This document shows positions 1 to 64,000 of a stretch of DNA of 64,000 bases, one piece after another (positions within the stretch are counted from its first letter, which is position 1; each line of letters begins with the position of its first letter). The notes under the pieces are model-generated. The model was given only the letters and a program-made list of their open reading frames with translations, did not search any database and was not told the DNA's origin. The position numbers and the translations under genes were made by a program. Source of the stretch: a virus. The stretch is from the IMG/VR virus record IMGVR_UViG_3300046812_000287, positions 1-64,000 of that record. One strand, 5' to 3'.

Positions 1-1949
1 TAGCCGATGAAGTTGGAAGGGAAAGCCATCCCATAGTCGCCCGGAGTTCCGCCGGTGCCCGCCGCCGTCAGTGTCGTGCCGGCGGTGTTGATGCTGGGTG
101 ACCCGGAGACGGACGTGAGCACGTCGCCAACCCCGTAGGTAGCGCCAGCGCCGCCGACAGGCTCATGGAACGAGAAGTCGTCCATCCCGCCGCCGGAGCC
201 AACGTGGAAGCTGTACATCGAGGGCGTGGTGCCGTGGCCGCCGGTGAAAGACTGCGGGTAGTTGTAGCCAACGCCGCCGTACCAGCCCGCCACGCCGCCA
301 GAGCCAGGACTGGAGATCGTCAGTTGGTGCGTGATGCCCTCGAACGCGTCCGTCTGGGCGAAAAACCCAAAGGAGCCGACCGACGGGTCGAAGTGCGCGA
401 TGACGTTCCCCGTGGCAGTCACGTCGTTCGAGTTGTAGAAGTTAATGGCCGTGCCTAAGCCGGTCCCGAAAGGGGAAGCAGTCGTCATGATGGTGTTGTT
501 ATTGACAACCGTCCTGCTGTCCAGAGCCGGCATGCCCTCCTCGTGGCCGATGTCCAGTCCGTAGCTTCCACCGCGAGTGAAGTTGTCCTCGATGATGCCG
601 CCCGATCGGTACTGGATGCACTCCGATGCACTTTTAACGCTGCCGTTACCGCGCCGATTGCCAAAGAGGGTGTCCCACTGTATGTATACGTTCCGACTGC
701 GAGTATCGCCTACAGTGAAAGCAGGGTCATTAAAGCCACATGAATAAATCCAGTTCTCCTCGAAGTTGAAGCCGGCGCCCATGTCGTTGCCGCTAGCCGC
801 AGCCTTGATGTCATCGAACACCATGCCGATGGTGTGGCCCGGCCCGGTCGAGTAGCAGTGGTCAGCCTGGCAGCGCCTGACGTTCACGTCGAAGTTACCT
901 ACGTTAAAAGTAATGCCAGAGGCAAAGAAGCTCGTGCGACAATCTTCGATCAAGGAGCCTGTCTGAAAGCCACTATGGCTAATACCTACGTTATCGACTG
1001 CATTTCCCACTCCGACATAGGCACCGCTGTTCGGGTCACGCTGCGCGGCGTAAAAAACAATTCCCAAGATCGCAACGAAGTTCCCACCGCCGACCATGTT
1101 CATACCTGAGCGACCCTCAAACCCGTGGTGGTTGCCGGCACCTTGCGTAATGGCGTAGGCGCTGGTCGCGCTGGGAACGACGATGATCGGACGTGCCCGC
1201 GCTCCGAGGTTGGGCGTCGTCGTCGGAAAGTTCTCGTCATACCCAGCAACGACGAATGGCTCCTGCTCGGAGAAGCCGTTGAACTGGAAGTTGTCGGAGC
1301 CGTTGCTCGCGTCGAACGCTTTCTCCAGGCACTGGCCAGTGAAGGTATCGCCCATCCTCAGCAGCACCCAGTCCGGGAAGCCGGTGCGCGCCCCGAAGCT
1401 GTTGCCTGCGCCCAGCGTCCCCAGCCCGGTGCCGTCGCCGGTGGTCGGGGAGTTGTGATCCAGGTCGTACGCGCCCGGGCCGGTGCCTCCGAGAGCCTTG
1501 ATGAGCGTCTTCACCGGGCCGTGGATGCCGGTCGTGTGAGTCGGCTGCGAGCCGTCCCACAGGTCGGAGCCGAGGGAGTCAGACACGAATATCTTATTAG
1601 TGTGCGCGCCGCTCGGCAGCGAGCCGTCGCTGGGCCCGATGGTCGTCCAGCCCGCGTCGCCCTGGTCTGGTCCATAGACACCGATCGTAAGGCCAGGAAC
1701 GATAACGCCCCAGCTCACGTTCTTGGACGCCGGGTAGACGACGCCGTTGACGGTGACGGAGAGGTTGATGGTGTCTGTCCCGTCGGCCACCTTGGTTGCC
1801 ACGCAGGTCAGCCCGTCGACCGCGGGGTCCAACGTCTCGGTCGCTGGCGTCGTGTTGCTCCAGTCCGGCGGGGAGTCTGGCGTCGGCGTCACCAGCATCA
1901 CGTTGCCGCGCTGGTCCTTGTATTTGATTGAAAGGTTGATGCCGCTCAT
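1..1949 (-). CDS. Beta-helix tail spike / pectate-lyase-like protein (C-terminus cut by window edge)
   Basis: The minus frame stays open from an ATG at 1949 to the window edge, giving at least 649 residues with no stop. The N-terminal part (about residues 1-75) is an Ig-like domain closely matching the small protein at 4141-4611; both contain the stretch SPP-W-TTPAT. The remainder is rich in Gly, Asn and Ser and reads like a right-handed parallel beta-helix, with short strands ending in Asn or Gly turns such as VVNNNTIMTT and ATGNVIAHF. Such folds are typical of phage spikes and depolymerases. The start codon overlaps the stop of the gene before it (TGATG). The catalytic part, if any, cannot be judged because the C-terminus is missing. 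Inferred role: adhesion to, or digestion of, host surface polysaccharide. Confidence 0.75.
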   Translation of the reverse strand, partial: MSGINLSIKYKDQRGNVMLVTPTPDSPPDWSNTTPATETLDPAVDGLTCVATKVADGTDTINLSVTVNGVVYPASKNVSWGVIVPGLTIGVYGPDQGDAGWTTIGPSDGSLPSGAHTNKIFVSDSLGSDLWDGSQPTHTTGIHGPVKTLIKALGGTGPGAYDLDHNSPTTGDGTGLGTLGAGNSFGARTGFPDWVLLRMGDTFTGQCLEKAFDASNGSDNFQFNGFSEQEPFVVAGYDENFPTTTPNLGARARPIIVVPSATSAYAITQGAGNHHGFEGRSGMNMVGGGNFVAILGIVFYAAQRDPNSGAYVGVGNAVDNVGISHSGFQTGSLIEDCRTSFFASGITFNVGNFDVNVRRCQADHCYSTGPGHTIGMVFDDIKAAASGNDMGAGFNFEENWIYSCGFNDPAFTVGDTRSRNVYIQWDTLFGNRRGNGSVKSASECIQYRSGGIIEDNFTRGGSYGLDIGHEEGMPALDSRTVVNNNTIMTTASPFGTGLGTAINFYNSNDVTATGNVIAHFDPSVGSFGFFAQTDAFEGITHQLTISSPGSGGVAGWYGGVGYNYPQSFTGGHGTTPSMYSFHVGSGGGMDDFSFHEPVGGAGATYGVGDVLTSVSGSPSINTAGTTLTAAGTGGTPGDYGMAFPSNFIG

Positions 1950-2383
1950 CAGAAGAACACGGCCTCGATCTCAACGGACGTCAGGACTTGGTCAGTGCTG
2001 ACCACGCTCGGGGTCGCGCCCGCCAGAGCCAGCGACTGCGCGTCAGGAGACAGCTCTGGAGAGGACTTAACCGCGGTCGGGGCGTCACCAGCGAGCGCCA
2101 TCGCTCGCGACCCGGGAGACAGGTTGATAGTAACGGTATGAGCGACGATGGGCGAGCTGCCGACAAGCGCCAGCGAGCGCGACCCGGGGGCTACGCTGAT
2201 GTTGTTCTTAGCCTTAGCCTTTGACGCCCTCGGGTACATGGGTACGTGGAACGTCGGCGCGTTCGAGAACGGCATGATGCCGTGGGACGGCCACGGCTTC
2301 CCGGAGCGCCGGTCGACGTACGGCACGGGGTTACGCCCCGGGCCGTACCAAGTCAGCGTCTGCGTGCCGTGAGGCAGCAGCAT
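1949..2383 (-). CDS. Small virion protein with three LALxGxxP repeats
   Basis: The chosen ATG at 2383 gives 144 residues and follows a perfect AGGAGG six bases upstream; the frame is open further upstream to 2482 but without as good a site. The C-terminal half carries three copies of a roughly 22-residue repeat with cores SLALVGSSP, AMALAGDAP and SLALAGATP. The same repeat occurs about 18 times in the 522-residue protein at 54301-55869. The last residues (QVLTSVEIEAVFF) resemble the end of the 4141-4611 protein (QVLTSIVIESVVS). It lies between the portal-side genes and the spike, so a capsid or spike-associated structural role is likely. No enzymatic motif is seen. Confidence 0.65.
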   Translation of the reverse strand: MLLPHGTQTLTWYGPGRNPVPYVDRRSGKPWPSHGIMPFSNAPTFHVPMYPRASKAKAKNNISVAPGSRSLALVGSSPIVAHTVTINLSPGSRAMALAGDAPTAVKSSPELSPDAQSLALAGATPSVVSTDQVLTSVEIEAVFF

Positions 2384-2430
2384 CTTAGCCTCCTGGGCTC
2401 GCAGCTGGGCGAACGGGTCGCTCACTCTTC

Positions 2431-2586
2431 TCAATAGTTCTCGTTGTTGATCTTCTCGATGACCGTGGGCCATATCTCCCACAGGCCGTCGTCCGGCTCA
2501 CCCGCCAGGGCCTGCGCCAGAGCCGCCTGCGGCGTGGCGGCCTCCTCAAACAAGACCTGACCGTTGTGAAGCAAGTAGAAGGTCAT
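2431..2586 (-). CDS. Small protein of 51 residues after the portal
   Basis: The ATG at 2586 overlaps the portal stop codon (ATGA), the usual junction in this gene chain. The product is acidic and begins MTFYLLHNGQ, with a middle stretch rich in Ala and Gln and an aromatic end (LWEIWPTVIEKINNENY). It has no membrane segment and no recognised family. The translational coupling and codon use similar to its neighbours support it as a real gene. Confidence 0.6.
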   Translation of the reverse strand: MTFYLLHNGQVLFEEAATPQAALAQALAGEPDDGLWEIWPTVIEKINNENY

Positions 2587-4106
2587 TCGACTTCCTCAAA
2601 AGTGATATGCGGCTGTGTCAAACTAGCATCCTGCGTCTGCTGTGTTACCTGCTTCATCGGAGGCGGCGCGCCAAGCCCAAGCTTCGGCGCAGCGGCGGCC
2701 AGCGGCTTGCCGGTGACCGGGTCGTATCCGGGCGACCAGACACGCGCCTCGACCACCTCCGGCTCGGAGCCGTACTCGTCTATCGCGTCCTCCAGGCCCG
2801 GGTAGGTGCCGTCCTCGATCAGCTGGTTAACGGCCGCGTCGCGTAGAACGTCCTCGTTGATGATGCCCATGGTGACGTAGACCTGGGTGGTGTCGGCCTT
2901 CACCTTCGCGATGTCCGCCAGCTCCTTGGGCTCGGAGTTGTAGAGCGGCGTCCAGGCGTAGTGGACGTTGTCGTCTGGACCACCGAGCGCGGACCTGATA
3001 ATCACCTGGTCTAGCAGGTCGAGGCGCGGCGTCAGCTCCGTGCGCTGCTCAGCCGACACGCCGTCGTAGTAGTTGCGCAGCTCGTCCTGGCCGGAGGAGG
3101 ACTTGCCGAGGCCCTTGCTGCCTGCCTTCCCGAACAGGCGCGACACCGGGAGGTTGGCCGCGCCGGCTACGATAGTCATCAGCTCCGTCAGCAGGTTGGG
3201 CAGACCGCCGAAGTTAGTCTGGATGCGGTCCCATTCCTCCTCCTTGTCGAGCAGTAGGGAGTTGATGCTGGACTTAGACTGGTTGGCGGCGGCGAAGCGA
3301 GTGTAAAGGCGGTTGGCGTATTCCTGGGTCGCGATGTTTTTCGAGAAGTCCGGTATCTTGACCACGTCCATCTTGGCGTCGTTGACCATCGCGGCTATGC
3401 CGCCGACAGTCAGGCCCCACTGGCGCAGCGTGTCGTCCATCGTCTGAAGGACGGAGTCGCCCCAGCCTCCGCCGAGCGGCGCGAGCCGCCAGTCGGGAAG
3501 CTCGTTCCCGACCAGCTCGATCACGCGCGAGGGGTGGACGCGCGTCATCACAGAGTTCATCGCGGTAGGGTCGGCGCCCTTCGGCAGCGGCTCCTCGACG
3601 CCGGAGATAGGCGTCTGGACGGTGTAGTACTCCGGCCGCGTGTACCAGTCGCTGTTCACGTCGTAGATGCGCGGGCCAGCGGACAGCTCGTAGCGGTTCA
3701 TCACCACCAGAAATCGCAGCGCGTCCTTCCCAACCTTGTCGAGGTCGAGCGGCTCGTCGGCCTGGTTCCCGTCCTCCACGCCCATCACCAGCGCGCCGCC
3801 GCCGTAGAGGCGTGCGCGTATGATCGCGTTCTTCAGCTTGATCTGCAGCCGGAGCTTCTTCTCCAACGCCTCGATGGCGGTGATCTTATCGCCGTCAGCC
3901 TGCCAGTCGCGCCAGTTGGACGTCATGTCCTCCGCCGGCGCGTCCACGACCCGCCGCGCGATCCAGTCCGCGCGATAGGCGTTCTCCTGCTGGATGCGGT
4001 TCAGCAGGTTCAACGTGTAGTCGGACGAGCGCGACGGGTCCTTGAACGTGCCAAGGCCCGAGACGAAGTTGATCAGCGAGTCGCGTAGGTAGTGGACAGC
4101 GCCCAT
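2583..4106 (-). CDS. Portal protein, DUF1073 type
   Basis: The 507-residue product has the length and composition of the DUF1073 (anti-CBASS Acb1-like) portal family. The N-terminus has NLLNRIQQENAYRADWIARRVVDAPAEDM, split across residues 33-61, where these portals carry a 'Y..dwia.kivd.pa.dm' signature. A central LYGGGALVMGVEDG segment and a later LPVSRLFGKAG-G---SGQDE region are also characteristic. The portal forms the dodecameric ring through which DNA enters the capsid and to which the tail joins. The C-terminus is rich in Pro and Gln, as is usual. It follows terL, as expected for a head module, with several small genes in between. Confidence 0.88.
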   Translation of the reverse strand: MGAVHYLRDSLINFVSGLGTFKDPSRSSDYTLNLLNRIQQENAYRADWIARRVVDAPAEDMTSNWRDWQADGDKITAIEALEKKLRLQIKLKNAIIRARLYGGGALVMGVEDGNQADEPLDLDKVGKDALRFLVVMNRYELSAGPRIYDVNSDWYTRPEYYTVQTPISGVEEPLPKGADPTAMNSVMTRVHPSRVIELVGNELPDWRLAPLGGGWGDSVLQTMDDTLRQWGLTVGGIAAMVNDAKMDVVKIPDFSKNIATQEYANRLYTRFAAANQSKSSINSLLLDKEEEWDRIQTNFGGLPNLLTELMTIVAGAANLPVSRLFGKAGSKGLGKSSSGQDELRNYYDGVSAEQRTELTPRLDLLDQVIIRSALGGPDDNVHYAWTPLYNSEPKELADIAKVKADTTQVYVTMGIINEDVLRDAAVNQLIEDGTYPGLEDAIDEYGSEPEVVEARVWSPGYDPVTGKPLAAAAPKLGLGAPPPMKQVTQQTQDASLTQPHITFEEVE

Positions 4107-4140
4107 CAGCTGTGCATGACCTCCAGGTCGATGGTCAACG

Positions 4141-4611
4141 TCAGGACACCACCGACTCGATGACGATGGACGTCAGCACCTGCGGAGCCGGGTCGTACTC
4201 GACCGAGACAGTAGCGGTGAAGCTTACGGGACTTCCGCCCGGCTGCGGGACGGCGACGGCTACGACCGTCACGCTGTCGGTGCCGCCGGCATCGTTGGCG
4301 GACGTGAGCACGTTCGACGTCCCGTCCGCCGACACGGCCATGGTGTCGGTCGCTGGCGTCGTCTGAGTCCACGCCGGAGGCGACTCGTACTTCACCGGCG
4401 TCAGCATCGGGTTGCCCTTGCCGTCCAGCTGCTTGATGGTGTTGGTGATCGTGTGGCCTACGGTAGCTTGTACCATAACGTGGGTCTCCTTCTCGGGTTC
4501 AATTAGGATGTTGAAAGTTGACTTGTCCTTGCCGCTGCCGACCCCGACCGTAAGCAGCAGGTGGTGAAGCTTCTGTCGTGGCTGCAGCCACCATGGCTTC
4601 TCTTCTTGCAC
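4141..4611 (-). CDS. Ig-like structural protein related to the spike N-terminus
   Basis: The GTG at 4611 directly follows the stop of the upstream gene and has a GAGG site five bases before it, giving 156 residues. A second possible start is the ATG at 4476 (111 residues), behind GGAGA. About residues 55-145 form a beta-rich Ig-like domain matching the start of the spike at 1949, sharing SPPAWTQTTPATDTMAV against SPPDWSNTTPATETLDP. The stop lies 34 bases before the portal start, whereas almost every other junction here overlaps. In the -1 frame a short reading (VLTLTIDLEVMHS) does reach the portal ATG with a TGATG overlap, so a frameshifted longer form is possible. Confidence 0.65.
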   Translation of the reverse strand: MQEEKPWWLQPRQKLHHLLLTVGVGSGKDKSTFNILIEPEKETHVMVQATVGHTITNTIKQLDGKGNPMLTPVKYESPPAWTQTTPATDTMAVSADGTSNVLTSANDAGGTDSVTVVAVAVPQPGGSPVSFTATVSVEYDPAPQVLTSIVIESVVS

Positions 4612-4845
4612 CTAAGCCTCACCAACCGACACGTTGATGTCGGGCTGCGCGGAGGCGACGACGCGCAGCTGGAATAGCGCGCAGGCGTCGTCAGTCGCGC
4701 CGACAATCGGGCGAATGAAGCTAGCAGACTTCGCGCCGTTCTTCGACTGCAACATAAGCTGCGGCGGACCGCCCCAGCACTGGCGGACCTTAATGTCCTG
4801 CGGGACGAGATGGCCGAAGCGGCAGTGGGCACAGGTAGGGGTCAT
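4612..4845 (-). CDS. Small Cys-containing protein, 77 residues
   Basis: It begins MTPTCAHCRFGHLVPQDIKVRQC and overlaps the upstream gene by ATGA at 4842-4845. A CxxC pair at residues 5 and 8, followed by more Cys residues, could bind a metal, but a full zinc-ribbon spacing is not evident. The C-terminal part (ALFQLRVVASAQPDINVSVGEA) looks like beta-strand. The function is unknown. Confidence 0.55.
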   Translation of the reverse strand: MTPTCAHCRFGHLVPQDIKVRQCWGGPPQLMLQSKNGAKSASFIRPIVGATDDACALFQLRVVASAQPDINVSVGEA

Positions 4846-4976
4846 TTGGAAAACCACAAACAGATTGCGGTTAGCAGCAACACAGCTGGAAGAAAGGCCC
4901 CCAAGAAAATCAGGAACCAAGTCAAGGACCTTAGCTGCTGCTCACATAACTCTCTAACAGGATCATTCTTCATCAT
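4842..4976 (-). CDS. Tiny single-pass membrane protein, 44 residues
   Basis: The frame starts with a double ATG (4976 and 4973) overlapping the upstream stop, and its own stop overlaps the next ATG. A short charged N-terminus is followed by one hydrophobic helix from about residue 19 to 42 (TWFLIFLGAFLPAVLLLTAI). It is followed by CLWFSK at the C-terminus. It is unusual to find it between terminase and portal genes. It could be a small holin-like or superinfection-exclusion protein, but nothing decides this. Confidence 0.55.
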   Translation of the reverse strand: MMKNDPVRELCEQQLRSLTWFLIFLGAFLPAVLLLTAICLWFSK

Positions 4977-5203
4977 GACGCACCCATGACGCGACTTCCT
5001 CTGGCACTCTGCTCACTGCGCCAGCCTGGTAAGACTACCTCATTAAATTTGCCAACTGCCGTCTTCGCCTCCAAGATGCCTTTCAAATGGTCAATACGCT
5101 CTTGCATCACTTTAATTCTCTTCATCATGAGATGACGCTCGATGCCGACGCCAAATAGGAAACCTGAGATGAATATGAGAAGCATACTGATAACTAATAT
5201 CAT
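4973..5203 (-). CDS. Small membrane protein with cytoplasmic coiled-coil-like helix, 76 residues
   Basis: The ATG at 5203 overlaps the upstream stop (TCATGA). Residues 1-21 form a strongly hydrophobic segment (ISMLLIFISGFLFGVGI), followed by a charged helix (ERHLMMKRIKVMQERIDHLKGILEAK) with a coiled-coil-like pattern. It forms a translationally coupled pair with the 44-residue membrane protein downstream. The family is not recognised. Confidence 0.6.
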   Translation of the reverse strand: MILVISMLLIFISGFLFGVGIERHLMMKRIKVMQERIDHLKGILEAKTAVGKFNEVVLPGWRSEQSARGSRVMGAS

Positions 5204-5598
5204 GACGCGAAGTCCCCCGCGTTGATGGCCGACATTCGCTGCTCCATGCCGTAAAGCCTATCCGTCATGTCGTCCTGCTTGCGCATCTGGTCGTCGCCGT
5301 GGAACTCGCGCAGTCGCGCCAGCAACAGGTCCCTCTTTCCAACACTTGCGCGGCCGTCTTCGCCCCAGAACGCTTCAGCATCTTCCGGTATCGACGGATA
5401 ATTATTACTTGGTCGCTTCGCCCGACGAGCGTGGGCTGGGATCATGCCGCGCAGCTTCCCCTCTTTCCAGAACTCATAGACCTGCCAGAGAGGTATCCCG
5501 ATGTCGCGGCCTATCTCACAGGCCGGCTGGCCAGCATCGAACCACCCTAGCACTGCCCTGTTGAACTGAGACTCTGCGTCTGCATTTCTTCTGTTCAT
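5200..5598 (-). CDS. Helix-turn-helix protein next to terL, 132 residues
   Basis: The ATG at 5598 overlaps the terL stop (ATGA) and follows AGGGGA; the open frame upstream of it is the terL region read in another frame. Residues 10-45 (AVLGWFDAGQPACEIGRDIGIPLWQVYEFW) have the spacing of a helix-turn-helix DNA-binding unit like those in small terminases and resolvases. The rest is charged and helical. It might assist terminase in DNA recognition, since a second DNA-binding protein beside terL is unusual, but the role is unproven. Confidence 0.6.
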   Translation of the reverse strand: MNRRNADAESQFNRAVLGWFDAGQPACEIGRDIGIPLWQVYEFWKEGKLRGMIPAHARRAKRPSNNYPSIPEDAEAFWGEDGRASVGKRDLLLARLREFHGDDQMRKQDDMTDRLYGMEQRMSAINAGDFAS

Positions 5599-6929
5599 GG
5601 TACTAGTCCCCTGGCCCATGCGTCCTGTGCGTAACGGCTGCGAGGGTCGTCCTCGCGCCGTACCTTGACGTCGCCAACCCACTTCAGCGAGCTGTCGTAG
5701 CTGGAGCGCTCCGCCATCAGCTGGTGCATCACCGCCAGCGCGAGCGCGCACACGCAATCGTCGTGCAGCCCCTCCGGCGCGGAGTAGGCGATGGAGCTGC
5801 GCCGGTACTCATACTCGAACTGCTCCAGCTCGACCCTGATCGGCCCGTCAGGGAAACCGACGCTGCCGGACTGGATGGCGACCGCGAGGCCTTCCATCAA
5901 CTTCTGCTTCGACGGCGCGGTGAACTGGTAGCCCTCGAAGTTCGCGCCGTCGTTCTTCTGCAGCAGCTCGACGATAGGGTCGCCGACGCCGGTGGAGTCG
6001 ACCAGCGCGGGCGCCGACCCGGTGACCAGCGCGATGCGCCGCATGCAGTTGTCCCATGGCAGCTGGAAGCGCTCAAACCGACAGACATGACCAAAGGTGT
6101 CGAGCGCAACTCCGACCGTCCAGTCCTGGTGCTTCGCGAGGTCCCAGCCCCAGACGTCAGGCTCGTTTCCTGACAGCGGCCTAACGCAGCTCGCTATCGC
6201 GGCCAGTCCGAACGGGTTGCCCTGGTCGTCGCTCGCCTCTGCCATGTAGAGTTCGCGGAACACAGCCTCAGGAAGCAGGCGCCGCGCGTCGTCGACCTCA
6301 CTCGCGTTCAGCACGCCGGCCTGGATGGCGTCGTCGACCACCAACTTGTGGTAACCCATCGACGGGTCACCAAGCTCAGCCATGCGCGCGAGGCGATAGA
6401 ACCAGTTCTGTCGGCCGCGCACGTTACCGATGATGCGGATCGGGCCGCGCGTCGCGGTCAGGGTCGAGCGCACCGCGTGCCAGCTGTCTTCCTTGAAGCG
6501 CGAGGCCTCGTCGATCACCGCCGCGTGGACGTCGTCGCCGTACAGACTGTCAGGGTGATCAGCAGACTTGAACCAGATAGTAGAACCAGTCAACAACGTG
6601 ATGGTCTTCGCGGTAAGATTGACCTCAACATGCTCAGGCGGGCACGCGCGCACCGTCCTGCGAAACGCGATGTCGGCCTGCGTGAACACAGGCGCCACCC
6701 ACCAGAAGTTCTGGCCGCCCTTGCCGCCCAGCGCCTTCTCGACCAGCCACGCGATGGCGCCGGAGGTCTTGCCGGACTTGGTACTCGCCTCGATGACGGA
6801 GATGCGATGCTCGTCGAAGATGGCCGCCAGCTGCTTCGGGTACAGCGGAGGCCGCGTGTACTCGATGCGGCGGCGCTTAGGTTGCGCGCTGTCAACTGGC
6901 TTGGCCTTAGTGCGCGCTACCGTTGCCAT
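5595..6929 (-). CDS. terL: Terminase large subunit
   Basis: The 444-residue product is the packaging motor. The ATPase domain has a Walker A (ASTKSGKT, residues 48-55) and a Walker B with its catalytic acid (AAVIDE, 136-141). It also has a coupling-motif-like region (IRIIGNVRG, about 164-172). The C-terminal RNase H-like nuclease shows the expected acidic positions: D263 in WGWDLA, D311 in VDSTGVGD and the pair in LHDD at 388-391. The start overlaps the terS reading frame by 23 bases. It cuts and translocates concatemeric phage DNA into the prohead together with the portal. Confidence 0.93.
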   Translation of the reverse strand: MATVARTKAKPVDSAQPKRRRIEYTRPPLYPKQLAAIFDEHRISVIEASTKSGKTSGAIAWLVEKALGGKGGQNFWWVAPVFTQADIAFRRTVRACPPEHVEVNLTAKTITLLTGSTIWFKSADHPDSLYGDDVHAAVIDEASRFKEDSWHAVRSTLTATRGPIRIIGNVRGRQNWFYRLARMAELGDPSMGYHKLVVDDAIQAGVLNASEVDDARRLLPEAVFRELYMAEASDDQGNPFGLAAIASCVRPLSGNEPDVWGWDLAKHQDWTVGVALDTFGHVCRFERFQLPWDNCMRRIALVTGSAPALVDSTGVGDPIVELLQKNDGANFEGYQFTAPSKQKLMEGLAVAIQSGSVGFPDGPIRVELEQFEYEYRRSSIAYSAPEGLHDDCVCALALAVMHQLMAERSSYDSSLKWVGDVKVRREDDPRSRYAQDAWARGLVP

Positions 6930-7335
6930 TGATCATCTTCATCGGCTTGTCGCTCACCTGCTGCGGCTCCGCGCCGAACAGTATGAAGTTGAATATCGCC
7001 GTCGCGTCGTCGCCAGCCTTCACAGCGACAGCGGACAGGCGCGGGTGGACGTAGTTGGCGGCGTCGGTCGCGCACTGCTGAGCCTTCATGCGAGCTTCAC
7101 CAAATGAACGAAGGGCAAAAACAGCGTCCTTATCCCCTCTATCAACAAGTTCCTCGACACGATGGAAAAGTTCCTCGGCACTTGAAGCATAGAACCGCAT
7201 GTTGTCAAGCATGATGTCAAGCGGTGACATCCCACTCTCAATCGCTCGATCAGCAACAGCACGAAGCGCGGCGGTGCGCTTGTTGACGCCGCCCTTCTTC
7301 CTACCGCCACCTGCTCTTGCGCCGCCTCTTGGCAT
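6907..7335 (-). CDS. terS: Terminase small subunit
   Basis: The 142-residue protein opens with the basic Gly-rich leader PRGGARAGGGRKKGG, which is typical of many small-terminase-like proteins. A helical DNA-binding region follows (residues 18-90). It directly precedes and overlaps terL. TerS recognises the packaging start site and regulates TerL. The assignment rests mainly on the leader and its position. About 90 bases separate it from the NusG-like gene and show no clear signal. Confidence 0.75.
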   Translation of the reverse strand: MPRGGARAGGGRKKGGVNKRTAALRAVADRAIESGMSPLDIMLDNMRFYASSAEELFHRVEELVDRGDKDAVFALRSFGEARMKAQQCATDAANYVHPRLSAVAVKAGDDATAIFNFILFGAEPQQVSDKPMKMINGNGSAH

Positions 7336-7424
7336 TTGAAATCTTATGTTAGACTTTTCATAGCTGCCGCTCCCGACATCAGAATGCGGGGCACACCGGA
7401 CAAACTTGTGGCAGACAGGCCTAC

Positions 7425-7889
7425 TCAGACGGCTGCCAGGTTGTCCTCGTCAATCTTAACTCGTCGCTGCGCACCGAGCCACCTCAACAGAACAAACGCG
7501 CGGTCGCTCCCGCATTGGCCATTATAAATCGCCAACTGTTGAGCAAACACACCGCGTTGAACTTGAACAGTTTGATTTTCGCGAAACCTTCTTTGATCGA
7601 GCTTCACCAAGCCGCCTACCTCGCGCGCACGAAGTTGATCGATAACTTCTTGGGAGATAGTCGCGGGTTGCTCCACACCCGACATCAACAACCGAACAAT
7701 GCCCTTCGTCGCCAACAACGCTCGCCACCGCTCCGCGATAGCCGCCACAAACATATAATTTGGAAACAATTGAGCGATGCGACCGGAGGAACGAAGCTTA
7801 ATGCGCGGGTTGTAGTAAACAAACTCCTGCCGCTCCAAATTAACGGAAGCGGTCGCGGGTGCGTTTGTTTGTACGACTGACCAAGCCAA
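7425..7889 (-). CDS. NusG/RfaH-like transcription elongation factor
   Basis: Starting at a TTG (7889) behind GGGAGA gives 154 residues beginning AWSVVQTNAPATASVNLERQ, which aligns directly with the NusG N-terminal domain. The LFPNYMFV motif (residues 41-48) matches the conserved F-P-x-Y-x-F-V of NusG. TKGIVRLLMSG (61-71) matches the 'T.GV..fv' segment. The C-terminal part (about 105-150, with RGVFAQQ and VLLRWLGAQRRVKID) matches a KOW domain. These proteins bind the RNA polymerase clamp and suppress pausing or termination. The open frame continues upstream to 8135, but that part does not look coding. Position before terS suggests control of late transcription. A specialised host-derived NusG paralogue in a phage is uncommon. 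Confidence 0.82.
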   Translation of the reverse strand: MAWSVVQTNAPATASVNLERQEFVYYNPRIKLRSSGRIAQLFPNYMFVAAIAERWRALLATKGIVRLLMSGVEQPATISQEVIDQLRAREVGGLVKLDQRRFRENQTVQVQRGVFAQQLAIYNGQCGSDRAFVLLRWLGAQRRVKIDEDNLAAV

Positions 7890-8152
7890 GCCCGAAAGTC
7901 TCCCAACCAGAGAGGTCGTCTCTCGGCTGAAGGGTTTACGCCCAAACCAGCCCGAGCGCAAAATGTTTTCTTCCAAAAACCAAAAGCCAAAAAATGGCCA
8001 ATTCCAGGAACCCCTTCCCCTTCTTTTATTTTTAGAAGTTGAGTCTAGGGTTGTGAGAAAGACCTGAAAAATGGTTTTTGGTATTTGGCTATTCGATTGG
8101 TCTTTCTCTTGAGCGATCAATAATTTGAACGGCATCTCCTAACCTATTGGTT
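7890..8152 (-). promoter_or_regulatory. AT-rich leader before the NusG-like gene
   Basis: This 263-base gap between the primase stop and the NusG-like start is richer in A+T than its neighbours and contains repeated AAAAC/CCAAA runs. A small inverted repeat GAGAG-GTCGT-CTCTC lies at 7910-7924, just upstream of the Shine-Dalgarno GGGAGA (about 7899-7904). It could hold a promoter for the terminase operon or a translational control hairpin. No convincing -35/-10 pair was found. Confidence 0.35.
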
Positions 8153-10450
8153 TCAGATTTCTAGGAAGGCCCGGAGGTCCAAAGGGAGCCTCCCGGACTT
8201 GACAAAAGTGGAAATCAGGACCCCAGTTTGGTCCTTTTTGGGCACCAAAACCCTCGATCCGGACCCGGAAAGCTTCCAAAATGGTACCGTCGAGGCCCTA
8301 TTTTCGTTAATAGACCACCCTTTCGTCCTCGCTATCTTGCGAACGGTGAGCGGTTTTTCCAGCCGGTCGCTCTGCCGGCCCTCGTAAATCTGGTCCTTGA
8401 TCAGGGCTACGAGGTCCGTATCGAGGATGATTACATTGTCATCTATTTTGAGAGAGCGCGACCCGTTCGCTCCCTTTCCTACCCACCGCTCCGCCTTCGG
8501 TTTCGCTATCTCCTCGTTTATTTTATCAAACAACCTCGCCACGAGCGCCATGCCGGGTGAGTATCCCTCTTCGACAACTTCCGCTTTCGTAGTCGACCAC
8601 GGAGCACTATCCCCGCGCAGGACTGGCACCTCCTTCTTCAGCCATTCTTCCGCCCACCACTTAATAATCCCTAGCCCGCCCTGCTCGCTCAACCACGCAT
8701 TAAACTTCATCCAGTATTCCGGAGGCGACTTCTCCTCAGTCACCTTCGGCACGAACCACCGTCGATCATCCCCCGACAGCTGAATAGCGCGCATCGAGTT
8801 AGAGCACGCAAAGATGTGCATCCAATTCTCGACATCATAATTCGCCATGTACTTCTTCGAGACCGTCACAGTGCGATCAGTGATAATCGACTTCAGCTTA
8901 TTGTAGGCCTTTGAGGAGTGGCCCGCGTAAATCTCGTGCACGACTGCAAGCCTCTTGTGGGCTAGCCAGTAGTTGAAATTTGATTCCACGATCTCATTTT
9001 CAGTCGGCGTGGACACATTATCCTCCCCCACAAGCGGCGCCAGGATTTTTTCACCCAGCGTGCCCTTCCCTATTCCCTGCGTCTCGGAGATCAACAGCAC
9101 TCCATATAACATCTTAATGTCCGGGCGCGCGATAAGCGTCGCGCACCACCTCATTAGCTCCTTCCGGTCGCCTTCCCCCGGCACCAGCAGCTCCATGAAC
9201 TCCAGCCAAGGCCCCGCGTCCCCTTTCTCCGCTTTAATCTCCGAGGGCACGTGCGTATTTATAAAGCGTCCGTCGTGCCCATAGATGCCGGATGTTTTAC
9301 CTGGATCATATTTCAATGTGGCGCTCTTCGAGGCCGCGTCCTTCTTAAGCAGCCGCCCGGTATCGTCCACATCCGAGAACGGCGCGGCCTTATTATTGAA
9401 CTCCGGCAGCGTCCATATCTTGTTGGGCCATTCCTTATGGATGAAAACTTCCGGCTTCACGGCGTGCACCCACTCCTCCTTAAAAGCCTCCTTCAATATT
9501 GCCACCGGCCGCCCCTTCCCGCCCTCCGGAGGAATTAGTGTGGTCGCGTAGGTCGCGAATTGAAACAAGGACCTGAGCGTCGGCCCCACGAACCTCCCCT
9601 TGATAAACATATGATCCGGCAACGGGTCCGCCATGTCCCAAGACATCTTAAAGTGCTTGCCGAACATTATGCCTTTCATCGAAGCCCCGTAGTTCTTCGC
9701 GACTTTCTGGAGCGCTGATTCTCCCGGGGGATCGTTGTCGCATACGTAGATCACCTCGACCGGGCGCTCCGCTTTCAATTCGGCATAGTCCGTCCGGTGC
9801 GGCGCGAGCGCCCCGCCGATCATCCCCCAGTGTTCATACAGCCCCAGCACTTCGCCCCACGGGTGCGCCTTAAGTCGCGCTGCGTCTTGGGTAAGATCAT
9901 GAACAAATTTAGCTGCCTTACACCCTTCATGAATCATAATGCGCGGCTTCATCTTCCTTTCTGGTTTCCAGAATGGCAGCGCTCCATCCGGCTCCAGGTC
10001 GCGCCACTCCCCATCGTCCCAGAACGAATGCGAGACAAAGTATTTCGCCCCGCCATCAGTGGGCGTGCGCCGCTCCTGCACCATCTTTATCAGCCCACTC
10101 GGCCGCTCTAATAGAGCGAAGAACCTCCCGTGGTCGCCCTTTTGCCGGCTAAGCCAGTCTCTATAGCTCGCCGCCGTCGCGCCGACCGAGCGCGGGAACT
10201 TCACCCCTTTGAACCCGGCCTTTATGTCTTCCTCTTCCTCCTTCGTGGGGGCGTGGTCCTTCCGGGAACAATCTATGGACCCGTCCGCCGCGATCTTGAT
10301 CAGCGTGCGCTCTATATAATAGGCGTCGCCCTTAGAGCGCTCCTTAACCATGGCCCGCCTAAACGACAACAACTCCGCTCCGACCCGGTTCAAGTAAGCC
10401 ATCAGCGCCGGCACCCCGGCCACGGCCGCCACTTCCTTCTTTTTAGCCAT
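8153..10450 (-). CDS. Primase-helicase (TOPRIM plus SF3-like D5 helicase, DUF5906 type)
   Basis: The 765-residue protein combines a TOPRIM region with a viral SF3-like helicase. The TOPRIM part is at about residues 168-260, with the Glu of IMIHEGCKAA at 171-180 and the acidic VCDNDPPG at 236-243. The helicase Walker A is SETQGIGKGT (455-464). The later segment FACSNSMRAIQLSGDDRRWFVP is the hallmark of the DUF5906/primase-helicase group. TOPRIM primases make RNA primers, and the helicase unwinds the fork. The start follows CAGGAGA and is read from the divergent control region. It lies apart from the polymerase, which is on the other strand. Confidence 0.85.
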   Translation of the reverse strand: MAKKKEVAAVAGVPALMAYLNRVGAELLSFRRAMVKERSKGDAYYIERTLIKIAADGSIDCSRKDHAPTKEEEEDIKAGFKGVKFPRSVGATAASYRDWLSRQKGDHGRFFALLERPSGLIKMVQERRTPTDGGAKYFVSHSFWDDGEWRDLEPDGALPFWKPERKMKPRIMIHEGCKAAKFVHDLTQDAARLKAHPWGEVLGLYEHWGMIGGALAPHRTDYAELKAERPVEVIYVCDNDPPGESALQKVAKNYGASMKGIMFGKHFKMSWDMADPLPDHMFIKGRFVGPTLRSLFQFATYATTLIPPEGGKGRPVAILKEAFKEEWVHAVKPEVFIHKEWPNKIWTLPEFNNKAAPFSDVDDTGRLLKKDAASKSATLKYDPGKTSGIYGHDGRFINTHVPSEIKAEKGDAGPWLEFMELLVPGEGDRKELMRWCATLIARPDIKMLYGVLLISETQGIGKGTLGEKILAPLVGEDNVSTPTENEIVESNFNYWLAHKRLAVVHEIYAGHSSKAYNKLKSIITDRTVTVSKKYMANYDVENWMHIFACSNSMRAIQLSGDDRRWFVPKVTEEKSPPEYWMKFNAWLSEQGGLGIIKWWAEEWLKKEVPVLRGDSAPWSTTKAEVVEEGYSPGMALVARLFDKINEEIAKPKAERWVGKGANGSRSLKIDDNVIILDTDLVALIKDQIYEGRQSDRLEKPLTVRKIARTKGWSINENRASTVPFWKLSGSGSRVLVPKKDQTGVLISTFVKSGRLPLDLRAFLEI

Positions 10451-10595
10451 AGTCTTCTCCTGTTATTACGCCAGGCTGCTCTTATCGCTCTTTTCTCCCC
10501 TAACCAAAATCTTTATTTTCCTGTTTAAAGAAAACACTTTCCAAAACAGTTTTTATAGGGCAGGCTCCGTTTCGGAAGAGGAAAGGACGGCTAAT
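10451..10595. promoter_or_regulatory. Divergent AT-rich control region with an inverted repeat
   Basis: This gap separates the minus-strand primase from the plus-strand early genes, so it should contain promoters for both. It is AT-rich compared with its flanks. An inverted repeat CTGTTT (10521-10526) and AAACAG (10544-10549) with a 17-base spacer could be an operator. A TTTTATAGGG stretch at 10551-10560 could be a -10 element for the plus strand. The region is also a candidate replication origin, but no iterons were seen. Confidence 0.45.
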
Positions 10596-11141
10596 ATGAC
10601 TGACAAGATCGAAGCCCTTCGCCAGAAGGCGGCGCATGCTCGCGACCTGGAGCTGGTCATCTCTGATCTAGAAGGGCAGCTGAAAGAGCGAAAGCAAGAG
10701 TTGCTTTCACTCTACCACACGACCCTCCCGGAGCTGATGGACGAGGCGGGCACCGATCGTATCGGTCTGCCGCCCCAGGGGAACTCCCCAGGGATGGACT
10801 TCGTGATGAAGCCCTACTTCTCCGCGTCCATCGCGGCCTCCTGGCCCCCGGAGAAGCGCGACGCCGCCTTCGCCCTCCTGAAGAGGCTTAAGGCGGAGGA
10901 CCTGATCAAGACGGAAGTTAGCACAAAACTTCCCAAGGGCTCCTTGTCCCTCGCCAAGAAGATAGTCACCGCCATCAAGAAGCTCGGCCCTAAGGCCGAC
11001 CTGAAGCAGTCCGTCCACTCCGGCACCCTGGGCGCCTGGCTCCGCGAAATCTACGACGGCGGGCAGGCGCTCACGTCCGAGCAGCTCGCGACCCTCGGCG
11101 CCTCGGTCGGCCGCGTCGTCCGCCCCGAGGAGCGCAAGTAA
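10596..11141 (+). CDS. Conserved early phage protein with N-terminal coiled coil
   Basis: The 181-residue product starts after AAAGGA. Residues 1-45 form a heptad-like helix (IEALRQKAAHARDLELVISDLEGQLKERKQELLSLY). The C-terminal part (LKQSVHSGTLGAWLREIYDGG) resembles a family common in phage replication or recombination modules, whose members end with a similar 'vhp.TLkafvre' segment. That family has no firmly established biochemical role. As the first gene of the plus-strand unit it is probably expressed early. Confidence 0.65.
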   Translation: MTDKIEALRQKAAHARDLELVISDLEGQLKERKQELLSLYHTTLPELMDEAGTDRIGLPPQGNSPGMDFVMKPYFSASIAASWPPEKRDAAFALLKRLKAEDLIKTEVSTKLPKGSLSLAKKIVTAIKKLGPKADLKQSVHSGTLGAWLREIYDGGQALTSEQLATLGASVGRVVRPEERK

Positions 11142-11221
11142 TGAACTTAACTTCACGCGACTACTTCGCCGCTCGGGCGCTCGTCGTGAACTTTGAGACA
11201 CTCTTAACCACAGAAGGATGA
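11141..11221 (+). CDS. Possible 26-residue peptide between two early genes
   Basis: A short frame begins at an ATG overlapping the upstream TAA, with GAGGAG eight bases before it, and ends in a TGA overlapping an ATG at 11218. It reads MNLTSRDYFAARALVVNFET and then six more residues. The overlapping junctions match the style of this genome, but a frame this short may be chance. Confidence 0.25.
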   Translation: MNLTSRDYFAARALVVNFETLLTTEG

Positions 11222-11226
11222 CGACC

Positions 11227-12090
11227 ATGGCAACTGCCCTGAAGAAGAAGCCCAAGCAGGAGGTTGCGCGCCGCGCGGCCTCTACCCTGGCAACCCAAGA
11301 GGGGTTACCAGCCCACCTGCGCTCCTACGAGTCGACCGGCGCGGGCGTCCCGTCCGACGCGAAGGACTTCCTGCTGCCGATGGCGAAGGTCCTGGACGCC
11401 AAGTCCCCGGAGTGCGAGAAGCGCGGACCGAACTATGTACCCGGCGCCGAGGCCGGCGACATCTTGCTGAAGAACGCCCCGAACCCCTTGATCAAGGGCG
11501 ACCAGGGCTTCCTGTTTCAACCCTGCTACCGCGAGGCCGCGGTGATCGAGTGGCTCCCGCGCACCAAGGGCGGCGGCGGCGGAGGCGGGTTCGTCGCGCG
11601 CCACCCGGAGGACTATCTAGAGACCTCCAACGACAAGGTCCAGCGCCCGCACCCGGAGAACCCGGCCAAGATGGTGTGGTACCGGAAGTCGACCGGAAAT
11701 TTGTTGGTTGAAACTCGATATGTCGGCGGGTACATGGTCGGTGAGGACGGCGACGAGCCTCTTCCGCTCGTTCTTCCCTTCTCCTCCACCGGCCACACCG
11801 TCGCGAAGCAGTGGAACATGCTCATCGCCTCGAAGCGCGTCAACGGTGCCAAGGCCGACATATGGCTGGTCTACTACCGGGTCGCCACGCGCCTCAAGGC
11901 TCGACAGGACCAGTCGTGGTACCTGTTCGACGTCGCCGACGCCGGCCCGGAGAGGAACGGCCTGCCGACCACGATGTGGGTCCCCACGGCGGAGGACGCC
12001 GAGCGCGGACGCAACCTCCACGAGAGCCTCGCCTCCGGCGCCCGCCAGTTCGCCCAGGATGAGGGTCCCGCCGACAACGAAAAGATGTAG
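11227..12090 (+). CDS. Conserved early phage protein, possible ssDNA-binding/recombination partner
   Basis: The second ATG (11227) is preferred over 11218 because AAGG lies nine bases upstream of it, giving 287 residues. The N-terminus is basic. A GGGGGGG run near residues 119-125 precedes the segment FVARHPEDYLE. The central part (VRWY-like MVWYRKSTGNLLVETRYVGG and PLVLPFSSTGHTVAKQWNMLI) is of a kind seen in phage proteins encoded beside recombination or single-strand binding genes. The C-terminus is acidic (FAQDEGPADNEKM), as in many single-strand binding proteins. The exact function is not known. Confidence 0.6.
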   Translation: MATALKKKPKQEVARRAASTLATQEGLPAHLRSYESTGAGVPSDAKDFLLPMAKVLDAKSPECEKRGPNYVPGAEAGDILLKNAPNPLIKGDQGFLFQPCYREAAVIEWLPRTKGGGGGGGFVARHPEDYLETSNDKVQRPHPENPAKMVWYRKSTGNLLVETRYVGGYMVGEDGDEPLPLVLPFSSTGHTVAKQWNMLIASKRVNGAKADIWLVYYRVATRLKARQDQSWYLFDVADAGPERNGLPTTMWVPTAEDAERGRNLHESLASGARQFAQDEGPADNEKM

Positions 12091-12202
12091 GGGTGTTACG
12101 GTCGGTCGGCGTCGAGGTCGGCTCTCAGAAAGGTGACCTGCGGCCCTACATCTGGACATGTCCCGTTCAAGGTCACCAGTCGACGCACAAAAGGAGGCTA
12201 AC
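12091..12202 (+). ncRNA. Nested inverted repeats: candidate structured leader 1
   Basis: This gene gap contains three perfect nested inverted repeats. The outer pair is GCGTCGA (12109-12115) with TCGACGC (12180-12186). The middle pair is GGTGACCT (12132-12139) with AGGTCACC (12170-12177). The central palindrome is GGACATGTCC (12154-12163). It ends in AAAGGAGGCTAAC just before the next ATG. It could fold as a long RNA hairpin controlling the next gene, or the palindromes could be protein-binding DNA sites. Confidence 0.5.
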
Positions 12203-12448
12203 ATGACGAGGAACGAAGCCATAAAGATCAGCCAGGAAGTCGAAGAAAGCCATCCAAAAGACTGTAGCGCAACAGCTCTGGTCGAGACGCTCATCAAGCT
12301 TGGGCTGCTTAAGGTCGATGACAAACTGATGGCGGAGAAGAAAACCGTCATCAGGACGGCAGACAAGAGCCAATATGCCGTAGTTAAGACTGATGAAATC
12401 GTCAACGCGCTGATATATGCAGGCTACGTCGTCTTGCCGCCAAAGTGA
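12203..12448 (+). CDS. Small early protein, 81 residues
   Basis: The ATG at 12203 lies behind a perfect AAGGAGG; the frame is open upstream to 12158 but lacks such a site. The protein is helical in its first half (NEAIKISQEVEESHPKDCSATALVETLIKLGLL) and ends with a beta-like part (YAVVKTDEIVNALIYAGYVVLPP). No family is recognised. It is flanked on both sides by gaps rich in inverted repeats. Confidence 0.6.
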   Translation: MTRNEAIKISQEVEESHPKDCSATALVETLIKLGLLKVDDKLMAEKKTVIRTADKSQYAVVKTDEIVNALIYAGYVVLPPK

Positions 12449-12573
12449 TAACAGTGGTCCCCTCCGGGCGGGCAGGTCAGCTGCCCTTCCTCTTCCACTC
12501 GATGCGCGCCTCGTCACCGCGCGCCCGGAGGGCTAAGTGAGGCTGACAGCCTGAGCCACTAAAGGAGGCTAAT
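12449..12573 (+). ncRNA. Inverted repeats: candidate structured leader 2
   Basis: An 11-base perfect inverted repeat, CCCTCCGGGCG (12460-12470) and CGCCCGGAGGG (12522-12532), encloses a second hairpin GGGCAG-GTCAG-CTGCCC (12470-12486). A third short hairpin (GGCTGACAGCC, about 12541-12551) follows. The region ends in AAAGGAGGCTAAT before the next ATG, almost the same ribosome-binding block as leader 1. No T-tract follows the stems, so a simple terminator is unlikely. Confidence 0.5.
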
Positions 12574-12750
12574 ATGAAGAAGAAAGAGCTATTCAATTTG
12601 ACTGCTGAGGTCCGCGCCGAGACCGACAAGGCGCTGCTCCTCCACGACGGCACCCGCCAGGCCTGGGTCCCCAAGTCCCAGGTCGAGGACAACGGCGACG
12701 GCACCTTCACCATGCCGGCCTGGCTGGCGAAGGCCAAGGAGTTCGTGTGA
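12574..12750 (+). CDS. Small early protein, 58 residues
   Basis: The ATG at 12574 follows AAAGGAGGCTAAT. The product begins MKKKELFNLTAEVRAETDKA and continues LLLHDGTRQAWVPKSQVEDN. It then ends in MPAWLAKAKEF. This pattern is common in small phage proteins that read like an OB-type beta fold ('A.L..dG....WvPkSqved..dG...mp.wlA'). The stop overlaps the next start (TGATG). Its molecular role is not known. Confidence 0.65.
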   Translation: MKKKELFNLTAEVRAETDKALLLHDGTRQAWVPKSQVEDNGDGTFTMPAWLAKAKEFV

Positions 12751-12962
12751 TGATCGACGACCTCAACGAGCGCGGCCTGCGCGAGATGCTGGCCGCCGTG
12801 GTCGAGTGCAAGGTCCCGCTGCGCGTCCGCCGCGACGCGCTGGAGGCGGAGGCCGACCTCGCCGCGAGCGCGGCCAACTCGCTCGCGAAGGTCTCGGGAC
12901 TTTTGTCCGTCATGGAGGACGACTTGCGCGCCCGCCTTCTAAAATTGGAGGAAGAAAAATGA
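12750..12962 (+). CDS. Small helical early protein, 70 residues
   Basis: The ATG at 12750 has GGAG eight bases upstream. The protein is almost entirely helical and acidic-basic mixed, with Ala- and Leu-rich stretches (EAEADLAASAANSLAKVSGLLSVMEDDL), suggesting a small coiled-coil or dimer. Its end overlaps the next ATG. The function is unknown. Confidence 0.55.
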   Translation: MIDDLNERGLREMLAAVVECKVPLRVRRDALEAEADLAASAANSLAKVSGLLSVMEDDLRARLLKLEEEK

Positions 12963-13861
12963 CCACGATCATCGGAGCCGGCCTCGCGGGCCTCCTCGCC
13001 GGCAACATGCTGCGCCATCGTTCACCACTCATCGTTGAACGGCAGAGCGCTCTTCCTAACAATCATTCAGCGGTGCTGCGCTTCCGCTCGCCCATAGTCG
13101 GAGACACGCTCAATATTCCGTTCCGTAAGGTGACAATGATCAAGACGCATCTGCCTTGGAAGAACCCGGTGGCGGACGCGCTCGCCTATTCCTTTAAGAA
13201 CGGGAGCCAGTATCGTTCCGACCGCTCTATTATTTCCGGCACCACGACCGCCGACCGTTGGATCGCGCCGCCCGACCTGATCTCTAGGATGGCGGAGCGC
13301 CTAGATATTAAGTATGGCACCCCATTCCTATTCAATAACAAGAGCAGTCATCCTATCATCTCCACGCTTCCAATGCCGACGTTGATGACGCTGTTGAAGT
13401 ATCCGAAACAGCCAGAGTTCAACTATGTCACCGGCGTGAACGTCAAGGCGACCATTGCGGATTGTGATGCTTATATTTCCTTACTGGTGCCGAACCCCGA
13501 CTTGCCAATCTCGCGCATCTCGATCACGGGCAATGAATTGATAGTCGAATTGCCAGGCAAGATTACCTTTGCGGGCTTAGCTGTTAGCATGGCCGCTGAC
13601 CTTATTGGCATTCCTCCTAAATCATGTAGCGACATCAGGACCTATCCCCAACACTACGCTAAGATTATGCCCATTAGCGACGAGGAGCGGCACGCCTTCA
13701 TGTTTTGGGCCACGGACAAATTCAACATCTTCTCGCTGGGGCGTTTCGCGACGTGGCGTCCTGGTCTACTGATGGACGACTTGGTCAATGATCTCCGGCG
13801 CATCGACCATTGGATCACGGCCGGTAGCTACGCTATAGCTCGACACAGGAGTGGAAAATGA
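12959..13861 (+). CDS. FAD/NAD(P)-binding oxidoreductase-like protein
   Basis: The product from ATG 12959 is 300 residues. It starts with a dinucleotide-binding Rossmann motif, TTIIGAGLAGLLAGNMLRHR with an acidic end at IVERQ, as in FAD-dependent oxidoreductases. The rest lacks motifs that would name a reaction. Its stop overlaps the ThyX start, and ThyX is itself an FAD enzyme. The pair may work on the same nucleotide or cofactor. The protein is shorter than most two-domain FAD oxidoreductases. Confidence 0.65.
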   Translation: MTTIIGAGLAGLLAGNMLRHRSPLIVERQSALPNNHSAVLRFRSPIVGDTLNIPFRKVTMIKTHLPWKNPVADALAYSFKNGSQYRSDRSIISGTTTADRWIAPPDLISRMAERLDIKYGTPFLFNNKSSHPIISTLPMPTLMTLLKYPKQPEFNYVTGVNVKATIADCDAYISLLVPNPDLPISRISITGNELIVELPGKITFAGLAVSMAADLIGIPPKSCSDIRTYPQHYAKIMPISDEERHAFMFWATDKFNIFSLGRFATWRPGLLMDDLVNDLRRIDHWITAGSYAIARHRSGK

Positions 13862-14607
13862 AAGTGACTTTGATAGACTACACTGGCGCCGGCAACCCCG
13901 ATCCCTTGTACGCCGCGCGCCTCCTTGTTTACACGAAGAACACTCGCCTTACCCAGGGCGAAGACACCCGGAAGAAAGTGCAGGAGATGAACATAGACCA
14001 ACTCCAAAAGGAGTTGTCCTACGTCGCGAACACCATTCGCTCCTCCTGGGAGTTCGTTGACTTCACCTTTGAGATCACCGGAGTCACCCGCGCCTTCACC
14101 CACCAGCTAGTCCGCACCCGCACCGCCTCTTACGCTCAGCAGGCTCAGCGGGTCGTGGATATGAGTGATTTTGAAGCGCTTCTCCCTGTGACCGTTGTCA
14201 ACAAAGACAAGGTCGATGCATGGGAGGCATGTATGCGCGTCATCCGTGACGTTTATCAGAACCTCACCGATGCCGGCGTTCCCGCCCAGGACGCGCGCGG
14301 CGTACTTCCCACCAATGTCCTTACGAACATCATCGTGAAAATGAACCTGCGCACCCTGGCTGATCTACTGGGGAAGCGCAAGAGCTTACGGGCTCAGGGC
14401 GAGTATGCCGACGTCGCCCGTGAGTGGGAGCGGCAGGCCGTCGCCGTCTTCCCCTGGACCCAGCCGTTCCTCGACCCGGAGCGGACGCGGACGCCAGCCC
14501 TGGACGCCATCCTGAAGGAGGCCCTGGGCTCCGCCGCGCCTATCGACGCTCCGCGCGTTAACGCCGCGCTCAAGGAACTCGACACTTTGAAAGGAACCTG
14601 GGGATGA
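13858..14607 (+). CDS. thyX: ThyX-type flavin-dependent thymidylate synthase (atypical signature)
   Basis: The 249-residue product matches ThyX in length and layout. It has the segment FTHQLVRTRTASYAQQAQRV (signature at residues 86-98), ARGVLPTNVLTN, and MNLRTLADLLGKR with AQGEYADVA. Classical ThyX has RHRxxSxNxxSxR. Here it reads RTRTASYAQQAQR, so the His, Asn and second Ser are Thr, Ala and Ala; the Arg residues and first Ser are kept. ThyX uses FAD, NADPH and methylenetetrahydrofolate to make dTMP from dUMP. The altered signature could reflect a phage subfamily or a different product such as a hydroxymethylated base. GGAGTGGAAA precedes the ATG. Confidence 0.82.
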   Translation: MKVTLIDYTGAGNPDPLYAARLLVYTKNTRLTQGEDTRKKVQEMNIDQLQKELSYVANTIRSSWEFVDFTFEITGVTRAFTHQLVRTRTASYAQQAQRVVDMSDFEALLPVTVVNKDKVDAWEACMRVIRDVYQNLTDAGVPAQDARGVLPTNVLTNIIVKMNLRTLADLLGKRKSLRAQGEYADVAREWERQAVAVFPWTQPFLDPERTRTPALDAILKEALGSAAPIDAPRVNAALKELDTLKGTWG

Positions 14608-15044
14608 AAGCCCCGCGCGCCGTCCTGGTCGACATCGATCATACGCTTTCCGACGCCTTTTGGCGCGATGAACTTATCGGCACATGGGATGCCTATCACG
14701 AAGCCAGCAGCGGAGACTTGCCGCTGTTGCCTGTGATAGGACTCATCAACTCGCTACACCTTTGTCGCTACACCATCGTCGGCATTACCGCTCGACCGGA
14801 GAAGTGGCGCCAGCTAACGCTTAATTGGTTGGTGCGCTGGGGCGCCCACGTTCACGAATTATTGATGCGACCGGATGATGCTTTCCATCCGTCGCCGGAG
14901 ATAAAGCTGGAGTTGGCCCGGAAGCGCTTTCCTGACTTCAACGACATCGCTTTCCTGCTAGAGGACCGCGATGACGTTTGTGCGGCCTTCCGCGAGGCAG
15001 GCGTCACCGTTCTTCAAGTCTTCTCCAAGAGGAGTGGAATATGA
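14604..15044 (+). CDS. HAD-family phosphatase, polynucleotide 3'-phosphatase-like
   Basis: The 146-residue protein begins with the HAD nucleophile motif VDIDHTLSD (residues 9-17). It continues with GITARPEKWRQLTLNWL (motif II-like) and LLEDRDDVCAAFREAG (motif IV acid pair). This set resembles the phosphatase domain of phage polynucleotide kinases and small phage 5'-nucleotidases. It would remove phosphate from nucleotides or DNA ends. It overlaps ThyX by ATGA, supporting a role in the same nucleotide cassette. Confidence 0.75.
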   Translation: MKAPRAVLVDIDHTLSDAFWRDELIGTWDAYHEASSGDLPLLPVIGLINSLHLCRYTIVGITARPEKWRQLTLNWLVRWGAHVHELLMRPDDAFHPSPEIKLELARKRFPDFNDIAFLLEDRDDVCAAFREAGVTVLQVFSKRSGI

Positions 15045-15721
15045 TCACGGTTATCACTGGCGGCTCCTCCGGTCTCGGTTTGGCAATAATGCCCCATCTG
15101 GAGCGGCTCCCTGACTCTACCGTTATCGATTGGTCGTTGGCGTCGGGTGTTGATGTTCGAAGCCCCTTATCAGTTAGGCTGGCAGCACGTAAATTTTATA
15201 AAATAGATTGCTTGATTAACTGCGCGGGCGTTAACCATATCGAATTCATCCCGACCCTGAAGGAAGAAGATTGGGACCGAGTCATGGACACGAATGCGAA
15301 AGGCATCTATCTGGCCTCCCAGGCGCTCCTCCCCTACCTCAAGGACGGAACCATCCTGAACATCGTCTCGAATGCCAGTCATATGCCGATGACTTCTTCG
15401 CTGGCCTACAATGCCTCTAAAGGCGCGGCGGAGATCATGACGCGTCAGATGTCACGTGAGCTGATCAAGACCCACGGCATCACCGTCTTCGGCATCAGCC
15501 CGAATAAGCTTAAGGGCACCGGCATGTCTGACTACATTGATAAGAAGGTTTGCGAACTTCGCGGCTGGACGCCAGAGGAGGCGCGGAATTATCAACTTGC
15601 CTCCTTGCCCGCCGGGGAGGAGACTAGCCCGGATACCTTAGCGGAGTTCGTCGCCTTCCTTCTCTCCACTAAGGAGCGCCACCGGTATCTCGCCGGAACC
15701 ATCATCCCTTACGGACTATAG
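15041..15721 (+). CDS. Short-chain dehydrogenase/reductase
   Basis: The 226-residue product from the ATG at 15041 (behind GAGGAGTGGAAT) shows the classical SDR pattern. The cofactor motif TGGSSGLG is at residues 6-13, CAGVN at 61-65, a catalytic Ser in NIVSNAS, and YNASK with Tyr123 and Lys127. SDRs reduce or oxidise carbonyls and alcohols using NAD(P)H. The substrate is unknown. Sitting between ThyX/HAD and a VOC protein, it may act on a nucleotide or sugar intermediate. SDRs are rare in phages. Confidence 0.82.
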   Translation: MITVITGGSSGLGLAIMPHLERLPDSTVIDWSLASGVDVRSPLSVRLAARKFYKIDCLINCAGVNHIEFIPTLKEEDWDRVMDTNAKGIYLASQALLPYLKDGTILNIVSNASHMPMTSSLAYNASKGAAEIMTRQMSRELIKTHGITVFGISPNKLKGTGMSDYIDKKVCELRGWTPEEARNYQLASLPAGEETSPDTLAEFVAFLLSTKERHRYLAGTIIPYGL

Positions 15722-15729
15722 GAGTGGAC

Positions 15730-16215
15730 ATGCCCGAGTTAGATCAAGTCGCTTTCTATTGCTCCAACCTAGAGCAATCTAACAAGCTGAAGGCCCAGTT
15801 CGGGCTCTTAAATGAGCCTTGGATAATCGATACTGTCACAGGCCAATCCGTCGTGGCAGGTAGCACTCAGAAAGTAGAGAATGTCGCGGAACTCCAGTTC
15901 AATTATTCTCTCGGAATTGAACTGGAAATCTTGCGCTACATCTCCGGACCTCACTGGCATGAGCGCGTTAATCCGCTCTTCAATTCAAATTATGCCTTCG
16001 CCAGCCATATAGGTCATCACCTGAAGCCAGATGAACTGTTCCCTGATATGTTAGGCGCCCCGCTAGTCCAGGAGACCTTTACCCAGTCCCACACTAGCAG
16101 TTTCCTGACGGACCCGGACTCCCCGGGCTACGGCCGGAAGTACCATTACCGCATACATGAGCTAAGTCCAGGGACTTATCTTAAGTTCATCAAGCGTATC
16201 GAGCCGGCGAAATGA
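15730..16215 (+). CDS. Glyoxalase/VOC-fold protein
   Basis: The ATG at 15730 follows TAGGAGTGGAC and gives 161 residues. The start ELDQVAFYCSNLEQSNKLKAQFGL is typical of the first beta-alpha unit of the vicinal oxygen chelate fold. FNYSLGIELEILRYISGPHWH and the final YLKFIKRI fit the second half. VOC proteins bind metal and include isomerases, dioxygenases and antibiotic-binding proteins. Likely metal ligands are the His and Glu residues in ELEIL and HWHE. The substrate is unknown. Confidence 0.65.
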   Translation: MPELDQVAFYCSNLEQSNKLKAQFGLLNEPWIIDTVTGQSVVAGSTQKVENVAELQFNYSLGIELEILRYISGPHWHERVNPLFNSNYAFASHIGHHLKPDELFPDMLGAPLVQETFTQSHTSSFLTDPDSPGYGRKYHYRIHELSPGTYLKFIKRIEPAK

Positions 16216-16571
16216 AAACAGCCGCCGAGTTCCTGCGCGACGGCGCCGCGACCTTCGAGGGCCGCAACAAGGTCTATGGCAACAACTTTCTTAAAATCGG
16301 CCACGTAATGGCCGGTTTATTCCCGGCCGGAGTAGAGCTAAAGTCGGTGCAGGACTGGAACCGGATGCACATCCTGCTCCTCCAGATCGTAAAGCTGTCG
16401 CGTTATTGCAACAACTGGGAGACTGGTCATGCTGACTCGATCCACGACAACACTGTGTACAGCGCTATCCTTGAATCCATCGATGCCATGGGACCAGGAC
16501 CCGACGCCGCTCCGCCACCAGCATCGCATCTACGGCGACAACAGAGAAAGCGTGTTCGCGCTCATCGATGA
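16212..16571 (+). CDS. DUF6378-type phage protein with rewritten C-terminus
   Basis: Residues 1-95 (GRNKVYGNNFLKIGHVMAGLFPAGVELK, then MHILLLQIVKLSRYCNNW and HADSIHDNTVYSAILES) match a small phage family (DUF6378-like), whose members resemble nucleotide pyrophosphohydrolase-type helices. After about residue 93 the tail (GPGPDAAPPPASHLRRQQRKRVRAHR) is Pro/Arg-rich and unlike the family. That stretch is read through the start of the HNH gene in another frame. The overlap suggests that HNH insertion altered the original end. Confidence 0.65.
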   Translation: MKTAAEFLRDGAATFEGRNKVYGNNFLKIGHVMAGLFPAGVELKSVQDWNRMHILLLQIVKLSRYCNNWETGHADSIHDNTVYSAILESIDAMGPGPDAAPPPASHLRRQQRKRVRAHR

Positions 16572-16851
16572 AGAGGATTATCACTGGGCCGTGCAATGGT
16601 CCTGGGGGCCGAAGCTATCGCGCGGCGGCAGCAAAATTTACCTTTACCGTCATTCACGCGGCGTGAGCTACTATCTCCACAAGGAGATCATGAAGCGCAA
16701 TGAGCCTGAACCGCCATCCCCGGAGCATACGATAGCCGACCACCGCAACGGACAATCGCTCGACTGCCGCCGCGCCAACCTGCGCTGGGCGACGCCCAGC
16801 CAGAACAGCCTCAACATCAACGGGCGCTATGCCTACAACTTTTTGGTGTAA
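16483..16851 (+). CDS. HNH homing-type endonuclease
   Basis: The product from the ATG at 16483 is 122 residues. The C-terminal part has the HNH pattern: LHKEIMKR, TIADHRNGQSLDCRRANLRW and ATPSQNSLN. This is the 'DH.NG..lDnR..NLR..t..qN..N' motif of phage homing endonucleases. The N-terminal part (VFALIDEEDYHWAVQWSWGP) fits a substrate-binding strand region. It overlaps DUF6378 by 89 bases and has no strong ribosome-binding site. Such genes are mobile and often interrupt or abut other phage genes. Confidence 0.78.
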   Translation: MPWDQDPTPLRHQHRIYGDNRESVFALIDEEDYHWAVQWSWGPKLSRGGSKIYLYRHSRGVSYYLHKEIMKRNEPEPPSPEHTIADHRNGQSLDCRRANLRWATPSQNSLNINGRYAYNFLV

Positions 16852-16852
16852 G

Positions 16853-17032
16853 ATGCCTTACAACTACAAGCCTACCTATGAGCAACTTCTGGTTCATGCC
16901 GAGCACCACGACATAAAGCGGATGTTGATGGACATGTTCAAGAAAGACGGGGCCCACACGCTTCACGACGCAGTCAAGCGCCAGCGGCCACATAGGCTCG
17001 CACGAAAAATAGCGGAGATGTTAGCCAAATGA
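16853..17032 (+). CDS. Small basic helical protein, 59 residues
   Basis: The ATG at 16853 comes immediately after the HNH stop. The product (start MPYNYKPTYEQLLVHAEHHD) is basic, helical and His-rich, and ends RLARKIAEMLAK. The stop overlaps the next ATG. No family is recognised. Confidence 0.5.
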   Translation: MPYNYKPTYEQLLVHAEHHDIKRMLMDMFKKDGAHTLHDAVKRQRPHRLARKIAEMLAK

Positions 17033-17154
17033 CACTCCCTTTCGGCCTAAGCTGGCGAGCCTTCGCCCGGAGCTTCGTGGCGATGCACCCGTTCGCCGCC
17101 GGCTTCGTCTCCGGCGCAACATGCCTCCTGCTGCTCATAGGGATTCACCGATGA
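17029..17154 (+). CDS. Tiny membrane protein, 41 residues
   Basis: The start and stop both overlap neighbouring genes (AAATGA and CGATGA). A short amphipathic N-terminus with Trp and Arg is followed by a hydrophobic segment (PFAAGFVSGATCLLLLIGI) at about residues 21-39. It could be a small inner-membrane effector of early infection. No homologue is recognised. Confidence 0.5.
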   Translation: MTLPFGLSWRAFARSFVAMHPFAAGFVSGATCLLLLIGIHR

Positions 17155-17708
17155 TAGCACTCGTGTTCGACACCGAGACCACCGGCCTAACGAAGAATAG
17201 GACCGTCAAATTGGACCTCCAGCCGGAGATCATTGAGTTCACCGGCCTACTGGTCGACCTGAAAACAGGGAAGGCCAAGAAAACTCTTGACCTTCTAGTA
17301 AAACCCAGCAAGCCGCTCTCCGATACTCCGGCTTTCGGGGAGAAGAAGACCATCACCGATATCACCGGCATCACCAACGCGATGCTTATGGACGCGCAAT
17401 ATATGGATCAGCAATTTGACTCCATCGTCAAGTTGATTGAATCAAGCCCCGTCGTCATCGCTCACAACGCCAGCTTCGACAAGGAGATGATTGATATCGA
17501 GGCCCAGCGCTTGGGCCGCGTAGTAAAGTGGCCGCGAGTGATTTGCACGGTCGAGCAGACCCTGCACCTTAAGGGCCACCGCCTGACGATGACGAAGCTT
17601 TACCAGGAGCTGTTTGGGGAAGCTTTCGCGGGCGCTCACCGCTCGCGGGCGGACGTCGAGGCGCTGGTGCGTATCTGCGTGGAGCTATTCAAGAGGGGGA
17701 TCATTTGA
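17151..17708 (+). CDS. DnaQ-like 3'-5' exonuclease (proofreading)
   Basis: The 185-residue product has the DEDDh exonuclease motifs. Exo I is FDTETTGL (Asp7, Glu9). Exo II is AHNASFDKEM. Exo III is HRSRADVEALV, with catalytic His and Asp. It overlaps the polymerase gene by four bases, and the polymerase start TTG lies inside the junction. The two probably form a polymerase-exonuclease pair, as the alpha and epsilon subunits do in bacterial DNA polymerase III. Confidence 0.9.
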   Translation: MIALVFDTETTGLTKNRTVKLDLQPEIIEFTGLLVDLKTGKAKKTLDLLVKPSKPLSDTPAFGEKKTITDITGITNAMLMDAQYMDQQFDSIVKLIESSPVVIAHNASFDKEMIDIEAQRLGRVVKWPRVICTVEQTLHLKGHRLTMTKLYQELFGEAFAGAHRSRADVEALVRICVELFKRGII

Positions 17709-20572
17709 GAATAAGAACCGGCTTCTCATTCAAAGTCGCCGTGGGCCATCTCCCCGACGTCATCTCCCGGATGCAGGAGTTGAAATGGAAGGTCGCGCCC
17801 ATCAGCGACACTAACTCGACCTTTGGCTTCACGAAGTTCACCAAGCTGGCAAAGTCCGCTCAACTCCGTCCTATCTATGGGGTTGAGCTCAACGTAGCCA
17901 CCAATGTGGGCCACCGCCATTCGGTCTCCGACCGCTGGACATTCTTCGCTAAGTCTTCGCTCCGACCATTGCACGACCTAATCGGCCTCGCCACCCTTAA
18001 CGGCGATAAGGAGCCGGCGCTAACCTACAAGCAGGCCTTAGCCGCGAAGGACCTAATCAAGATCAGCGGCGAACGGGTGCAAATAGAAGAAATGGGGAAA
18101 CCAATGAAGGACTTCTTCATTGGTCTTTCCCCATCTCTCCCCAAAGGTCTCGCCTCCGCCGCCGCGAAGCGCGGCTTTAAGTTCTTGGCCGTCAGCGACA
18201 ACGTCTATCCGCGCCGGGAGGATGAAGAGTTCTATCGCATCACCCTAGGTCGCCGCGCATCGACCCAGACTTACCCGCAATGGATACTTTCGGACGCCGA
18301 ATGGCGCGAGGCGTGTAAATATATCGCGGACAAGCCCACGCTCGCCGCCGCCTTGCGTAATCGCGACGCGGCGATGGCTCAGTGCAAGGCGACCATGAAG
18401 AAGGCCACGCTGCTAAAGCCGAAGAAGCCCAAGACCTTGCGCGCCATGTGCGTGGACGGAGCTAAGAGAACAGGAGTTGATCTTTCAACTCCTGTTTATA
18501 AGGAACGTCTAGATCGCGAGCTAGCGCTGATCGAGGAAAAGAAGTTTGAGGACTATTTCTATGTCATCGCGGATATGGTCAACTGGGCGAAGGAGCGGAT
18601 GATAGTGGGTCCTGCGCGCGGCTCCTCTTGCGGGTCTCTGGTCTGCTATCTGCTAAACATCACGACCATCGACCCTATTCCTTACGGGTTGATCTTTGAA
18701 CGGTTTATCGACACCACCCGCACCGACTTGCCTGACATCGACATCGACTTTTCCGATCAGCGCAGGCAGATGGTGTTCGACTATGCCGAGAAGAAATATG
18801 GCGCCGATCACGTCGCCCGACTAGGAACGGTCGGAATGTTTAAGCCGCGCTCCGCTCTTAACGCAGTCGGCATGGCGCTCCAAATCCCAAGGTGGCAGGT
18901 CGAGAAGGTACTAGACGGCGTTATCGAGCGGAGTAGCGGCGACGCTCGCGCCATGTTGGCCCTAGAAGACACCATCAATGAAACGGACGCCGGCCGGAAG
19001 ATGCTGGCCGAGTTCCCGGAGGTTAAGATAGCCGGCCGGCTAGAGGGCCACCCGAACAACGCCAGCCAACACGCGGCCGGTATCGTCATCACTGAAGAGC
19101 CCGTGGTGGAGTATGTCGCCGTCAATAAGCGAACCCGCTCCGCGATGGTCGATAAGAAGGACGCTGAGGAGCTCAACCTGCTGAAGATCGACGCGCTGGG
19201 ACTTACGCAGCTGTCTATCTTCGAGCGCGCCTTGCAGTTTGTCGGGAAGCCCGACAAGTCCGGCTATTTGGAGACCTTGCCGCTAGACGATCCTGCCGCC
19301 TTTGAAGTGCTCAACAAGGGCCACTTCGCCGGCATCTTCCAATTTACCGGCGCCGCTCTCCAATCCCTTGCGAAGCAGGTAAAGATAGACAAGCTGGAGG
19401 ATATGGTAGCCATCACCGCGCTCGCGCGCCCCGGTCCCCTCGCGACGGGCGGAGCTAACTCCTGGGTGAAGCGGCGCAATGGAGCGGAGGAGGTCTCCAC
19501 CGTTCACCCGATGTTGACCGAGCTAACGAAGGACACCCAGGGCATCGTCATCTATCAGGAAACGGTGATGAACATCGTCCGCGAAATGGGAAAGTTTTCT
19601 TGGGAAGACACCAGCGCTATCCGTAAGGCTATGTCAGGCCGGCTGGGAGATGAATTCTTTGAGCGCTACCGCGTCAACTTTCTTAAGGGCGCCGCGACCC
19701 ACGGTATTGACGAAGACACCGCGGATCAAGTATGGCGTCACATCAACACGATGGGCTCTTGGGCCTTTAATAGGAGCCACGCCGTCGCCTACGGCATCGT
19801 TTCCTATTATTGTTGTTGGCTGAAGGCACACCACCCGATGGAGTTCGCGGCAGCGACGCTAGATGCGGAAGCCGACCCTACCAAGCAACTCACCTTGCTG
19901 CGTGAGCTAAAGAGCGAGGGCATCGACTACATCGCCTTCGACCTGGAGCACTCTACGGAGCGCTGGGCCATTAACGGAGACAAGCAATTGGTTGGCCCAC
20001 TCACATCTATAAAGGGCATCGGCCCAGCAGCTGTGATGGAGATATTAGACGCTCGCGCCTTGGGCAACCCTTTGCGCGAGGCACTAGCGAAGCGCCTCGC
20101 CACCGCTAAGACCAGTCTGGACACTCTCTATCCGATACGCGATAGGGTGAAGGTGCTATACCCCGACCTCTCAACAATCATTGAGTCCTCCGAGCCTCTT
20201 TCAGTAATCGACGTGCAGTGCGGGAACTTTGGACGATGGCAAAATGTCATCATCCTCGCGGTCGTCAAAAGGATAGCGCCGAGAGATGAGAATGATTCGG
20301 CCAATGTTCAAAAGCGCGAACAAGCCGGACGAAGGGGCCGGCTTAGCGGTCCGACGCAAGCGCTTAACTTATTCTTTCAGGATGACTCCGACGAAATATT
20401 CTGTAAGGTCGACCGCTTCCGGTTCGAGGAGCTGGGCCGCGCGGTGATAGAGCGCGGTCGCCCCGGCAAGTCGCTCTATGCCGTTCGAGGAACGGTGCCA
20501 CCGGACTTCCGCATGATTTCCATAAATAGCATCAAGTATCTGGGCGACTTAGAGGATGAGCAACAAACATGA
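17705..20572 (+). CDS. C-family DNA polymerase (DNA polymerase III alpha-like)
   Basis: The 955-residue protein starts at a TTG behind GAGGGGG. The palm contains GPARGSSCGSLVCYLL (302-317) and the catalytic PDIDIDF (343-349, Asp344/346/348). The third acid lies in LLKIDALGL (Asp496). RKAMSGR and FNRSHAVAYGIVSYYCCWLKAHHP are also as in the family. The N-terminal PHP domain is recognisable but degenerate: FSFKVAVG stands where the metal-binding HxH is expected, and ISDTNSTFGF where 'itDHg.m.g' is expected. A C-terminal OB-like region follows. It is shorter than bacterial DnaE (about 1160). Confidence 0.92.
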   Translation: MRIRTGFSFKVAVGHLPDVISRMQELKWKVAPISDTNSTFGFTKFTKLAKSAQLRPIYGVELNVATNVGHRHSVSDRWTFFAKSSLRPLHDLIGLATLNGDKEPALTYKQALAAKDLIKISGERVQIEEMGKPMKDFFIGLSPSLPKGLASAAAKRGFKFLAVSDNVYPRREDEEFYRITLGRRASTQTYPQWILSDAEWREACKYIADKPTLAAALRNRDAAMAQCKATMKKATLLKPKKPKTLRAMCVDGAKRTGVDLSTPVYKERLDRELALIEEKKFEDYFYVIADMVNWAKERMIVGPARGSSCGSLVCYLLNITTIDPIPYGLIFERFIDTTRTDLPDIDIDFSDQRRQMVFDYAEKKYGADHVARLGTVGMFKPRSALNAVGMALQIPRWQVEKVLDGVIERSSGDARAMLALEDTINETDAGRKMLAEFPEVKIAGRLEGHPNNASQHAAGIVITEEPVVEYVAVNKRTRSAMVDKKDAEELNLLKIDALGLTQLSIFERALQFVGKPDKSGYLETLPLDDPAAFEVLNKGHFAGIFQFTGAALQSLAKQVKIDKLEDMVAITALARPGPLATGGANSWVKRRNGAEEVSTVHPMLTELTKDTQGIVIYQETVMNIVREMGKFSWEDTSAIRKAMSGRLGDEFFERYRVNFLKGAATHGIDEDTADQVWRHINTMGSWAFNRSHAVAYGIVSYYCCWLKAHHPMEFAAATLDAEADPTKQLTLLRELKSEGIDYIAFDLEHSTERWAINGDKQLVGPLTSIKGIGPAAVMEILDARALGNPLREALAKRLATAKTSLDTLYPIRDRVKVLYPDLSTIIESSEPLSVIDVQCGNFGRWQNVIILAVVKRIAPRDENDSANVQKREQAGRRGRLSGPTQALNLFFQDDSDEIFCKVDRFRFEELGRAVIERGRPGKSLYAVRGTVPPDFRMISINSIKYLGDLEDEQQT

Positions 20573-20757
20573 GCGCCTACCCGTGCCCGATCTGCGGTGA
20601 GAAGTCCACGGTCCTCGCCACCCGCCTAGACCTGCGCAAGCGCCGGTGCCAGGGCTGCGCCCACGTTTTCTGGACCCAGGAGATGGAGGTTCCGAAGCCC
20701 AAGGGCAAGAGCCCGCTGACTGACAATCGAAACAAGTACGCAAGCGGGAGAAAATGA
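20569..20757 (+). CDS. NrdR-like zinc-ribbon protein, 62 residues
   Basis: It starts in the polymerase stop (ACATGA). Residues 5-39 hold CPICGEKSTVLATRLDLRKR followed by RCQGCAHVFWTQE. This spacing of CxxC...CxxC is like the N-terminal zinc ribbon of NrdR, which binds DNA at ribonucleotide reductase promoters. The ATP-cone of NrdR is absent, so it is probably a small DNA- or protein-binding zinc finger. The C-terminal tail is basic. Confidence 0.65.
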   Translation: MSAYPCPICGEKSTVLATRLDLRKRRCQGCAHVFWTQEMEVPKPKGKSPLTDNRNKYASGRK

Positions 20758-21029
20758 TGGAACACGGCCCCAGATGGACTATTCAGCATATGTGTAAAGA
20801 AAATTTCTTTCAATTTCACTTCCCGTTGAAGTCAGGTCCTGGGGATGTGCACTGCTACGCATGTGGCGCTCATTTAAACTTAAATTTCAGTCAAGAGAGC
20901 ATTGGCGCCATCAAATTAATAGCTAAAGAGCTTAGGGAGACTGCAAGTGTTAACAGCCAGTCAGTCGTGCCTGTTCGCGTGGCTACTTTAATTGAGTACG
21001 CTGATGCCATAGAAAAATTCTGCAAATGA
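20754..21029 (+). CDS. Small early protein with CxxC, 91 residues
   Basis: It begins with a double ATG (20754, 20757) overlapping the upstream stop. It has a CYACG motif near residues 34-38 and a Cys at residue 14, which may bind zinc. A helical C-terminus follows (AIKLIAKELRE and VATLIEYADAIEKFCK). The lower GC of this gene relative to its neighbours is visible. The function is unknown. Confidence 0.55.
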   Translation: MMEHGPRWTIQHMCKENFFQFHFPLKSGPGDVHCYACGAHLNLNFSQESIGAIKLIAKELRETASVNSQSVVPVRVATLIEYADAIEKFCK

Positions 21030-21445
21030 GTGACGGCGGCCTGCGTCAGCTGTTCGCCAAGCACCTGCCGGAGGTCCACTGGCAGGGGATCGAGACCGGT
21101 GGGACCGGGCGCGGCATCCCGGACCTCAATGGCTGCGTCGGGGGAGTAGAGTTCTGGATCGAGTGTAAGCTGACTGGAGCCTGGGCCGTTACCTTTGAGA
21201 TTGGCCAGGTCGCCTGGCTGGAGCGGCGGGCGCGTGCCGGGGGCCGAACCTTCGTCGCCGTCCGCCGTCACGCCCCGTCCGGACCTAGGCGAGGAGCGGC
21301 CATAGACGCGCTCTACCTTTACCCGGGCGTGGCCGCTAGGACCTTATCCGAGAAGGGCATGGCGGGCGCCCCGGCCCTGGGAATGTGGCCCGGAGGCCCC
21401 GCCCGCTGGGACTGGGATAGGGTCAGTCTTTACCTGACCAAGTGA
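21026..21445 (+). CDS. VRR-NUC / PD-(D/E)xK nuclease
   Basis: The 139-residue product contains the nuclease core: GTGRGIPDLNGCVGGVEFWI then ECKLTGAW. This is the G-x-PD...E-x-K pattern (Asp near residue 34, Glu and Lys of ECK near 47-49). It belongs to the VRR-NUC/Holliday-junction-resolvase-like group. It would process DNA branches during replication or recombination. The C-terminal half is Gly/Pro-rich. Confidence 0.8.
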   Translation: MSDGGLRQLFAKHLPEVHWQGIETGGTGRGIPDLNGCVGGVEFWIECKLTGAWAVTFEIGQVAWLERRARAGGRTFVAVRRHAPSGPRRGAAIDALYLYPGVAARTLSEKGMAGAPALGMWPGGPARWDWDRVSLYLTK

Positions 21446-21554
21446 TTGGTTTCATTGAATAATTAAATTTTCTTTCTTTTTATGTTTACTTTCCGATCAT
21501 GTTCCGGCATACTTCTTGTTGCGGGCGAGACGCGCCCGGACTCAGGAGTGGAAA
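21446..21554 (+). promoter_or_regulatory. AT-rich gap with promoter-like hexamers and a short hairpin
   Basis: After the nuclease stop there is an AT-rich stretch. It contains a possible -35/-10 pair, TTGAAT (21455-21460) and TTTTAT (21478-21483), 17 bases apart. A hairpin GGGCG-AGACG-CGCCC lies at 21523-21537. It ends in AGGAGTGGAAA before the next ATG. This may start a new early transcript. The promoter match is weak. Confidence 0.4.
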
Positions 21555-21902
21555 ATGTGGACTTCGACTTATTCTAATTATCAAGCCAGAAACAAGAACC
21601 GCGTTCACTTTAAGACCGCGCAGGACCGCGAAAATTTCGCAACCGACCTCCTAGAGATCATCACCGGCGAATATACCCTCTCCACCGGCGAGACGGTCCA
21701 GGGGAACGCCTTCAGCTACGTCATCCAGCATCTTAGGAATTATTCACGTAGCGGTCGCCGCTGGCGTTTGCCGGGACGTTTCTACGACCACGTCGAAGCT
21801 ATCGAGGAGGCCGGTTTCAAGGTCCTTCGCGGTCGCGGCCGACGCATCTACCACGGCGGCAAGTACGGTCTCGGCGTCGAGTGCGACGTAGTCACCATCT
21901 AA
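21555..21902 (+). CDS. Unknown early protein, 115 residues
   Basis: It starts behind AGGAGTGGAAA, a ribosome-binding block reused before several genes here. The product (start MWTSTYSNYQARNKNRVHFK) is basic and rich in Arg and Gly near its end (VLRGRGRRIYHGGKYGLGVE). It contains FSYVIQHLRNYSRSGRRWRLPG, a possible nucleic-acid-binding surface. No family is recognised. Confidence 0.6.
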   Translation: MWTSTYSNYQARNKNRVHFKTAQDRENFATDLLEIITGEYTLSTGETVQGNAFSYVIQHLRNYSRSGRRWRLPGRFYDHVEAIEEAGFKVLRGRGRRIYHGGKYGLGVECDVVTI

Positions 21903-21916
21903 AGTTGATATCGCAG

Positions 21917-21936
21917 GCCGGCTCCTCGGAGCCGGC
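21917..21936 (+). terminator. Strong hairpin before the UvrD-like gene
   Basis: The 20-base perfect hairpin has the stem GCCGGCTC / GAGCCGGC and the loop CTCG. It lies in the 65-base gap between two early genes. There is no T-tract, so it may be an RNA-stability or partial termination element rather than a classical intrinsic terminator. Confidence 0.4.
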
Positions 21937-21967
21937 TCACGATACCAACCCCCTGACGGAGTGGAAA

Positions 21968-23476
21968 ATGAACTGGTCGGAACAACAAGCCGCGTTCCTG
22001 TCCTGGTGCCGCACGGGCACCGGGTCCTGCGTCCTCGAAGCGGTCGCCGGCGCGGGCAAAACTACGGTCCTCCTCGAAGCCGCGAAGATCATCCGGGGCC
22101 AGGTCGCCATGATGGCCTACAACAAGAAGATAGCCGAGGAGCTCAAGACCAAGCTGGTGAAGCTTGGTATTGATTGGAAGAAGGCCCAGGCCGGCACCGT
22201 CCATTCCTTCGGCTTCAGCGCGTATCGTAAGGCGCGGCCGAACGTCAAGGTCGCCGAGCACAAGGTCGCGAACATCGTCGAGTGCATGTTGTTGCCGGCC
22301 CACCCGCTCGCGGTGTGGTCCGAGGCGGTCGTCACCCTGGTTAGCCTCGCGAAGCAGCGGGCGCTCGGCGTCGTCGGCTCGATGGACAGCTTCGACGAGT
22401 GGGCGGACATCGCGCAGCACTTCGACGTGTTCGACGAGGACGACGGGCCGGCGCCGCTGGCGGAGATAGTCCCGCTGTGCATCAAGGTCCTGCGCTCCTC
22501 TAACGAGGCGCTGGACGTTATCGACTTCGACGACATGGTGTACATGCCGCTGGTCCACCGGGTCAGGTTCTGGCAGTTTGACGTGGTGATGGTCGACGAG
22601 GCCCAGGACACCAACCCGGCGCGGCGCGCGCTGGTTCGCGCGCTGCTCAAGAAGGGCGGGCGGGTGATCGCCGTGGGCGACCGCCACCAGGCCATCTACG
22701 GCTTCACCGGCGCGGACGCCGACTCGCTCGACCTGATCGCGAAGGACTTCAGCTGCGTCCGGCTGCCGCTCACGATCACCTATCGCTGTCCGAAGGCCGT
22801 AGTGGCTTTTGCCCATCAGTGGGTCTCCCACATCGAGGCGGCGCCGTCCGCTCCGGAGGGCTCGGTCGCGAAGTCCACGATGGACGCCTTCCTGAAGCGC
22901 AACGACCTGGTGGCCGGGTCCGCCGTCCTGTCGCGGGTCACGAAGCCGCTGGTGGCGCTCGCGCTGACGCTGATCCGTCACCGCGTGGCGTGCCGAGTCG
23001 AGGGCCGCGACGTGGCCGCAGGCATCAAGAAGCTGATGACGCGATGGAAGGTGTCGAGCCTCGACGCGCTGGAGACCAAGTTGGAGAGTTACCTCGCGCG
23101 CGAGACCACAAAGCTCCTGGCCAAGAAGCAGGAGGCCCGGCTCCAGACGGTCGAGGACACGGTCGAGACCGTCCGTGTCATCATCGAGCAGTGCCGGGCT
23201 GAGAAGAAGTCGACCGTGGCCGACGCGGTCGCCTACGTCGACTCCCTGTTCGCGGACAACGTCTCCGACGTCCTGGTCCTCTCGACCATCCACAAGTCGA
23301 AGGGCCGCGAGTGGGGCCGGGTGTTCTGGCTGGACCGCGCGAATACCTGCCCGTCGAAGTGGGCGCGCCAGGAGTGGCAGGTTGAGCAGGAACGCAACAT
23401 CTGCTACGTCGCCGCGACCCGCGCCCAGGAGGAGTTGATCGAGTTGGATGCCGCTACTATCAGGAGGGCTGCGTGA
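21968..23476 (+). CDS. UvrD/PcrA-like superfamily 1 DNA helicase
   Basis: The ATG at 21968 follows CGGAGTGGAAA and gives 502 residues. Motifs are Walker A AVAGAGKTT (25-33), motif Ia-like VAMMAYNKKIAEEL, motif II VDEAQDTN (209-216) and motif III VGDRHQAIYGFTGA. Motif IV is LTITYRCP, motif V TIHKSKGREW and motif VI YVAATRAQEEL. This is a complete SF1A helicase set, somewhat shorter than UvrD (about 720). It would unwind DNA with 3'-5' polarity during replication or recombination. Confidence 0.92.
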   Translation: MNWSEQQAAFLSWCRTGTGSCVLEAVAGAGKTTVLLEAAKIIRGQVAMMAYNKKIAEELKTKLVKLGIDWKKAQAGTVHSFGFSAYRKARPNVKVAEHKVANIVECMLLPAHPLAVWSEAVVTLVSLAKQRALGVVGSMDSFDEWADIAQHFDVFDEDDGPAPLAEIVPLCIKVLRSSNEALDVIDFDDMVYMPLVHRVRFWQFDVVMVDEAQDTNPARRALVRALLKKGGRVIAVGDRHQAIYGFTGADADSLDLIAKDFSCVRLPLTITYRCPKAVVAFAHQWVSHIEAAPSAPEGSVAKSTMDAFLKRNDLVAGSAVLSRVTKPLVALALTLIRHRVACRVEGRDVAAGIKKLMTRWKVSSLDALETKLESYLARETTKLLAKKQEARLQTVEDTVETVRVIIEQCRAEKKSTVADAVAYVDSLFADNVSDVLVLSTIHKSKGREWGRVFWLDRANTCPSKWARQEWQVEQERNICYVAATRAQEELIELDAATIRRAA

Positions 23477-23718
23477 TGACCATAGTTTTTGCAGGAAGAG
23501 ATGGCGTGCAAACCTACCGCGCGATCGCGCTCAAGCACGGCCTCCGGCTCTACGCCAAGACGGGGCTGAGGCCGAACCGGATGTGGACGCCAAGCGCCAT
23601 GCTGTTGGCTGCGGCCGAATTCACAGGAAAGAAGTACCGACGCGGGGAATATGAGCGTGCGGCTTCGGACCTGGGCGCCTGGCTCGCTAACTTTGGAACA
23701 ACTGGAGATGAACGATGA
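23476..23718 (+). CDS. Small early protein, 80 residues
   Basis: The ATG overlaps the helicase stop (TGATG). The product (start MTIVFAGRDGVQTYRAIALK) is basic and contains HGLRLYAKTGLRPNRMWTPS. This phrase occurs in small phage proteins of unknown role that sit near helicases. No catalytic motif is seen. Confidence 0.55.
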   Translation: MTIVFAGRDGVQTYRAIALKHGLRLYAKTGLRPNRMWTPSAMLLAAAEFTGKKYRRGEYERAASDLGAWLANFGTTGDER

Positions 23719-23855
23719 CCAAGTCTGACCGAGTGACTACCATCCTCCGCTCCCGCCTTCGTGAGCGGGCGCGGAGGACCGAGGCTCTGGTGGCCGCCGC
23801 GCTGGTCGCGGCCAACGTGGCGATGGTCGCGGCCATCGTGATGGTGCTGTCGTGA
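23715..23855 (+). CDS. Small C-terminally anchored membrane protein, 46 residues
   Basis: Start and stop overlap the neighbouring genes. A very basic N-terminal half (ILRSRLRERARR) is followed by a hydrophobic Ala/Val helix (EALVAAALVAANVAMVAA and IVMVLS). This would give a tail-anchored or N-in topology. The family is not recognised. Confidence 0.5.
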   Translation: MTKSDRVTTILRSRLRERARRTEALVAAALVAANVAMVAAIVMVLS

Positions 23856-24052
23856 AGAGCGAGCTGAACCTTCCATGGAAGGTCGTTACCAACCACACCG
23901 GCAAGATAGCTATTGTCGACTGCACTAACGACGGGGTGAGCACGACCAGCGGTCGAGTCCTGAACCTTGCGCAAGGCAAGGACAGCAAGGGCCTGAGGAT
24001 CGCGCAGCACATATGTAACGTCGTGAATGCGTTTCATGGAGAAGTGACATGA
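23852..24052 (+). CDS. Small early protein, 66 residues
   Basis: It starts at a GTG overlapping the upstream TGA. The product (start MKSELNLPWKVVTNHTGKIA) resembles a short beta-hairpin fold, with an N-terminal 'LPW.v....g.i.IvD..' pattern common in small phage proteins of unknown function. A helix with two Cys residues (IAQHICNVVNAF) ends it. Confidence 0.5.
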   Translation: MKSELNLPWKVVTNHTGKIAIVDCTNDGVSTTSGRVLNLAQGKDSKGLRIAQHICNVVNAFHGEVT

Positions 24053-24237
24053 CACCAGACATCATAATTTTTATCGTGTCTGAGACCCTGAGCGACAAAT
24101 CAGAAGTCTTCAACGTCTTGATTGGTGACGTGAAGCTCGCGGCCGTCAGCGAGGACGAAGCCGGGAGGTTGGCGGAGGGCATCGCCTCGCTGATTAACGA
24201 CCACACTACGAATACAGCTGACGTGGTGTATGAATGA
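24049..24237 (+). CDS. Small early protein, 62 residues
   Basis: The ATG overlaps the upstream stop. It has beta-like starts (IIIFIVSETLSD) and an acidic helix (DEAGRLAEGIASLINDH). Its stop overlaps the next ATG. No family is recognised. Confidence 0.5.
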   Translation: MTPDIIIFIVSETLSDKSEVFNVLIGDVKLAAVSEDEAGRLAEGIASLINDHTTNTADVVYE

Positions 24238-24404
24238 CGCACCTCCACTGGCTCTACACCAAGGGCGCGAAGGCGCTGGAGGGCGTGACCGTCGCCATCG
24301 CGCTCTGCAGCAAGACCGAGCTGCGGGTCGGCGACGTAACGACCGACAAGTCGGACGCGACGTGCCCGCGCTGTCTCTCACTCTCTAAGGAGGATGTGAC
24401 ATGA
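24234..24404 (+). CDS. Small Cys-containing protein, 56 residues
   Basis: It begins MTHLHWLYTKGAKALEGVTV, overlapping the gene before and the gene after. A CPRC pair near residues 46-49 plus a Cys at 25 could form a small zinc site. This fits the tight chain of coupled small early genes. The function is unknown. Confidence 0.5.
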   Translation: MTHLHWLYTKGAKALEGVTVAIALCSKTELRVGDVTTDKSDATCPRCLSLSKEDVT

Positions 24405-24754
24405 CTAAGCTCATCATTCCGTTGCTTAGCGGGGAAACATGGGAAGTGGAAGCGGAGATAGTAGGAGACCTAGCGCTTCATCGTCACCGGTTGAAGCCAA
24501 AGGAATGGTCGATCACTCATGTTCCGACCCTGATGAGTTTCAATAAGGTCGTACCACCAGAGTTGACGGCCAACCTAGGTCAGAAGCTCCAGCGGACCCA
24601 ATTACTCGTCTGGATGAAGAAGGTCCAGGAAGGCCTACTCAAGGACTGGCTAGCCATGCGTAAGTTCACCGCTCAGGATGTTAAGGATCACCCCGAGCAC
24701 ACCGTAAAGGTCCGCGAACGGATCAGGAAACACTGTCTAGAAAGGAAACTATGA
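24401..24754 (+). CDS. Unknown early protein, 117 residues
   Basis: An AAGGAGG lies in the preceding gene end, at good distance from the ATG at 24401. The N-terminal half is beta-like (LIIPLLSGETWEVEAEIVGD), and the C-terminal half is a basic helix bundle (LQRTQLLVWMKKVQEGLLKD). No motif is recognised. Confidence 0.5.
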   Translation: MTKLIIPLLSGETWEVEAEIVGDLALHRHRLKPKEWSITHVPTLMSFNKVVPPELTANLGQKLQRTQLLVWMKKVQEGLLKDWLAMRKFTAQDVKDHPEHTVKVRERIRKHCLERKL

Positions 24755-25107
24755 TGTCCAAGCTCTATGATGTTACCATCCGCCTTCCCGCCCACAAGCT
24801 CTCGGTCGTGATCGAAACGCTCAACGGGGAGGGAGACCTGCTCTCAATCGAGCAGGTCGCGGAGGAGAAGAAGCGCAAGCGCGTCGTCACCCACCGCGTA
24901 GACACCCGTGGGAAGACCACCGGAGAGCAGATGATTATTGGGTGCCTCGTCGGAGGTCGCGATGTTACCAAAGACGAGTTAATCAGCGTTTATAAGAAGA
25001 ACGGCCTGTCGGCCAAGAGCGTCAGCCCGGCCATCTCGCGGCTCATCAAGAACGGGCGAGTGGTTCAAGTGCGCAAGCACGTGTACAAGATCGCGCCGAA
25101 GTCGTGA
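24751..25107 (+). CDS. Winged-helix-like protein, 118 residues
   Basis: A double ATG (24751, 24754) overlaps the previous stop. The second half (IIGCLVGGRDVTKDELISVY, then SPAISRLIKNGRVVQVRK) has the helix-turn-helix-wing pattern of small winged-helix regulators. The first half is beta-rich. It may regulate early or middle transcription. The call rests on pattern only. Confidence 0.5.
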   Translation: MMSKLYDVTIRLPAHKLSVVIETLNGEGDLLSIEQVAEEKKRKRVVTHRVDTRGKTTGEQMIIGCLVGGRDVTKDELISVYKKNGLSAKSVSPAISRLIKNGRVVQVRKHVYKIAPKS

Positions 25108-25295
25108 GCAGGAGCCTCAGGTGCCCGAACGACCCGGAGCTATTCGGGGAACACACGTGGATGTTCGGCAGCAATGACGAGCCGCAGAGGGACGACCCTA
25201 CGCACTGCGATAAGTGCGGAGCCGCGCTGATCGATGGCCGTGAGTGGCAGCGACGAAGGGCGCTGATTAAGTCGCGAGGAGAGGAGCTGACGTGA
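25104..25295 (+). CDS. Small protein with CxxC, 63 residues
   Basis: It starts at a GTG inside the upstream stop (CGTGAG). CPNDPELFGEHTW and HCDKCGAAL place three or four Cys/His residues that could form a zinc ribbon. The C-terminus is a basic helix. The function is unknown. Confidence 0.5.
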   Translation: MSRSLRCPNDPELFGEHTWMFGSNDEPQRDDPTHCDKCGAALIDGREWQRRRALIKSRGEELT

Positions 25296-25357
25296 CCCAG
25301 CGCGACCGACCGGGAGAACGACGACCAACCTACCATGACACAGAGGAGTGGACCAAC

Positions 25358-25945
25358 ATGATGACTTTAACAACCAACACACGAGGATCGACTCAGATGG
25401 CCAAGGACTTCACGACTATGACCGGGCCGGCCCTGGTCTCCGCCTACAACGAAATGGCCAACAGCGCTCTCGGCAAGGAACTCGGCGCTAAGCCAGTGAC
25501 GCGTTTTTCCGACCAGCCGGCCGGGGTGAAACGATGTTTAACACTTGCCTCTTCGATAAAAGCCAGGCAAGAAGGGTTGGCAGCTATCAAACCAACTGTC
25601 GTGGAGGATACAGAAGTGACCACCAAGGCGAAGAAGGTTAAGAAGGTGAACGGCGTCAGCAAGACGAGCGCTAGCGCCAACAAGCGTGCAGCGGAGTTCG
25701 GTGCGCGACCGGGGACAGTGCGGGAGAAAATCCTGATCGCACTGGACGACAACTATCGGAAGATGGTTCCGCTCAAGACCCTGCTGAAGGCGGCTTATGG
25801 CCGGGTCGACGACGAAGACAAGGGCGCCCTGTCCATGAGCCTGAAGGGCGCGAACGACACCATCAAGAAGGGGAAACTGCCCTACCAGATCAAGAAGGCG
25901 AAGGACGAGGCTAAAGAGATCAGTTATGGCCTCTATCCGGCATAA
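25358..25945 (+). CDS. Early protein with basic linker and winged-helix-like end, 195 residues
   Basis: The ATG at 25358 follows GAGGAGTGGACCAAC. An upstream GTG (25292), overlapping the previous stop with GAGGAG before it, and a downstream ATG at the MAKDF stretch are alternatives. The N-terminal part (DFTTMTGPALVSAYNEMANS and PVTRFSDQPAGVKRC) matches a small family often seen joined to DUF3489-like regions. A Lys-rich linker follows. The C-terminal part (TVREKILIALDDNYRKMVPLKTLLKAAYG) looks like a winged helix. Probably DNA-binding. Confidence 0.55.
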   Translation: MMTLTTNTRGSTQMAKDFTTMTGPALVSAYNEMANSALGKELGAKPVTRFSDQPAGVKRCLTLASSIKARQEGLAAIKPTVVEDTEVTTKAKKVKKVNGVSKTSASANKRAAEFGARPGTVREKILIALDDNYRKMVPLKTLLKAAYGRVDDEDKGALSMSLKGANDTIKKGKLPYQIKKAKDEAKEISYGLYPA

Positions 25946-26183
25946 GTATTCTCCGACCGAGCAGCGCCTACGGGCGCTGCTTCGCCCGGAGCCGAAGACC
26001 ACCGAGGAGATTTCACGGCTGCTCTATCGCAACCGTGAAGCCCCCTACCACGCGAGGAAGTCCGCGCTGGTCGCTCTGACGTCCCTGGCCGACAAGCTCG
26101 ACCTAAACCGCGACCCGCTGCGGTTGGCCCGGACCGAGCGCGCCGGACCGTACCCGATAAGCTTCTGGCTGGAGAGGCGGTGA
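25926..26183 (+). CDS. Small winged-helix-like protein, 85 residues
   Basis: It overlaps the previous gene by 20 bases, with AAAGAGA before the ATG. The segment YSPTEQRLRALLRPEPKTTE and EISRLLYRNREAPYHARKSALVAL reads as a helix-turn-helix of the MarR/winged type. The end is a short wing-like strand (GPYPISFWLERR). It may be a transcription regulator. Confidence 0.5.
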   Translation: MASIRHKYSPTEQRLRALLRPEPKTTEEISRLLYRNREAPYHARKSALVALTSLADKLDLNRDPLRLARTERAGPYPISFWLERR

Positions 26184-26186
26184 CGT

Positions 26187-26363
26187 ATGGCACGAGCAAG
26201 CGTTAAGCTTATACACTATAGCTTGACCGGAAAGCTACGATGGAGCGGTCGCGTACTCGAACAAGAGTATAAGTGTGAGGTGACTGAGACGGATGAGATA
26301 GCATGTGAAAGCAGGATCATCAGCGAGACCATCAAGTGGATCGCAGTTCCGGAGAAGGACTGA
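26187..26363 (+). CDS. Small protein, 58 residues
   Basis: The ATG at 26187 is three bases after the previous stop. It is followed by a beta-rich sequence (VKLIHYSLTGKLRWSGRVLE, then YKCEVTETDEIACESRIIS). The stop overlaps the start of the SNF2-like gene (TGATG), supporting coupling. No family is recognised. Confidence 0.5.
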   Translation: MARASVKLIHYSLTGKLRWSGRVLEQEYKCEVTETDEIACESRIISETIKWIAVPEKD

Positions 26364-27835
26364 TGTACCAACCCCGACGCAAGGCCGACGAGAACCAGGT
26401 CGCGGCCATCAAGAAGATGCGCGGCAAGGAGGCCTTCGCGCTGCTGATGGCGATGCGCATGAGGAAGTCGAAGGTCATCATCGACGAGTTCGGGGAGAAG
26501 GAACTGAAGGGCCAAGCCAATGACTTGGTCATAATAGCTCCGGCTGGCTGCTACCGGACATGGTTAGAGGCGCTCAATGATGATCTTTCAACTGACCTTT
26601 GGTCGCGGCTCAGGGCCCATGTCTGGACCTCTGGGAGTAGCGTAGGCGAACGCAATCTGCGGCGTGACATGCTTGAGTACGGTCGCGCTTCTGACCCGCC
26701 GCGCTGTCTTATAATGAACGTGGAGGCGCTGTCACGTGCTGGAGATGCACGAGACTTCTTGGAGAGATTTCTTAATAGTCGTAACATGCGTCGGTCCATG
26801 GTCGCCGTCGACGAGTCGACCGTCATCAAGAACCACTCAGCCGCGCGGACGAAGTACGTCAACAGGACGATACGGCCGCTGGCGACCTACCGACGCATCC
26901 TGTCCGGGCTGCCCACGCCGCGCTCGCCGCTGGACCTATACTCGCAGTTCGAGTTCCTCGACTGGCGCATCCTCGGGCACAAGTCGTGGTGGACGTTCCG
27001 GGCGTCGGTCGCGCACCTGCGCCAGCAGTGGTTCGGAGGGCGCTCGGTCGTGATGATCGACCAGGACCAGGGCATGAACGGCTTCAAGCCGGAGGCCGTG
27101 GCCCAGCTGCAGAAAACAATTGCGCCATACTCCTACCGCGTCGAGTTCCGGCCGAAGGTTCCGACCACCTACTCGATCCGTGACGTGGAGATGACGCCCG
27201 AGCAGGAGAAGGCCTACCGCGAGATAAGGGACTTCGCCACGACCGAGCTCAGCGCTGGCGTACACGTGACTGCCACGGTCGTCATCGCGCAGATAATGCG
27301 CCTCCACCAGGTCCTCTGCGGACACACGGTGGACGAGCTGGGGAACGCGCACCACGTCCCGGAGAACCGGACCGTGGCGCTCCTGGAGCTGCTGGAGGAC
27401 TACGGCGGCAAGGCGCTGGTCTGGTGCAGCTACGACACCGACGTCCGCAAGGTCGCCGGGGCGCTGGCGGAGGAGTACGGGGAGGAGAGCGTCGCGCGCT
27501 TCTGGGGCGGGAACCTCAAGAGCCGTGACGAGGAGGACCGCAGGTTCAAGACCGACCCGCGCTGCCGCTTCTCGGTCGGGACGCCGGCCGCCGGAGGACG
27601 TGGAAGAACATTAGATATGGCGGACTTATCGGTATATTATTCCTCGACCGACAACCTTGAGCACCGTGACCAGTCCGAGCAGCGCACCATGGGCCGCGAC
27701 AAGGCGCGCGGCGTCGACGTGGTCGACCTGATATGCCGGGGGACGGTCGAGGAGAAGATACTCAGCGCCCTGAGGAAGAAGATCAACATGGCCCAAGTCA
27801 TCAACGGCGACACCTGGAGAGAGTGGATAGTATGA
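26363..27835 (+). CDS. SNF2-like superfamily 2 ATPase with unusual Walker A
   Basis: The 490-residue product has the SF2/SNF2 layout. There is a motif I region AFALLMAMRMRKSKVIIDEF (residues 24-43), motif II VDESTVIKN (149-157) and motif III LSGLPTPRSP. The second RecA-like domain has ALVWCSYDTDV, VGTPAAGGRGRTLD and SEQRTMGRDKA. In most phage relatives motif I reads like MRLGKT. Here the Gly before Lys is Arg (MRMRKSK), which is unusual for an ATPase. Such proteins remodel or unwind DNA-protein complexes. It starts at the ATG overlapping the previous stop. Confidence 0.82.
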   Translation: MYQPRRKADENQVAAIKKMRGKEAFALLMAMRMRKSKVIIDEFGEKELKGQANDLVIIAPAGCYRTWLEALNDDLSTDLWSRLRAHVWTSGSSVGERNLRRDMLEYGRASDPPRCLIMNVEALSRAGDARDFLERFLNSRNMRRSMVAVDESTVIKNHSAARTKYVNRTIRPLATYRRILSGLPTPRSPLDLYSQFEFLDWRILGHKSWWTFRASVAHLRQQWFGGRSVVMIDQDQGMNGFKPEAVAQLQKTIAPYSYRVEFRPKVPTTYSIRDVEMTPEQEKAYREIRDFATTELSAGVHVTATVVIAQIMRLHQVLCGHTVDELGNAHHVPENRTVALLELLEDYGGKALVWCSYDTDVRKVAGALAEEYGEESVARFWGGNLKSRDEEDRRFKTDPRCRFSVGTPAAGGRGRTLDMADLSVYYSSTDNLEHRDQSEQRTMGRDKARGVDVVDLICRGTVEEKILSALRKKINMAQVINGDTWREWIV

Positions 27836-27888
27836 TCACCACCAATCGGCGCGGTCAAGACGACCAAGGTGAACTTCTGGAGGTGAAA

Positions 27889-28257
27889 ATGATCCGAGCT
27901 ATAGCCAAGGACTACGAGGACCGCCTGCGTGCCGACGCCGCTGAGGGCTTGTCGTACACCCAGACCGCCGCGCGCCACGACCTCAGAAGGATGCAGGTGG
28001 CGGGGATGGCCAAGCGCCTAGGCATCAGGTTCAGCGGTGCCCGCGCCAGCGCCCCGAGGCCTCCAAGCCCTTCGCGAGTGAAGAAGCCGCCGGTGCCGGC
28101 GGCGCAGTGCCTCGTCAGGCCTGACGTTCCGATACGAACAGTGGCGGTTAGGAATGACCGCAGCGGGCGCCCCGTGAGCTGCTGCTGGTCGGGGTGCGTC
28201 AAGCCGCCCGTGGCGGTCGGCAAGCCCTACTGCGACGAGCACTGGAGGCTGAGATGA
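27889..28257 (+). CDS. GcrA-like regulator
   Basis: The ATG at 27889 has GGAGG five bases upstream, giving 122 residues; an ATG at 27832 overlapping the previous stop is an alternative (141 residues). The N-terminal helix-turn-helix (YEDRLRADAAEGLSYTQTAA and LRRMQVAGMAKRLGIRF) matches the GcrA pattern in which a '.EGlS..qIA..lgv.R.av.gk..RLGl' unit is followed by a basic Pro-rich linker. The C-terminus SCCWSGCVKPPVAVGKPYCD-EHWRLR matches the terminal Cys/His segment of GcrA. GcrA is an alphaproteobacterial cell-cycle factor that works with sigma70 and GANTC methylation. The phage copy is shorter. Confidence 0.72.
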   Translation: MIRAIAKDYEDRLRADAAEGLSYTQTAARHDLRRMQVAGMAKRLGIRFSGARASAPRPPSPSRVKKPPVPAAQCLVRPDVPIRTVAVRNDRSGRPVSCCWSGCVKPPVAVGKPYCDEHWRLR

Positions 28258-29012
28258 GAGCGCTGCTAGTCGCCGCCCTGCTCGCGCCGCAGCTCGCGAC
28301 CGCCGCCGACCTGTCGGTGCCGCCGTCGGTGCTAGACCTGCCGAAGCACTACGACTGCCCGCTGGCGCAGGACGACGACGCGGTCCTGGCCGCGCTCCTC
28401 GATCTGGCGTTCCCCGACGTCATCCACCCGGAGGACGAGGACATCAACTGGGACGTCGTCAGGTGGCTTGAGTCGCGCATATTCTGCGTCAAGCCGGACC
28501 TGCTGGTGATAGCAGATGATGAGGAAGGGAGCTTCGGAGGCGGGAGCTTCGGAGGTGGCGGAGGCGGGAGCTTCGGAGGCGGGAGCTTCGGAGGCGGGAG
28601 CTTCGGAGGCGGGAGCTTCGGAGGCGGGAGCTTCGGAGGCGGGAGCTTCGGAGGCGGGAGCTTCGGAGGCGGGAGCTTCGGCGGAGGCGGAGGCGGAGGC
28701 GGAGGCGGAGGCGGAGGCGGAGGAAATATGACCCCAACTAACCCGCCGCATGTTACCCCTCACATGCCGACGCCGCCGGCCACCCCGCTGCCCGGGTCAA
28801 TATGGTTGTTTGCCTCTGGGCTGTTGCTTCTTGCCTTGACAAAGGTAGCGCGCCGCGTCCCGTCTCGTCCACCGGGAGGGGTTGATGTCGAGTTGGGGTC
28901 GCGGCGCGCGCCTAGCGATCGACGGGAGGAAACACGTCGACCGATAGCTAGTGCCCCTGGAGTGCCTTCAGCTGGGAGGACAGCTCCAGGACCTGGTTGT
29001 CGATGCTCTTGA
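28254..29012 (+). CDS. Exported Gly-rich repeat protein with PEP-CTERM-like end
   Basis: The ATG follows TGGAGG and gives 252 residues. Residues 1-18 are a signal peptide (MRALLVAALLAPQLATAA). Residues about 92-158 are GSFGG repeats and a poly-Gly run. Residues 178-201 (PLPGSIWLFASGLLLLALTK-VARR) form a Pro-Leu-Pro, hydrophobic helix and basic cluster, as in PEP-CTERM/VPLP sorting signals. Unlike typical sorting signals, about 50 more residues follow, rich in Arg, Pro and Ser, overlapping the convergent gene's end by 65 bases. It probably goes to the cell envelope. The role is unknown. Confidence 0.65.
   Translation: MRALLVAALLAPQLATAADLSVPPSVLDLPKHYDCPLAQDDDAVLAALLDLAFPDVIHPEDEDINWDVVRWLESRIFCVKPDLLVIADDEEGSFGGGSFGGGGGGSFGGGSFGGGSFGGGSFGGGSFGGGSFGGGSFGGGSFGGGGGGGGGGGGGGGNMTPTNPPHVTPHMPTPPATPLPGSIWLFASGLLLLALTKVARRVPSRPPGGVDVELGSRRAPSDRREETRRPIASAPGVPSAGRTAPGPGCRCS
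28527..28723 (+). repeat. 15-bp and 6-bp tandem repeats inside the Gly-rich gene
   Basis: The 15-base unit GGGAGCTTCGGAGGC occurs in near-perfect tandem from 28527. One variant carries a 9-base insertion (28542-28565), and seven uninterrupted perfect copies lie at 28566-28670. A GGAGGC 6-base repeat then runs to 28723. All units keep the frame. Such arrays change copy number by slippage. Confidence 0.9.
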
Positions 29013-29421
29013 CGACGTCGTCGATCGACTTCTGCTGGCCCGCGATTATCTGGATGGCCACCGGGTCCTTGGTCGTGTGGGACTGGAGGTCGAGCCGCGA
29101 GCGCGCGTCGAGCTGCTGCTGGCGCGAGGCCTTGAGCGTCTCGATGCGGCCGGAGATGATGTAGATGCCCTGGCTGTCGACCTTCGAGGCTATCGGCTCG
29201 ACCACCTGCCTGATCTGCCCGCCGACGTACTCGTAGGTGGCGAACTTCGGGCCGCCGAGGCCAAGGTAGGCGCTCCACCCCGCGTAGGCCGCGACCAGCG
29301 CCCCGACCGCCCACGCTACCCACATGACGACGCCCTTCTTGAGGACCGTGGCTGGGTCGTCCTTGATCCGGACGTCGACACGGGTGGCAGCCTTTGCGCG
29401 GCGCGGGCGCGGGCGCGTCAC
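28948..29421 (-). CDS. Membrane protein with long periplasmic helix, 157 residues
   Basis: The GTG at 29421 overlaps the stop of the gene before (CAGTGACG). A basic N-terminus leads into one membrane segment at about residues 30-54 (VVMWVAWAVGALVAAYAGWS). This is followed by a long helical, charged region with a coiled-coil pattern (SLDQ/IETLKASRQQQLDARSRLDL and KSIDDVVKSIDNQVLELSSQ). The N-in topology with an outer helix resembles an inner-membrane spanin, but a matching lipoprotein is not adjacent. It is the last gene of the late chain. Confidence 0.6.
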   Translation of the reverse strand: MTRPRPRRAKAATRVDVRIKDDPATVLKKGVVMWVAWAVGALVAAYAGWSAYLGLGGPKFATYEYVGGQIRQVVEPIASKVDSQGIYIISGRIETLKASRQQQLDARSRLDLQSHTTKDPVAIQIIAGQQKSIDDVVKSIDNQVLELSSQLKALQGH

Positions 29422-29510
29422 TGGAACACCCGTTCCAGGACCTGCGCCAGCGTGACGCCGACGACGACGCAGGCGCAGATGGCGAGCAGCAGCCACGTCT
29501 CCGCCCGCAC
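29418..29510 (-). CDS. Tiny membrane protein, 30 residues
   Basis: A GTG overlaps the upstream TAG with a perfect GGGAGG five bases away. The peptide is one hydrophobic helix (TWLLLAICACVVVGVTLAQV). The strong ribosome-binding site supports real translation. Confidence 0.5.
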   Translation of the reverse strand: MRAETWLLLAICACVVVGVTLAQVLERVFQ

Positions 29511-29668
29511 TAGAGCCTCCCCAGCAGCAGGAGGACCAGGACGACCACCAGCACCAGTCCGAGGACGCCGTTCACGCCGTGGCCGTAGCCGAAGCCCGGT
29601 CCGCCTCCGATGCCCGAGAAGCCGCCGCACAAGACGATGAGGAGGACGATGAGGAGGACTAGACCCAT
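29510..29668 (-). CDS. DUF3309-like small membrane protein, 52 residues
   Basis: The ATG at 29668 lies behind GGAGG. It has two hydrophobic segments (GLVLLIVLLIVLCGG and VLGLVLVVVLVLLLLGRL) separated by a Gly/Tyr-rich turn (GIGGGPGFGYGHGVNG). This is the layout of the DUF3309 family found in many proteobacteria and phages. Function unknown, possibly a membrane modifier. Confidence 0.65.
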   Translation of the reverse strand: MGLVLLIVLLIVLCGGFSGIGGGPGFGYGHGVNGVLGLVLVVVLVLLLLGRL

Positions 29669-29916
29669 GGCACACCTCCGAGGAAGCCGAGCGGGCTGAG
29701 GCGGTGAGCCCCGGTGAGCTGCGGGTAGACGGAGAACAGCCACACGATGACAGCGATCAGGACCAGCAGCATCACGATGATCTTGCCGACCTTGTAGACT
29801 GTGGGATCAAGCTCGATCCCACACAGCTTGAGTATCCAGACGATGGCCACCGCCACGAAGATGATGACGGCTACCTGCAGGCAGAGGTACAGGAGCGATA
29901 TGAGGATGCTTTCCAT
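29659..29916 (-). CDS. Two-pass membrane protein, 85 residues
   Basis: The ATG at 29916 follows AGGATAG. The hydrophobic segments are residues 4-30 (ILISLLYLCLQVAVIIFVAV-AIVWIL) and 45-61 (IIVMLLVLIAVIVWLFSV). The end overlaps the next start. Such a two-helix protein could be a holin, but so could several of its neighbours. Confidence 0.55.
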   Translation of the reverse strand: MESILISLLYLCLQVAVIIFVAVAIVWILKLCGIELDPTVYKVGKIIVMLLVLIAVIVWLFSVYPQLTGAHRLSPLGFLGGVPWV

Positions 29917-29930
29917 AGCACACTATCCTT

Positions 29931-30020
29931 TCAGTTGACGTGGACGCCGAGGCGCGACGCCACGAGAGCTATGACCAAGGCCCACAGTATGACGACGATC
30001 ATGACCTTTACGTCTGTCAT
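29931..30020 (-). CDS. Tiny membrane protein, 29 residues
   Basis: The ATG overlaps the upstream TGA (TGATG). The product is a single helix (MTDVKVMIVVILWALVIALV followed by ASRLGVHVN). Coupling supports its reality, though the length makes the call tentative. Confidence 0.45.
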   Translation of the reverse strand: MTDVKVMIVVILWALVIALVASRLGVHVN

Positions 30021-30514
30021 CACATCTTTGCCCACAACACGACGGCGACGCCGAGGGCAACCGACATGAGCGACACGACCATCTTCGACCTGGTCGGGGA
30101 GCCGCTCTCCATGTCGATGGCGAGGATGTGCAGGACGCCAGCGATGGTCATCAGCAGGATCATGTAGCCGCGCCACGCGTCGTGCGCCCCGATGGGCCCC
30201 TTCAGGACGCCCTGGGCGTAGAGGAAGCGCGAGACCCGCCACACCCCGTTCCCGAACCAGGCCATGCATATACCGAAGCGCAGCATGAAGGCCCGGTCTA
30301 CCAGCATGTGGCAGTTGAACAGCGACCACGTCAGGTAGTACGCCGCCGCGGTGAACGAGACTATGATCAGCGGACCGTCGAGGAGGTCGTTGAGCGTGTA
30401 CGGGTCGACGTAGCGATTGGCCACCCAGTAGAGGCTGGACGCCAGAAATATGCCGAACATCAAGGTACAAGACGTGCACTCGCCTCCCATGATGCTATTT
30501 ATTGCTCTTCTCAC
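30020..30514 (-). CDS. Polytopic membrane protein, 164 residues
   Basis: The GTG at 30514 sits five bases after AAGGAGG. Hydrophobic segments lie near residues 15-30, 50-68, 80-95, 115-135 and 145-160, so four or five membrane passes are likely. One Cys pair (CTSC) lies close to the N-terminus. No family is recognised. Confidence 0.6.
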   Translation of the reverse strand: MRRAINSIMGGECTSCTLMFGIFLASSLYWVANRYVDPYTLNDLLDGPLIIVSFTAAAYYLTWSLFNCHMLVDRAFMLRFGICMAWFGNGVWRVSRFLYAQGVLKGPIGAHDAWRGYMILLMTIAGVLHILAIDMESGSPTRSKMVVSLMSVALGVAVVLWAKM

Positions 30515-30698
30515 CGGCACCTCCTTTACTATTTTCTTTGTTCGTGGTGGTCGTAATCTCCGTGAGCAGCTCGTGGATGGCGTCGTGCGCGTTGTTGCGG
30601 CTCACGCAGCTGACCCTGTCGGCGTGCTCGGCGGCTGCGGTCCGCCTGGTCCGGAGGCCTATGATCTCTTTGATGCTCATGATGATCCGCTCAAGCAC
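30495..30698 (-). CDS. Small hydrophilic protein, 67 residues
   Basis: A GTG at 30698 overlaps the preceding gene by eight bases; an ATG at 30680 is an alternative. The N-terminal helix (ERIIMSIKEIIGLRTRRTAA) is followed by a polar tail rich in Thr, Asn and Lys. It has no membrane segment, unlike its neighbours. The function is unknown. Confidence 0.45.
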   Translation of the reverse strand: MLERIIMSIKEIIGLRTRRTAAAEHADRVSCVSRNNAHDAIHELLTEITTTTNKENSKGGAGEKSNK

Positions 30699-30918
30699 GT
30701 CGGTTCCTGTCCTGCATGGCCCTGGTCAGGTCCTTGACACTCTGGGTGAGGTCGGCCATTAGCTTCTGGTTCGCGAGGCCCTCGGCGATCCGCTTCTCCT
30801 GGACCTCGTCGTACTTCATGACCAGCCGATACAGCATGACCAGGGCCAGGATGAGTATCGCCCCGACCAGACCCTGCTTGAGGATGGTCTCAAGGATGGC
30901 ATCTATGCTAAGGGGCAA
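30691..30918 (-). CDS. Membrane protein with coiled coil, possible inner spanin or holin, 75 residues
   Basis: A TTG at 30918 follows AGGA-CTGGCG. Residues 14-31 are hydrophobic (QGLVGAILILALVMLYRLV), followed by a charged helix (YDEVQEKRIAEGLANQ and MADLTQSVKDLTRAMQDRN). It overlaps the lipoprotein gene by 11 bases, as Rz1-type genes overlap Rz. The protein is shorter than a normal Rz (about 150). Confidence 0.55.
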   Translation of the reverse strand: MPLSIDAILETILKQGLVGAILILALVMLYRLVMKYDEVQEKRIAEGLANQKLMADLTQSVKDLTRAMQDRNRRA

Positions 30919-31054
30919 CGCCAGTCCTGTAGTAGCGGTTGAGCTCCGCGCGGGTCACGCTGGGCGGGTCCTTGAGCGTCGGCGCCGGGCGCGGGCGGAG
31001 CGTCGCGCACCCGACCAGCAGCAGCAGAGTCGCGACTACGATTAGCCTGATCAT
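30908..31054 (-). CDS. Small lipoprotein, candidate outer-membrane spanin (Rz1-like), 48 residues
   Basis: The ATG at 31054 overlaps the previous stop (ATGA). The N-terminus is a lipoprotein signal with a lipobox (LLLLVGC, Cys16), followed by a Pro-rich mature part (ATLRPRPAPTLKDPPSV). The size, lipobox and Pro content fit Rz1-like outer-membrane spanins, which fuse inner and outer membranes during lysis. Confidence 0.65.
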   Translation of the reverse strand: MIRLIVVATLLLLVGCATLRPRPAPTLKDPPSVTRAELNRYYRTGVAP

Positions 31055-31524
31055 CTGTCGCTCGCTCCCGGGCGGCTGAACCACATGTGGCCGATCGCGA
31101 GCGCGGTGGCCGAGCCGAACATGAAGCTGATGATCACGTGGTCCGAGGCCGCGACGTCACCGGCGCCGAGCGGGTCCGTCATCCCCTCCCAGCTTATGGG
31201 CCACAGCCAAAGGAAGTTGAACGAGCCGGGGCCGACCAACTTGTCTATCAGGTAAATCTTCGCCCGGTAGATGCCCGGGGGAATGAGGTACAGCGCGAAC
31301 ACCCACAGCAGTATCTTGTTGCCGGCGATGGTGCTGAGGCGGACGTTCGACTCGTGGGCCTCGACCGCGGCCTGGTTGACCACCGCCTTCGTAACCTCGG
31401 TGTCGCCGCCGATCTTCGCCTGGATGATCTGGACCTTGGCGTTGTAGAAGGCCTGGGTGAAGGCCGTGACCCCACCTGTTATGGAGGGGATGGCGGTGAA
31501 GAACGCGAGGATGACGCTGATCAT
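31051..31524 (-). CDS. Membrane protein, candidate holin-associated, 157 residues
   Basis: The start overlaps the upstream stop region. The first segment is mildly hydrophobic (ISVILAFFTAIPSITGGVTAF). Two more hydrophobic segments follow a charged helix: ILLWVFALYLIPPGI and HVIISFMFGSATALAIGHMW. It follows the endolysin and the 113-residue membrane gene, so it may belong to the lysis set. Confidence 0.55.
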   Translation of the reverse strand: MISVILAFFTAIPSITGGVTAFTQAFYNAKVQIIQAKIGGDTEVTKAVVNQAAVEAHESNVRLSTIAGNKILLWVFALYLIPPGIYRAKIYLIDKLVGPGSFNFLWLWPISWEGMTDPLGAGDVAASDHVIISFMFGSATALAIGHMWFSRPGASDR

Positions 31525-31862
31525 GGCTGCAGCGTCCCGGGCGGCAGTGCCGCTTTGGCGTCAGCTATGGCCGCGTCCATCTTGTTCTCGCTGACTGACT
31601 GAGTGGTTATCCTGCGCAGCCACTCGAACAACAGCCCGGTGCCAGACAGTACGAGGCCCCAGACTAGGCCGCGCAGGTCCGGCGCGACGTGCAGCGCGTC
31701 CATCAGCCGCGTCGATAGCGGCATGAAGTCCTGGCCCGACAAGAACGAGCCGACGCTGTCGTGCACGATCAGTAAGAACCCGACGAGTGAGTAGAGCCGA
31801 GCCGCGAGGATCGTGCGCGAGTGGGCGAACAACCCCTTGATCTTGACCCATAGGCTACTCAT
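31521..31862 (-). CDS. Membrane protein, possible holin, 113 residues
   Basis: The start overlaps the endolysin stop. There is one hydrophobic segment near residues 20-45 (ARLYSLVGFLLIVHDSVGSF), a second (LRGLVWGLVLSGTGLLFEWL), and then a hydrophilic end. The position directly after the endolysin and two-segment topology suit a holin, but several neighbours compete for that role. Confidence 0.55.
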   Translation of the reverse strand: MSSLWVKIKGLFAHSRTILAARLYSLVGFLLIVHDSVGSFLSGQDFMPLSTRLMDALHVAPDLRGLVWGLVLSGTGLLFEWLRRITTQSVSENKMDAAIADAKAALPPGTLQP

Positions 31863-32779
31863 GGCGACGTTCCTCCTGTGGTGGTTGGCGGCGGCGGCGG
31901 CGGCACGTGGTCCGGCGGCACCGGAGCCGCAGCCACGACTACCGGCGTCGGAGCGATGACCTTAGGCGTGCTGGTCATGGTCGGTCGCGCCAGGCGCGCG
32001 ACCAGGTAGCCAACGACCGCGCACGCGAGGCCGATGAGCACGACCCAGCCCCAGCCGATACCGGACTGCGCCGCCACGACGACCGCGCCAGCCCCGGCTG
32101 CCGCAGCGCCCCCGTGGGCCACCGTCGGCTTCGCCGGCTTCGCCGGCAGCGCGCCGGGCGGCGTGCCCGCCTGGGCGCCGAACTTTATCGACGAGTCGAT
32201 GAGCATCATCCGCGCTATGAGTGGCGCGCAGCCCTCCTGGACGTCGACGGCGCTGGCCCGATACACGTGGTCAGCCACGTACTTCCCGCTCACGTACTGA
32301 TCCGTTCCGGACCAGACGTAGGCCGAGGGCACGCCCATGTTGGCGTATCCCAGGCCGTTCATCTCCTCAGTCGCGGTCAGCGTGCCGCCCGGTGACCAGT
32401 CCGTCCACTTCGCCAAGTGCGGTGCGCAGTCGACCAACGCGTCCAGCGCGCCCCGGTAGAAGGCGTCATGTAATGGAGTGTCGCCCGGATGGTCTAGGAA
32501 CGGCCCGCGCCCGGCCGGGTCGTTGCGCGACGGCCTATCCAACGGGTCGCCCTGCGCCAGCTGGCACTTGAAGTTCTGGCTCGCCTCGCGCTCGTGGATG
32601 ACCGCGACAACCCACCAGGGGACCTTGGTGGCAGCGCTTATCTCGACGTAGCGCGCCTTGGCCGCTGGAGCGCAGAGCCGCCGCGCCACCTCGTCGAACG
32701 CGTGGACGCGCTCCGGGCGCAGCTTCATCACGTCCCAGCGGTGCTGGTTCTTAGCTTTGAGTGCGGCGATGTCCGTCAT
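31859..32779 (-). CDS. Endolysin (lysozyme-like) with C-terminal membrane segment
   Basis: The 306-residue product has the motif VIHEREASQNF at 60-70 (catalytic Glu candidates 63 and 65), then CQLAQGDPLD, RGPF and NGLGYANMGVPSAYVWSGTD. The segment QYVSGKYVADH also fits a known phage peptidoglycan-hydrolase family with a lysozyme-like fold. An Ala/Gly stretch is followed by a hydrophobic helix (241-262, IGWGWVVLIGLACAVVGYLV) and a Pro-rich tail. Most endolysins lack a C-terminal anchor, so the enzyme may be held at the membrane until released. Confidence 0.78.
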   Translation of the reverse strand: MTDIAALKAKNQHRWDVMKLRPERVHAFDEVARRLCAPAAKARYVEISAATKVPWWVVAVIHEREASQNFKCQLAQGDPLDRPSRNDPAGRGPFLDHPGDTPLHDAFYRGALDALVDCAPHLAKWTDWSPGGTLTATEEMNGLGYANMGVPSAYVWSGTDQYVSGKYVADHVYRASAVDVQEGCAPLIARMMLIDSSIKFGAQAGTPPGALPAKPAKPTVAHGGAAAAGAGAVVVAAQSGIGWGWVVLIGLACAVVGYLVARLARPTMTSTPKVIAPTPVVVAAAPVPPDHVPPPPPPTTTGGTSP

Positions 32780-33288
32780 ATGCCTGGGACCTTCATGCGG
32801 GCGCTGACCATCAGGAGGAGGTCACGCGGATTGATTAGGTGCGCCGGAGCTGCGACCGGCCAAGCTAGCCACCCGCACTTGCGCAGCGCCAGGGCGATCT
32901 TCGCGGAGCATATCGCGTGGTCGGCTAGGTGGAGGTGCTCCGGCAACACGAAGCCGACGATGGCCTTCCAGTCGTAGGGCTCGCCGATGCTGTCATTCAG
33001 GTACTTGTAGAAGGTCGCGTCCATCGTTCCGCCGAGGTCCAGGACCATGTCGCAGAGGCCGGCGGGAAAGGCCACCGGGTCGTAGCCGTCCGGCAGCCGC
33101 GCCACCTTCCCCGCGTCATAGCCGACCGGGCGAGCCTGGGTGCCGCCGTCCAGGCGCGACCCGACGTAGGACAGCCCGTCCGGCGTCAGCGCCTCCACGT
33201 GGCTGGGGGTGAATGGCATGCACGTCTTCTCCTGGAGGACTATTGCCTCGCTCCCCCAGCCGGTTCCCCGGACGAACCTTATCTTCAT
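32776..33288 (-). CDS. NlpC/P60-like (YiiX-type) cysteine hydrolase
   Basis: The 170-residue protein has a His in TPSHVEALTPDG and a Cys in HAICSAKIALALRK. This is the permuted order seen in YiiX/NlpC-P60-like papain-fold proteins, where the conserved Cys comes after the His. YDWKAIVGF is also typical. These enzymes cleave peptide or amide bonds, often in peptidoglycan or lipids. It lies between the sugar cassette and the endolysin. Confidence 0.6.
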   Translation of the reverse strand: MKIRFVRGTGWGSEAIVLQEKTCMPFTPSHVEALTPDGLSYVGSRLDGGTQARPVGYDAGKVARLPDGYDPVAFPAGLCDMVLDLGGTMDATFYKYLNDSIGEPYDWKAIVGFVLPEHLHLADHAICSAKIALALRKCGWLAWPVAAPAHLINPRDLLLMVSARMKVPGI

Positions 33289-34466
33289 ACCGCATCTCCC
33301 TGGCCAGTAGCGATGGCTAAGGGTTGCCCGGCCGGTAGAATGGCGCCTAAGGTAGCCGGCCCCTCGTTAAGCCCTACTCCGGGCATCCCTAGGCCTAAGA
33401 AATCGACTCCGGGGCGCCCCAGGAGGTCGCCCGTCGCCCCGGACAGGCTCCGGACGCGTCCGAGGTCCGCCTTGTGGGTCCCCCAGGCCCTCCAGAACGC
33501 CTGGCAGGCGACCCAGCGGGTCTTGCGGACGAAGTGGTTCCGGGCCACCTCCATGGGCACCCCGCACAATAGAACGTGGGAGGCCCCACGCTCTATCGCG
33601 ACCTTGGCGGCGAACAGGCCCGAGGACCCACCCCAGTCCTTCGTGGTGTGGGTGATGAATGGGTGGTTGGCGCGCCGGTTGTGGGCCCATACCTCCTTCG
33701 GGTCCGGGTGGTGGCCGGACCGGCGCAGGCTGAGCCATGCCGGTATCTTGTCCGGATGGAGGGAGGCGACGACGCACTCGCCCGGGAAGGTCGCGATCAT
33801 GTCGTTGACCACGATGAACTCCGGCTGCGCCCCGGCCGCCGCGCACAGCGCCCGCGCCTCCTCGACCTCTGCCCAGACGCCCTCCGCGCCTCCGACCACG
33901 ACCGTGACCCTAGAAGTAGAATTGGTCAAGCTAGCTGCTTGGCCAATTCTAGTTCCCTCGAAGACCATCGACTCGATGGCGTTGAATTTCTCGCCGATGA
34001 CGCGGTGGTGGCCCTCGACGTTCTGAAGATCGGGGTGTTGTGAGTTGTGAACCTCGCACTGGGCCGCGTCGAAGCCGACGAACTTGAGCGTGGCGGCCAT
34101 CAGCGAGGCGGTCCAGCAGGTACGGTGGCCGTGGCAGTTGATGATGGCGTCCAGCGCGCCGCGCAGGTCGGGCGTCTTGCCCCACTTGGCGGCCAGCTTG
34201 AAATAGTCATCATCGGTCGACCTGCGCACCTGCTCCACGGACGGGACCGTCACGCGCAGCACGCCGCCGACCGCCAGGACGCGCAGGCACTCGCGGAAGA
34301 ACTCGACGGCCTGGTAGTAGTCAACGTGCTCCACGCAGTGCTCGATGAAGATGAAGGAGACTGAGGAATCACTAAACGGAAGACGTTTAGTGATATCTAA
34401 GTCAGCGTCGTGGTTCTCCCAGCCGGGGAGCTTGTTGGTGCCGCACCCGAGGTTGAGCTTCAGCAT
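33285..34466 (-). CDS. Methyltransferase fused to DUF115-like domain
   Basis: The ATG at 34466 begins MLKLNLGCGTNKLPGWENHD, a class I methyltransferase SAM site. It is followed by DLDITKRLPFSDSS, EHVDYY and LRVLAVGGVLRVTVPS. About residues 200-393 form a second domain (VTVVVGGAEGVW, EFIVVNDMIATFPGE, SSGLFAAKVAIERGASHVLL and CGVPME), which resembles DUF115/MptE-like Rossmann proteins. The DUF115 family includes Maf-type flagellin glycosyltransferases. The methyltransferase part has a close paralogue at the end of the 37702-39987 protein. It may modify a sugar or a virion glycan. Confidence 0.68.
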   Translation of the reverse strand: MLKLNLGCGTNKLPGWENHDADLDITKRLPFSDSSVSFIFIEHCVEHVDYYQAVEFFRECLRVLAVGGVLRVTVPSVEQVRRSTDDDYFKLAAKWGKTPDLRGALDAIINCHGHRTCWTASLMAATLKFVGFDAAQCEVHNSQHPDLQNVEGHHRVIGEKFNAIESMVFEGTRIGQAASLTNSTSRVTVVVGGAEGVWAEVEEARALCAAAGAQPEFIVVNDMIATFPGECVVASLHPDKIPAWLSLRRSGHHPDPKEVWAHNRRANHPFITHTTKDWGGSSGLFAAKVAIERGASHVLLCGVPMEVARNHFVRKTRWVACQAFWRAWGTHKADLGRVRSLSGATGDLLGRPGVDFLGLGMPGVGLNEGPATLGAILPAGQPLAIATGQGDAV

Positions 34467-35137
34467 CTGTACAGTCCCTCGCGCAGGTCGTCGCGGGCGA
34501 AGATCATATTGTTCACCGCCCACGAGTGGAGGAAGTAGCCGGCCCCGTCGAGCAGCTCCTTCAGTTCCTTGGCGATGCTTCGGTCGGCGGTGAAGGCCTC
34601 AGCGCAGACCACCTTAGGCGTCGACGAGCTGCCCCAGTCGACGCTGCTCAGTATCTCCACGTCCAGGCCCTCGGCGTCGACGTTGAGCAGGTCCGGGAAC
34701 TCGCCGCCCGCGTGCTCAGTTATTAGTTCCGTGACGGTCGTCATTGGCACGTCTATCTCGGACGCGATGGCGTACTTGGAGGCCAGCGAGTGGTCGAACG
34801 AGCTCAGCCCCGGGGCGGTGGTGCGGTAGAAGCGACGCCCGCGCAGGTGGCCGGTGACGCCGGCGCAGATGTTCTTGTCCTCCGGTCGCAGCCTGGTGAA
34901 CTCCTCCATCAGGTCCGGGTTGGCCTCCACGTTGATGCCGCGACCACCGCGCTCGTACATCAGCGCCGTGTTGCTCAGGTGGTACGGGTGGTGCGCGCCG
35001 ATGTCCAGCCAGGACGGGTGGTATATCTTCAGCTGGTGGAACATCGCCAGCATGATCAGGTCGTCACCGTGCTGCGCGTAGGTGAAGCCGCCGAACACCT
35101 GGTCCTTGTGGTCGCTCCAGGGGAGGTCGTGCCTCAC
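34460..35137 (-). CDS. FkbM-family methyltransferase
   Basis: A GTG at 35137 overlaps the preceding stop (GGCGTGAGG), giving 225 residues. WLDIGAHHPYHLSNTALMYE and GGRGINVEANPD are the FkbM SAM-binding pattern. DLLNVDAEGLDVEILSSVDW is the second signature. FkbM enzymes O-methylate sugars or small molecules. It sits in the sugar cassette next to a glycosyltransferase. Confidence 0.82.
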   Translation of the reverse strand: MRHDLPWSDHKDQVFGGFTYAQHGDDLIMLAMFHQLKIYHPSWLDIGAHHPYHLSNTALMYERGGRGINVEANPDLMEEFTRLRPEDKNICAGVTGHLRGRRFYRTTAPGLSSFDHSLASKYAIASEIDVPMTTVTELITEHAGGEFPDLLNVDAEGLDVEILSSVDWGSSSTPKVVCAEAFTADRSIAKELKELLDGAGYFLHSWAVNNMIFARDDLREGLYRC

Positions 35138-35844
35138 GCCGCGGCCCCCGCCAGCAGGCCGATGGCCTCGACCCACCGGTCATAGATCGCGATGTCATCG
35201 CAGTGAGTGATCCAGTCGATGTCTCGCAGCGCGACGTTGTCTGGCGTCAGCACGTGCCTGTCGTCACGGAAGGCGTGCCACGGCATCATCTTGAGCCGGT
35301 CCCTGAGCAGGCTGAACAGCACGCTCTCACTGGTCACCGGGTAGCGCTTGAGCGTCGGCCATTCGTAGCGCCCTATCAGGTCGCTCTCCTCCAGGTACTT
35401 GACCCGGAAGAACATCAGCCCGGTCTCGACCCACCTCGGCTCCGGGCCGTTCCTCATCCCGCCGACGCGGGCAGACGCAGCGTCGACGCCGTCGCGCTCC
35501 ATCTCCTGGCATATTGGTCGGACTGGTAGGCGGAACAGTGAGTCGCCCTCAACGTGCGCGACATAGTCATACTCGCCCTCGACGGCGACCGCCAGGCCGG
35601 TGGTGAAGGCACGCCCCCACCCGTCGCGTCCGCCCTTGACCGCCGAGCCGATGTCGTCAGGGAAGGTGAGGTAGGCAATGTCAGGAGGGATGACGCGCTC
35701 AACGTCCCAATTCGAGCCGCCGCCGTCCACCAGCAGCAGGTCGACGTCGGGGTTGAGACGGCGGTGGAGCGCGATCCAGCGCTTCAGCAGCTCCTCGCGC
35801 TGGGTAGAGTCGACCCACATGGTACCGAACATCAGGACGCGCAT
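35134..35844 (-). CDS. Glycosyltransferase-like protein
   Basis: The 236-residue product begins MRVLMFGTMWVDSTQREELL. It contains RWIALHRRLNPDVDLLLVDG, GRDGWGRAFTTGLAVAV and YDYVAHVEGDSLFRLPVRPI. The EGDS acidic motif fits a GT-A-type nucleotide-sugar site. It is a clear paralogue of the middle domain of the 761-residue protein at 37702-39987 (HVEGDSLLRRPVEPI), so the two may act at successive steps. Confidence 0.65.
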   Translation of the reverse strand: MRVLMFGTMWVDSTQREELLKRWIALHRRLNPDVDLLLVDGGGSNWDVERVIPPDIAYLTFPDDIGSAVKGGRDGWGRAFTTGLAVAVEGEYDYVAHVEGDSLFRLPVRPICQEMERDGVDAASARVGGMRNGPEPRWVETGLMFFRVKYLEESDLIGRYEWPTLKRYPVTSESVLFSLLRDRLKMMPWHAFRDDRHVLTPDNVALRDIDWITHCDDIAIYDRWVEAIGLLAGAAA

Positions 35845-36755
35845 TTCAGTCTCATCTCGTCTACGGCGACCTGCACGGCGTCGGTCGACGTTAGCGTAGG
35901 CCGCCAGCCGAGCGCGCGCAGCCTATCGCAGTCGGCATACGAGTAGCGGCGTACGTCCCCAGCCCAGGTCTTGCCATCAAAGAAAACTGGGGCGCCGTCC
36001 GCGACGATCTCAGCGACCTTCCTGACAGAAGTCCTCCCGCTCCCAGCTGCTGCGTGGTAGACCGAGAATGGCGCCTTGTCCCAACAAAGCACGGACAGCA
36101 TGATGGCATCGAGAAGATCATCAACGTGCAGGTAAGGCTTAAGCTGGCTACCGTCGCCGTGAACTAGCAGCCCGTCAGCTCCCAGCCGCCTGAAGAGGTC
36201 GTGGACGACTCCGTGGGTGGTCCGGCTCCCGCCGACCACGTTGGGGAAGCGCATGATTATGGATCGCATGTCGTAGGCGTGCGTGAACGCGGAGACGTAG
36301 GCCTCCGCAGCGAGCTTGCTGGCGCCGTAGAAAGATATGGGACGCATCGGCCCGTGGTCCTCGCCCAGCGGCACATCGCTCTCACCGAACACAGCCGAGG
36401 AGCTGGCTAAGAACAGGCGCTTGACTCCATGGTCGCGCATCGCCTCCAGGATGGAGATGGTAGTCAGCAGGTTTAGTTCTAAGTCGAGTCTACTGTCTGA
36501 GGAGCCCGCCGCGATGTCAGAGTTGGCTGCGAGATGGAACACGCCGTCAAACTTCACCTCCTCAAACAAAGTATCTAGGCATCGTGCGTCCCTAGCGTAA
36601 AGGTGAAATCTGTCGTTGCCAAGCAGGTGGGCAACGTGCTCGGTGCTACCAAGTCGCATGTTATCAGCGCACCACACGTGATCACCAGACGTGATCAGCC
36701 GGTCGCAGAGGTGGCTGCCGATGAACCCGGCTCCGCCCGTGACGAGTAGCCGCAT
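35832..36755 (-). CDS. NAD-dependent nucleotide-sugar epimerase/dehydratase
   Basis: The 307-residue product opens with TGGAGFIGSHLCDRL (residues 6-20), the NAD-binding motif. It has HLAANSDIA and the catalytic SSSAVFGE and FYGASKLAAEAY (Tyr and Lys). This is an extended SDR of the GalE/RmlB-like type, which interconverts or dehydrates nucleotide sugars. It overlaps the GHMP kinase gene by 61 bases. Confidence 0.9.
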   Translation of the reverse strand: MRLLVTGGAGFIGSHLCDRLITSGDHVWCADNMRLGSTEHVAHLLGNDRFHLYARDARCLDTLFEEVKFDGVFHLAANSDIAAGSSDSRLDLELNLLTTISILEAMRDHGVKRLFLASSSAVFGESDVPLGEDHGPMRPISFYGASKLAAEAYVSAFTHAYDMRSIIMRFPNVVGGSRTTHGVVHDLFRRLGADGLLVHGDGSQLKPYLHVDDLLDAIMLSVLCWDKAPFSVYHAAAGSGRTSVRKVAEIVADGAPVFFDGKTWAGDVRRYSYADCDRLRALGWRPTLTSTDAVQVAVDEMRLKCAS

Positions 36756-37705
36756 GAACCCTCCTCCCTGTAGACTATCCTGCTTCCTATGAAATCAAAA
36801 CTGAATGGCACCCGCCGAAGACTACTCAGTGACTGGCAGATGGCCTCATGACGATCCAACGGCGCGCACAGAAGCAGGAAGCCGCTGCCGCCCGCGCCGA
36901 GTATCTTCCCGCCCGTGGCGCCCGCCGCCCGCGCCAGCGAATACATGCCGTCAATCTCGTCGGTGCTGATGCCCGGAGCCAGCGTCCGCTTGATCATCCA
37001 GGCCTCGTGCATCACGGGTCCAATGGCCGAGAAGTCCCGCCGGAGCCAGTCGACCAACCGCAGCATGGCCTTGAGGCCCTTGACGTTGGCCGTGGATCGC
37101 TCCTGCTGCGCGGTCAAGACCGTCGACGCAGCACGCCCGCCACCGACGTAGAACAGCATCAGGGTCCTCTGGATGGACGGGGGCATCATCAACGGCCTGA
37201 CGTCGACCAGACCATTGGCGTTGAACCTGAGGAAGTTGACGCCGCCGAACGCGCAGGCGAACTGGTCCTGCTTCCCTATCGGCTCGCGCAGGTCTTCTAT
37301 CTCGATGGCGCACGCCTCCTCCGCCAGAGCCATGGGTCCCCGGTCGTGACCGCGGTAGACGTGGAGCGCGTTCAGGAGCCCGACGCAGTAGGCGCTGGAG
37401 GAGCCGAGCCCGGTGCCGTGGGACGGCACGTCGGCCACCGACGTAATCTCGACGCCCGACTCAACATAAGTCCTTAGCAGCGCAGCGCAGGCTATCGGGT
37501 GCTCGACCTCCCCGGCACAGGCCACGTTCTCAGTGCGCGAGTAGCTGACGCGGACCTGCCCGTCGAACTTGCCATTGACGGTAACGTAGACATACTTGTC
37601 GATGGCCGCGCTGATGACCGCACCGCCGTGCTCGCGGTAGAACGAGGCAACGTCGGTTCCGCCGCCGACGAAGCTCATGCGAAGCGGGGTGCGGCTGACT
37701 ATCAC
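36695..37705 (-). CDS. GHMP sugar kinase, heptose-kinase-like
   Basis: The 336-residue protein starts SRTPLRMSFVGGGTDVASFY and then shows GGAVISAAIDKYVYVTV. It contains the phosphate loop PSHGTGLGSSSAYCVGLLNA and the C-terminal GATGGKILGAGGSGFLLL. These match GHMP kinases of the D-glycero-D-manno-heptose 7-phosphate kinase (HddA)-like branch, which phosphorylate sugars for nucleotide-sugar synthesis. The last 20-30 residues are Ser/Ala/Gly-rich and may be extended beyond the fold. It sits beside the epimerase. Confidence 0.82.
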   Translation of the reverse strand: MIVSRTPLRMSFVGGGTDVASFYREHGGAVISAAIDKYVYVTVNGKFDGQVRVSYSRTENVACAGEVEHPIACAALLRTYVESGVEITSVADVPSHGTGLGSSSAYCVGLLNALHVYRGHDRGPMALAEEACAIEIEDLREPIGKQDQFACAFGGVNFLRFNANGLVDVRPLMMPPSIQRTLMLFYVGGGRAASTVLTAQQERSTANVKGLKAMLRLVDWLRRDFSAIGPVMHEAWMIKRTLAPGISTDEIDGMYSLARAAGATGGKILGAGGSGFLLLCAPLDRHEAICQSLSSLRRVPFSFDFIGSRIVYREEGSCGYSSRAEPGSSAATSATG

Positions 37706-39987
37706 GAGGCCTCCGCCACTATCGTCTCGATCTCGAAGAACTTATCGCCGATAACTTTGTGATGTTTTTCAACATCACAAAGCGCCTTGTGTCGAGAGGT
37801 GTGGGGAGAGCACCTCTCGACATTCTCAAACCCGGCGAAGAACAGCAGCGCCTCCAGGACGGTCCACGTCCACGGCGACCGCGAGCCCCACGCGTAGAGG
37901 ATAGCGCGCGCCGGTCCACCGTTGGAAGCCGCCATCGCGGCGTAGTCGGCGTCCTCGCATTTGGCGATCTGCTCAAGCGACGGGACGGCTATCCTCAAGA
38001 CCCCCTTAGGTTTTAAGACTCGCCTGCACTCCTTGAAAAACCTGATGGCGTCATACTGCTCCAGCCTCTGCACGCGGTGCTCGCAGACGAGGTAGTCAAC
38101 CGAGGCGTCAGCGAACCCAAGTGGTTTGCTGATGTCTGCCTCACCATCGTCAGGTCCTTGTCCGAGGTGAACGACCTTGGTACCGCTGACGAAGCGGTCA
38201 TAGATGTCGTCTCGGTCCCAGCAGTGGGTAACCCAGTCCAGCTCGCCGACGTTCTCCGGCGTCACCAACTCCTTGTTCCCGCGCACGGCGCGCAGCGGGA
38301 GCAGTCGCAGGGCGCTCCCGAGCAGGCTTCGCACCACACGCTCCGGCGTCGGCGCGACGTTCCGCGCGCGCCAGTTGTACCGCTCCGTGAACCGACTCTC
38401 CCTTAGGAACTTGGTCGAGAAGAACATCAGCCCGGTCTCGACCCAGCCGCCCTCCTGCTGTCCCTTGCGTGTCACCACCGTGGAGGCCGCGCCGACGCCG
38501 TCGCGCGCCATCTCCCGGATGATTGGCTCCACCGGCCTGCGCAGCAAGCTGTCGCCCTCGACGTGGACCACGTAGTCGTAGCCGGAGTCGACCGCGGCGT
38601 CGAGGCCGAAGCTGAACGCCCGCCCCCACCCGTCGCGGCCTTGGCGCGAGAGGTGGCCGACGTTGCTGGGGAACGAGAACCAGGACAACTTCGCCATCTT
38701 CCCCGGCTCGTGCCTGGTGAAGTCGGCGAGGTCGAGTTCGCCCCAGCACGGCGAGGCCGAGTCTACCAGCAGCACGTCGCAGCTCGGGTTGAGTCGGCGG
38801 TGGAGCGACAGCCAGTGGCGAAGCAGTTTCAGCCTGTGGTCGGAGTCGACGTAGCACGTGGCGAGCAGCAGCACGCGCCTCCGCCGCCCGTGCTCCGCGA
38901 TGAATGACTTGATCTTCTCTAGTGCCGGAGCGAGAGCCGTGCGCTTGTCGCAGTCGTGAGATGAACTGTGGCAGTCGCACGGTCGGTCCGGGTTGATGCC
39001 GAGGGTCGGCGCCAGGTGGGCGCCCGCCGCCTGCGTCGTCTTGAACGACTCGCGCCCGCCGTAGACGATGATCGAGGGCGTGCCGACCGCCTGCGCAAGC
39101 ACCGGGGCGAAGCCGGCGTTGCAGAACACCAGGTCGGCCTCCGCCCACAGCGCCGCCATGGTGGGGAAGTCCAGCTCACCCTTGTGCAGCTTAACGTCGG
39201 CGTCCGCCTCAGGACCCACGACCCACTCGCGCCCGGGGTCGAGGTCGGCGACGCTCACGACGAAGTACTGGTCGCGCACCGAGCGGAACAGCTCGTCGTA
39301 CACGGCGGGGTCAGGGTTGCGCGTGGTTGAGTTCCACTCGCGGCGCAGCACCACCGGGCGATAGATCATCAGCGGCTTCCCGCCGAGGTTCCAGCTATCG
39401 ACAAGGCTCTTGGCCTTATCGATCCACTCAGGTCGAAGTGGCATCGTGAAGTCCGGGCGGTCGGAACTTACGCCCATCCGCGCCATGACTGTCCCGAGGA
39501 TGGAGCCGTGGCGATCAATCTCCGGCTTCCCGTAGCCCATCTTGATGACGTGTGCGCCCGGCGGCACGTGCGTCGGCTTGAACAGGTGGCGCTCACGCTG
39601 GACCGTCTTCGCCTGGGCGTGGAGGTTGGTGGTCTGCAGGACGAGGTGCAGGCCCTCTTCGATAAGGTCGTGGTACATCAGGTGGTGACAGCTGCGCAGC
39701 CACACCTCGTGCTTCTTCATGAGCTCGCGGAGCCCGGCCCGCTGGTGCAGGCAGTCCCCGATGCCGACCATGCCGTTGATGACTATCGGGGACTTTGGTG
39801 CCTCTCCCTTAACATCAACTACCAAGTCATTCTCCAGTGACCGAATGCGGTTGACCACCTCGCGCGACAGCGTCACGCTCTGAGTCGTTCCTGGCATGAC
39901 CTTTATCTGGCGCTGTGAGCCGACGATGCCGTCGTAGATGATGCGAGGCGTCTTCGTCGGGTTGCTCAGCTGGCACTGGACAATCAT
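37702..39987 (-). CDS. Three-domain protein: GT9-like, GT-A-like and methyltransferase-like
   Basis: The 761-residue product is a fusion. Residues about 1-65 are a beta-rich leader. About 66-360 resemble a GT9/heptosyltransferase fold (INGMVGIGDCLHQRAGLREL, WNLGGKPLMIYRPVVLRREW, and ADLVFCNAGFAPVLAQAVGTP). About 370-590 match the glycosyltransferase-like protein at 35134. About 595-761 match the methyltransferase part of 33285-34466, but with LGQGPDDGEAD in place of the LGCGTN SAM loop. The last domain is probably inactive as a methyltransferase. Together they may assemble and decorate a glycan. Confidence 0.68.
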   Translation of the reverse strand: MIVQCQLSNPTKTPRIIYDGIVGSQRQIKVMPGTTQSVTLSREVVNRIRSLENDLVVDVKGEAPKSPIVINGMVGIGDCLHQRAGLRELMKKHEVWLRSCHHLMYHDLIEEGLHLVLQTTNLHAQAKTVQRERHLFKPTHVPPGAHVIKMGYGKPEIDRHGSILGTVMARMGVSSDRPDFTMPLRPEWIDKAKSLVDSWNLGGKPLMIYRPVVLRREWNSTTRNPDPAVYDELFRSVRDQYFVVSVADLDPGREWVVGPEADADVKLHKGELDFPTMAALWAEADLVFCNAGFAPVLAQAVGTPSIIVYGGRESFKTTQAAGAHLAPTLGINPDRPCDCHSSSHDCDKRTALAPALEKIKSFIAEHGRRRRVLLLATCYVDSDHRLKLLRHWLSLHRRLNPSCDVLLVDSASPCWGELDLADFTRHEPGKMAKLSWFSFPSNVGHLSRQGRDGWGRAFSFGLDAAVDSGYDYVVHVEGDSLLRRPVEPIIREMARDGVGAASTVVTRKGQQEGGWVETGLMFFSTKFLRESRFTERYNWRARNVAPTPERVVRSLLGSALRLLPLRAVRGNKELVTPENVGELDWVTHCWDRDDIYDRFVSGTKVVHLGQGPDDGEADISKPLGFADASVDYLVCEHRVQRLEQYDAIRFFKECRRVLKPKGVLRIAVPSLEQIAKCEDADYAAMAASNGGPARAILYAWGSRSPWTWTVLEALLFFAGFENVERCSPHTSRHKALCDVEKHHKVIGDKFFEIETIVAEAS

Positions 39988-40523
39988 GACCTGTGGACCA
40001 CCTGAGTCTGGACCGTGTGCTCGATCTCGATGCCCGCTTCCTCGATGGCGCGTCGCACGCCCGGGCAGTAGTCGCAGTCGTAGTCGTCAAACACCATGAT
40101 GCCTCCGGGGGTCATTCGCGGAAGGAACCAGCTGATCGCGTCCCGCGTCGATACGTAGAAGTCAAAGTCAAGGTACACGAAGGCGAATGAGTAGTGCTCA
40201 AGGTGCTCGCACCTTGACGGAAATATGCCAGGGACGAGGATGATGTTCGTGAGACCAGCTACGTTGTCGCGTACGACTTCGATGGATGTGGCGCTGAACT
40301 CCCCCGCCGGGTGGAGGTCGCCGTATCCGCGCGCCTCCTCCGGCAGCCCAGTGAAGGTGTCGAAGCCGAACACCATCTTGTCTGGCAGCGCCTCCGCGAT
40401 AGCGCGCAGGCACCCGCCGAGGAACACTCCGCACTCAGCCGCCTCCCCGGGCACGTCCGCCACGGAGCGCGCCAGCTTGATCAGCGAGTCACGCTTCTCA
40501 TCAACGGTGGTCGAGAAGATCAC
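39984..40523 (-). CDS. TylF/MycF-family O-methyltransferase
   Basis: The 179-residue product contains EAAECGVFLGGCLRAIAEAL and FGFDTFTGLPEEARG near its start, and a later FVYLDFDFYVSTRDAISWFL and GGIMVFDDYDCDYCPGVRRA. These are the signatures of macrocin-type sugar O-methyltransferases (TylF/MycF). The acidic Asp residues in DFDFY and DDYD are the metal site. It probably methylates a sugar hydroxyl in this cassette. Confidence 0.85.
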   Translation of the reverse strand: MIFSTTVDEKRDSLIKLARSVADVPGEAAECGVFLGGCLRAIAEALPDKMVFGFDTFTGLPEEARGYGDLHPAGEFSATSIEVVRDNVAGLTNIILVPGIFPSRCEHLEHYSFAFVYLDFDFYVSTRDAISWFLPRMTPGGIMVFDDYDCDYCPGVRRAIEEAGIEIEHTVQTQVVHRS

Positions 40524-41380
40524 CGCGACACCTCCCAGAACTGGTTGTCGCCGGGCTTCTGGCGGTAGGTCGTAGCCCGGTTGCAGCTCTTGCAGATGGT
40601 GTCAGCGGGACCTACCTTGGCATTCTCCGCGCGCAGGCGGCCCATCCCCGGCGACTCAAAGATCGAGTAGTAGTCTCCAGTCAGCAGGTTGCCGACCCGG
40701 TGCTTGGTCGAGTAGTCCATGCAGCACAGCACCACGTCGCCGTTCGGGAACACAACGTTGTGGTCGTAGAACGGCGTGAACGAGCAGGACACCGGGCCGA
40801 CGTGATGCGTATGAGGGACATGAATGTCCGGGTCGACGTTGCCGGCGCGGTCCAGGCCCTCCCACTGGCGCGAGCTGGCCGGCATCTTCACGGACGGATG
40901 GACCCGCGAGCGGTTGTCCATCGTCATGGCCCGAAATGATCGCAGGCCCTTGCCTGCGGTCATAAACATGCTGAGCACCTCGTCGTACTCCGCCGAGGGC
41001 TTGTAGCCGCGCATGTTGCCGTTGGCGTCCGGCAGGTGCAAACAGACCTCCTTCACCTGGTCGCGGTGGTCCAGCATCAGCGCGACGACCCGGCGCGCGT
41101 CGTCCGGCGTCAGTCCGTACAGCGTCGTGTACACGACCACGTGGTAGCCGCAGCTGAGCGCCAGCTCCAGCATCTCTGTCGCGTTCGGGTTGGCCCACGG
41201 CTCGGACATCCCCGAGAAGTCGACCTGGACGTGGAGCGGAACCTTCGACAGTATCGTGGCGAAGTTCTCCACGGACATGTACTTCTCGGCGTCGCCGTAG
41301 CTCGCCTTAAGCTTGTCCTGCGGGCAGTAGGTGCACATCAGCGGGCACCCGACCATGGTGGTAATCTCAAGGCTGGGCAT
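40520..41380 (-). CDS. Radical SAM enzyme with SPASM-like end
   Basis: The ATG at 41380 gives 286 residues starting MPSLEITTMVGCPLMCTYCP. The three Cys of CPLMCTYC (12, 16, 19) bind the catalytic iron-sulfur cluster. VQVDFSGMSEPWANPNATEM and a C-terminal FPNGDVVLCCMDYST with GNLLTGDYYSIFES and CKSCNRA form a SPASM-like auxiliary cluster region. These enzymes do radical chemistry on peptides or sugars. In this cassette a peptide crosslink or sugar modification is possible. Confidence 0.85.
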   Translation of the reverse strand: MPSLEITTMVGCPLMCTYCPQDKLKASYGDAEKYMSVENFATILSKVPLHVQVDFSGMSEPWANPNATEMLELALSCGYHVVVYTTLYGLTPDDARRVVALMLDHRDQVKEVCLHLPDANGNMRGYKPSAEYDEVLSMFMTAGKGLRSFRAMTMDNRSRVHPSVKMPASSRQWEGLDRAGNVDPDIHVPHTHHVGPVSCSFTPFYDHNVVFPNGDVVLCCMDYSTKHRVGNLLTGDYYSIFESPGMGRLRAENAKVGPADTICKSCNRATTYRQKPGDNQFWEVSR

Positions 41381-42141
41381 CAGGGCGGGCTCAGGTCGTC
41401 GGTGAGGCTTCCGGAGGTGACGGTGAAGGCTCCGGAGGTGCCGTGGGCGTTGGTCGGGAAGTCGGTCGCGTTCCCCGTCAGCATGATCGGCGGGCGCCCC
41501 AGCGCGGAGATGGCGACCGAGGGCGACACCCAGCCGGCGCTGTAGAACAGCGCGACGGTCGCGGGCGATATGTCCCCGGCCGTCAGGAAGTTGAACCCGG
41601 GCCATATCGACAGGTCGCACATCGACCCGGTGTAGAACGTCCCGGTATCGTCCGTGCCGACGAAGAGCGGCAGGCCGTTGTTCTGAACGCTGAACGAGAC
41701 GCTGGTGTCGGTGATGGACCCAGTGGCGTCCACGCCGTCGACCTTAAGCTTCAGGATTTTGCTCCCTGACCCGAAGTCAGTCTGCGCAGCGAACATGATG
41801 TGGTGCCACGCCGAGCTAACAGTTGCCGAACTCCTGACCGAAGCTCGGTGGCTGCTCTTATCCCAGACCGCAGCAGTGACCTTCCCGGCGTTGGCTCCAC
41901 CCGACCCGGCGAACTCGCTCAGGAACAGGTCATCGGGGTCCACTACCCAGGCCGGTGGTCCCGGGCTGGTGAACCAGTTGTTCTTGAACCAGCCGGCGAA
42001 GGCGAAGAACTCATTGTCCACGCACGTCAGCGACGGCAGCACGACCGCTGCAGAGTTGAACTGCACGGCGAACGGCCCGCCTATGGGAGGCGTCGGAGGG
42101 ATAGATGCGGTAAGGTCCTGCGCGGTAATTCCTGGTATCAT
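41380..42141 (-). CDS. LamG/concanavalin-like adhesin, 253 residues
   Basis: The protein reads as a lectin-like beta sandwich. It has FFAFAGWFKNNWF, AWHHIMFAAQTDF, KILKLKVDGVDATGSI and GTFYTGSMCDLSIWPGFNFL, which are the LamG-type strands. There is a short flanking N-terminal tail. The stop overlaps the radical SAM start. It is likely a receptor-binding or virion-surface domain. Confidence 0.7.
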   Translation of the reverse strand: MIPGITAQDLTASIPPTPPIGGPFAVQFNSAAVVLPSLTCVDNEFFAFAGWFKNNWFTSPGPPAWVVDPDDLFLSEFAGSGGANAGKVTAAVWDKSSHRASVRSSATVSSAWHHIMFAAQTDFGSGSKILKLKVDGVDATGSITDTSVSFSVQNNGLPLFVGTDDTGTFYTGSMCDLSIWPGFNFLTAGDISPATVALFYSAGWVSPSVAISALGRPPIMLTGNATDFPTNAHGTSGAFTVTSGSLTDDLSPP

Positions 42142-43796
42142 CGCGATCTTCCTGGAGGATCAAATGACAGCTGAAGGTCCGTTTGGAAGATGCTAGTATT
42201 TGGAGGGAAAGTCAGTGTGTGACTCCAAGAGATGCCGCGATCTTCACTGTACCAAAAGCCAGGGTTCCCTGACCCAAGGACTGGATCGACGGTCGCCACG
42301 GTCGTTATCTTTCCTGGGTAGGGGATGCTCACCGTAGTTGGTACTGTCCCGGGGCGCAGCGGGTTAGGCACGGCTACCGTCTCATATACCGGAGCGTGAA
42401 TGATGGGGGTGACGAGCTTTCGGAACGTGAAGTCATTCAGCACCGGTGGCGGAAAAGGGTTGACGGGAAATGCCAGGTTTATGATAGGTGGGTCGTTCGT
42501 CAGGACCAGCTGGCCGTCTTCCGCGTGGTACGGAGGGAAGGAGCCAGCGTCGCCGACGACCTTCGACCAGTCGAAGCCGTTCGTCGACATAACCACGGTA
42601 GACTGGCCTGAGTCCAAGCCGAAGAGACTGTAGCTCCACGGACCAACGCCACCACCACCACCATCGCGGCCATATATCCACCCGTTTGACTCATTGTACC
42701 CGAATATCCAAGCCCCGTTCCCGTAGGCGTAGGGTATGAAATAGGCCCAGGCGTCTCCCGGAACCTCAACGGTGGTCCAGGCCTTGCCGTCCCTCGACGT
42801 GTGAATACGGTTGACGCGGCTCGTGTCCACGTGAAACTCAATGATGTCGAACCCCTCCGTGATGCTGCCGGCAGGCACCGGCCCGGAGTTCTCGAACAGG
42901 ACGAAGATGCCAGCGAGCCAGCTCACGTTCACGACCTGCTGGAACGGGTCAAACCGCCACGGCGGGTCGACCACCTTGGAAGTCTCGTCCAGGTTGTCGG
43001 GCTTCGAGCCGTCGAACACGGCCTCAGTCGGGTCGAACGGGTCGGTCGTGTCCGGGTTGGGAAGGCTGGGGTCGCTTACCTTCTTCCCTACCTTGCCTGG
43101 CTTGCCGTCGAGTGAGTCATTGTTTAGGGTGAAGACGCGCTCCTGGCTGTTCTCCTTAGCGTCACGGAACTTGAATGCGTCCGTGAGCTCCATGTCGACC
43201 CACACAGCCTGGGTGTTGTCATTTTTCATGTAGTAGCGGACGACGTGCGACTTCAGCTGCGTGAAGGTCTTGCCGTCGCCGTCGACCCACACAGCCTGCG
43301 TCAGCGGCGGGTCGACCGGCAGTTTCGTAATCGGGTCCTTGCTGAAGTGGCTTACGAGGTCGCCCACGTTGGTTGGCGGCGGGTCGGGGTCGTTCCTGTA
43401 GATGCGATATACAGACTGCTGCGCGCTAGTCTTGGCGTCCTTGTGGTGGTATTTCTCGACGCGCTCGACGGAGATGGCGTTGTCGCCTCCGGCCAGAGGC
43501 TTACTCACGTCAGCGTAGGTGACCGTCACGCCGTCGTCGTCCAGGCGCGCGTTCGCCACCGTGTGGACGTGGACCTTGCGCGTCGTCGCGTCGGTGTTGT
43601 CGTCGGACGAACCGCTGCCGTTGATGAAGTGGAAGTTGTACTCCTGAGAGTTGGTCTTCGGGTCCTTGAACTTGATCGTCTGGATCACAGGGACGTCGAC
43701 GTGGCGCGCATCGTCGCTCTTGTCCGGCTCGTCGCCCGCGTCGACTGGCGGGGTCAGCCGCTTGACCTTAGTGGTGCGACTGAACTCCTCAGGCAT
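42138..43796 (-). CDS. Tail fibre-like protein with internal repeats and Asp-box propeller
   Basis: The 552-residue product has two parts. Residues 1-240 carry three copies of a repeat with cores IKFKDPKTNSQEYNFHF, YHHKDAKTSAQQSVYRIY and FKFRDAKENSQERVF, each followed by acidic linkers. Residues 285-552 contain Asp-box-like motifs (HTSRDGKAWTTV, STNGFDWSKV, SEDRGISWSHTL), as in sialidase-type beta-propellers. Such propellers bind or cut sugars, so host glycan recognition is plausible. Confidence 0.65.
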   Translation of the reverse strand: MPEEFSRTTKVKRLTPPVDAGDEPDKSDDARHVDVPVIQTIKFKDPKTNSQEYNFHFINGSGSSDDNTDATTRKVHVHTVANARLDDDGVTVTYADVSKPLAGGDNAISVERVEKYHHKDAKTSAQQSVYRIYRNDPDPPPTNVGDLVSHFSKDPITKLPVDPPLTQAVWVDGDGKTFTQLKSHVVRYYMKNDNTQAVWVDMELTDAFKFRDAKENSQERVFTLNNDSLDGKPGKVGKKVSDPSLPNPDTTDPFDPTEAVFDGSKPDNLDETSKVVDPPWRFDPFQQVVNVSWLAGIFVLFENSGPVPAGSITEGFDIIEFHVDTSRVNRIHTSRDGKAWTTVEVPGDAWAYFIPYAYGNGAWIFGYNESNGWIYGRDGGGGGVGPWSYSLFGLDSGQSTVVMSTNGFDWSKVVGDAGSFPPYHAEDGQLVLTNDPPIINLAFPVNPFPPPVLNDFTFRKLVTPIIHAPVYETVAVPNPLRPGTVPTTVSIPYPGKITTVATVDPVLGSGNPGFWYSEDRGISWSHTLTFPPNTSIFQTDLQLSFDPPGRSR

Positions 43797-44646
43797 GGGT
43801 CGCCAGGAGGCCGAAGATGTCCCAGGAGTCAGCGCCCACCTTCTTCAGCGTGACGGTGGCACCGTCGCCGGCGGTCTGGTTCAGGAAGCCGGTAACCGGG
43901 TTGATCTGAGCGGCCGACACACCCTCGAACAGCACCGGGACGTGGGTGCCGTTCGCCTGCCGCGAGTGTATCTCGGTGCCGACCGGGAAGTTGACGTGGT
44001 CGTCAGCCGGCACGAAGAATATGCACCCGTCAGGGTTGGTGAACCTGTTGTAGGTGTTGCTGTCCGCCAGCGTCGGAGTGAAGGTGTGGTCGCTCTGGGT
44101 CTGGACGACCGCGAGCCCGGCTGGTGCTATCCACTGCGTGGTAGGAGGATCGGGGCCACCCGGGACGGTAACGGTCAGCACGTCGCCGACGTTCCCGCCG
44201 AGTGGCAGCACGTCGGTCGGGAAGGTGACGATGGGCGAGAGCAGGTTGTGCCCCATCCCGTCCGTGACGTTCGGGTCGAACGTCAGCCCGCTGGTGTAGT
44301 TGCGCGCCACCAGGTAGACTGTGCCGTTGTCGTTGAATACGTCATAGGGCACGTAGACGTTGCTAGGCAGCCAGGCACCAGTCGGCAGGTTGGTCAGGTT
44401 CCAGGTCGCGGTCGGCAAGGTGAACGGTCCGAGAATCGTCGAGTCAGTCAGGTGGAAGAACAGCTGGTTGGGAGGCGTGAAGGTGATCGACGCCAGGGAG
44501 ACGACCAACCCAGACAGGTGGTCGTTAAACGCGGCCAGCTGCGACTCGAAGTCGAAGAAGTTGTCGTCAACTTCGAAGTCGTGCAGCAACCGTCCGAGGC
44601 CCACGCCCCATTTCGCCAGGTCGGTCGTGCAGTATTTTATGGTCAT
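43789..44646 (-). CDS. Tail/baseplate protein, 285 residues
   Basis: The N-terminal helix (DLAKWGVGLGRLLHDFEVDD-NFF) resembles the start of baseplate wedge or fibre attachment proteins. The rest is beta-rich, with GGNVGDVLTVTVPG, TPTLADSNTYNRFTNPDG and a final VTLKKVGADSWDIFGLL typical of fibre-connecting proteins. No firm family is recognised. It lies directly downstream of the hub gene in the late chain. Confidence 0.6.
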   Translation of the reverse strand: MTIKYCTTDLAKWGVGLGRLLHDFEVDDNFFDFESQLAAFNDHLSGLVVSLASITFTPPNQLFFHLTDSTILGPFTLPTATWNLTNLPTGAWLPSNVYVPYDVFNDNGTVYLVARNYTSGLTFDPNVTDGMGHNLLSPIVTFPTDVLPLGGNVGDVLTVTVPGGPDPPTTQWIAPAGLAVVQTQSDHTFTPTLADSNTYNRFTNPDGCIFFVPADDHVNFPVGTEIHSRQANGTHVPVLFEGVSAAQINPVTGFLNQTAGDGATVTLKKVGADSWDIFGLLATHA

Positions 44647-44849
44647 GTCTGCGTCTCTTCCTTCGGCTGCTTCACCTCGTAGACTGTGGTGGAGGCCGCG
44701 AAGCTGGCGTGGAACGTCTTGGTCGCGCCGATGCGGCCGATGGTCAGCTGCACGAGCGGCGCGGCCGGCACCGACAGGCCTGTGGGCGAGCGGCGAGCGG
44801 GCGCGGTGTTCGGCGTCTGGAACGGTCGGAAGGTGGTCTCTAGCGTCAT
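44643..44849 (-). CDS. Small tail-region protein, 68 residues
   Basis: The ATG overlaps the hub gene stop, and the end overlaps the next start. The sequence is beta-like (LVQLTIGRIGATKTFHASFA and STTVYEVKQPKEE), with a Pro-rich first half. It is probably a small virion or tail-tip protein. No family is recognised. Confidence 0.55.
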   Translation of the reverse strand: MTLETTFRPFQTPNTAPARRSPTGLSVPAAPLVQLTIGRIGATKTFHASFAASTTVYEVKQPKEETQT

Positions 44850-47437
44850 GGCGAAGACGGCGCCTCGGTGTTCACCTGCTGCGGTATTTCTAACTGGGTC
44901 GTCAGTATCTGGTACTCAGCCTGGAACGGACCATTGACCACCGGCTTCAGCTGGAGGTCCTTCCACAGCGCGTTCCCGGCTAGCGCGGTCTCGACCGTGA
45001 AGCGAGAAAGGGACGCGACGGCCTCCTGCTGGATCAACGACGGCCCTCCTGGCGTGGCTCCGAGGCGCGCGGCGGTGACGATGATCGGCAGCACGTTGTT
45101 GATAGCCGCTAGCTGGTCGGCCGTCGACCCCTGGGACCGGTTGACGACAGCCACCTGAGCCTTGGTCAGCGGGAATATCAGCCCGTCGTCGTCCGCCCCG
45201 TCCCCGGGGATGGTGTAGCCTACGTCCGACGAGGGCAGCGGGACGATGGTGCCGGCGAAGTAGCGATAGCCCTCGCAGTAGCCCTCGCAGTAGGTCTGCT
45301 GGCCCGGTGACGCCGTGACCGCGCCGCCGAAGCCGATGGCGCAGGCCATCTTCACGTGGCCGATCAGCAGCCCGGTGGTGACGTTGGCCTCGAACTTGTA
45401 CTCAGTGATCTTCCCCAGGGCCTGCCCGCCGGGGAACCGAGGGTCATAGACCAGCGCGTTCATCCGGCACGACAGCGCGACGGCCCGCTCGAACGTACAG
45501 TCGAACTCCACCTGGACGACGCGGCAACCCTTGATCAGCCGGGCGCGAGCGCGACTTATCAAGTGCTCCAGGCTCCACAGCCCTCGGTCCGTCGGAAAGT
45601 AGGAACGCCGCGCCAAGTCTACGATAGGAAGCGTCAGGAAGTTTCCAGCCAGCGCGACGCCGATCCACACGGCTCCGCCGTCGCTCAGCGAGCTGTCACC
45701 GCCGCCGAACGGCGGCTCGAACAGTCCGGTCTCTCCCGCCTGGACGCACATGAAGTACTGCGACCCGGTCGGCACTCGGGTGCCGATGCAGACCCACACG
45801 ACCTCGTTGTCGGTCGTCTCCGCGCCCCAGGTCGAGCTGAAGCCCGGCTCAGAGAGGCCTGACAGCCCACCGAGGTAGCACACCTGGTAGGAACCGTTTG
45901 AGCCCCGGCATATCTGGCCCTCACCGATGGAGGAACCGAACAGCCGGGGAGGCGGCACCAGCGCCGTCCAGGGAGCCCAGGTGAACGGGATGGGGCGGAT
46001 CAGGTCACCAATTTGAACGGCAATTGAGGCTTCCCAGTTGTTCGCGGAAGTCGGCAGCGAGGTCCCCAGCGACACCCACGTCACGGCCCCGTCGATTGTC
46101 TGCCCGCCTATGACGGATGAGAACGTAGGCTCGGCCGTACCCGCGACCGAGCCGTTGGGGGAGATAGAAAGCTGGTAGCTGCTACCGCCCGCAACCGTTG
46201 GTTGGTTAGGGTACATCACCGTGTACTTGTCCACCGGCTTGCCCTTGAGGGAAAGCCAGTCGAGAACCAGCTGCAGCGGCTCCCCGACGTCGGAGCCGGA
46301 CAGCGTGATCGTCTCCTGGACCGGCAGCGGCGGAGACTGGGCCGGGGTCAGCACCTGCTGGACGTTAGCCTGGAGCGTGAAGCGAACGCGCTCGACCCTC
46401 GGGCGCGAGGCGTCGTAGCGCAGCGCCAGGGCCGTGTCGACACGCCACTGCGGTATCCATAGCTCAGTGGAGTTATTGGTCGCCGTGGGGATGGAGACCG
46501 AGTCAGGGTCTTCCGGGTCGATGAAGCCAGACTGGGAGAAGTAAGTGATCACCTGCTTGATGTACGGCGCTCCGCTAATCGGAATATCTTGCGACTCACT
46601 CTGCGACATGGTGTCGCCGTCGTTGTGCTTCTTCTCGTGGTTCTCGAAGTGGAACTCCGAGTGGTACATGATGGCTGAGTTTAGGCCGTAGGTGTCGAAG
46701 GCCGAGCCTGCCTGGCACGACCACCCGCCGCCGAGCGACTGCAGCGGCTTAGGCCAGTCACTTATAAGCGACGCTCCGGTGTAGGTGAACCATGTCTCCG
46801 GCCCGAAGTCGATGTTGCCCACCGCCGTCTGCGTCCAATGAACGTCCGCGTCGACGTTGATAGCCGTTACCGGCGCCTGGCCTATCGTGTAGTCGACGCT
46901 GTCGCGCGGCACGTCGCTCGGCAGGAACGTCTGCAGCCCGTCCTCCCCGACCAGGTAGTCGGAAAAGTTCACGGCGTGCGTTACCTTGTCGACGTGGTAC
47001 AGGCCCGAGTATCCCTCCAGGATGGCGTAGGGATCGTCGCGATGCGCCGGGTCGTAGAACACCGGATCGTAGCCCGGGCGCACCTTCAACGTCTCGGCCA
47101 CAGCCTGGACCAGCGCGAGGTAATCAATCGACTGCGCTATGAATATGACGGTCACCGTCTCAGCGAACATGTTGGTAGGGATGCCGACGAGCCGCCCGAA
47201 GAAGAACGGCACGACGGTGTCGGTTCGAGGGTTGAGCCACGACAGCCATAGCCATATCTGCCGACCGTGAGCCAGCAGCCCCTCGCGCGGGTTGCGAATG
47301 ACCGCCGTGACGGTGCACGACTGGCCCTCTGCGTGAACTCCGCTGAGGGAGATGATCTGAAGGTCCTTGCGGAAGTATGAAGGGTCCCATGTCGTCTGGT
47401 CCTGGTCTACCCAGGCCGCGCCGAACGAGTTGCTCAC
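44846..47437 (-). CDS. Tail hub / tip protein, 863 residues
   Basis: Position and size fit a siphophage tail hub. The N-terminal part (LQIISLSGVHAEGQSCTVTA, then LWLSWLNPRTDTVVPFFFGR and LVGIPTNMF) is typical of hub proteins beginning with a gp27-like beta domain. The central part has IGQAPVTAINVDADVHW, which is also common there. A GxTxxxxW repeat region (TFSSVIGGQTIDGAVTWVSL, and FSSTWGAETTDNEVVWVCIG) forms two tandem small domains near 430-590. It would form the tail tip that contacts the host. Confidence 0.7.
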   Translation of the reverse strand: MSNSFGAAWVDQDQTTWDPSYFRKDLQIISLSGVHAEGQSCTVTAVIRNPREGLLAHGRQIWLWLSWLNPRTDTVVPFFFGRLVGIPTNMFAETVTVIFIAQSIDYLALVQAVAETLKVRPGYDPVFYDPAHRDDPYAILEGYSGLYHVDKVTHAVNFSDYLVGEDGLQTFLPSDVPRDSVDYTIGQAPVTAINVDADVHWTQTAVGNIDFGPETWFTYTGASLISDWPKPLQSLGGGWSCQAGSAFDTYGLNSAIMYHSEFHFENHEKKHNDGDTMSQSESQDIPISGAPYIKQVITYFSQSGFIDPEDPDSVSIPTATNNSTELWIPQWRVDTALALRYDASRPRVERVRFTLQANVQQVLTPAQSPPLPVQETITLSGSDVGEPLQLVLDWLSLKGKPVDKYTVMYPNQPTVAGGSSYQLSISPNGSVAGTAEPTFSSVIGGQTIDGAVTWVSLGTSLPTSANNWEASIAVQIGDLIRPIPFTWAPWTALVPPPRLFGSSIGEGQICRGSNGSYQVCYLGGLSGLSEPGFSSTWGAETTDNEVVWVCIGTRVPTGSQYFMCVQAGETGLFEPPFGGGDSSLSDGGAVWIGVALAGNFLTLPIVDLARRSYFPTDRGLWSLEHLISRARARLIKGCRVVQVEFDCTFERAVALSCRMNALVYDPRFPGGQALGKITEYKFEANVTTGLLIGHVKMACAIGFGGAVTASPGQQTYCEGYCEGYRYFAGTIVPLPSSDVGYTIPGDGADDDGLIFPLTKAQVAVVNRSQGSTADQLAAINNVLPIIVTAARLGATPGGPSLIQQEAVASLSRFTVETALAGNALWKDLQLKPVVNGPFQAEYQILTTQLEIPQQVNTEAPSSP

Positions 47438-47922
47438 GGCACCCTGACCTCGCGCAGCGACAGCCGCCAGTTGTACTCGGTCAACCGCTCCTTGTTGCCG
47501 GACGAGAAGCCGGTGATCATCATCTCCAGCTGCGGCCTGTAGTAGGTGTAGCTTCCCTCCACGCGGACGGAGCCGGAGACCTCCATGCGCACCTGGGAGC
47601 CAACGCCTGTCAGGAACCGCAGCTCATGAATGCACTCGACAAGACACACCGTACCGAGCCACGCGTCGCCGTCCATCGACGGAGCGTCCTGCTCAGTGCA
47701 GGTGATGACCGACTGGAACTTGCGGAACTGCGGCGAGGTGAGGTCCATCAGCTCGCCGTCGATGTCCTCCCTTATCCATGACCCCATGGCGTCACCTCCG
47801 CCACCCGTGCTGGTAATGAAGTCCAGCGTCTGGGTCACGTCGCGCGAGGAGAACGGCGGCAGCGTGGGAGCGTGCCGGCCAGAGAGTGGCGTCAGGACCA
47901 GGAGGGAGAACGGCGTCGTCAT
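47434..47922 (-). CDS. Tail tip protein, 162 residues
   Basis: The product lies between the tape measure and hub genes, where distal tail proteins are encoded. It contains FITSTGGGGDAMGSWIREDI and QFRKFQSVITCTEQDAPSM, with a final NWRLSLREVRVP. The size is smaller than Dit (about 250), so it is more like a short tip adaptor. The call comes from context. Confidence 0.55.
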   Translation of the reverse strand: MTTPFSLLVLTPLSGRHAPTLPPFSSRDVTQTLDFITSTGGGGDAMGSWIREDIDGELMDLTSPQFRKFQSVITCTEQDAPSMDGDAWLGTVCLVECIHELRFLTGVGSQVRMEVSGSVRVEGSYTYYRPQLEMMITGFSSGNKERLTEYNWRLSLREVRVP

Positions 47923-50747
47923 CGGCTATAGTGACTCGGCTTGGGGCCCAGGTTGGCGATCTGGTCCATGGTGGAGCGCGCCTGCATCTGGCTTACGGCG
48001 TCGGGCGTCCCGAACAGCGTCCCGACGTGCTGGCCATTGAAGTGAATCGGAACCGGGTGGAGACCCGCTCCCGGGGAGGCCATCACCGGACCGCCCTCGG
48101 CGAAGTGGGGAAGGTCGAGCGCCACCAGCGGCGTGCTTAGCCCGTCGACGAGGCCACCAAGCGAGAACTTCGGCAGCTGCATGTTATTGACGGCGTGCAT
48201 GAACGGCAGGCCGTAGTGCTGGACCGCCGCCGTCTTATGGAAGAACTCACCGGCCGACGCCATGACGTGGACACCGTCGCTGGTGCCGGTCCCCACGCCG
48301 TGTATCTCGCCGCCGCCCGCGCGCTGCTGCACGTCACTGTCGACGCTGTCTTTCGGGACGGGGACCTTGTCTAGGTTGTCAGCCGCCTTCTCGCCGGAAG
48401 TCGCCAGCTTGTCGAACACTGACCCTACCTTGTCAGCGTTGGTAGTGAAGTCATTCTCAGGATTGACGGGTTGGCGTCCAGTGAAGTCATTCTCAGGCTT
48501 GACGGGTTGCGAGAACGTGAAGTCATTCTCAGGCTTAACGCCGCCCGGAGCGGCTGCGCTTGGAGCGGCTGCGCTTGGAGCGGCTGCGCTTGGAGCGGCT
48601 GCGCTTGGAGCGGCTGCGCTTGGAGCGGCTGCGCTTGGAGCGGTAGAGGACTTCTGACCGGACAAGGAGCCCTGCCTGAGGATAGCCTCCAGGTCTTGCT
48701 CGATCTGGGAGAGCGTCTTGTTTGATGTTTCATGAGACTTGAGAATTTCAGCGTCCAGGTCAACCTGTGCCTGGGCGTACTTCAGCATCGAGTAGTCGTG
48801 CGAGAGCGGGGCGCCCTGCTCGTCCTTCGCCAGCTTGAGTGAGGTATCCTCCTTCTCCAGCTTGGCCGACTTAATCTCTGCCTGGGTCTTCTCAACATCA
48901 ACCTGAGCTTTCTGTGGCTCCAGGTATGAGTACTTCGCCTCGATGCCCGCGCGCCTGGCGTCGTTCTCAGCCTTCTCCGGCTGGAGGTAGGCATACTGCT
49001 CCTCGATCTTCGCCTTGCGCGCGGCGACCTCCGCAGCGTCTAATGCGGCCAGGCGCTTCTGCTGGTTGATGGCGGTCTGCTCTGCCTTGTCGTCGGCGTC
49101 TGGCTTCCCGCCGCCGATGCGTAAATTAAGTTGAGCCTGACGAAGGTTCAGGCCCGCGTCCTCTGACTTCGCGTGCGCGTCACCGACCGCGAACTGCGCC
49201 AGCTGCACGCCCTTCTCCGCCTCGACCTTATTCAGCTGAGCTGTCTTAACAGCTGTCTGTGACTCCTCCAGGCGCTTCTTCGACTCCTCGGCGTTTATCT
49301 CGGCCGACTTGATGGCGAGGCCTGCCGACTTGTCTGCGGCCTCGTCCTTTTTGAGCTTTATCTCCGTTTCCTTAGGCTCGAACTCCGCGTCCAGCTTCGC
49401 CTTAGCCAGGCCCAATGACTTACCTATCGAAGAAAGCTGGTTAGCGTTATTGATGAACTCCTTGTTGGCCTTGTCTACGCTGCCGCCTACCTCATTGAAG
49501 CCGTTCCTTACCTCCTCCAAGTCGCTGGTGAACCGCTTGGCGTCGAACGCTCCGAACGTCTCCTTGAGGGCATCTAGGGACTGCTGGCCAGTGCGCGGCG
49601 GCGCGGCGGCAGTTTCGTCTAGACCTACGAATGACTTCCTGACGTTCTCCTTGGCGGCGCTGACCCTGTCTAGGCGGTCCGCTCTGTTCTTAATGATCGA
49701 GCTTCTTACTTCCTCGACGCCCTTGGAGGCGGCGTCGAAGAAAGAGGCCAACTTATTTAGTGTACCGGCGATGATGCTTATGTCGCCTAGCGCGTGCTCC
49801 AGCCGACCGCTGGACGCTGAGACGTGCTCCCAGGCGTCACTAATGCTCTCCGGGAACGCCTCCTTGGTCGCCGCCGCTCTCTTTGAGACTTCAGGGCCTG
49901 CGTTAGTCGCCGCCTGAAGGAACTGACCCGCCGTCGTCAGCGGCTGTCCGGCTGGTTTTATCTTGCTCAGCTCGTCCGCGATGGACTTCATGAGCTGAGG
50001 CATCGTCTTAGCGGCGGAGTCGAAGGCCTCCTTCGTCAGCTGGCCGCTCTCGCGCACGGAGGTCAGCAGCTCCGTGACGCTGGAGACCTGCTTGCTCGGC
50101 TCCAGCCTGTCGGCCTGAGCGCCCTTGATCAGGGTCGACAGGACGGAGACGAGCCTGTCGTCCTGAAGCTGGCTGGACTGAGGCTGCTGCTGGTTTATCC
50201 TTCCTAGCTCGCCGAAAGGTCCGGCCAGCTTCTCATTGGAAGTGCCGAGCGCCTGGGCTGGCTCTTCCAGGCTCTTAAGCTGCTGCTTGCCCCTCTCCGG
50301 CGAGCCCGCGAAGACGCCTAGCTTGTTGGCCGCGTCATTCGCGGCGTCGCCTGACTTCTCCAGGGCCGTTATCAACAGGCCGCTGATGGCCGTGGCGAGG
50401 ACGACGATGCCACTGCGCGCGGCGAACATCAGTCCAGACAGCGCCCCCATCTCGATGCCCGCCTCATGCAGGGCCGGGTGCAGCGAGTGAATGGACTTAC
50501 GGAAAATCTCTATGGCGCTGATGTCCTCGCCGAAGCTTTCCTTTTCCTTCGGAGCAACGTGAGGGGCAGCGGGCTTTGGAGCGGCAGGCGTAGGTATCGC
50601 CTGCCCGCCAGGACCGACGCCGCCCTGGCCGTAAAGCTTCTTGCTGAGGTCCTGGCCGGCGTTGCCGATGGCCTCAAGCTTCTTGATGACGTCGTCCGCT
50701 CCCTCAAGGGAGATGTGCTGGACTATGTCGCTGCTGTCGTCAGCCAT
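47919..50747 (-). CDS. Tape measure protein, 942 residues
   Basis: The long helical product has coiled-coil stretches over residues about 430-680 and a moderate hydrophobic segment near residues 100-125 (LSGLMFAARSGIVVLATAIS). The C-terminal region has six AAPS-type repeats, then PENDFT repeated three times. It ends with conserved QHYGLPFMHAVNNMQLPKFSLGG and a Gly-rich stretch, as in tape measures. It sets tail length; at about 0.15 nm per residue this suggests a tail near 140 nm. It sits directly downstream of the chaperone pair and DUF6441 protein. Confidence 0.85.
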   Translation of the reverse strand: MADDSSDIVQHISLEGADDVIKKLEAIGNAGQDLSKKLYGQGGVGPGGQAIPTPAAPKPAAPHVAPKEKESFGEDISAIEIFRKSIHSLHPALHEAGIEMGALSGLMFAARSGIVVLATAISGLLITALEKSGDAANDAANKLGVFAGSPERGKQQLKSLEEPAQALGTSNEKLAGPFGELGRINQQQPQSSQLQDDRLVSVLSTLIKGAQADRLEPSKQVSSVTELLTSVRESGQLTKEAFDSAAKTMPQLMKSIADELSKIKPAGQPLTTAGQFLQAATNAGPEVSKRAAATKEAFPESISDAWEHVSASSGRLEHALGDISIIAGTLNKLASFFDAASKGVEEVRSSIIKNRADRLDRVSAAKENVRKSFVGLDETAAAPPRTGQQSLDALKETFGAFDAKRFTSDLEEVRNGFNEVGGSVDKANKEFINNANQLSSIGKSLGLAKAKLDAEFEPKETEIKLKKDEAADKSAGLAIKSAEINAEESKKRLEESQTAVKTAQLNKVEAEKGVQLAQFAVGDAHAKSEDAGLNLRQAQLNLRIGGGKPDADDKAEQTAINQQKRLAALDAAEVAARKAKIEEQYAYLQPEKAENDARRAGIEAKYSYLEPQKAQVDVEKTQAEIKSAKLEKEDTSLKLAKDEQGAPLSHDYSMLKYAQAQVDLDAEILKSHETSNKTLSQIEQDLEAILRQGSLSGQKSSTAPSAAAPSAAAPSAAAPSAAAPSAAAPSAAAPGGVKPENDFTFSQPVKPENDFTGRQPVNPENDFTTNADKVGSVFDKLATSGEKAADNLDKVPVPKDSVDSDVQQRAGGGEIHGVGTGTSDGVHVMASAGEFFHKTAAVQHYGLPFMHAVNNMQLPKFSLGGLVDGLSTPLVALDLPHFAEGGPVMASPGAGLHPVPIHFNGQHVGTLFGTPDAVSQMQARSTMDQIANLGPKPSHYSR
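48547..48643 (-). repeat. 15-bp tandem repeat in the tape measure gene
   Basis: Six perfect copies of a 15-base unit (plus-strand GGAGCGGCTGCGCTT) run from 48547 to 48636, with a partial copy to 48643. They encode an Ala-Pro-Ser-Ala-Ala repeat. Copy number could change by slippage and alter linker length in the tape measure. Confidence 0.9.
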
Positions 50748-51310
50748 TATTTCTTGAACCTCGCGAGGTAGTACGCGCGCAGCTTGCGCGCCACGTCCTG
50801 GGCTATCTCGATCAGGTGGAACTTCTTAGGGATGGTCACGGACTCCTTGCCGAAGTACCTCATCGGCCTCTTGTCGCCGTCGGCCGCGGCCGCCTTGGAG
50901 CCGAGCAGCTCCAGGCCGTCCGACTTGCGCGTGACGTGGAACAGGCCGCCAGGGTAATCGCGGGCAAACACGCCCTTGGCGTCCGTGTCGCTCAGCGGTA
51001 TCCACAGCATCGGCTTTCCTGCTATGGTCGCACCGAACTGGAACACGCGCCAGTACGGTACGTCCTCGTGGGCGTTGATACGGATGCTGCCGCCGCCCTC
51101 GCTGACGTCGACGTGGAAGCCATCCAGCCAGCGCGACCCAAAGTTGCCGGCTTGGGTGATGTCGGAGCGACCCCTTATCTCCAGGTCGTAGGCCGCGTCC
51201 TGGGCCGCGCCGCGCGCCGCCGCGCGCACGCGCGCTCCCTCCCTAGCTACGGAGCGCGCGAACATCGGGCCGACGCGGTCGCCATCGAAGTAGACGCGGA
51301 GAGCGGTCAA
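50747..51310 (-). CDS. DUF6441-like tail completion protein, 187 residues
   Basis: The frame opens with a TTG at 51310, overlapping the preceding stop and with GGAG eight bases upstream. It contains VPYWRVFQFGATIAGKPMLW and IPLSDTDAKG, which match a family annotated as DUF6441 in phage tail regions. The N-terminus is a basic helix. It probably helps join the tail tube or tape measure. Confidence 0.65.
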   Translation of the reverse strand: MTALRVYFDGDRVGPMFARSVAREGARVRAAARGAAQDAAYDLEIRGRSDITQAGNFGSRWLDGFHVDVSEGGGSIRINAHEDVPYWRVFQFGATIAGKPMLWIPLSDTDAKGVFARDYPGGLFHVTRKSDGLELLGSKAAAADGDKRPMRYFGKESVTIPKKFHLIEIAQDVARKLRAYYLARFKK

Positions 51311-51528
51311 AATTCGCGCTCCATGTCGTCCATCTGCTTCTTGATCAGCTTCCCGTCTCCGCAGTTGGCAACCGCCGCGTAGTAGAGTTCCTCATAGAGC
51401 CGGCGCTTGCGGCGCTTGTCAGCCAGAAACAAGTAAGCCGCCATCATCCTCGGCGTCATGTCCCAGACGCTTGGGTTGGTGGCGGCTCCGAGGGCTTCTG
51501 CGGCTTCTGCGATCTCGTAAAGGATGCC
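51307..51528 (-). CDS. gpT-like extension of the tail assembly chaperone (-1 frame)
   Basis: After the slip site at 51528-51534 the -1 frame is open. It reads GILYEIAEAAEALGAATNPS-VWDMTPRMMAAYLFLADKRR and more, ending at 51307. Fused to gpG residues 1-139 it would give a 212-residue gpGT-like protein. VWDMTP and the basic helix that follows are typical of T extensions. An internal ATG at 51459 with an ATGA overlap could also give a 50-residue free form. The upstream frame would be poor if non-coding, but it reads as a real protein. Confidence 0.72.
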   Translation of the reverse strand, partial: GILYEIAEAAEALGAATNPSVWDMTPRMMAAYLFLADKRRKRRLYEELYYAAVANCGDGKLIKKQMDDMEREF

Positions 51529-51944
51529 TTTCCAGCTACGTCGTCGACGGTCCCTCCCATCATTGATGATAATAGTCGGACGAAAGGGCCGAGGCCCTGC
51601 TTGAAGGTCAACCCCCTCGTCTTCTCCAGTATCTCTATCTGGACCTCGATCGAGAGGCGGTCAGCGTCCCGCTCCGCCTCCCTGTCCGCCTCCTCATCAT
51701 CGGTGATCCAGCCGAGGGCAGCAGCCACCACCGGCGCGATGGCCGGTGGCGCGAACTTCTTGAGCACCACAGTCTTCTCGTCAGACGACACCGTGCTGTC
51801 GAACAACTTCTCGAGCGCGGGGAACCTGTTCAACAGGATGCCGATGCGTCCGCCTGAGATGCCGTAGACGGGAACCTTCTTGCCATTAATCTCGACTGTC
51901 TCACTCTGAGGCAGTACGTCGCGCAGGCCTAGACCTTTAGCCAT
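51456..51944 (-). CDS. Tail assembly chaperone gpG-like, 162 residues
   Basis: The ATG at 51944 starts MAKGLGLRDVLPQSETVEIN, continuing GKKVPVYGISGGRIGILLNR, typical of G-type chaperones that bind the tape measure during tail assembly. Residues after about 139 turn Pro/Ser/Thr-rich (QKPQKPSEPPPTQASGT), as expected for the off-frame end beyond a -1 slip site. The reading frame upstream (52070) is non-native. It lies between the tube and tape measure genes. Confidence 0.78.
   Translation of the reverse strand: MAKGLGLRDVLPQSETVEINGKKVPVYGISGGRIGILLNRFPALEKLFDSTVSSDEKTVVLKKFAPPAIAPVVAAALGWITDDEEADREAERDADRLSIEVQIEILEKTRGLTFKQGLGPFVRLLSSMMGGTVDDVAGKASFTRSQKPQKPSEPPPTQASGT
51528..51534 (-). promoter_or_regulatory. 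Probable programmed -1 frameshift site TGGAAAG
   Basis: The minus-strand heptamer T-GGA-AAG, in the gpG frame, differs by one base from the lambda gpG/GT slippery site GGGAAAG. Slipping back one base joins the gpG frame to a well-formed -1 frame. No hairpin directly downstream was clearly seen. Confidence 0.65.
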
Positions 51945-51976
51945 GGTAAAGTGCCCCTCCCAGGGCTCGTTTAAAT

Positions 51977-52525
51977 TTACGGCGAAGCGATGTCGGTGTT
52001 GGTGAAGATGCCGAACTGGCCGGTGTGCGGGTCCTGAAGGATGTCCGCCTGGAAGTCCAGCAAGCCCCACGAGCCCGATCCTGCTGAGATCAGGGAGATG
52101 GGCTTGCTAGGGCTGAAGATCACCAGCGGGAACTCCGCAGACCAAATCGGACCGACAACGTTGGTGGCGGTGAACAAGAACGAGCCCTGGATCAGCGGCG
52201 TGGTGAACATGTCGATGGTGTAGGTGCCCGGAGGCGACTCGACTGCGACGCCTAGCGCGGCGAACGCCATGTTGCGCGCGGTGAACTCCTCCATCGAGAC
52301 GGTGAGCGTGGCCGCGAGCTCAGTCACCACGACGAGGTCCTTCTTGCGCACGCCGATGCGCGAGGAGTAGTGCTCCAGCAGCGTCGGCTTGACCTGGTAG
52401 GTCATCTCAGTGACGTTACCGCAGTCGACATAGCTCGTCTCTCCGATCAGCTTGAACTGGCAGAAGCCACGACCTACGGAAAGGTTGCCGATGTTCGGGC
52501 TTATCTCGTGGGGAGTAATGGGCAT
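51977..52525 (-). CDS. Major tail tube protein, 182 residues
   Basis: The product has the beta-rich composition and size of siphophage tube proteins. It shows TEMTYQVKPTLLEHYSSRIG, VRKKDLVVVTELAATLTVSM, EEFTARNMAFAALG and a final WGLLDFQADILQD. It lies between the head-tail connector genes and the chaperone, the expected tube position. Many copies would stack to form the tail tube. Confidence 0.75.
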   Translation of the reverse strand: MPITPHEISPNIGNLSVGRGFCQFKLIGETSYVDCGNVTEMTYQVKPTLLEHYSSRIGVRKKDLVVVTELAATLTVSMEEFTARNMAFAALGVAVESPPGTYTIDMFTTPLIQGSFLFTATNVVGPIWSAEFPLVIFSPSKPISLISAGSGSWGLLDFQADILQDPHTGQFGIFTNTDIASP

Positions 52526-52535
52526 TGGTTTCTCC

Positions 52536-53009
52536 TCATGCCTTCGGTGGGAACAGGACGTAGGTGAAGTCGAACGAGAGCATCATCTGTCCGACCATCG
52601 ACGAGCCGACCGCCATGTCCGTCTCGCAACCTCGATACTCCATCTGACCCGTCGTGGTCAGGATGCTAGTTAGAACGTCGTCGTTCAGCACCGCGTTCAG
52701 TATCAGGACGCGGTACCGGGAGAGCTCAGGCCCTATCGGGGCCGCCACTCCGCCGAGCGTGGCGTTGGTCACGTCGTCCCTAGGCAGCAGCGACAGCCAC
52801 ACCTGGACCGACATCTTGAACAACGCCGCGGGCATCTTGACCGTCTTGCGGTTGGCGATCTCAGAGATGATCACCTCGCGACCGTCCAGCAGCACGATGG
52901 CCGGCAGTGACCCGCGCTCCAGTTCTCCGCGATCGCGGTACACGTTGAGTCCGACGTCGCCTAGTAGCGCCTCCACCCGCGTCAGTATGTCCTCGCGAGT
53001 GTCGCTCAC
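52536..53009 (-). CDS. Tail terminator-like protein, 157 residues
   Basis: The order connector, terminator, tube fits. It begins TREDILTRVEALLGDVGLNV, continuing YRDRGELERGSLPAIVLLDG, then VSVQVWLSLLPR-like text (MSVQVWLSLLPRDD) and a final TYVLFPP. This matches the small alpha/beta fold of gpU-like tail terminators. It would cap the tail tube. Confidence 0.6.
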   Translation of the reverse strand: MSDTREDILTRVEALLGDVGLNVYRDRGELERGSLPAIVLLDGREVIISEIANRKTVKMPAALFKMSVQVWLSLLPRDDVTNATLGGVAAPIGPELSRYRVLILNAVLNDDVLTSILTTTGQMEYRGCETDMAVGSSMVGQMMLSFDFTYVLFPPKA

Positions 53010-53236
53010 GCAGGCACGTCCCCGACCGACACTTGGATGGGAGGGTGCTGGCTACCGATCAGGCAGACGTGAACCGGCGCCCCAGCGTTGATCGCCGCCA
53101 GCTCCTTCGGCGTCGGGTGCCAGGCAGACACCATCACCGGGACGTCACCGACCACCTCGTCGCGGATTGGCAGCCCGAAGTATCCCTGCGACTTTCCTAG
53201 CAAGCGAGTGGCTCCTAGGACGCGTCCTATCTGCAT
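53006..53236 (-). CDS. Small connector-region protein, 76 residues
   Basis: The beta-rich protein (VGDVPVMVSAWHPTPKELAA, then PVHVCLIGSQHPPIQVSVGD) lies between connector and terminator genes. It overlaps the gene after it by four bases (ATGA-type junction). It may be a minor virion protein. No family is recognised. Confidence 0.55.
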   Translation of the reverse strand: MQIGRVLGATRLLGKSQGYFGLPIRDEVVGDVPVMVSAWHPTPKELAAINAGAPVHVCLIGSQHPPIQVSVGDVPA

Positions 53237-53238
53237 GG

Positions 53239-53583
53239 CTACCTCCTAACCGCCAGACGCCAGAACACGACGACGTCGGACGTGCCAATCTGTCCAGCCG
53301 GCTCTGTCAAGCGGTACTCGACCCCAGCGACGACCAAGCGGTCCGCGTTAGGTCCGTCGAACACCGGAGGGTCGAGCAGGCTGCCGTCCGGAGCCAGCGC
53401 AGAGACAAGATACTTCCGGTCTGTCGGGTTGGTGATTTTACCGAGCCGCTCCATCGGCAGGAACGAAGTGCTGACTGCGGAGCATGGACGGTCGCCGCTG
53501 GCGCGGCGCAGCACGGTGACCAGACCTTTCCCCCACCGCTTGATCATGCGGTCAGCGCGCGCCTGCGAACCGAGTAGGTTCAT
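53239..53583 (-). CDS. Head-tail connector-like protein, 114 residues
   Basis: The ATG at 53583 gives MNLLGSQARADRMIKRWGKG, and a later KYLVSALAPDGSLLDPPVFDG and ADRLVVAGVEYRLTEPAGQ. This layout is frequent in head-closure proteins of the gp10/HK97-like type. The call rests on position and layout. Confidence 0.6.
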   Translation of the reverse strand: MNLLGSQARADRMIKRWGKGLVTVLRRASGDRPCSAVSTSFLPMERLGKITNPTDRKYLVSALAPDGSLLDPPVFDGPNADRLVVAGVEYRLTEPAGQIGTSDVVVFWRLAVRR

Positions 53584-53942
53584 CAGATCACCATCACAGG
53601 AGGAAAGTTCAAGTGCGCCAGCTCCAGGAACCGAGTGCCGTAGGGCGTGGTCGTAAGGTCTGACGAGGTCGCGGCTTTCGGCAGCTCCGGTACCGCGTAG
53701 GTCATGGACATCTCGCCCATCCGCTCGCTGGCCAACAGCTCGCCTTCGCCTGAGTCGCGCCGGCTGATGGTGACCATGATGTAGTGCGCCGCCAGGTACA
53801 TCAGCGCCAGGTCCTGGTCTCCCGGCAGCCACGTCGAGTCGACGTTACGCGAGGCCTCCTCCAGCGCGAAGCCGACCGCCGCGTCCGTCTCGTCGACGAA
53901 CTCCGGGAATTTCAGCTTCATCGAGACGGTGGTGACGGTCAT
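53583..53942 (-). CDS. DUF4054-type head-tail adaptor, 119 residues
   Basis: The product has LKFPEFVDETDAAVGFALEE, WLPGDQDLALMYLAAHYIMV and a late TTPYGTRFLELAHLNFPP. This is the DUF4054/gp6-like adaptor pattern with an Ala-His near the centre. These ring proteins link portal and tail. Confidence 0.75.
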   Translation of the reverse strand: MTVTTVSMKLKFPEFVDETDAAVGFALEEASRNVDSTWLPGDQDLALMYLAAHYIMVTISRRDSGEGELLASERMGEMSMTYAVPELPKAATSSDLTTTPYGTRFLELAHLNFPPVMVI

Positions 53943-54301
53943 TAGGTAATCTCCGCCTGGGTGATGGTCATGACGCCCTGAGCCGAAGTGATAACGCCGC
54001 CGGACGGGTCGACGATGGCTGCCTCGTGGTAGTAGTTGTCCAGTAGGTTGACGGTGTCTGCGCCCGCGATGCTGATCGTGAAGCTGATCGGCGCCGTGCC
54101 AAGGGTAATGCCACCTCCCTCAAGTGACTTCGTGATCACGGTGACCAGTGGGATGGTGACGACCCCGTGCTCCTGCTCATAAGCCTTCCAGACCACATTG
54201 AAGCCAGAGAGTATCTCGTCGTCGGGAGACGGCAGCTCGAAGTCAATCTCGACGCTGTTGCCGGCCGGGATGGAGAAGTTCTGGATCAGCGGTAGGGCCA
54301 C
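53942..54301 (-). CDS. Small virion protein, 119 residues
   Basis: The beta-rich protein reads IPAGNSVEIDFELPSPDDEI, then FNVVWKAYEQEHGVVTIPLV, and ends GGVITSAQGVMTITQAEIT. This looks like a BppU-type or short Ig-like fold. It starts at the ATG overlapping the repeat-protein stop and lies between the repeat protein and connectors. Confidence 0.55.
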   Translation of the reverse strand: MALPLIQNFSIPAGNSVEIDFELPSPDDEILSGFNVVWKAYEQEHGVVTIPLVTVITKSLEGGGITLGTAPISFTISIAGADTVNLLDNYYHEAAIVDPSGGVITSAQGVMTITQAEIT

Positions 54302-55869
54302 TATGCTGCCTCTCTCTTGCTGTTGACGCCGTGGAGCGTTATCCTCTCAGACCTGCTGCCGCTGAGCGCGTAGTCGTCGTCGTTGACGCCGTGGAGCACG
54401 ACGTGCCTCTTAACGCGCAACAGGTGCGCGAAGGACAGCGTCGGGGCGTCGGCGGACAAGTCCAGGTGGCCGGCGGCCACGACCAGCACGGAGCTTATGA
54501 CGACGTCCGGGGCGGAGCCGGCCAGGCCCAGGGAGCCGGCGGCCGGGACCAAATTGGTACTGACGACGCTTATCGTCGGGGCGTCGGCGGACAGCGCCAG
54601 GACGGCCCCGGAGACGACCAGGGGAGCGTCCTGGATGGCCGTCGGAGCGTCGGCCGATAGACCTAAGCTGGCGGCGGACGGGGCCTTGGGCGCATCCTGG
54701 GTGGCCGTCGGGAGGTCGCCGGAGAGCGTCAGGCTAGCGGCGGACGGGGTGGTAGCCAGTGCCTGGGTGGCGGTCGGGGCCACACCAGTGAGCGTCAGAG
54801 TGGCGGCGGACGGGGTGCAGAGGGCCGCGACTACGGCGGACGGGGCCGCGCCAGCGAGCGTCAGCGCGCCAGCTGGGGACACGAGGTTGAGGCTGCCACC
54901 GACTTGAGGGGCGTCCGCCTGTAAGAGGAGCGCGCCAGCGGGAACGACGACGCTTAGACCGACGACGGGCACGTTCCCCGTCAGCGAGACGGACGCCGCA
55001 GCAGGCGCGGCCGGGATGTTCTTGACCAAGCTCGGCGCGGCGCTAGAGAGCGCCAAGCTGGTCGCGGCCGGGGCCAGCGGGAAGTTCTCGATGACGGCCG
55101 GCGCCACGCCGGTGAGTAGCAGAGACCCGGAAGAGGGAGTCTCGATGAAGTTCGTCAGTAGCGACGGAGTCGCACCCGTCAGGACCAAGGAGGCGACGGT
55201 CGGGACCTTAGACAAGTTCTGCATCACGCTCGGAGCGACGCTAGAAAGCGCGAGCGACGCGGCCGACGGAGCGAGAGGTAGGTCTACGGCGAGCGACGGA
55301 GCGGCAGCCGACAGCGCGAGCGAGGCGACTGCAGGAGAGACTATGTCATTGACGGACAGCGTCGGAGCTGAGGAAGACAGCGTCAGCGAGCCGACCGCAG
55401 GAACGATGCTTATGTTAGTGGTGGCGACGACCGTAGGGGCAGCACCAGACAGCGCCAGCGACGCGACGGTCGGGATCGCTGGCGCAACTATCTCCAGCAA
55501 CACCGTGGTAGATACAGCGACCGTGTTCGCGTACACGCGGAAGGTGAATTTGTCGCCCACTGAAAAATTAGCGGGATCAAGCTGGACGCCGAACTCAAGC
55601 TCGGTGTAGCCCTCCGCCGGGATGACTAGGGGCCCGGTCTCGCCTGTGTTGTCGTACTGACCAGCCGCGAAGATGTCCCTGATCGGGACGTCAGCTGACA
55701 ACGCCAGGCTTCCCGATGGCGCCGATATGCTGGTTCCGACGGCCGCTGATGGCGTGGCGCCGGAGAGCGCCAGCGACGCCGCAGCAGGCACCAGAGCTAT
55801 GTTGCCTGATTGTGGCGCCGCGAAAGTAACGGGATAGCCACCGGGTCCTAGTCTAGTAACCTCTGCCAT
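54301..55869 (-). CDS. Long repeat protein with about 18 LxLxGxxP repeats, 522 residues
   Basis: Apart from a middle insertion at residues 70-130 (a beta domain with YTELEFGVQLDPANFSVGD), the sequence is built of 22-28 residue repeats with cores such as SLALSGATP, SLALSSVAP and TLTLTGVAP. I count about 18. The spacing suggests a beta-solenoid or bead-like stalk. The same repeat occurs in three copies at 1949-2383. The C-terminus has a repeated HGVN pair (VVLHGVNDDD and ITLHGVNSKR). It lies next to connector genes, so a decoration or fibre role is likely. Confidence 0.7.
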   Translation of the reverse strand: MAEVTRLGPGGYPVTFAAPQSGNIALVPAAASLALSGATPSAAVGTSISAPSGSLALSADVPIRDIFAAGQYDNTGETGPLVIPAEGYTELEFGVQLDPANFSVGDKFTFRVYANTVAVSTTVLLEIVAPAIPTVASLALSGAAPTVVATTNISIVPAVGSLTLSSSAPTLSVNDIVSPAVASLALSAAAPSLAVDLPLAPSAASLALSSVAPSVMQNLSKVPTVASLVLTGATPSLLTNFIETPSSGSLLLTGVAPAVIENFPLAPAATSLALSSAAPSLVKNIPAAPAAASVSLTGNVPVVGLSVVVPAGALLLQADAPQVGGSLNLVSPAGALTLAGAAPSAVVAALCTPSAATLTLTGVAPTATQALATTPSAASLTLSGDLPTATQDAPKAPSAASLGLSADAPTAIQDAPLVVSGAVLALSADAPTISVVSTNLVPAAGSLGLAGSAPDVVISSVLVVAAGHLDLSADAPTLSFAHLLRVKRHVVLHGVNDDDYALSGSRSERITLHGVNSKREAA

Positions 55870-55876
55870 CGTTTCC

Positions 55877-56491
55877 TCAGATGATGCTGAACAGGTCGCC
55901 GGAGACCGGCGTGGCCGGAAGCGCGCCGACCGTCAGCGTGGGCGTATTAGATGCCGTCGAGGCGCTGATAACGGAGGCGGCGCCGCGCAGCCCCGCCGTG
56001 GTGGTGTCGCCGTCGAACAAGACGACCCGACCCACGAACTGACTGACCACGACGCCCGACGCAGCGGCACCAGCAATGGTTAGAGCTGAGGTCGGTACCG
56101 ACGTGGTCGAGCCGCCCGTCGTCAGCGTCCCGCGCGCGATTGCCTTGGTGGTCTTGTCTAGGTTGGTGCGCTCCGTCATCAGCGAGAAGGAGCCGACCAC
56201 GTAGCCGACCATGCTCACGCCGTTGAGAGTGCCAGTCGTGATCACGACAGAGAAGTCATTGTCCGAGGCATAGAACGAACTGCTCTGCGACGTGTCCACG
56301 GCGACGTTGTTCATGCCGGTGCGGGAGTCGTAGTCGACGGACAGCGTGACGCCAGACGTGCTCTCGGTTAAGGAGTTCTTGTAGACGCTGATCGCGGGCG
56401 AGCCCGCAAGCGTCGTCGGGACCCCGTTGACTGAGGTTGTGAAGTTGAAAACGACCGTAGAGCCTACGGCCCGGTCTCCGAGGTCACTCAT
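55877..56491 (-). CDS. Virion protein with N-terminal BppU-like domain, 204 residues
   Basis: The sequence STVVFNFTTSVNGVPTTLAG, then SPAISVYKNSLTESTSGVTL and SVDYDSRTGMNNVAVDTSQS, resembles BppU-type modules that are common in phage tails. The second half is Ser/Thr/Ala-rich, with a final SGDLFSII. It sits with the Gly-rich fibre genes. Confidence 0.6.
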   Translation of the reverse strand: MSDLGDRAVGSTVVFNFTTSVNGVPTTLAGSPAISVYKNSLTESTSGVTLSVDYDSRTGMNNVAVDTSQSSSFYASDNDFSVVITTGTLNGVSMVGYVVGSFSLMTERTNLDKTTKAIARGTLTTGGSTTSVPTSALTIAGAAASGVVVSQFVGRVVLFDGDTTTAGLRGAASVISASTASNTPTLTVGALPATPVSGDLFSII

Positions 56492-57417
56492 GATGTCTTA
56501 CCTGCCCACTGTATGACCCAGATTTCGCCGCGCGCGCCGACGCCGCCGTTGCCTGCTGTCACGCCGTTAACTGTACAGCCTCCGCCTCCTCCGCCGCCGC
56601 CGGGAATGCCCCCGGCCCCGCCGGCCGTCGGGACGGTCGCACTGGAGTCACCGCCCGCACCACCGCCACCCGGATAGCCAAAGCCTGGAGCACCGGCGTT
56701 AGCGCCGTGGGTCTTTACCGGCTGGTCACGACTCTGGCCGCCTGAGCCGCCGCTCCCGTAAGCGGCATTTCCTTTACCGCAGCCCGCTCCACCGCCAGCG
56801 CCGCCGCGAACAGCATTGCCGCCGACCGGGCCGGTCGTGTTGGAAGCCACACCGCCGGCCCCAGAGCCGCCACCGAATAGTCCGGTATTGGCTGTGCCGA
56901 CTGCGCCGAGGCCGCCGATCACGCCGCCGTTGGTGCCCGCCGCGCCCGCGGTTCCGATGACCCCGTTGCCACCTGCGCCGTCTAGTCCCGCACCGCCGCC
57001 GCCACCCGTCGTGCCGTTGGCGACATCGCCGCCGGCCCCGCCGCCACCACCGTATGCTGTGAGCGTGACGCCGTTGATGGTGAAAGTTGTGTTACTGCCA
57101 GAGCCTCCTGCAGTTCCGCCTACGCTTGTCCCTGACGAGCCTGCGCCGCCAGTTACCTGCGCTCCGACCGTATAGGTTTCCGGGCTAGTAAATTGGGACG
57201 CCGCATAAACGCGATCGATCACCATGCCGCCCCCTCCGCCGCCAGCACCGCTCGCCGTCGAGGCCGAGGTATCTGTTGCGCCCCCGCCGCCGGGTCCGCC
57301 CCCGCCGATCAAGATCAGGCGAACATGCGTCGCCCAGGGCTTCTTGGTCCACGATTGCGCCGTCCCGGTCGTGAACTTGTCAACGTAAACATTCTGCTGA
57401 AGATCGAGGACGCTCAT
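56488..57417 (-). CDS. Gly-rich fibre protein 1, 309 residues
   Basis: The N-terminal part (YVDKFTTGTAQSWTKKPWAT-HVRLILIGGGGPGGGG) matches the 'sW.kP.wa..vrv.liGgGGgGGgG' start of phage Gly-rich fibre proteins. The body is an extended Gly-rich polyglycine II-like region (for example VANGTTGGGGGAGLDGAGGN). It ends GAGGIPGGGGGGGGCTVNGV and GEIWVIQWAGK. It is a tandem paralogue of the next gene. It likely forms stiff fibres for receptor binding. Confidence 0.78.
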   Translation of the reverse strand: MSVLDLQQNVYVDKFTTGTAQSWTKKPWATHVRLILIGGGGPGGGGATDTSASTASGAGGGGGGMVIDRVYAASQFTSPETYTVGAQVTGGAGSSGTSVGGTAGGSGSNTTFTINGVTLTAYGGGGGAGGDVANGTTGGGGGAGLDGAGGNGVIGTAGAAGTNGGVIGGLGAVGTANTGLFGGGSGAGGVASNTTGPVGGNAVRGGAGGGAGCGKGNAAYGSGGSGGQSRDQPVKTHGANAGAPGFGYPGGGGAGGDSSATVPTAGGAGGIPGGGGGGGGCTVNGVTAGNGGVGARGEIWVIQWAGKTS

Positions 57418-58316
57418 TCTGTGATAACGATGACAATGCCACCGCCCCCAATTCCACCAGCGCCCGGCGTTCCGCCCGTATTTGTATTTCCTCCGCCGCC
57501 GGCACCGCCGCCTGGAAATCCACCGTTGCCGCCAGCGCCACCTATTGTGGCGCTGGTTCCTCCTCCGCCGCCACCCGAGCCTGCATCACCAAAAGTGCCT
57601 GAAGTGCCGTTGGAGCCAGCCATTCCTGTGGAGGCTGCTGCGCCAACGCCGCCGACAGAATTACCAGGGCCTTGGCCGCCTGCTGCGCCGCCCTGATATG
57701 AAGGCGGAGTGCAACCGCCGCTGCCGCCGCCACCACCGCCGCCGAGGACCGCTTGCCCGCCGGCGAATGCAGTATTGCCGCCGCCCGCACCACCGCCGCC
57801 ACCGCCGACGCCGATATTCGCAGCGCCAACACTTGATCCAGAAATCCCGCCGACAGCGCCGCCGTTTGTCCCGGCCGTTCCACCGCTCGCGCCACCAGCG
57901 CCGCCCGCGCCCGCGAGGCCAGCACCTCCGCCGCCGCTCCCGTGAGAAGCCCCCGATCTATCGCCCGCGCCTCCGCCATAGGCCGTATGGATTGCGACAG
58001 TCGTGCCGCCGAACGTGCTGTTACCGCCTGCGCCGCCAGCTGCCCCAGGGGTGCCGCCTGCGCCCGATGTCCCGCCAGCCCCTACGGAATACGCTTCAGT
58101 CGCTCCTAAGTCGCTCGGCTGGAATACGGCCGACAACCATCCACCACCGCCGCCGCCGCCAGTGCCAAAATTTTGACTACCGCTGGTGCCGCCGCCCCCG
58201 CCACCACCACCCGCTCCGGTGAGAGTGACACGGATGAGCGTAGCCCACGCAGGCTTAGTCCAATTGCCTGAGCCTGTCGTGAAGACCTGGACGTCGGTGA
58301 GGCCGATCTGGGTCAT
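57414..58316 (-). CDS. Gly-rich fibre protein 2, 300 residues
   Basis: It is a paralogue of the gene at 56488, with the same start logic (FTTGSGNWTKPAWATLIRVT-LTGAGGGGGGGG), a Gly-rich body and an end IGGGGIVIVITE. It overlaps its neighbour by four bases. Two copies side by side suggest a duplication and a possible heteromeric fibre. Confidence 0.78.
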   Translation of the reverse strand: MTQIGLTDVQVFTTGSGNWTKPAWATLIRVTLTGAGGGGGGGGTSGSQNFGTGGGGGGGWLSAVFQPSDLGATEAYSVGAGGTSGAGGTPGAAGGAGGNSTFGGTTVAIHTAYGGGAGDRSGASHGSGGGGAGLAGAGGAGGASGGTAGTNGGAVGGISGSSVGAANIGVGGGGGGAGGGNTAFAGGQAVLGGGGGGGSGGCTPPSYQGGAAGGQGPGNSVGGVGAAASTGMAGSNGTSGTFGDAGSGGGGGGTSATIGGAGGNGGFPGGGAGGGGNTNTGGTPGAGGIGGGGIVIVITE

Positions 58317-59917
58317 GCGTGACTGAAGGCTCCGACGACGTGGCTGATGGAGCTTGTCCCAGGCGCAAGGGAGCGGAGCGTCGTCATGCTGTAGCTTCCT
58401 GCCGGAGTGACGGGGCCGTTCGAGTCAAATATAGCCAGCGACCCAAATGACCCAGTGACCCTCAATGTTGAGCCAGCACCAACGCCTGGCGGTGACTGGT
58501 CAACATTGAAACCGGTCTCACACAGCACGACCCAGTCACCGTCAGCGACGGTCGTGACTGACGTCGTCAACGTGCCACTGCCACCAGCGCTGCCGTTCGT
58601 GATACTCGCGTCCGGCTGACCGCTCTGCTTAGCGCCGGAATAGTCTGCGGCGACGGACATGATGCGGTCGCAGGTTCCTGAGGCGGAGATGACGATGTTG
58701 TTCGCTCCCGAGGCAGGGTTAAGAAGCTCAAACATGTACTGCCATCGGTCACCGCCGCCACCACCGTAGTGCTTGCCCACGAGCGACATTGATACGCCAC
58801 CGTAGGTGACGCCAGTTACGATGTCGCTGGTGACGTCTCCCGTGGCATTAACGACCAGCAACCTGTTGCTGCCGCTCCCGCAGACGTAGCTGTAGGTCAT
58901 GCCGCTCGCCGACACAACGTCGCCGCCGTCCGCGGCGCCGACGAACGCGATACTGTCAGAAGATACAGCGAACGGGACCGTCAGGTGCGGCGTCCTCAGG
59001 ATCGTGTTGTCCGCGTCCGAGCTGGCGCTGGCGGCCTTGACGCCTCCCGTCGACGAGGTCGTGATCGGTGAGTACGCGCCGCCGTTCTTGGACGCGTACA
59101 GCTCATATGGCTGTGACTCGGCCGCGTTGACAGAGAAGTCAGATATTGACGCGCGGAACCTAAACGGGACGCTGGGAGGGCTAAACGCCTCTGAGTCCTC
59201 CGCCGCTCCCCATGTCGGTGTCGCGTCCACCGCCCCAGTGTCAGTACGAAATCTTGCATGCTCCTGCTTCAGTGACGGCTGAAGAGGGATGAATGCCGCA
59301 ACGATACCCCACCAAGAACCGGAAGAGGAGCCCTGTGTATAATCAACAGCCTGAGCACCATGAACCCCCTGAATATAGTACTCAGAGTAGCAACCAGCCT
59401 GAATGGCATCAACCCCAGTAAACGGACTGTTGGCAGAGGAAATAACCCCCGTAGCCAGACACGCCCCAAAATACAAATCTCCATTATAGGTAGACGTATA
59501 GCTAGGCGTCGTTATGTTAGTGGAGCCGCCGCCCAGGTCTGTCGCGTCTCCATCAAGAACTCCGCTTGCTGCTGCCCCAGCAACTTCCATTGCCCAGACC
59601 ATAAAGTTATTTGCGAACGCCGACCCTCCTGTAATTGAGATCGTAATTGTCTTAGATGCGTTAGATGGGGCATTTGGAAGATAGAAAACCCCCACCTCTT
59701 TATTCGTAGACACGTACGGCGTTTTAGAAGTTGGTGAATAAGCGTTACTATTCGCGTCCACGCAGGTAGCGCCACTAATGCCAATGGCTTGAACAGTATA
59801 CCCGACGACAACGAGACTTCCAGGCGTTGGATTATTCGGCAGGACAACAAACTGAGTGGCGCTAGTGCTACCGTTGACTGCCGACGCCGTTTGACCGCTG
59901 ACTAGCGCGATGGACAT
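58313..59917 (-). CDS. Adhesin/fibre protein with two related domains, 534 residues
   Basis: The protein contains two similar Ser/Thr/Gly-rich beta domains. One has FVVLPNNPTPGSLVVVGYTV, VGVFYLPNAPSNASKTITIS and WAMEVAGAAASGVLDGDATD. The other has GVTYGGVSMSLVGKHYGGG, WQYMFELLNPASGANNIVIS and SVAADYSGAKQSGQPDASIT. A linker with YELYASKNGGAYSPITTS lies between them. Such domains occur in phage side fibres. No enzymatic motif is visible. Confidence 0.62.
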   Translation of the reverse strand: MSIALVSGQTASAVNGSTSATQFVVLPNNPTPGSLVVVGYTVQAIGISGATCVDANSNAYSPTSKTPYVSTNKEVGVFYLPNAPSNASKTITISITGGSAFANNFMVWAMEVAGAAASGVLDGDATDLGGGSTNITTPSYTSTYNGDLYFGACLATGVISSANSPFTGVDAIQAGCYSEYYIQGVHGAQAVDYTQGSSSGSWWGIVAAFIPLQPSLKQEHARFRTDTGAVDATPTWGAAEDSEAFSPPSVPFRFRASISDFSVNAAESQPYELYASKNGGAYSPITTSSTGGVKAASASSDADNTILRTPHLTVPFAVSSDSIAFVGAADGGDVVSASGMTYSYVCGSGSNRLLVVNATGDVTSDIVTGVTYGGVSMSLVGKHYGGGGGDRWQYMFELLNPASGANNIVISASGTCDRIMSVAADYSGAKQSGQPDASITNGSAGGSGTLTTSVTTVADGDWVVLCETGFNVDQSPPGVGAGSTLRVTGSFGSLAIFDSNGPVTPAGSYSMTTLRSLAPGTSSISHVVGAFSHA

Positions 59918-60367
59918 TTACGAGATGGTGGCTATGAAAGCGGTCAGGGCGCTCTGCAACCCGGCAGTCTCCACGGAGGTGAAAGTGCGTGGCGTCCGTG
60001 AGCCGTCTGCGTTCAGCGTGAAGCCCTGTATGTACCCCACGCTAGTGGGGAAGTTCGCCACCACCCAGTCTATGCACGCTTTCGCGGCCGCGACGCAGGC
60101 GGTTACGTCAGATGTGAGCGTGCCGTTGTACCCCTGCGCTGTGGCGTAGGTGTCGAGCCCGGTGACGACCTTCCACGTGTTCACGGCGGCTATGAACCCA
60201 CTAGTCGCGTCCAAGAGGTTGAACACCCACAGCGTGTTGACGCTGCCGCCCTGCAGCGTGGACAGGTAGCCCTGCGCTCCGTTCTTCGCCCCCTGCGCCA
60301 TGAGGCGTATCTGGGTGAACGCCTCGCTCGGAGCAAGGCCGGTGCCGCCCGCGGTGTGCAGCGTCAT
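59918..60367 (-). CDS. Structural protein, 149 residues
   Basis: It is mostly helical with Ala/Thr-rich stretches (TQIRLMAQGAKNGAQGYLST, and ACVAAAKACIDWVVANFPTS). It ends in a short strand and helix (GYIQGFTLNADGSRTPRTFT, then SALTAFIAT). No family is recognised. Its position between the capsid-adjacent genes and fibres suggests a minor virion protein. Confidence 0.55.
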   Translation of the reverse strand: MTLHTAGGTGLAPSEAFTQIRLMAQGAKNGAQGYLSTLQGGSVNTLWVFNLLDATSGFIAAVNTWKVVTGLDTYATAQGYNGTLTSDVTACVAAAKACIDWVVANFPTSVGYIQGFTLNADGSRTPRTFTSVETAGLQSALTAFIATIS

Positions 60368-60531
60368 GTTTTTGCCTTCACGCCCATGCTCGCCGTCGGC
60401 GGGGAGAGCGTCGTGTTCTGCCCCTTCGGGCGGACGCGGACGCGCGGTGCGTCCGCCTTGAGCTGCAGGATGATGGCCTCGTGCGCGACATCGCGTGACT
60501 TGCCGCCAACCTTATCCTCTTTGTCTGCCAT
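60364..60531 (-). CDS. Small basic virion-region protein, 55 residues
   Basis: The ATG at 60531 lies five bases after the previous stop, and the stop overlaps the next start. It reads MADKEDKVGGKSRDVAHEAI, then ILQLKADAPRVRVRPKGQNT and a short tail. The composition is basic and extended. It is too short for a family call. Confidence 0.5.
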   Translation of the reverse strand: MADKEDKVGGKSRDVAHEAIILQLKADAPRVRVRPKGQNTTLSPPTASMGVKAKT

Positions 60532-60536
60532 GATCG

Positions 60537-60989
60537 TCACGCCAGGTTGAAGATGCCGGTCGCGGCCGGCGTGATCGTCAGCGTGTTGTTGATCGTCAGG
60601 TTGAACTGCGAGGTCGACAGCTGGCTGAAGCACACCAACTTGCGCGCGATGGCGGAGGCGCCTGAGGCCCAGATCACCGCGAACTTGATGTTGGAGATGG
60701 TGCCGCCGGTGCCGGTCCACACCAGCGCCGCCGCGTTGAAGCGGTACTGGCCCGCCGACGCGCCGGCCGTCCATGTCTTCGACGCGAGCGCCTTGCCCGA
60801 CGACGAGTAGCCGTTCGCCTCAGCCACCTCGTTGGTTACTGACGAGATGATCGACAGGGTCGTGGTAGCGGCGTTCGACGCCGACGTGTGAAGCTGCATC
60901 CGGAAGTTGCCGCTCCCAAGGTTGACCGGGAAGGCCTGCCCGAGGTTGCGCTTGAACTTGTTATAGAATGTCCACGCTCCAACAGCCAT
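60537..60989 (-). CDS. Conserved structural protein, 150 residues
   Basis: The start MAVGAWTFYNKFKRNLGQAF, then PVNLGSGNFRMQLHTSASNA, is the pattern of a widespread phage virion protein that opens with '..lyn.fk..lg...'. The later YRFNAAALVWTGTGGTISNI and KFAVIWASGASAIARKLVCF fit its beta-rich body. A decoration or connector role is likely. Confidence 0.6.
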   Translation of the reverse strand: MAVGAWTFYNKFKRNLGQAFPVNLGSGNFRMQLHTSASNAATTTLSIISSVTNEVAEANGYSSSGKALASKTWTAGASAGQYRFNAAALVWTGTGGTISNIKFAVIWASGASAIARKLVCFSQLSTSQFNLTINNTLTITPAATGIFNLA

Positions 60990-60990
60990 A

Positions 60991-61986
60991 TCAATTCTCC
61001 TTTGGTCTCTCCATCTCGGCGCCCGAGCGGATCATGGTGGCAATCAAGCCCGGACCGTGCACGTTCAGCTGGAACATGTCACCACGGTCCTTGACCAGCT
61101 GCATGAAGTCTTCTGCCTGCTTCGCCTGCCACACCGAGCAGGTAAATCGCTGAGCCAGGTCGTCGCGCCCCTCCGGGCGCACCCACACCGGTATCGTCTT
61201 CTCACCGTCGTTCTCCGGCTGAGAGTAGCCGTGGTGCTCGCCGTCAAGGACACACGAGTCCAGCCCGAATATCTCGAACGAGGTGAACCCGAGCATCCGC
61301 ATCAGGGAGATAGCGCGCAGCGACACCGTGGTACCGAGCGTGATTGGGTAGTAGTGGCGCGGACCGGCCTCCGGCGCGTCCTCCGGGTCGGTCGAGCGCC
61401 GCGACTTGGTGAAGTAGTAGTCGTCCAGTATCTCAAGCTCCTTGTCACCGGCGCTGAGCGCGTGCCATATCGTGGTCTGCCTACCCTGGCAGAGCTCAAA
61501 GGCGCGCGGGTGGCACTGCGACGACAGGAGGTAGTGGCACTGGTCGACCGGCTTCTCGATGAACCGAGCGTTGAACTCGCGCGCGTCCATCATCACCATC
61601 GCGGAAGGCCGGATGTTGCGGTCGACGCACCACTGGTAGGCGCCGTTGACGGCCACCACCTTCCCGCCGGCCCACACGGCCTTGATAAGGTCCGCCTGGA
61701 CCTCCGGGATGTTGATGGACGGACCGCCGCACACGACCACGGCCGTCTGCTCGTTAGGCTGGTACGGCATCGCCTGCGGCAGGCCGCGCCGAATGTTGGC
61801 CTCGATCTGGCGCAGCAGCGTCTCGTCGTCGACGTTTACGCGGCAGTGCGGCGAGAACTCAATCTCGCGGACCTTGTTCGGGTCCAATTTAGGAGCGCCA
61901 CCTGACACGAGACACGGACCGGACTGGTCAGATTTCAACTTTGGGCTGCCTAGATACTCATATGCCAAGAGCATTTCACTGATCAT
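60991..61986 (-). CDS. DUF115 / MptE-like protein, 331 residues
   Basis: The sequence QTAVVVCGGPSINIPEVQAD, GGKVVAVNGAYQWCVDRNIR, PSAMVMMDAREFNARFIEKP and LGTTVSLRAISLMRMLGFTS matches DUF115, a Rossmann-type fold. The family includes Maf flagellin glycosyltransferase partners and pterin diphosphokinase-like enzymes. GLDSCVLDGEHHGYSQPEND is a conserved family end. It sits with methyltransferase genes near the capsid gene, so it may modify a virion component. Confidence 0.72.
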   Translation of the reverse strand: MISEMLLAYEYLGSPKLKSDQSGPCLVSGGAPKLDPNKVREIEFSPHCRVNVDDETLLRQIEANIRRGLPQAMPYQPNEQTAVVVCGGPSINIPEVQADLIKAVWAGGKVVAVNGAYQWCVDRNIRPSAMVMMDAREFNARFIEKPVDQCHYLLSSQCHPRAFELCQGRQTTIWHALSAGDKELEILDDYYFTKSRRSTDPEDAPEAGPRHYYPITLGTTVSLRAISLMRMLGFTSFEIFGLDSCVLDGEHHGYSQPENDGEKTIPVWVRPEGRDDLAQRFTCSVWQAKQAEDFMQLVKDRGDMFQLNVHGPGLIATMIRSGAEMERPKEN

Positions 61987-62177
61987 CGCTGCACCACGTA
62001 GAGTCCGTCACCGCACAGGTCGCGAGCGTCGACGACCTTCCCAACTGACGCCAGGCGGACCAGCCACCAGTCGTAGGGTCGTACCGTGAGGTGCAGCGGC
62101 TCGCCTATCATCTTCCCGAACTCGTCGGGACGAAGCGCGACCTGCAGCCACGCTGTTCGGCACGAGCTGAGGATGTT
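61983..62177. repeat. 195-bp direct repeat, copy 1
   Basis: The 195 bases 61983-62177 appear identical to 62257-62451, offset by 274 bases, by visual comparison. Copy 1 encodes the end fragment. Confidence 0.93.
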
Positions 62178-62180
62178 CAT
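61983..62180 (-). pseudogene. Duplicated C-terminal fragment of the methyltransferase, 65 residues
   Basis: The frame from the ATG at 62180 to 61983 encodes NILSSCRTAWLQVALRPDEF-GKMIGEPLHLTVRPYDWWLV and more. It is identical to the end of the methyltransferase at 62257-62841. It lacks the SAM-binding part. Start and stop overlap the neighbours (TCATGA and GATGA), so it may still be translated as a stand-alone domain rather than being dead. Confidence 0.7.
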
Positions 62181-62260
62181 GAGCAAATCAACCACGTCAA
62201 GACGAAGCCAAGCGAAAAGGCAGCCATTACCGCAAGCGAAAACAGCTTGAGCTCACTCAT
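62177..62260 (-). CDS. Tiny membrane protein, 27 residues, between the two repeat copies
   Basis: The ATG overlaps the methyltransferase stop, and the TGA overlaps the fragment start. The product is a single hydrophobic helix (MSELKLFSLAVMAAFSLGFV and LTWLICS). It fills the gap between the duplicated segments. Coupling suggests translation, but its size leaves doubt. Confidence 0.45.
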   Translation of the reverse strand: MSELKLFSLAVMAAFSLGFVLTWLICS

Positions 62261-62451
62261 CGCTGCACCACGTAGAGTCCGTCACCGCACAGGTCGCGAG
62301 CGTCGACGACCTTCCCAACTGACGCCAGGCGGACCAGCCACCAGTCGTAGGGTCGTACCGTGAGGTGCAGCGGCTCGCCTATCATCTTCCCGAACTCGTC
62401 GGGACGAAGCGCGACCTGCAGCCACGCTGTTCGGCACGAGCTGAGGATGTT
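62257..62451. repeat. 195-bp direct repeat, copy 2
   Basis: This copy is the natural 3' end of the methyltransferase gene. It is the likely parent of copy 1. Confidence 0.93.
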
Positions 62452-62841
62452 GTCGACGCAGAGCATGACGTACTCGGTCGTGACGTGCTCAAGCACGTCG
62501 CAGCAGAAGCCGTAGTCCCACCTGTTCCGCTTGCGCAGCGGCCAGGAGCGGTCCCACAGCGGGGCCTCGATGAACCTATCTCGGTCCACGTCCGGGTCGA
62601 GGCCGGCGGCCGTCAGGTCCATCCAGTGGACCGCGAAGCCTCGGCGCTCGAACTCCAGGCCCGCGACCCCGGCGCCGCAGCCGATGTCGACGAGCGACAG
62701 CCCGTCGAGCGGCGGCGGGTTCATGACCCGCATGAAGCGCTCGACGTTGACCAGCCCAGGGGAGTGCCGCTTGTACTCCGGGATGGCCCATATCTCCTCG
62801 TACTTGGCCCGTTCCTGGGCCGCGCCGTCTACTACGAACAT
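62257..62841 (-). CDS. Class I SAM methyltransferase, 194 residues
   Basis: It contains LSLVDIGCGAGVAGLEFERR (SAM site), WMDLTAAGLDPDVDRDRF and DYGFCCDVLEHVTTEYVMLC, characteristic of type 11/12 methyltransferases. The C-terminal 64 residues are duplicated downstream. It lies between capsid-adjacent genes and DUF115, suggesting a shared substrate. Confidence 0.82.
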   Translation of the reverse strand: MFVVDGAAQERAKYEEIWAIPEYKRHSPGLVNVERFMRVMNPPPLDGLSLVDIGCGAGVAGLEFERRGFAVHWMDLTAAGLDPDVDRDRFIEAPLWDRSWPLRKRNRWDYGFCCDVLEHVTTEYVMLCVDNILSSCRTAWLQVALRPDEFGKMIGEPLHLTVRPYDWWLVRLASVGKVVDARDLCGDGLYVVQR

Positions 62842-62843
62842 TA

Positions 62844-63173
62844 TCAGCGACGCTGCGGCTTGCCGGGGACGGCGACGGTCGCCTGGTCCTCGCGCGAGTT
62901 AACGTCGAAGGGCTTCTGCGAAGCAGCAGGCGTGACGACGAGGTCGTCATGGTCAGCCATCAGCTTCTTCGCAACGTGGTCGGCTATCTCCACGTTCTCC
63001 AGCGTCTCGCCGGGGTTGACGGCGACCTGCTTACCGCCGCTGACGGAGAGGCAGTCGAAGAACACGCGGCGTATCTTCAGCGGGTTCTTGACGTTGTATC
63101 GACTGGCGGCGGGTCTCTGCCAGTTCTTGACTCGTAGTTCCTCTGGCGACTCACCTTGGTTCAGGTCAGGCAT
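62844..63173 (-). CDS. Small protein downstream of the capsid gene, 109 residues
   Basis: The ATG at 63173 follows GAGGAGGATATT, a strong site. It reads LRVKNWQRPAASRYNVKNPL, then KIRRVFFDCLSVSGGKQVAV and NPGETLENVEIADHVAKKLM. The layout resembles small phage head-region proteins of unknown role. It may be a decoration or head-associated protein. Confidence 0.6.
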   Translation of the reverse strand: MPDLNQGESPEELRVKNWQRPAASRYNVKNPLKIRRVFFDCLSVSGGKQVAVNPGETLENVEIADHVAKKLMADHDDLVVTPAASQKPFDVNSREDQATVAVPGKPQRR

Positions 63174-63287
63174 AATATCCTCCTCTTGTTTGAAAGTTAC
63201 GCGGACCGGGCTGTGGGCCAGGGGGGATGGTGGGCCCGGTCCGCGCACTCATCCCCGGCAGGCATGGCCCTGCCGAGGTAGCTCGCG
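63174..63287 (-). terminator. Two hairpins after the capsid gene
   Basis: The gap holds a perfect 12-base inverted repeat (CGCGGACCGGGC at 63200-63211 and GCCCGGTCCGCG at 63234-63245). It also holds a second hairpin CGGCAGG-CATGGC-CCTGCCG (63256-63275). There is no T-tract. They may weaken transcription beyond the capsid gene or stabilise its mRNA. This is one of the few real gaps in the late chain. Confidence 0.6.
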
Positions 63288-64000
63288 CTAGACGATGCCG
63301 TCGACGTAGGCGAACGCGCCCGGGCGCCGGACCTCGACGCCGCCGGTGCGGAAGATGCCGGGGATGTCAAAGGTGATGGGGCCGGTCTGCCAGACGGGCA
63401 GGAAGCGGTGCACCATCGGGATGTGGAGCTTCACCACGCGCGGGTCGCGACGATACGCGACCATTCGACCGACGCCAAGCTTGCCGGCGGTGTCGAGGCC
63501 GATGATGCCGCGGATCATGAGCGGCGCACCGGTGGTGTGGGTGTAGAGGTTGTACTTAGCCAGGTAGTCGAGAGCGTTCCCGAAGGTGTTGGGCACGCGG
63601 GTGTTGGCCAGCAGCTCCATCGCCGTGATGGGCAGCAGGACGGTGTCCGCCATCTCCACTGTGAGCGACCCGGAGTACACGTTCGTCAGCGCACTCTGGA
63701 CGTCGCGGATGATCTGGTCGGCCGTCTTGTTCGACCACAGCGCTGAGGTGCCGGAGCCGTCCGCGACGGCGTCAGTTCGCGTCACGTTCGCGTTGTTCAA
63801 CAGGCCGGTGATGCCCTTGCTGGTCGAGCCGAGGCGCGCGAGGCGGTCCATGAACTCCTCGTAGGACCGGCGCGAGGCCTCGGCCTTCTCGCTGGAGAGG
63901 TTGAGGCCGGGGATCATCATCGCCTGCCCCAGCTCCTCCAGCGTGTAGCGATAGCCAATGCCAGCCATCTCGATGCCCTGCTCGAACTTCTGGCGGTTGA
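63288..64000 (-). CDS. Major capsid protein, DUF2184 type (N-terminus cut by window edge)
   Basis: The frame is open to the right edge and ends at 63288. It includes ITGLLNNANVTRTDAVADGS, TALWSNKT-like text (SALWSNKTADQIIRDVQSAL), ADTVLLPITAMELLANTRVP, MVAYRRDPRVVKLHIPMVHR and the end TGGVEVRRPGAFAYVDGI. These match the DUF2184 capsid family. The upstream codons (NRQKFEQGIEMAGIGY) show the gene begins outside. It forms the icosahedral shell. Confidence 0.85.
   Translation of the reverse strand, partial: NRQKFEQGIEMAGIGYRYTLEELGQAMMIPGLNLSSEKAEASRRSYEEFMDRLARLGSTSKGITGLLNNANVTRTDAVADGSGTSALWSNKTADQIIRDVQSALTNVYSGSLTVEMADTVLLPITAMELLANTRVPNTFGNALDYLAKYNLYTHTTGAPLMIRGIIGLDTAGKLGVGRMVAYRRDPRVVKLHIPMVHRFLPVWQTGPITFDIPGIFRTGGVEVRRPGAFAYVDGIV

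Follow-up and report, generated by a model that had tools for sequence, protein, structure and literature searches.

An RfaH-like NusG paralogue and an ops-like element ahead of the terminase genes in diverse phages

RfaH-type factors of bacteria typically act on polysaccharide operons, and the ops element of E. coli reads GGCGGTAGCGTG. In E. coli RfaH, the pocket that receives the flipped T6 base is formed mainly by H20, R23, Q24 and R73 (PMC5995543). The nearest functional parallel in the literature to the locus described here comes from GafZ (PMC11150451), which antiterminates the terminase-led gene transfer agent cluster of Caulobacter and does not belong to the NusG family. A search of the open-access literature, with subscription papers and most preprints outside its scope, found no paper tying a NusG-family protein to a phage terminase or late operon, and an RfaH/ops-type reading of phage late operons is largely undescribed.

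The DNA analysed here (the window) is a stretch of 64,000 nt, comprising bases 1–64000 of the 71,869-base IMG/VR record IMGVR_UViG_3300046812_000287. Its NusG-like protein resembles E. coli RfaH in having an NGN and a KOW domain, and in that the leader transcribed ahead of its long same-strand operon contains an ops-like core. It differs in sequence (29–31% identity), in the length of the beta3-beta4 loop (13 versus 19 residues) and in setting, since the phage gene heads its own operon in cis and the payload consists of packaging and virion genes. The NusG-SP/RfaH-like proteins of alphaproteobacteria and plasmids belong to the same family (25–33% identity) and show the same arrangement of gene, element and long operon, but theirs precede polysaccharide genes whereas the viral ones precede terminase, and their loop is a constant 19 residues while that of the viral proteins varies from 7 to 23. 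With the phage factors Q and N, and with GafZ, the common ground would be the outcome, in that a late operon headed by terminase genes is antiterminated processively; these are unrelated proteins, of which Q and GafZ load promoter-proximally and N at nut RNA. LoaP and UpxY are likewise specialised NusG paralogues encoded beside a long operon, but the window protein scores far under the cut-offs of both (LoaP, NF033641, 15.0 versus 125 bits; UpxY, NF033644, 29.6 versus 100 bits).

The NusG-like gene and its product

The gene occupies positions 7425–7889 on the minus strand and encodes 154 aa from a TTG start, with a Shine-Dalgarno-like GGGAGA about 9 nt upstream. Starting instead at an in-frame ATG (8135) would lengthen the protein by 82 residues, none of them similar to NusG, and is unlikely. 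The preliminary description, made from the letters of the window, had recognised a TTG-started product with the NusG N-terminal domain and a KOW domain, and had proposed structure prediction and a profile search against NusG and RfaH; both of these return the NGN/KOW fold. Pfam NusG (PF02357) matches residues 2–87 (E = 1.9e-9), its 38.4 bits clearing the cut-off of 22.2. The best curated model is NCBIfam RfaH (TIGR01955, E = 1.2e-22), for which the score of 80.6 bits lies under the equivalog cut-off of 144.5 bits, and the housekeeping NusG equivalog (TIGR00922) gives 23.6 bits where 135.7 are required. In PHROGs the protein matches phrog_6386, 'transcription antiterminator' (8e-7), so phage NusG-like proteins are already present in that collection. 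There is no sign of Phage_antitermQ: Pfam finds only NusG in the protein, and PF06530 is absent across the record.

An AlphaFold2 model made with 23 viral relatives (pLDDT 93.5) consists of an NGN domain and a KOW domain predicted as a beta-barrel, a single predicted state that is compatible with a fold switch. RfaH and NusG rank first when the model is searched with Foldseek and VIA-align; the top VIA-align match is the NTD of E. coli RfaH (8pen, Z 13.0, 2.1 A over 90 residues), and the C-terminus is matched by the KOW domains of NusG and RfaH. By its NGN domain and KOW beta-barrel the protein belongs to the NusG/Spt5 superfamily; it is one of the specialised NusG paralogues, among which it stands closest to RfaH. 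The feature that marks NusG-SP, an extra NusG-family gene tied to one long operon, is found at this locus.

Compared with RfaH, the protein keeps R23, Q24 and T72, whereas of the base-contact residues K10, H20, R23 and R73 three are substituted (K10 to N, H20 to N and R73 to K). In RfaH the fold-switching KOW domain is autoinhibited as an alpha hairpin, with a bridge between E48 and R138; the window protein retains R138 and has alanine at the position of E48. The E48A variant of RfaH is constitutively active (PMC13015549), and the loss of E48, together with the KOW domain predicted to be open, suggests that the window protein may be constitutively open.

The late gene chain and its conservation among viruses

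The start and end of the record are bridged across 50 bp by a sister contig that is identical to it over 14.9 kb, so that the genome is circular or permuted, with a length of about 71.9 kb. The late chain lies on the minus strand and runs from 7889 to 1 and then from 71869 to 31051, the distal part within the window (31051–64000) being reached across the record ends. It is 98.4% covered by minus-strand ORFs, and the largest gap is no more than 159 bases. The preliminary description had placed the gene in a nearly gapless, same-strand chain of roughly 35 kb; strand and near-continuity stand, and the length is corrected to 48.7 kb. The order of genes is the NusG-like gene, the putative terS (6907–7335), terL (terminase large subunit, 5595–6929; Terminase_6C/6N; phrog_2, 5.8e-33), portal (2583–4106; phrog_146, 8.7e-112), a protein ending in an ADP-ribosyltransferase domain, the major capsid protein (63288–64000, continuing to 64427 in the record; phrog_264, 1.6e-86) and the tail tape measure protein (47919–50747; phrog_3547, 6e-17), all on the minus strand. 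The claim that the gene directly precedes terS and terL holds by profile for terL; terS is assigned by position, its product matching phrog_15261, of unknown function.

The late-chain protein between portal and capsid (record positions 67139–70423, L002:11140–14424, minus strand) is 1094 aa long, with its ADP-ribosyltransferase domain (ADPrib_exo_Tox, 9.2e-8) at the C-terminus. Sugar-nucleotide and modification genes are found in the distal late chain at 33285–41620, also on the minus strand, and include a methyltransferase (33285–34523), an NAD-dependent epimerase (35832–36755), a GHMP kinase (36695–37705) and a radical SAM/SPASM protein (40520–41620). Upstream of the NusG-like gene, a minus-strand leader of 263 nt (7890–8152) separates it from a primase gene on the same strand (8153–10450; phrog_1156, 1.1e-27), and the plus strand carries genes for a DNA polymerase and a UvrD-type helicase. 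Predicted RNA structure in the leader and in the nusG-terS gap does not exceed that of shuffled sequences, promoter and terminator scans over 1–11000 gave results at chance level, and the terS start lacks a clear Shine-Dalgarno sequence. A search for a phage single-subunit RNA polymerase gave no match but was uninformative, as its controls were silent.

Peptides of the window protein, used as queries, matched only the identical sister. Viral loci were collected with alignments seeded with plasmid relatives, giving 28 and then 80 loci, and were selected by the NusG-like protein alone. PHROGs scans placed terL 3′ of the gene in many of them (phrog_2, 9, 38, 15 and 3717). With local HMMs, terL was detectable in 64 unique loci and was downstream on the same strand in 63; it was within 5.2 kb in 61 (median 1.06 kb), which represent 47 clusters at 50% identity, farther downstream on the same strand in two, upstream in one and never on the opposite strand. 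The terL families found behind the gene are mutually unrelated. Of the 69 loci that offered 4 kb or more of sequence past the gene, 13 showed no terL there, and some of these 13 are probably host polysaccharide loci. In the close relatives L039 and L047, phrog_11143, of unknown function and similar to an ABC transporter family, is among the genes behind the NusG-like gene (8456–11652) in place of terL, and in L071, a longer cut of the L039 contig, terL is found 8.4 kb downstream.

On the protein tree the window protein falls within an all-viral clade of 26 members (SH-aLRT 83), and the several exchanges between viral and bacterial branches indicate that capture probably occurred more than once. 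Relatives of the window terL (44–63% identity) lack the NusG-like gene in the sequence available for them. This makes it an accessory gene, and one that is dispensable for late operons of this kind, given that close terL relatives manage without it. Absences from the six-frame Pfam NusG scan carry little weight, since that scan was silent on the window's own record even though direct hmmscan and TIGR01955 match the protein. Five queries of INPHARED (50,697 records) gave no cultured-phage relative; the matches were to Salmonella rfaH, on contigs of bacterial origin, and to a single faecal record lacking annotation. Two Salmonella bacterial contigs standing among the phage records (AFYI01000004.1 and AGRM01000003.1) provide the sole annotated RfaH matches there. 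A single-protein scan with L095 recovered only L095 itself.

The ops-like element and its covariation with the protein

Unbiased 8-mer counts near the gene were headed by GCGGTAGC, the core of E. coli ops, which occurs at 16 loci against 3.4 expected and at none on the opposite strand. Expectation-maximisation without an ops seed returned gtGCGGTAGCnt (LLR 84 versus 51–61 for four shuffles). Motif discovery on the reverse complement was dropped as a control because it returns the identical motif, and strand counts were used instead. The form GCGG[TC]AGC has a density of 2.79/kb within 100 nt 3′ of the stop codon (17 hits at 17 loci), a 25-fold enrichment over the background of 0.11/kb, and of 0.67/kb in the 300 nt 5′ of the gene; on the opposite strand these two stretches contain none and one, respectively. 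Downstream copies mostly lie 38–93 nt past the stop, while another group of loci carries the element just 5′ of the gene, and many viral members do not have it. At one locus (L112) the exact twelve-base E. coli ops is found at the stop codon of the NusG-like gene. None of 17 terL relatives without the gene has a same-strand element in the sequence upstream of terL, of which up to 1.5 kb was covered.

In the window, the ops-like element GAGCGGCAGCTA (7361–7372, minus strand; core GCGGCAGC at 7363–7370) sits in the 89-base gap between the NusG-like gene and terS, 58 nt after the stop codon of the former and 27 nt before the latter, and has C at the T6 position recognised by E. coli RfaH. At background density the chance of a match within 100 nt is about 0.011, so the argument for this single copy draws its strength from the family. 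The preliminary description had suggested a search for such an element, which has proved to be a strand- and position-specific feature of the family. A second ops-like octamer, GGCGGTAGGAA (7298–7308, minus strand), is inside the 5′ end of terS and may be a mere run of Gly-rich codons. The exact E. coli ops consensus does not occur in the window. Counts of one-mismatch ops matches were rejected, being inflated by a coding repeat at 28.5 kb, where the 15-bp unit GGGAGCTTCGGAGGC is repeated in tandem about 10 times (28527–28723, plus strand) and is followed by GGCGGA repeats.

Bacterial counterparts show the same signal. Relatives of the protein were found in 64 of 289 alphaproteobacterial genomes at 1e-20, and about a third of thirty such loci carry an ops-like element 52–106 nt past the gene; since these loci were not part of motif discovery, they support the motif independently. 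No terL was detected in 16 larger alphaproteobacterial regions, and at the six loci tested the genes following the relative are of polysaccharide type (DegT aminotransferases, Polysacc_synt_2, ABC exporters and epimerases). The comparison suggests that phages took over a pre-existing module of gene, signal and long operon.

Across 77 viral proteins, the column of RfaH Q24 is the protein column best associated with the element, with Q at 32 of 33 element-bearing loci and at 8 of 44 others (7e-13, a p value inflated by kinship; the supported independent pairs number only four to five, too few for significance). The runner-up column in the whole protein reaches 2e-6. A held-out set of 51 new viral proteins, sharing less than 90% identity with the old set and among themselves, was then scored against predictions fixed beforehand, and three of three advance predictions came true. 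In each of the 45 held-out loci with terL, the terminase gene follows downstream on the same strand, in 41 of them within 5.2 kb. The element accompanies nine of ten Q proteins and four of 41 non-Q proteins (2e-6, the Q group being small), and on the opposite strand it occurs at one of the 51.

A different signal is found in a clade around L033–L036, L040, L068 and L075, whose proteins mostly lack Q24. About 60–115 nt past the NusG-like gene, a hairpin is followed by an invariant GCAGCGCG (L033, L034, L035, L036, L040, L068, L074, L075 and L094). Within +1 to +130 this combination is present at 10 of 61 loci, and once on the opposite strand. Five of the 12 predicted base pairs of the hairpin show pair-preserving double changes. 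As judged from sequence, the hairpin and GCAGCGCG may represent an alternative loading or pause signal.

Proposed mechanism and alternative explanations

The reading that we consider probable is that the phage uses its specialised NusG paralogue, loaded at an ops-like element, to let the host polymerase finish the late operon. Family, predicted fold, synteny, element and the covariation between element and pocket support it at the sequence level; polymerase binding, recruitment, antitermination and ribosome coupling would follow the example of E. coli RfaH. Host RNA polymerase, having just transcribed the gene of the factor, would pause at the core element (7363–7370) before terS, where the NGN domain would capture it via the exposed non-template strand. 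The factor would stay on the polymerase, displacing host NusG and keeping Rho off. Polymerase modified in this way would resist pausing and Rho and would transcribe the terminase, portal, capsid, tail and distal genes to the end, and the KOW domain may bring in ribosomes as in RfaH. Points that speak against this reading are the C at T6 in the window's element, the three substituted base-contact residues, the low power of the Q24 association when phylogeny is taken into account, and the close terL relatives that do without the gene.

The likeliest alternative, itself improbable, is that the protein acts host-wide, competing with NusG or blocking NusG-Rho, and so relieves the silencing of foreign DNA with no need of an operon signal. 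A NusG-type protein that has lost E48 and has a predicted open KOW domain, like RfaH E48A, would suit this role, as would the many viral members in which GCGG[TC]AGC is missing, but the tight placement ahead of terL and a strand-specific element on one side or the other of the gene favour use in cis. It is more doubtful still that the main target is the distal sugar-nucleotide cluster (epimerase, GHMP kinase and methyltransferase), with the terminase neighbourhood secondary. Such genes are indeed present at 33285–37705, and the bacterial relatives precede polysaccharide operons, but what is constant across the family is terL directly behind the gene, whereas the sugar genes are more than 34 kb away. 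Least probable is that an rfaH gene of host or plasmid origin was picked up recently and rides along with no role in the phage: RfaH-like genes are reported from plasmids and prophages (PMC7593976) and the closest terL relatives do not carry the gene, but the all-viral clade, and the recurrence of placement and element in dozens of divergent phages, argue against it, and conserved synteny largely refutes it.

Loading of the paralogue at an ops-like element remains the preferred explanation. The RfaH-like reading given in the preliminary description is supported overall, with antitermination proposed by analogy, and the observation behind it is confirmed as real and stronger than was claimed there. 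Whether many phages have swapped Q/N-type late control for a captured RfaH/ops module, with the loading signal itself exchanged (GCGG[TC]AGC for Q proteins, hairpin and GCAGCGCG for the Q-less sister group), is an evenly balanced question. If they have, this class would show how the recruitment specificity of a NusG factor has evolved in nature. The covariation of a pocket residue with the element offers a direct handle on how NusG-family factors read the non-template strand. Under the preferred explanation, the module would represent a compact processivity switch for long operons. The ops code would widen from a few enterobacterial targets to many divergent viral and alphaproteobacterial loci, and phages would have a further route to late-gene expression beside Q-like antiterminators, phage polymerases and sigma factors.

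Follow-up and report, generated by a model that had tools for sequence, protein, structure and literature searches.

Most reports of virion glycosylation to date concern mycobacteriophages. In these phages, phage-encoded glycosyltransferases act on virion proteins, both capsid and tail tube (Freeman et al., 2023, Cell Host Microbe, as summarized in PMC11256854 and PMC12619734). The cassette described here, whose enzymes were compared with that system by description only, differs in that it includes methyltransferases and a GT42-like domain as well as a multi-domain fusion bearing a capsid-neighbour domain. In Pseudomonas phages D3 (orf7, orf12 and orf13) and PAJU2 (ORF010-012), genes for a GT42-like protein (phrog_4603), a GT9-like protein (phrog_6804) and a methyltransferase lie among head and tail genes, those of D3 in the head operon; these are kinds of enzyme also present here. 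The three kinds of gene are close together in D3, PAJU2, PMG1 and Eowyn, and adjacent in PAJU2 and Eowyn, and of 29 phage records listing a GT9-like part, at least 27 list a GT42-like part too. Unlike in our cassette, the D3 and PAJU2 genes are separate, no GT-A part was detected, the methyltransferase belongs to another family, there is no match to the N-terminal domain (NTD) of our fusion, and no accessory methyltransferases, kinase or radical SAM enzyme were seen in the stretch. D3 orf13 was considered as a homologue of the cassette methyltransferase family and rejected, with no detectable homology. Escherichia phage P1 likewise carries, in a late operon, a phrog_4603-type sialyltransferase-like gene, pmgO, together with the annotated glycosyltransferase pmgQ, but no GT9-like part was found there; pmgO, pmgP and pmgQ were nonessential in a CRISPRi screen (PMC10695390). 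The capsid glycosyltransferase of PBCV-1 (PDB 2p73), described as acting on a viral capsid protein, shares the GT-A fold with the second GT-A protein of the cassette (Z 13.9), but at only 6% identity, in a eukaryotic virus and with a fold common to many transferases. Among open-licence papers, we found none describing the enzyme set, the fusion, the capsid-neighbour domain or the spread into D3-type phages; these appear to be undescribed, while virion glycosylation by phage enzymes is already known.

The window analysed here is a stretch of 64,000 nt from a 71.9-kb viral record, and whole-record searches cover all 71.9 kb. A near-identity DNA search among cultured phages gave no match. On the minus strand at 33285–41380, all eight consecutive ORFs of the cassette are present, with starts and stops that overlap or touch, in agreement with the coupling described in an earlier note on this DNA, and Pfam/NCBIfam matches bear out its radical SAM, TylF, GHMP kinase, epimerase, FkbM and methyltransferase assignments. 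From the 41380 end, the first two genes are accessory: a radical SAM/SPASM enzyme (40520–41380, 286 aa; PF13186 1.1e-8, PF04055 2.7e-6) with an intact CxxxCxxC motif, an enzyme that also occurs in the cassette region of other contigs (L010–L012, L020, L031, L037 and L039), and a TylF-like O-methyltransferase (39984–40523, 179 aa; PF05711 1.7e-16) that is 70% identical in the closest relative, L003. These are followed by the 761-aa fusion (37702–39987), which comprises the NTD (39790–39987, ~66 aa), a GT9-like GT-B glycosyltransferase domain (38896–39789), a first GT-A domain (38158–38895), which of both GT-A copies is closest to the GT-A of other phages, and a degenerate class I methyltransferase domain at the C-terminal end (37705–38184). 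The remaining genes encode an HddA-like GHMP sugar kinase (36695–37705, 336 aa; PF00288 5e-11), an NAD-dependent nucleotide-sugar epimerase/dehydratase (35832–36755, 307 aa; PF01370 1e-46), the second GT-A glycosyltransferase (35134–35844, 236 aa), an FkbM methyltransferase (34460–35137, 225 aa; PF05050 1.3e-13) and a methyltransferase (PF08241 2.8e-6) fused to a domain with a predicted GT42/DUF115-like sialyltransferase fold (33285–34466, 393 aa). Trimmed starts lie near 35137 for FkbM and near 34466 for the last gene. A promoter and terminator scan returned no more signals than in shuffled sequence.

The GT9-like domain matches phrog_6804 in PHROGs at 2e-38 and D3 orf12 at 99.8% in hhalign, and carries a C-terminal CDCHx3HxCDK signature. 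The Pfam GT9 family (PF01075) reached only E 0.12 and 12.2 bits on the window protein, below the cut-off of 22, and was matched weakly by 12 of 25 homologues (best E 0.0058); a PDB sequence-profile search with the domain gave no match. We keep the original GT9 assignment in the form GT9-like because of this kinship to phrog_6804 and D3 orf12. The methyltransferase assigned to the end of the fusion is present as a domain, but its NLGCGTN SAM-binding motif I, found in the 26 other aligned copies, is absent from both the window and L003. From its sequence, this domain looks catalytically dead, and it is conserved despite the motif loss (dN/dS ~0.18, a rough value with dS near saturation). The corresponding SAM-binding loop, LNLGCGTNKLPG, is intact in the methyltransferase fused to the GT42-like domain.

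The 236-aa protein, first read as merely glycosyltransferase-like, is by its predicted structure a GT-A fold glycosyltransferase. Its AlphaFold model (pLDDT 92.8; 30 aligned sequences) retrieved many GT-A entries as top matches (Z 14–15; VIA Z up to 15.4), and an acidic, DXD-type putative metal-binding motif, E99-x-D101, kept here as EGD, is invariant in 30 homologues together with the C-terminal H214. PDB matches of the GT-A profile were spurious, consisting only of designed TIM barrels over ~25 residues. An origin of this copy by recent tandem duplication was not supported, both copies being older than the L003 split in the tree. The part earlier called DUF115 is, again on the basis of a model (pLDDT 83, with a low-confidence tail), a GT42/CstI-CstII-like sialyltransferase fold: Campylobacter CstI and CstII are the top matches at Z 11–12, above unrelated folds, and 6 of 17 homologues match PF01973 (formerly DUF115). 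A PDB profile search with this domain returned nothing of note. N41, H57 and H131 are conserved in its alignment.

Three queries, namely fusion, GT-A part and radical SAM gene, were scanned against viral contigs. The GT-A part occurs in at least 34 contigs, and nearly all of these carry a core consisting of a GT9-like GT-B, a GT-A, a class I methyltransferase and a GT42/DUF115-like sialyltransferase-fold domain, with the order GT9-like, GT-A, methyltransferase kept in nearly all. In 13 viral contigs, all four parts form one frame of about 977–1282 codons. The GT42-like domain (phrog_4603) is N-terminal in Mesorhizobium-type prophages and elsewhere a separate upstream gene. Because they are fused in different orders, the core enzymes presumably act in one pathway. 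Among ~85,000 bacterial and archaeal genomes, scanned with short exact patterns, the GT-A part was present in only five contigs (two Mesorhizobium genomes, one record titled 'Bacterium' and two short Rhodospirillaceae MAG contigs), which argues for a family that is essentially of phages. The cassette is an expanded form of this conserved phage core, neither unique nor a complete pathway, and the view that such a set is unusual in a siphophage does not hold. Relative to its single-chain relatives, the core here is split, GT-A and methyltransferase each have a second copy, degenerate in the case of the methyltransferase, and FkbM, TylF, the radical SAM enzyme and the kinase-epimerase pair accompany it.

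The same gene order, which the earlier note had proposed to look for, is found in L003 (71.7 kb): radical SAM, TylF, fusion, GT-A, FkbM and methyltransferase-GT42-like genes at 63–77% identity, including the second copies of GT-A and methyltransferase, without the kinase and epimerase; the kinase is missing from the whole L003 record. With the low-complexity filter on, the two phages have portal, capsid (80%), tail genes and cassette in common, and almost no replication or lysis genes. Between the head and tail genes of the window phage, at 54301–59917, lie serine/threonine-rich or repeat proteins, with a 1221-residue counterpart in L003's phage.

The kinase scored 129 bits against the HddA NCBIfam equivalog, short of the cut-off of 600, although HddA is still its best family match, and its closest solved chain, 3k85, is annotated as a heptose kinase. 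Searches of the 71.9-kb record, with controls that worked, gave no match to sugar nucleotidyltransferases (PF00483, PF12804) or to the GmhA-type isomerase family PF13580. The phage would thus rely on host-made donors, as no sugar nucleotidyltransferase was found, and the claim of a complete glycan pathway fails on these three families, on the missing kinase and epimerase in the closest relative's cassette and on the apparently dead methyltransferase domain. No examined relative of this phage shares its kinase-epimerase pair, as would be expected if the genes were metabolic cargo picked up by chance, with no specific role in the virion. However, core order and fusion are conserved across dozens of contigs and all cassette parts are under purifying selection (dN/dS), and we regard such an origin as very improbable.

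When the GT9 alignment was run against whole records, weak extra matches appeared just beside the capsid gene, and they trace to the N-terminal ~60 residues of the fusion. An NTD HMM built from fusions only was run on 35 capsid loci gathered by capsid similarity: the gene directly downstream of capsid was matched in 32 of the 35 loci (30 at E ≤ 1e-4), and no other short ORF among 12,442 was matched. The reverse HMM, built from the capsid-neighbour protein, recovers fusions (best 2e-14), and hhalign relates the two at 98.8% and E 1e-16. The capsid-neighbour HMMs did not match the D3 gene beside its capsid gene. In the window, the NTD-bearing small protein beside the major capsid gene, a possible virion partner, is encoded at 62844–63248 (minus strand, start approximate), next to another class I methyltransferase gene within the head block (62257–62841, minus strand; phrog_24759 7.6e-5; 58% identical in L003's phage) that may be part of the same system. 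All 13 NTD-bearing fusions have a C-terminal GT42-like domain, versus 2 of 19 fusions lacking the NTD (p 3e-7, a value overstated by relatedness among the contigs), and three-domain forms lack the NTD. We consider decoration of the virion most likely, given that one part of the enzyme is similar to a protein whose gene lies beside the capsid gene; the NTD would target the enzyme to the virion, a reading that builds on the gene position of that protein.

The core also travels with virion genes. Recognisable tail genes of the same type adjoin it in about half of the contexts examined, in one contig (L013) it sits between head and tail genes, and it is present in 9 of 10 relatives that have the same capsid and tail protein and in which the downstream region is covered. 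Part of this linkage is expected from physical adjacency. The tenth relative has these capsid and tail genes, and no cassette enzyme was found in it, so the cassette is dispensable. The proposal that a late operon modifies virion or envelope is reasonable, and its virion branch gains from the capsid-neighbour domain, the co-inheritance with virion genes and the enzymes of the same kinds that D3 and PAJU2 encode in their structural operons.

The main rival to virion decoration is modification of the host envelope, in which, late in infection, sugars are added to, or methylated on, LPS, O-antigen or other glycans of the host surface, blocking re-adsorption to debris or superinfection. GT9 proteins are classically LPS heptosyltransferases, and FkbM, TylF and HddA-like kinases are common in surface polysaccharide clusters, both of which speak for this alternative. 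So does the adjacency of the cassette to receptor-binding-like genes: those upstream have no family match, and the receptor-binding label is plausible only from conserved N-termini with a variable remainder. Downstream, the lysis genes named by the earlier note could not be recovered, the two nearest genes having no Pfam match and no lysis PHROG being present. A position beside receptor-binding-like and possibly lysis genes counts against a virion module. On the other side, no membrane segment is predicted in any of the eight cassette proteins (maximal 19-residue hydropathy ≤ 1.39), the enzyme bears a capsid-neighbour domain, and head genes, not a lysogenic conversion region, surround the set in D3, PAJU2 and Mesorhizobium-type prophages. 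On balance, envelope modification seems unlikely, if a serious contender.

In PAJU2 and Eowyn, the GT42-like homologues bear the annotation 'structural protein', and the NTD could be an attachment domain, as if the enzymes or the GT42-like part were themselves virion components, carried or injected to act on the host at entry. The record gives no experiment behind these annotations, most homologues are labelled enzyme or unknown, and nucleotide-sugar donors are cytoplasmic; we think this improbable. Phages also glycosylate DNA (Pyle 2024, as cited in PMC12619734), and the enzymes might in principle hypermodify DNA bases with sugars. Against this, the 71.9-kb record has no thymidylate-synthase homologue (the control worked), the genes lie in a late operon and the methyltransferases are of types typical of sugars, leaving base hypermodification with hardly any credibility.

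We therefore favour the reading that the cassette is probably a module for glycosylation and methylation of virion proteins. The core enzyme (NTD, GT9-like GT-B, GT-A, methyltransferase and GT42-like domain) would dock through its NTD, either on the capsid-neighbour protein or on the particle as it assembles, and use nucleotide sugars made by the host to equip a virion protein with a short sugar chain. The methyltransferases (that fused to the GT42-like domain, TylF and FkbM) would cap or decorate the sugars, and the kinase-epimerase pair would alter or supply one of them. The sequences show gene content, folds, homology between domains, a conserved order and linkage to virion genes; we infer the virion protein as acceptor, as well as the order of steps, the sugars involved and the benefit, be it shielding, adsorption or stability. 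Speculatively, the acceptor could be the capsid-neighbour protein, the capsid protein or the serine/threonine-rich or repeat proteins of 54301–59917. A bolder version, which we hold only tentatively, is that a single-polypeptide glycan assembly line docks on the particle via a domain derived from the capsid neighbour and writes a methylated oligosaccharide on virion proteins, and that variants of this assembly line operate in D3, P1 and many uncultivated phages.

This conserved, fusion-prone set has homologues in the tractable phages D3, PAJU2 and P1, which would make the extent of phage sugar coating directly testable, along with its effect on adsorption, stability or immune recognition. A function would follow for phrog_6804, a family of unknown function, and for phrog_4603.

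Hairpins, perfect or near-perfect, were found in the window at 34368-34394, 37755-37782, 37790-37822, 33913-33955, 15893-15926, 18100-18124 and 18469-18496, with stems of 10-12 bp that are mostly AT-rich and lie within coding genes of a GC-rich genome. Four of the window's hairpins fall in the two methyltransferase-bearing genes of the cassette. The window holds eight perfect hairpins, as against one or two in mononucleotide shuffles, and none was detected in 21 kb of L003, the contig of the closest relative.

A class I methyltransferase gene (62257-62841) is also present in the head block, directly adjoining the capsid-neighbour gene, and its counterpart in the L003 phage is 58% identical. 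Between the head and tail genes (54301-58316) lie repeat-rich proteins. Their repeats include a SLALSGAAPS-type one rich in serine and alanine, and two of the proteins are rich in glycine and match PF21722; the L003 phage carries a fused counterpart of 1221 residues. The rightward block ends with an SNF2-type helicase gene (26336-27835, plus strand). The plus-strand ORF at 28194-29012, which closes with a glycine-serine repeat and then 'PLPGSIWLFASGLLLLALTKVARR', could represent minus-strand genes read in antisense. Its 'PLPGSIWLFASGLLLLALTKVARR' tail resembles a PEP-CTERM-type sorting tail.

Two other viral contigs, IMGVR_UViG_3300046511_000142 and 3300046679_000202, appear to be fragments either of this phage itself or of one closely akin to it. 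The capsid protein of 3300046511 matches that of the window, and the g863 homologue in 3300046511 is 100% identical across 655 residues.

In Escherichia phage P1, four late genes lie at 79592-82150 of NC_005856: the sialyltransferase-like pmgO, then pmgP, ppp and the glycosyltransferase gene pmgQ. Of these, pmgO, pmgP and pmgQ are nonessential in a CRISPRi screen (PMC10695390). The four genes may represent a relative of modules like the window's cassette that is accessible in the laboratory.
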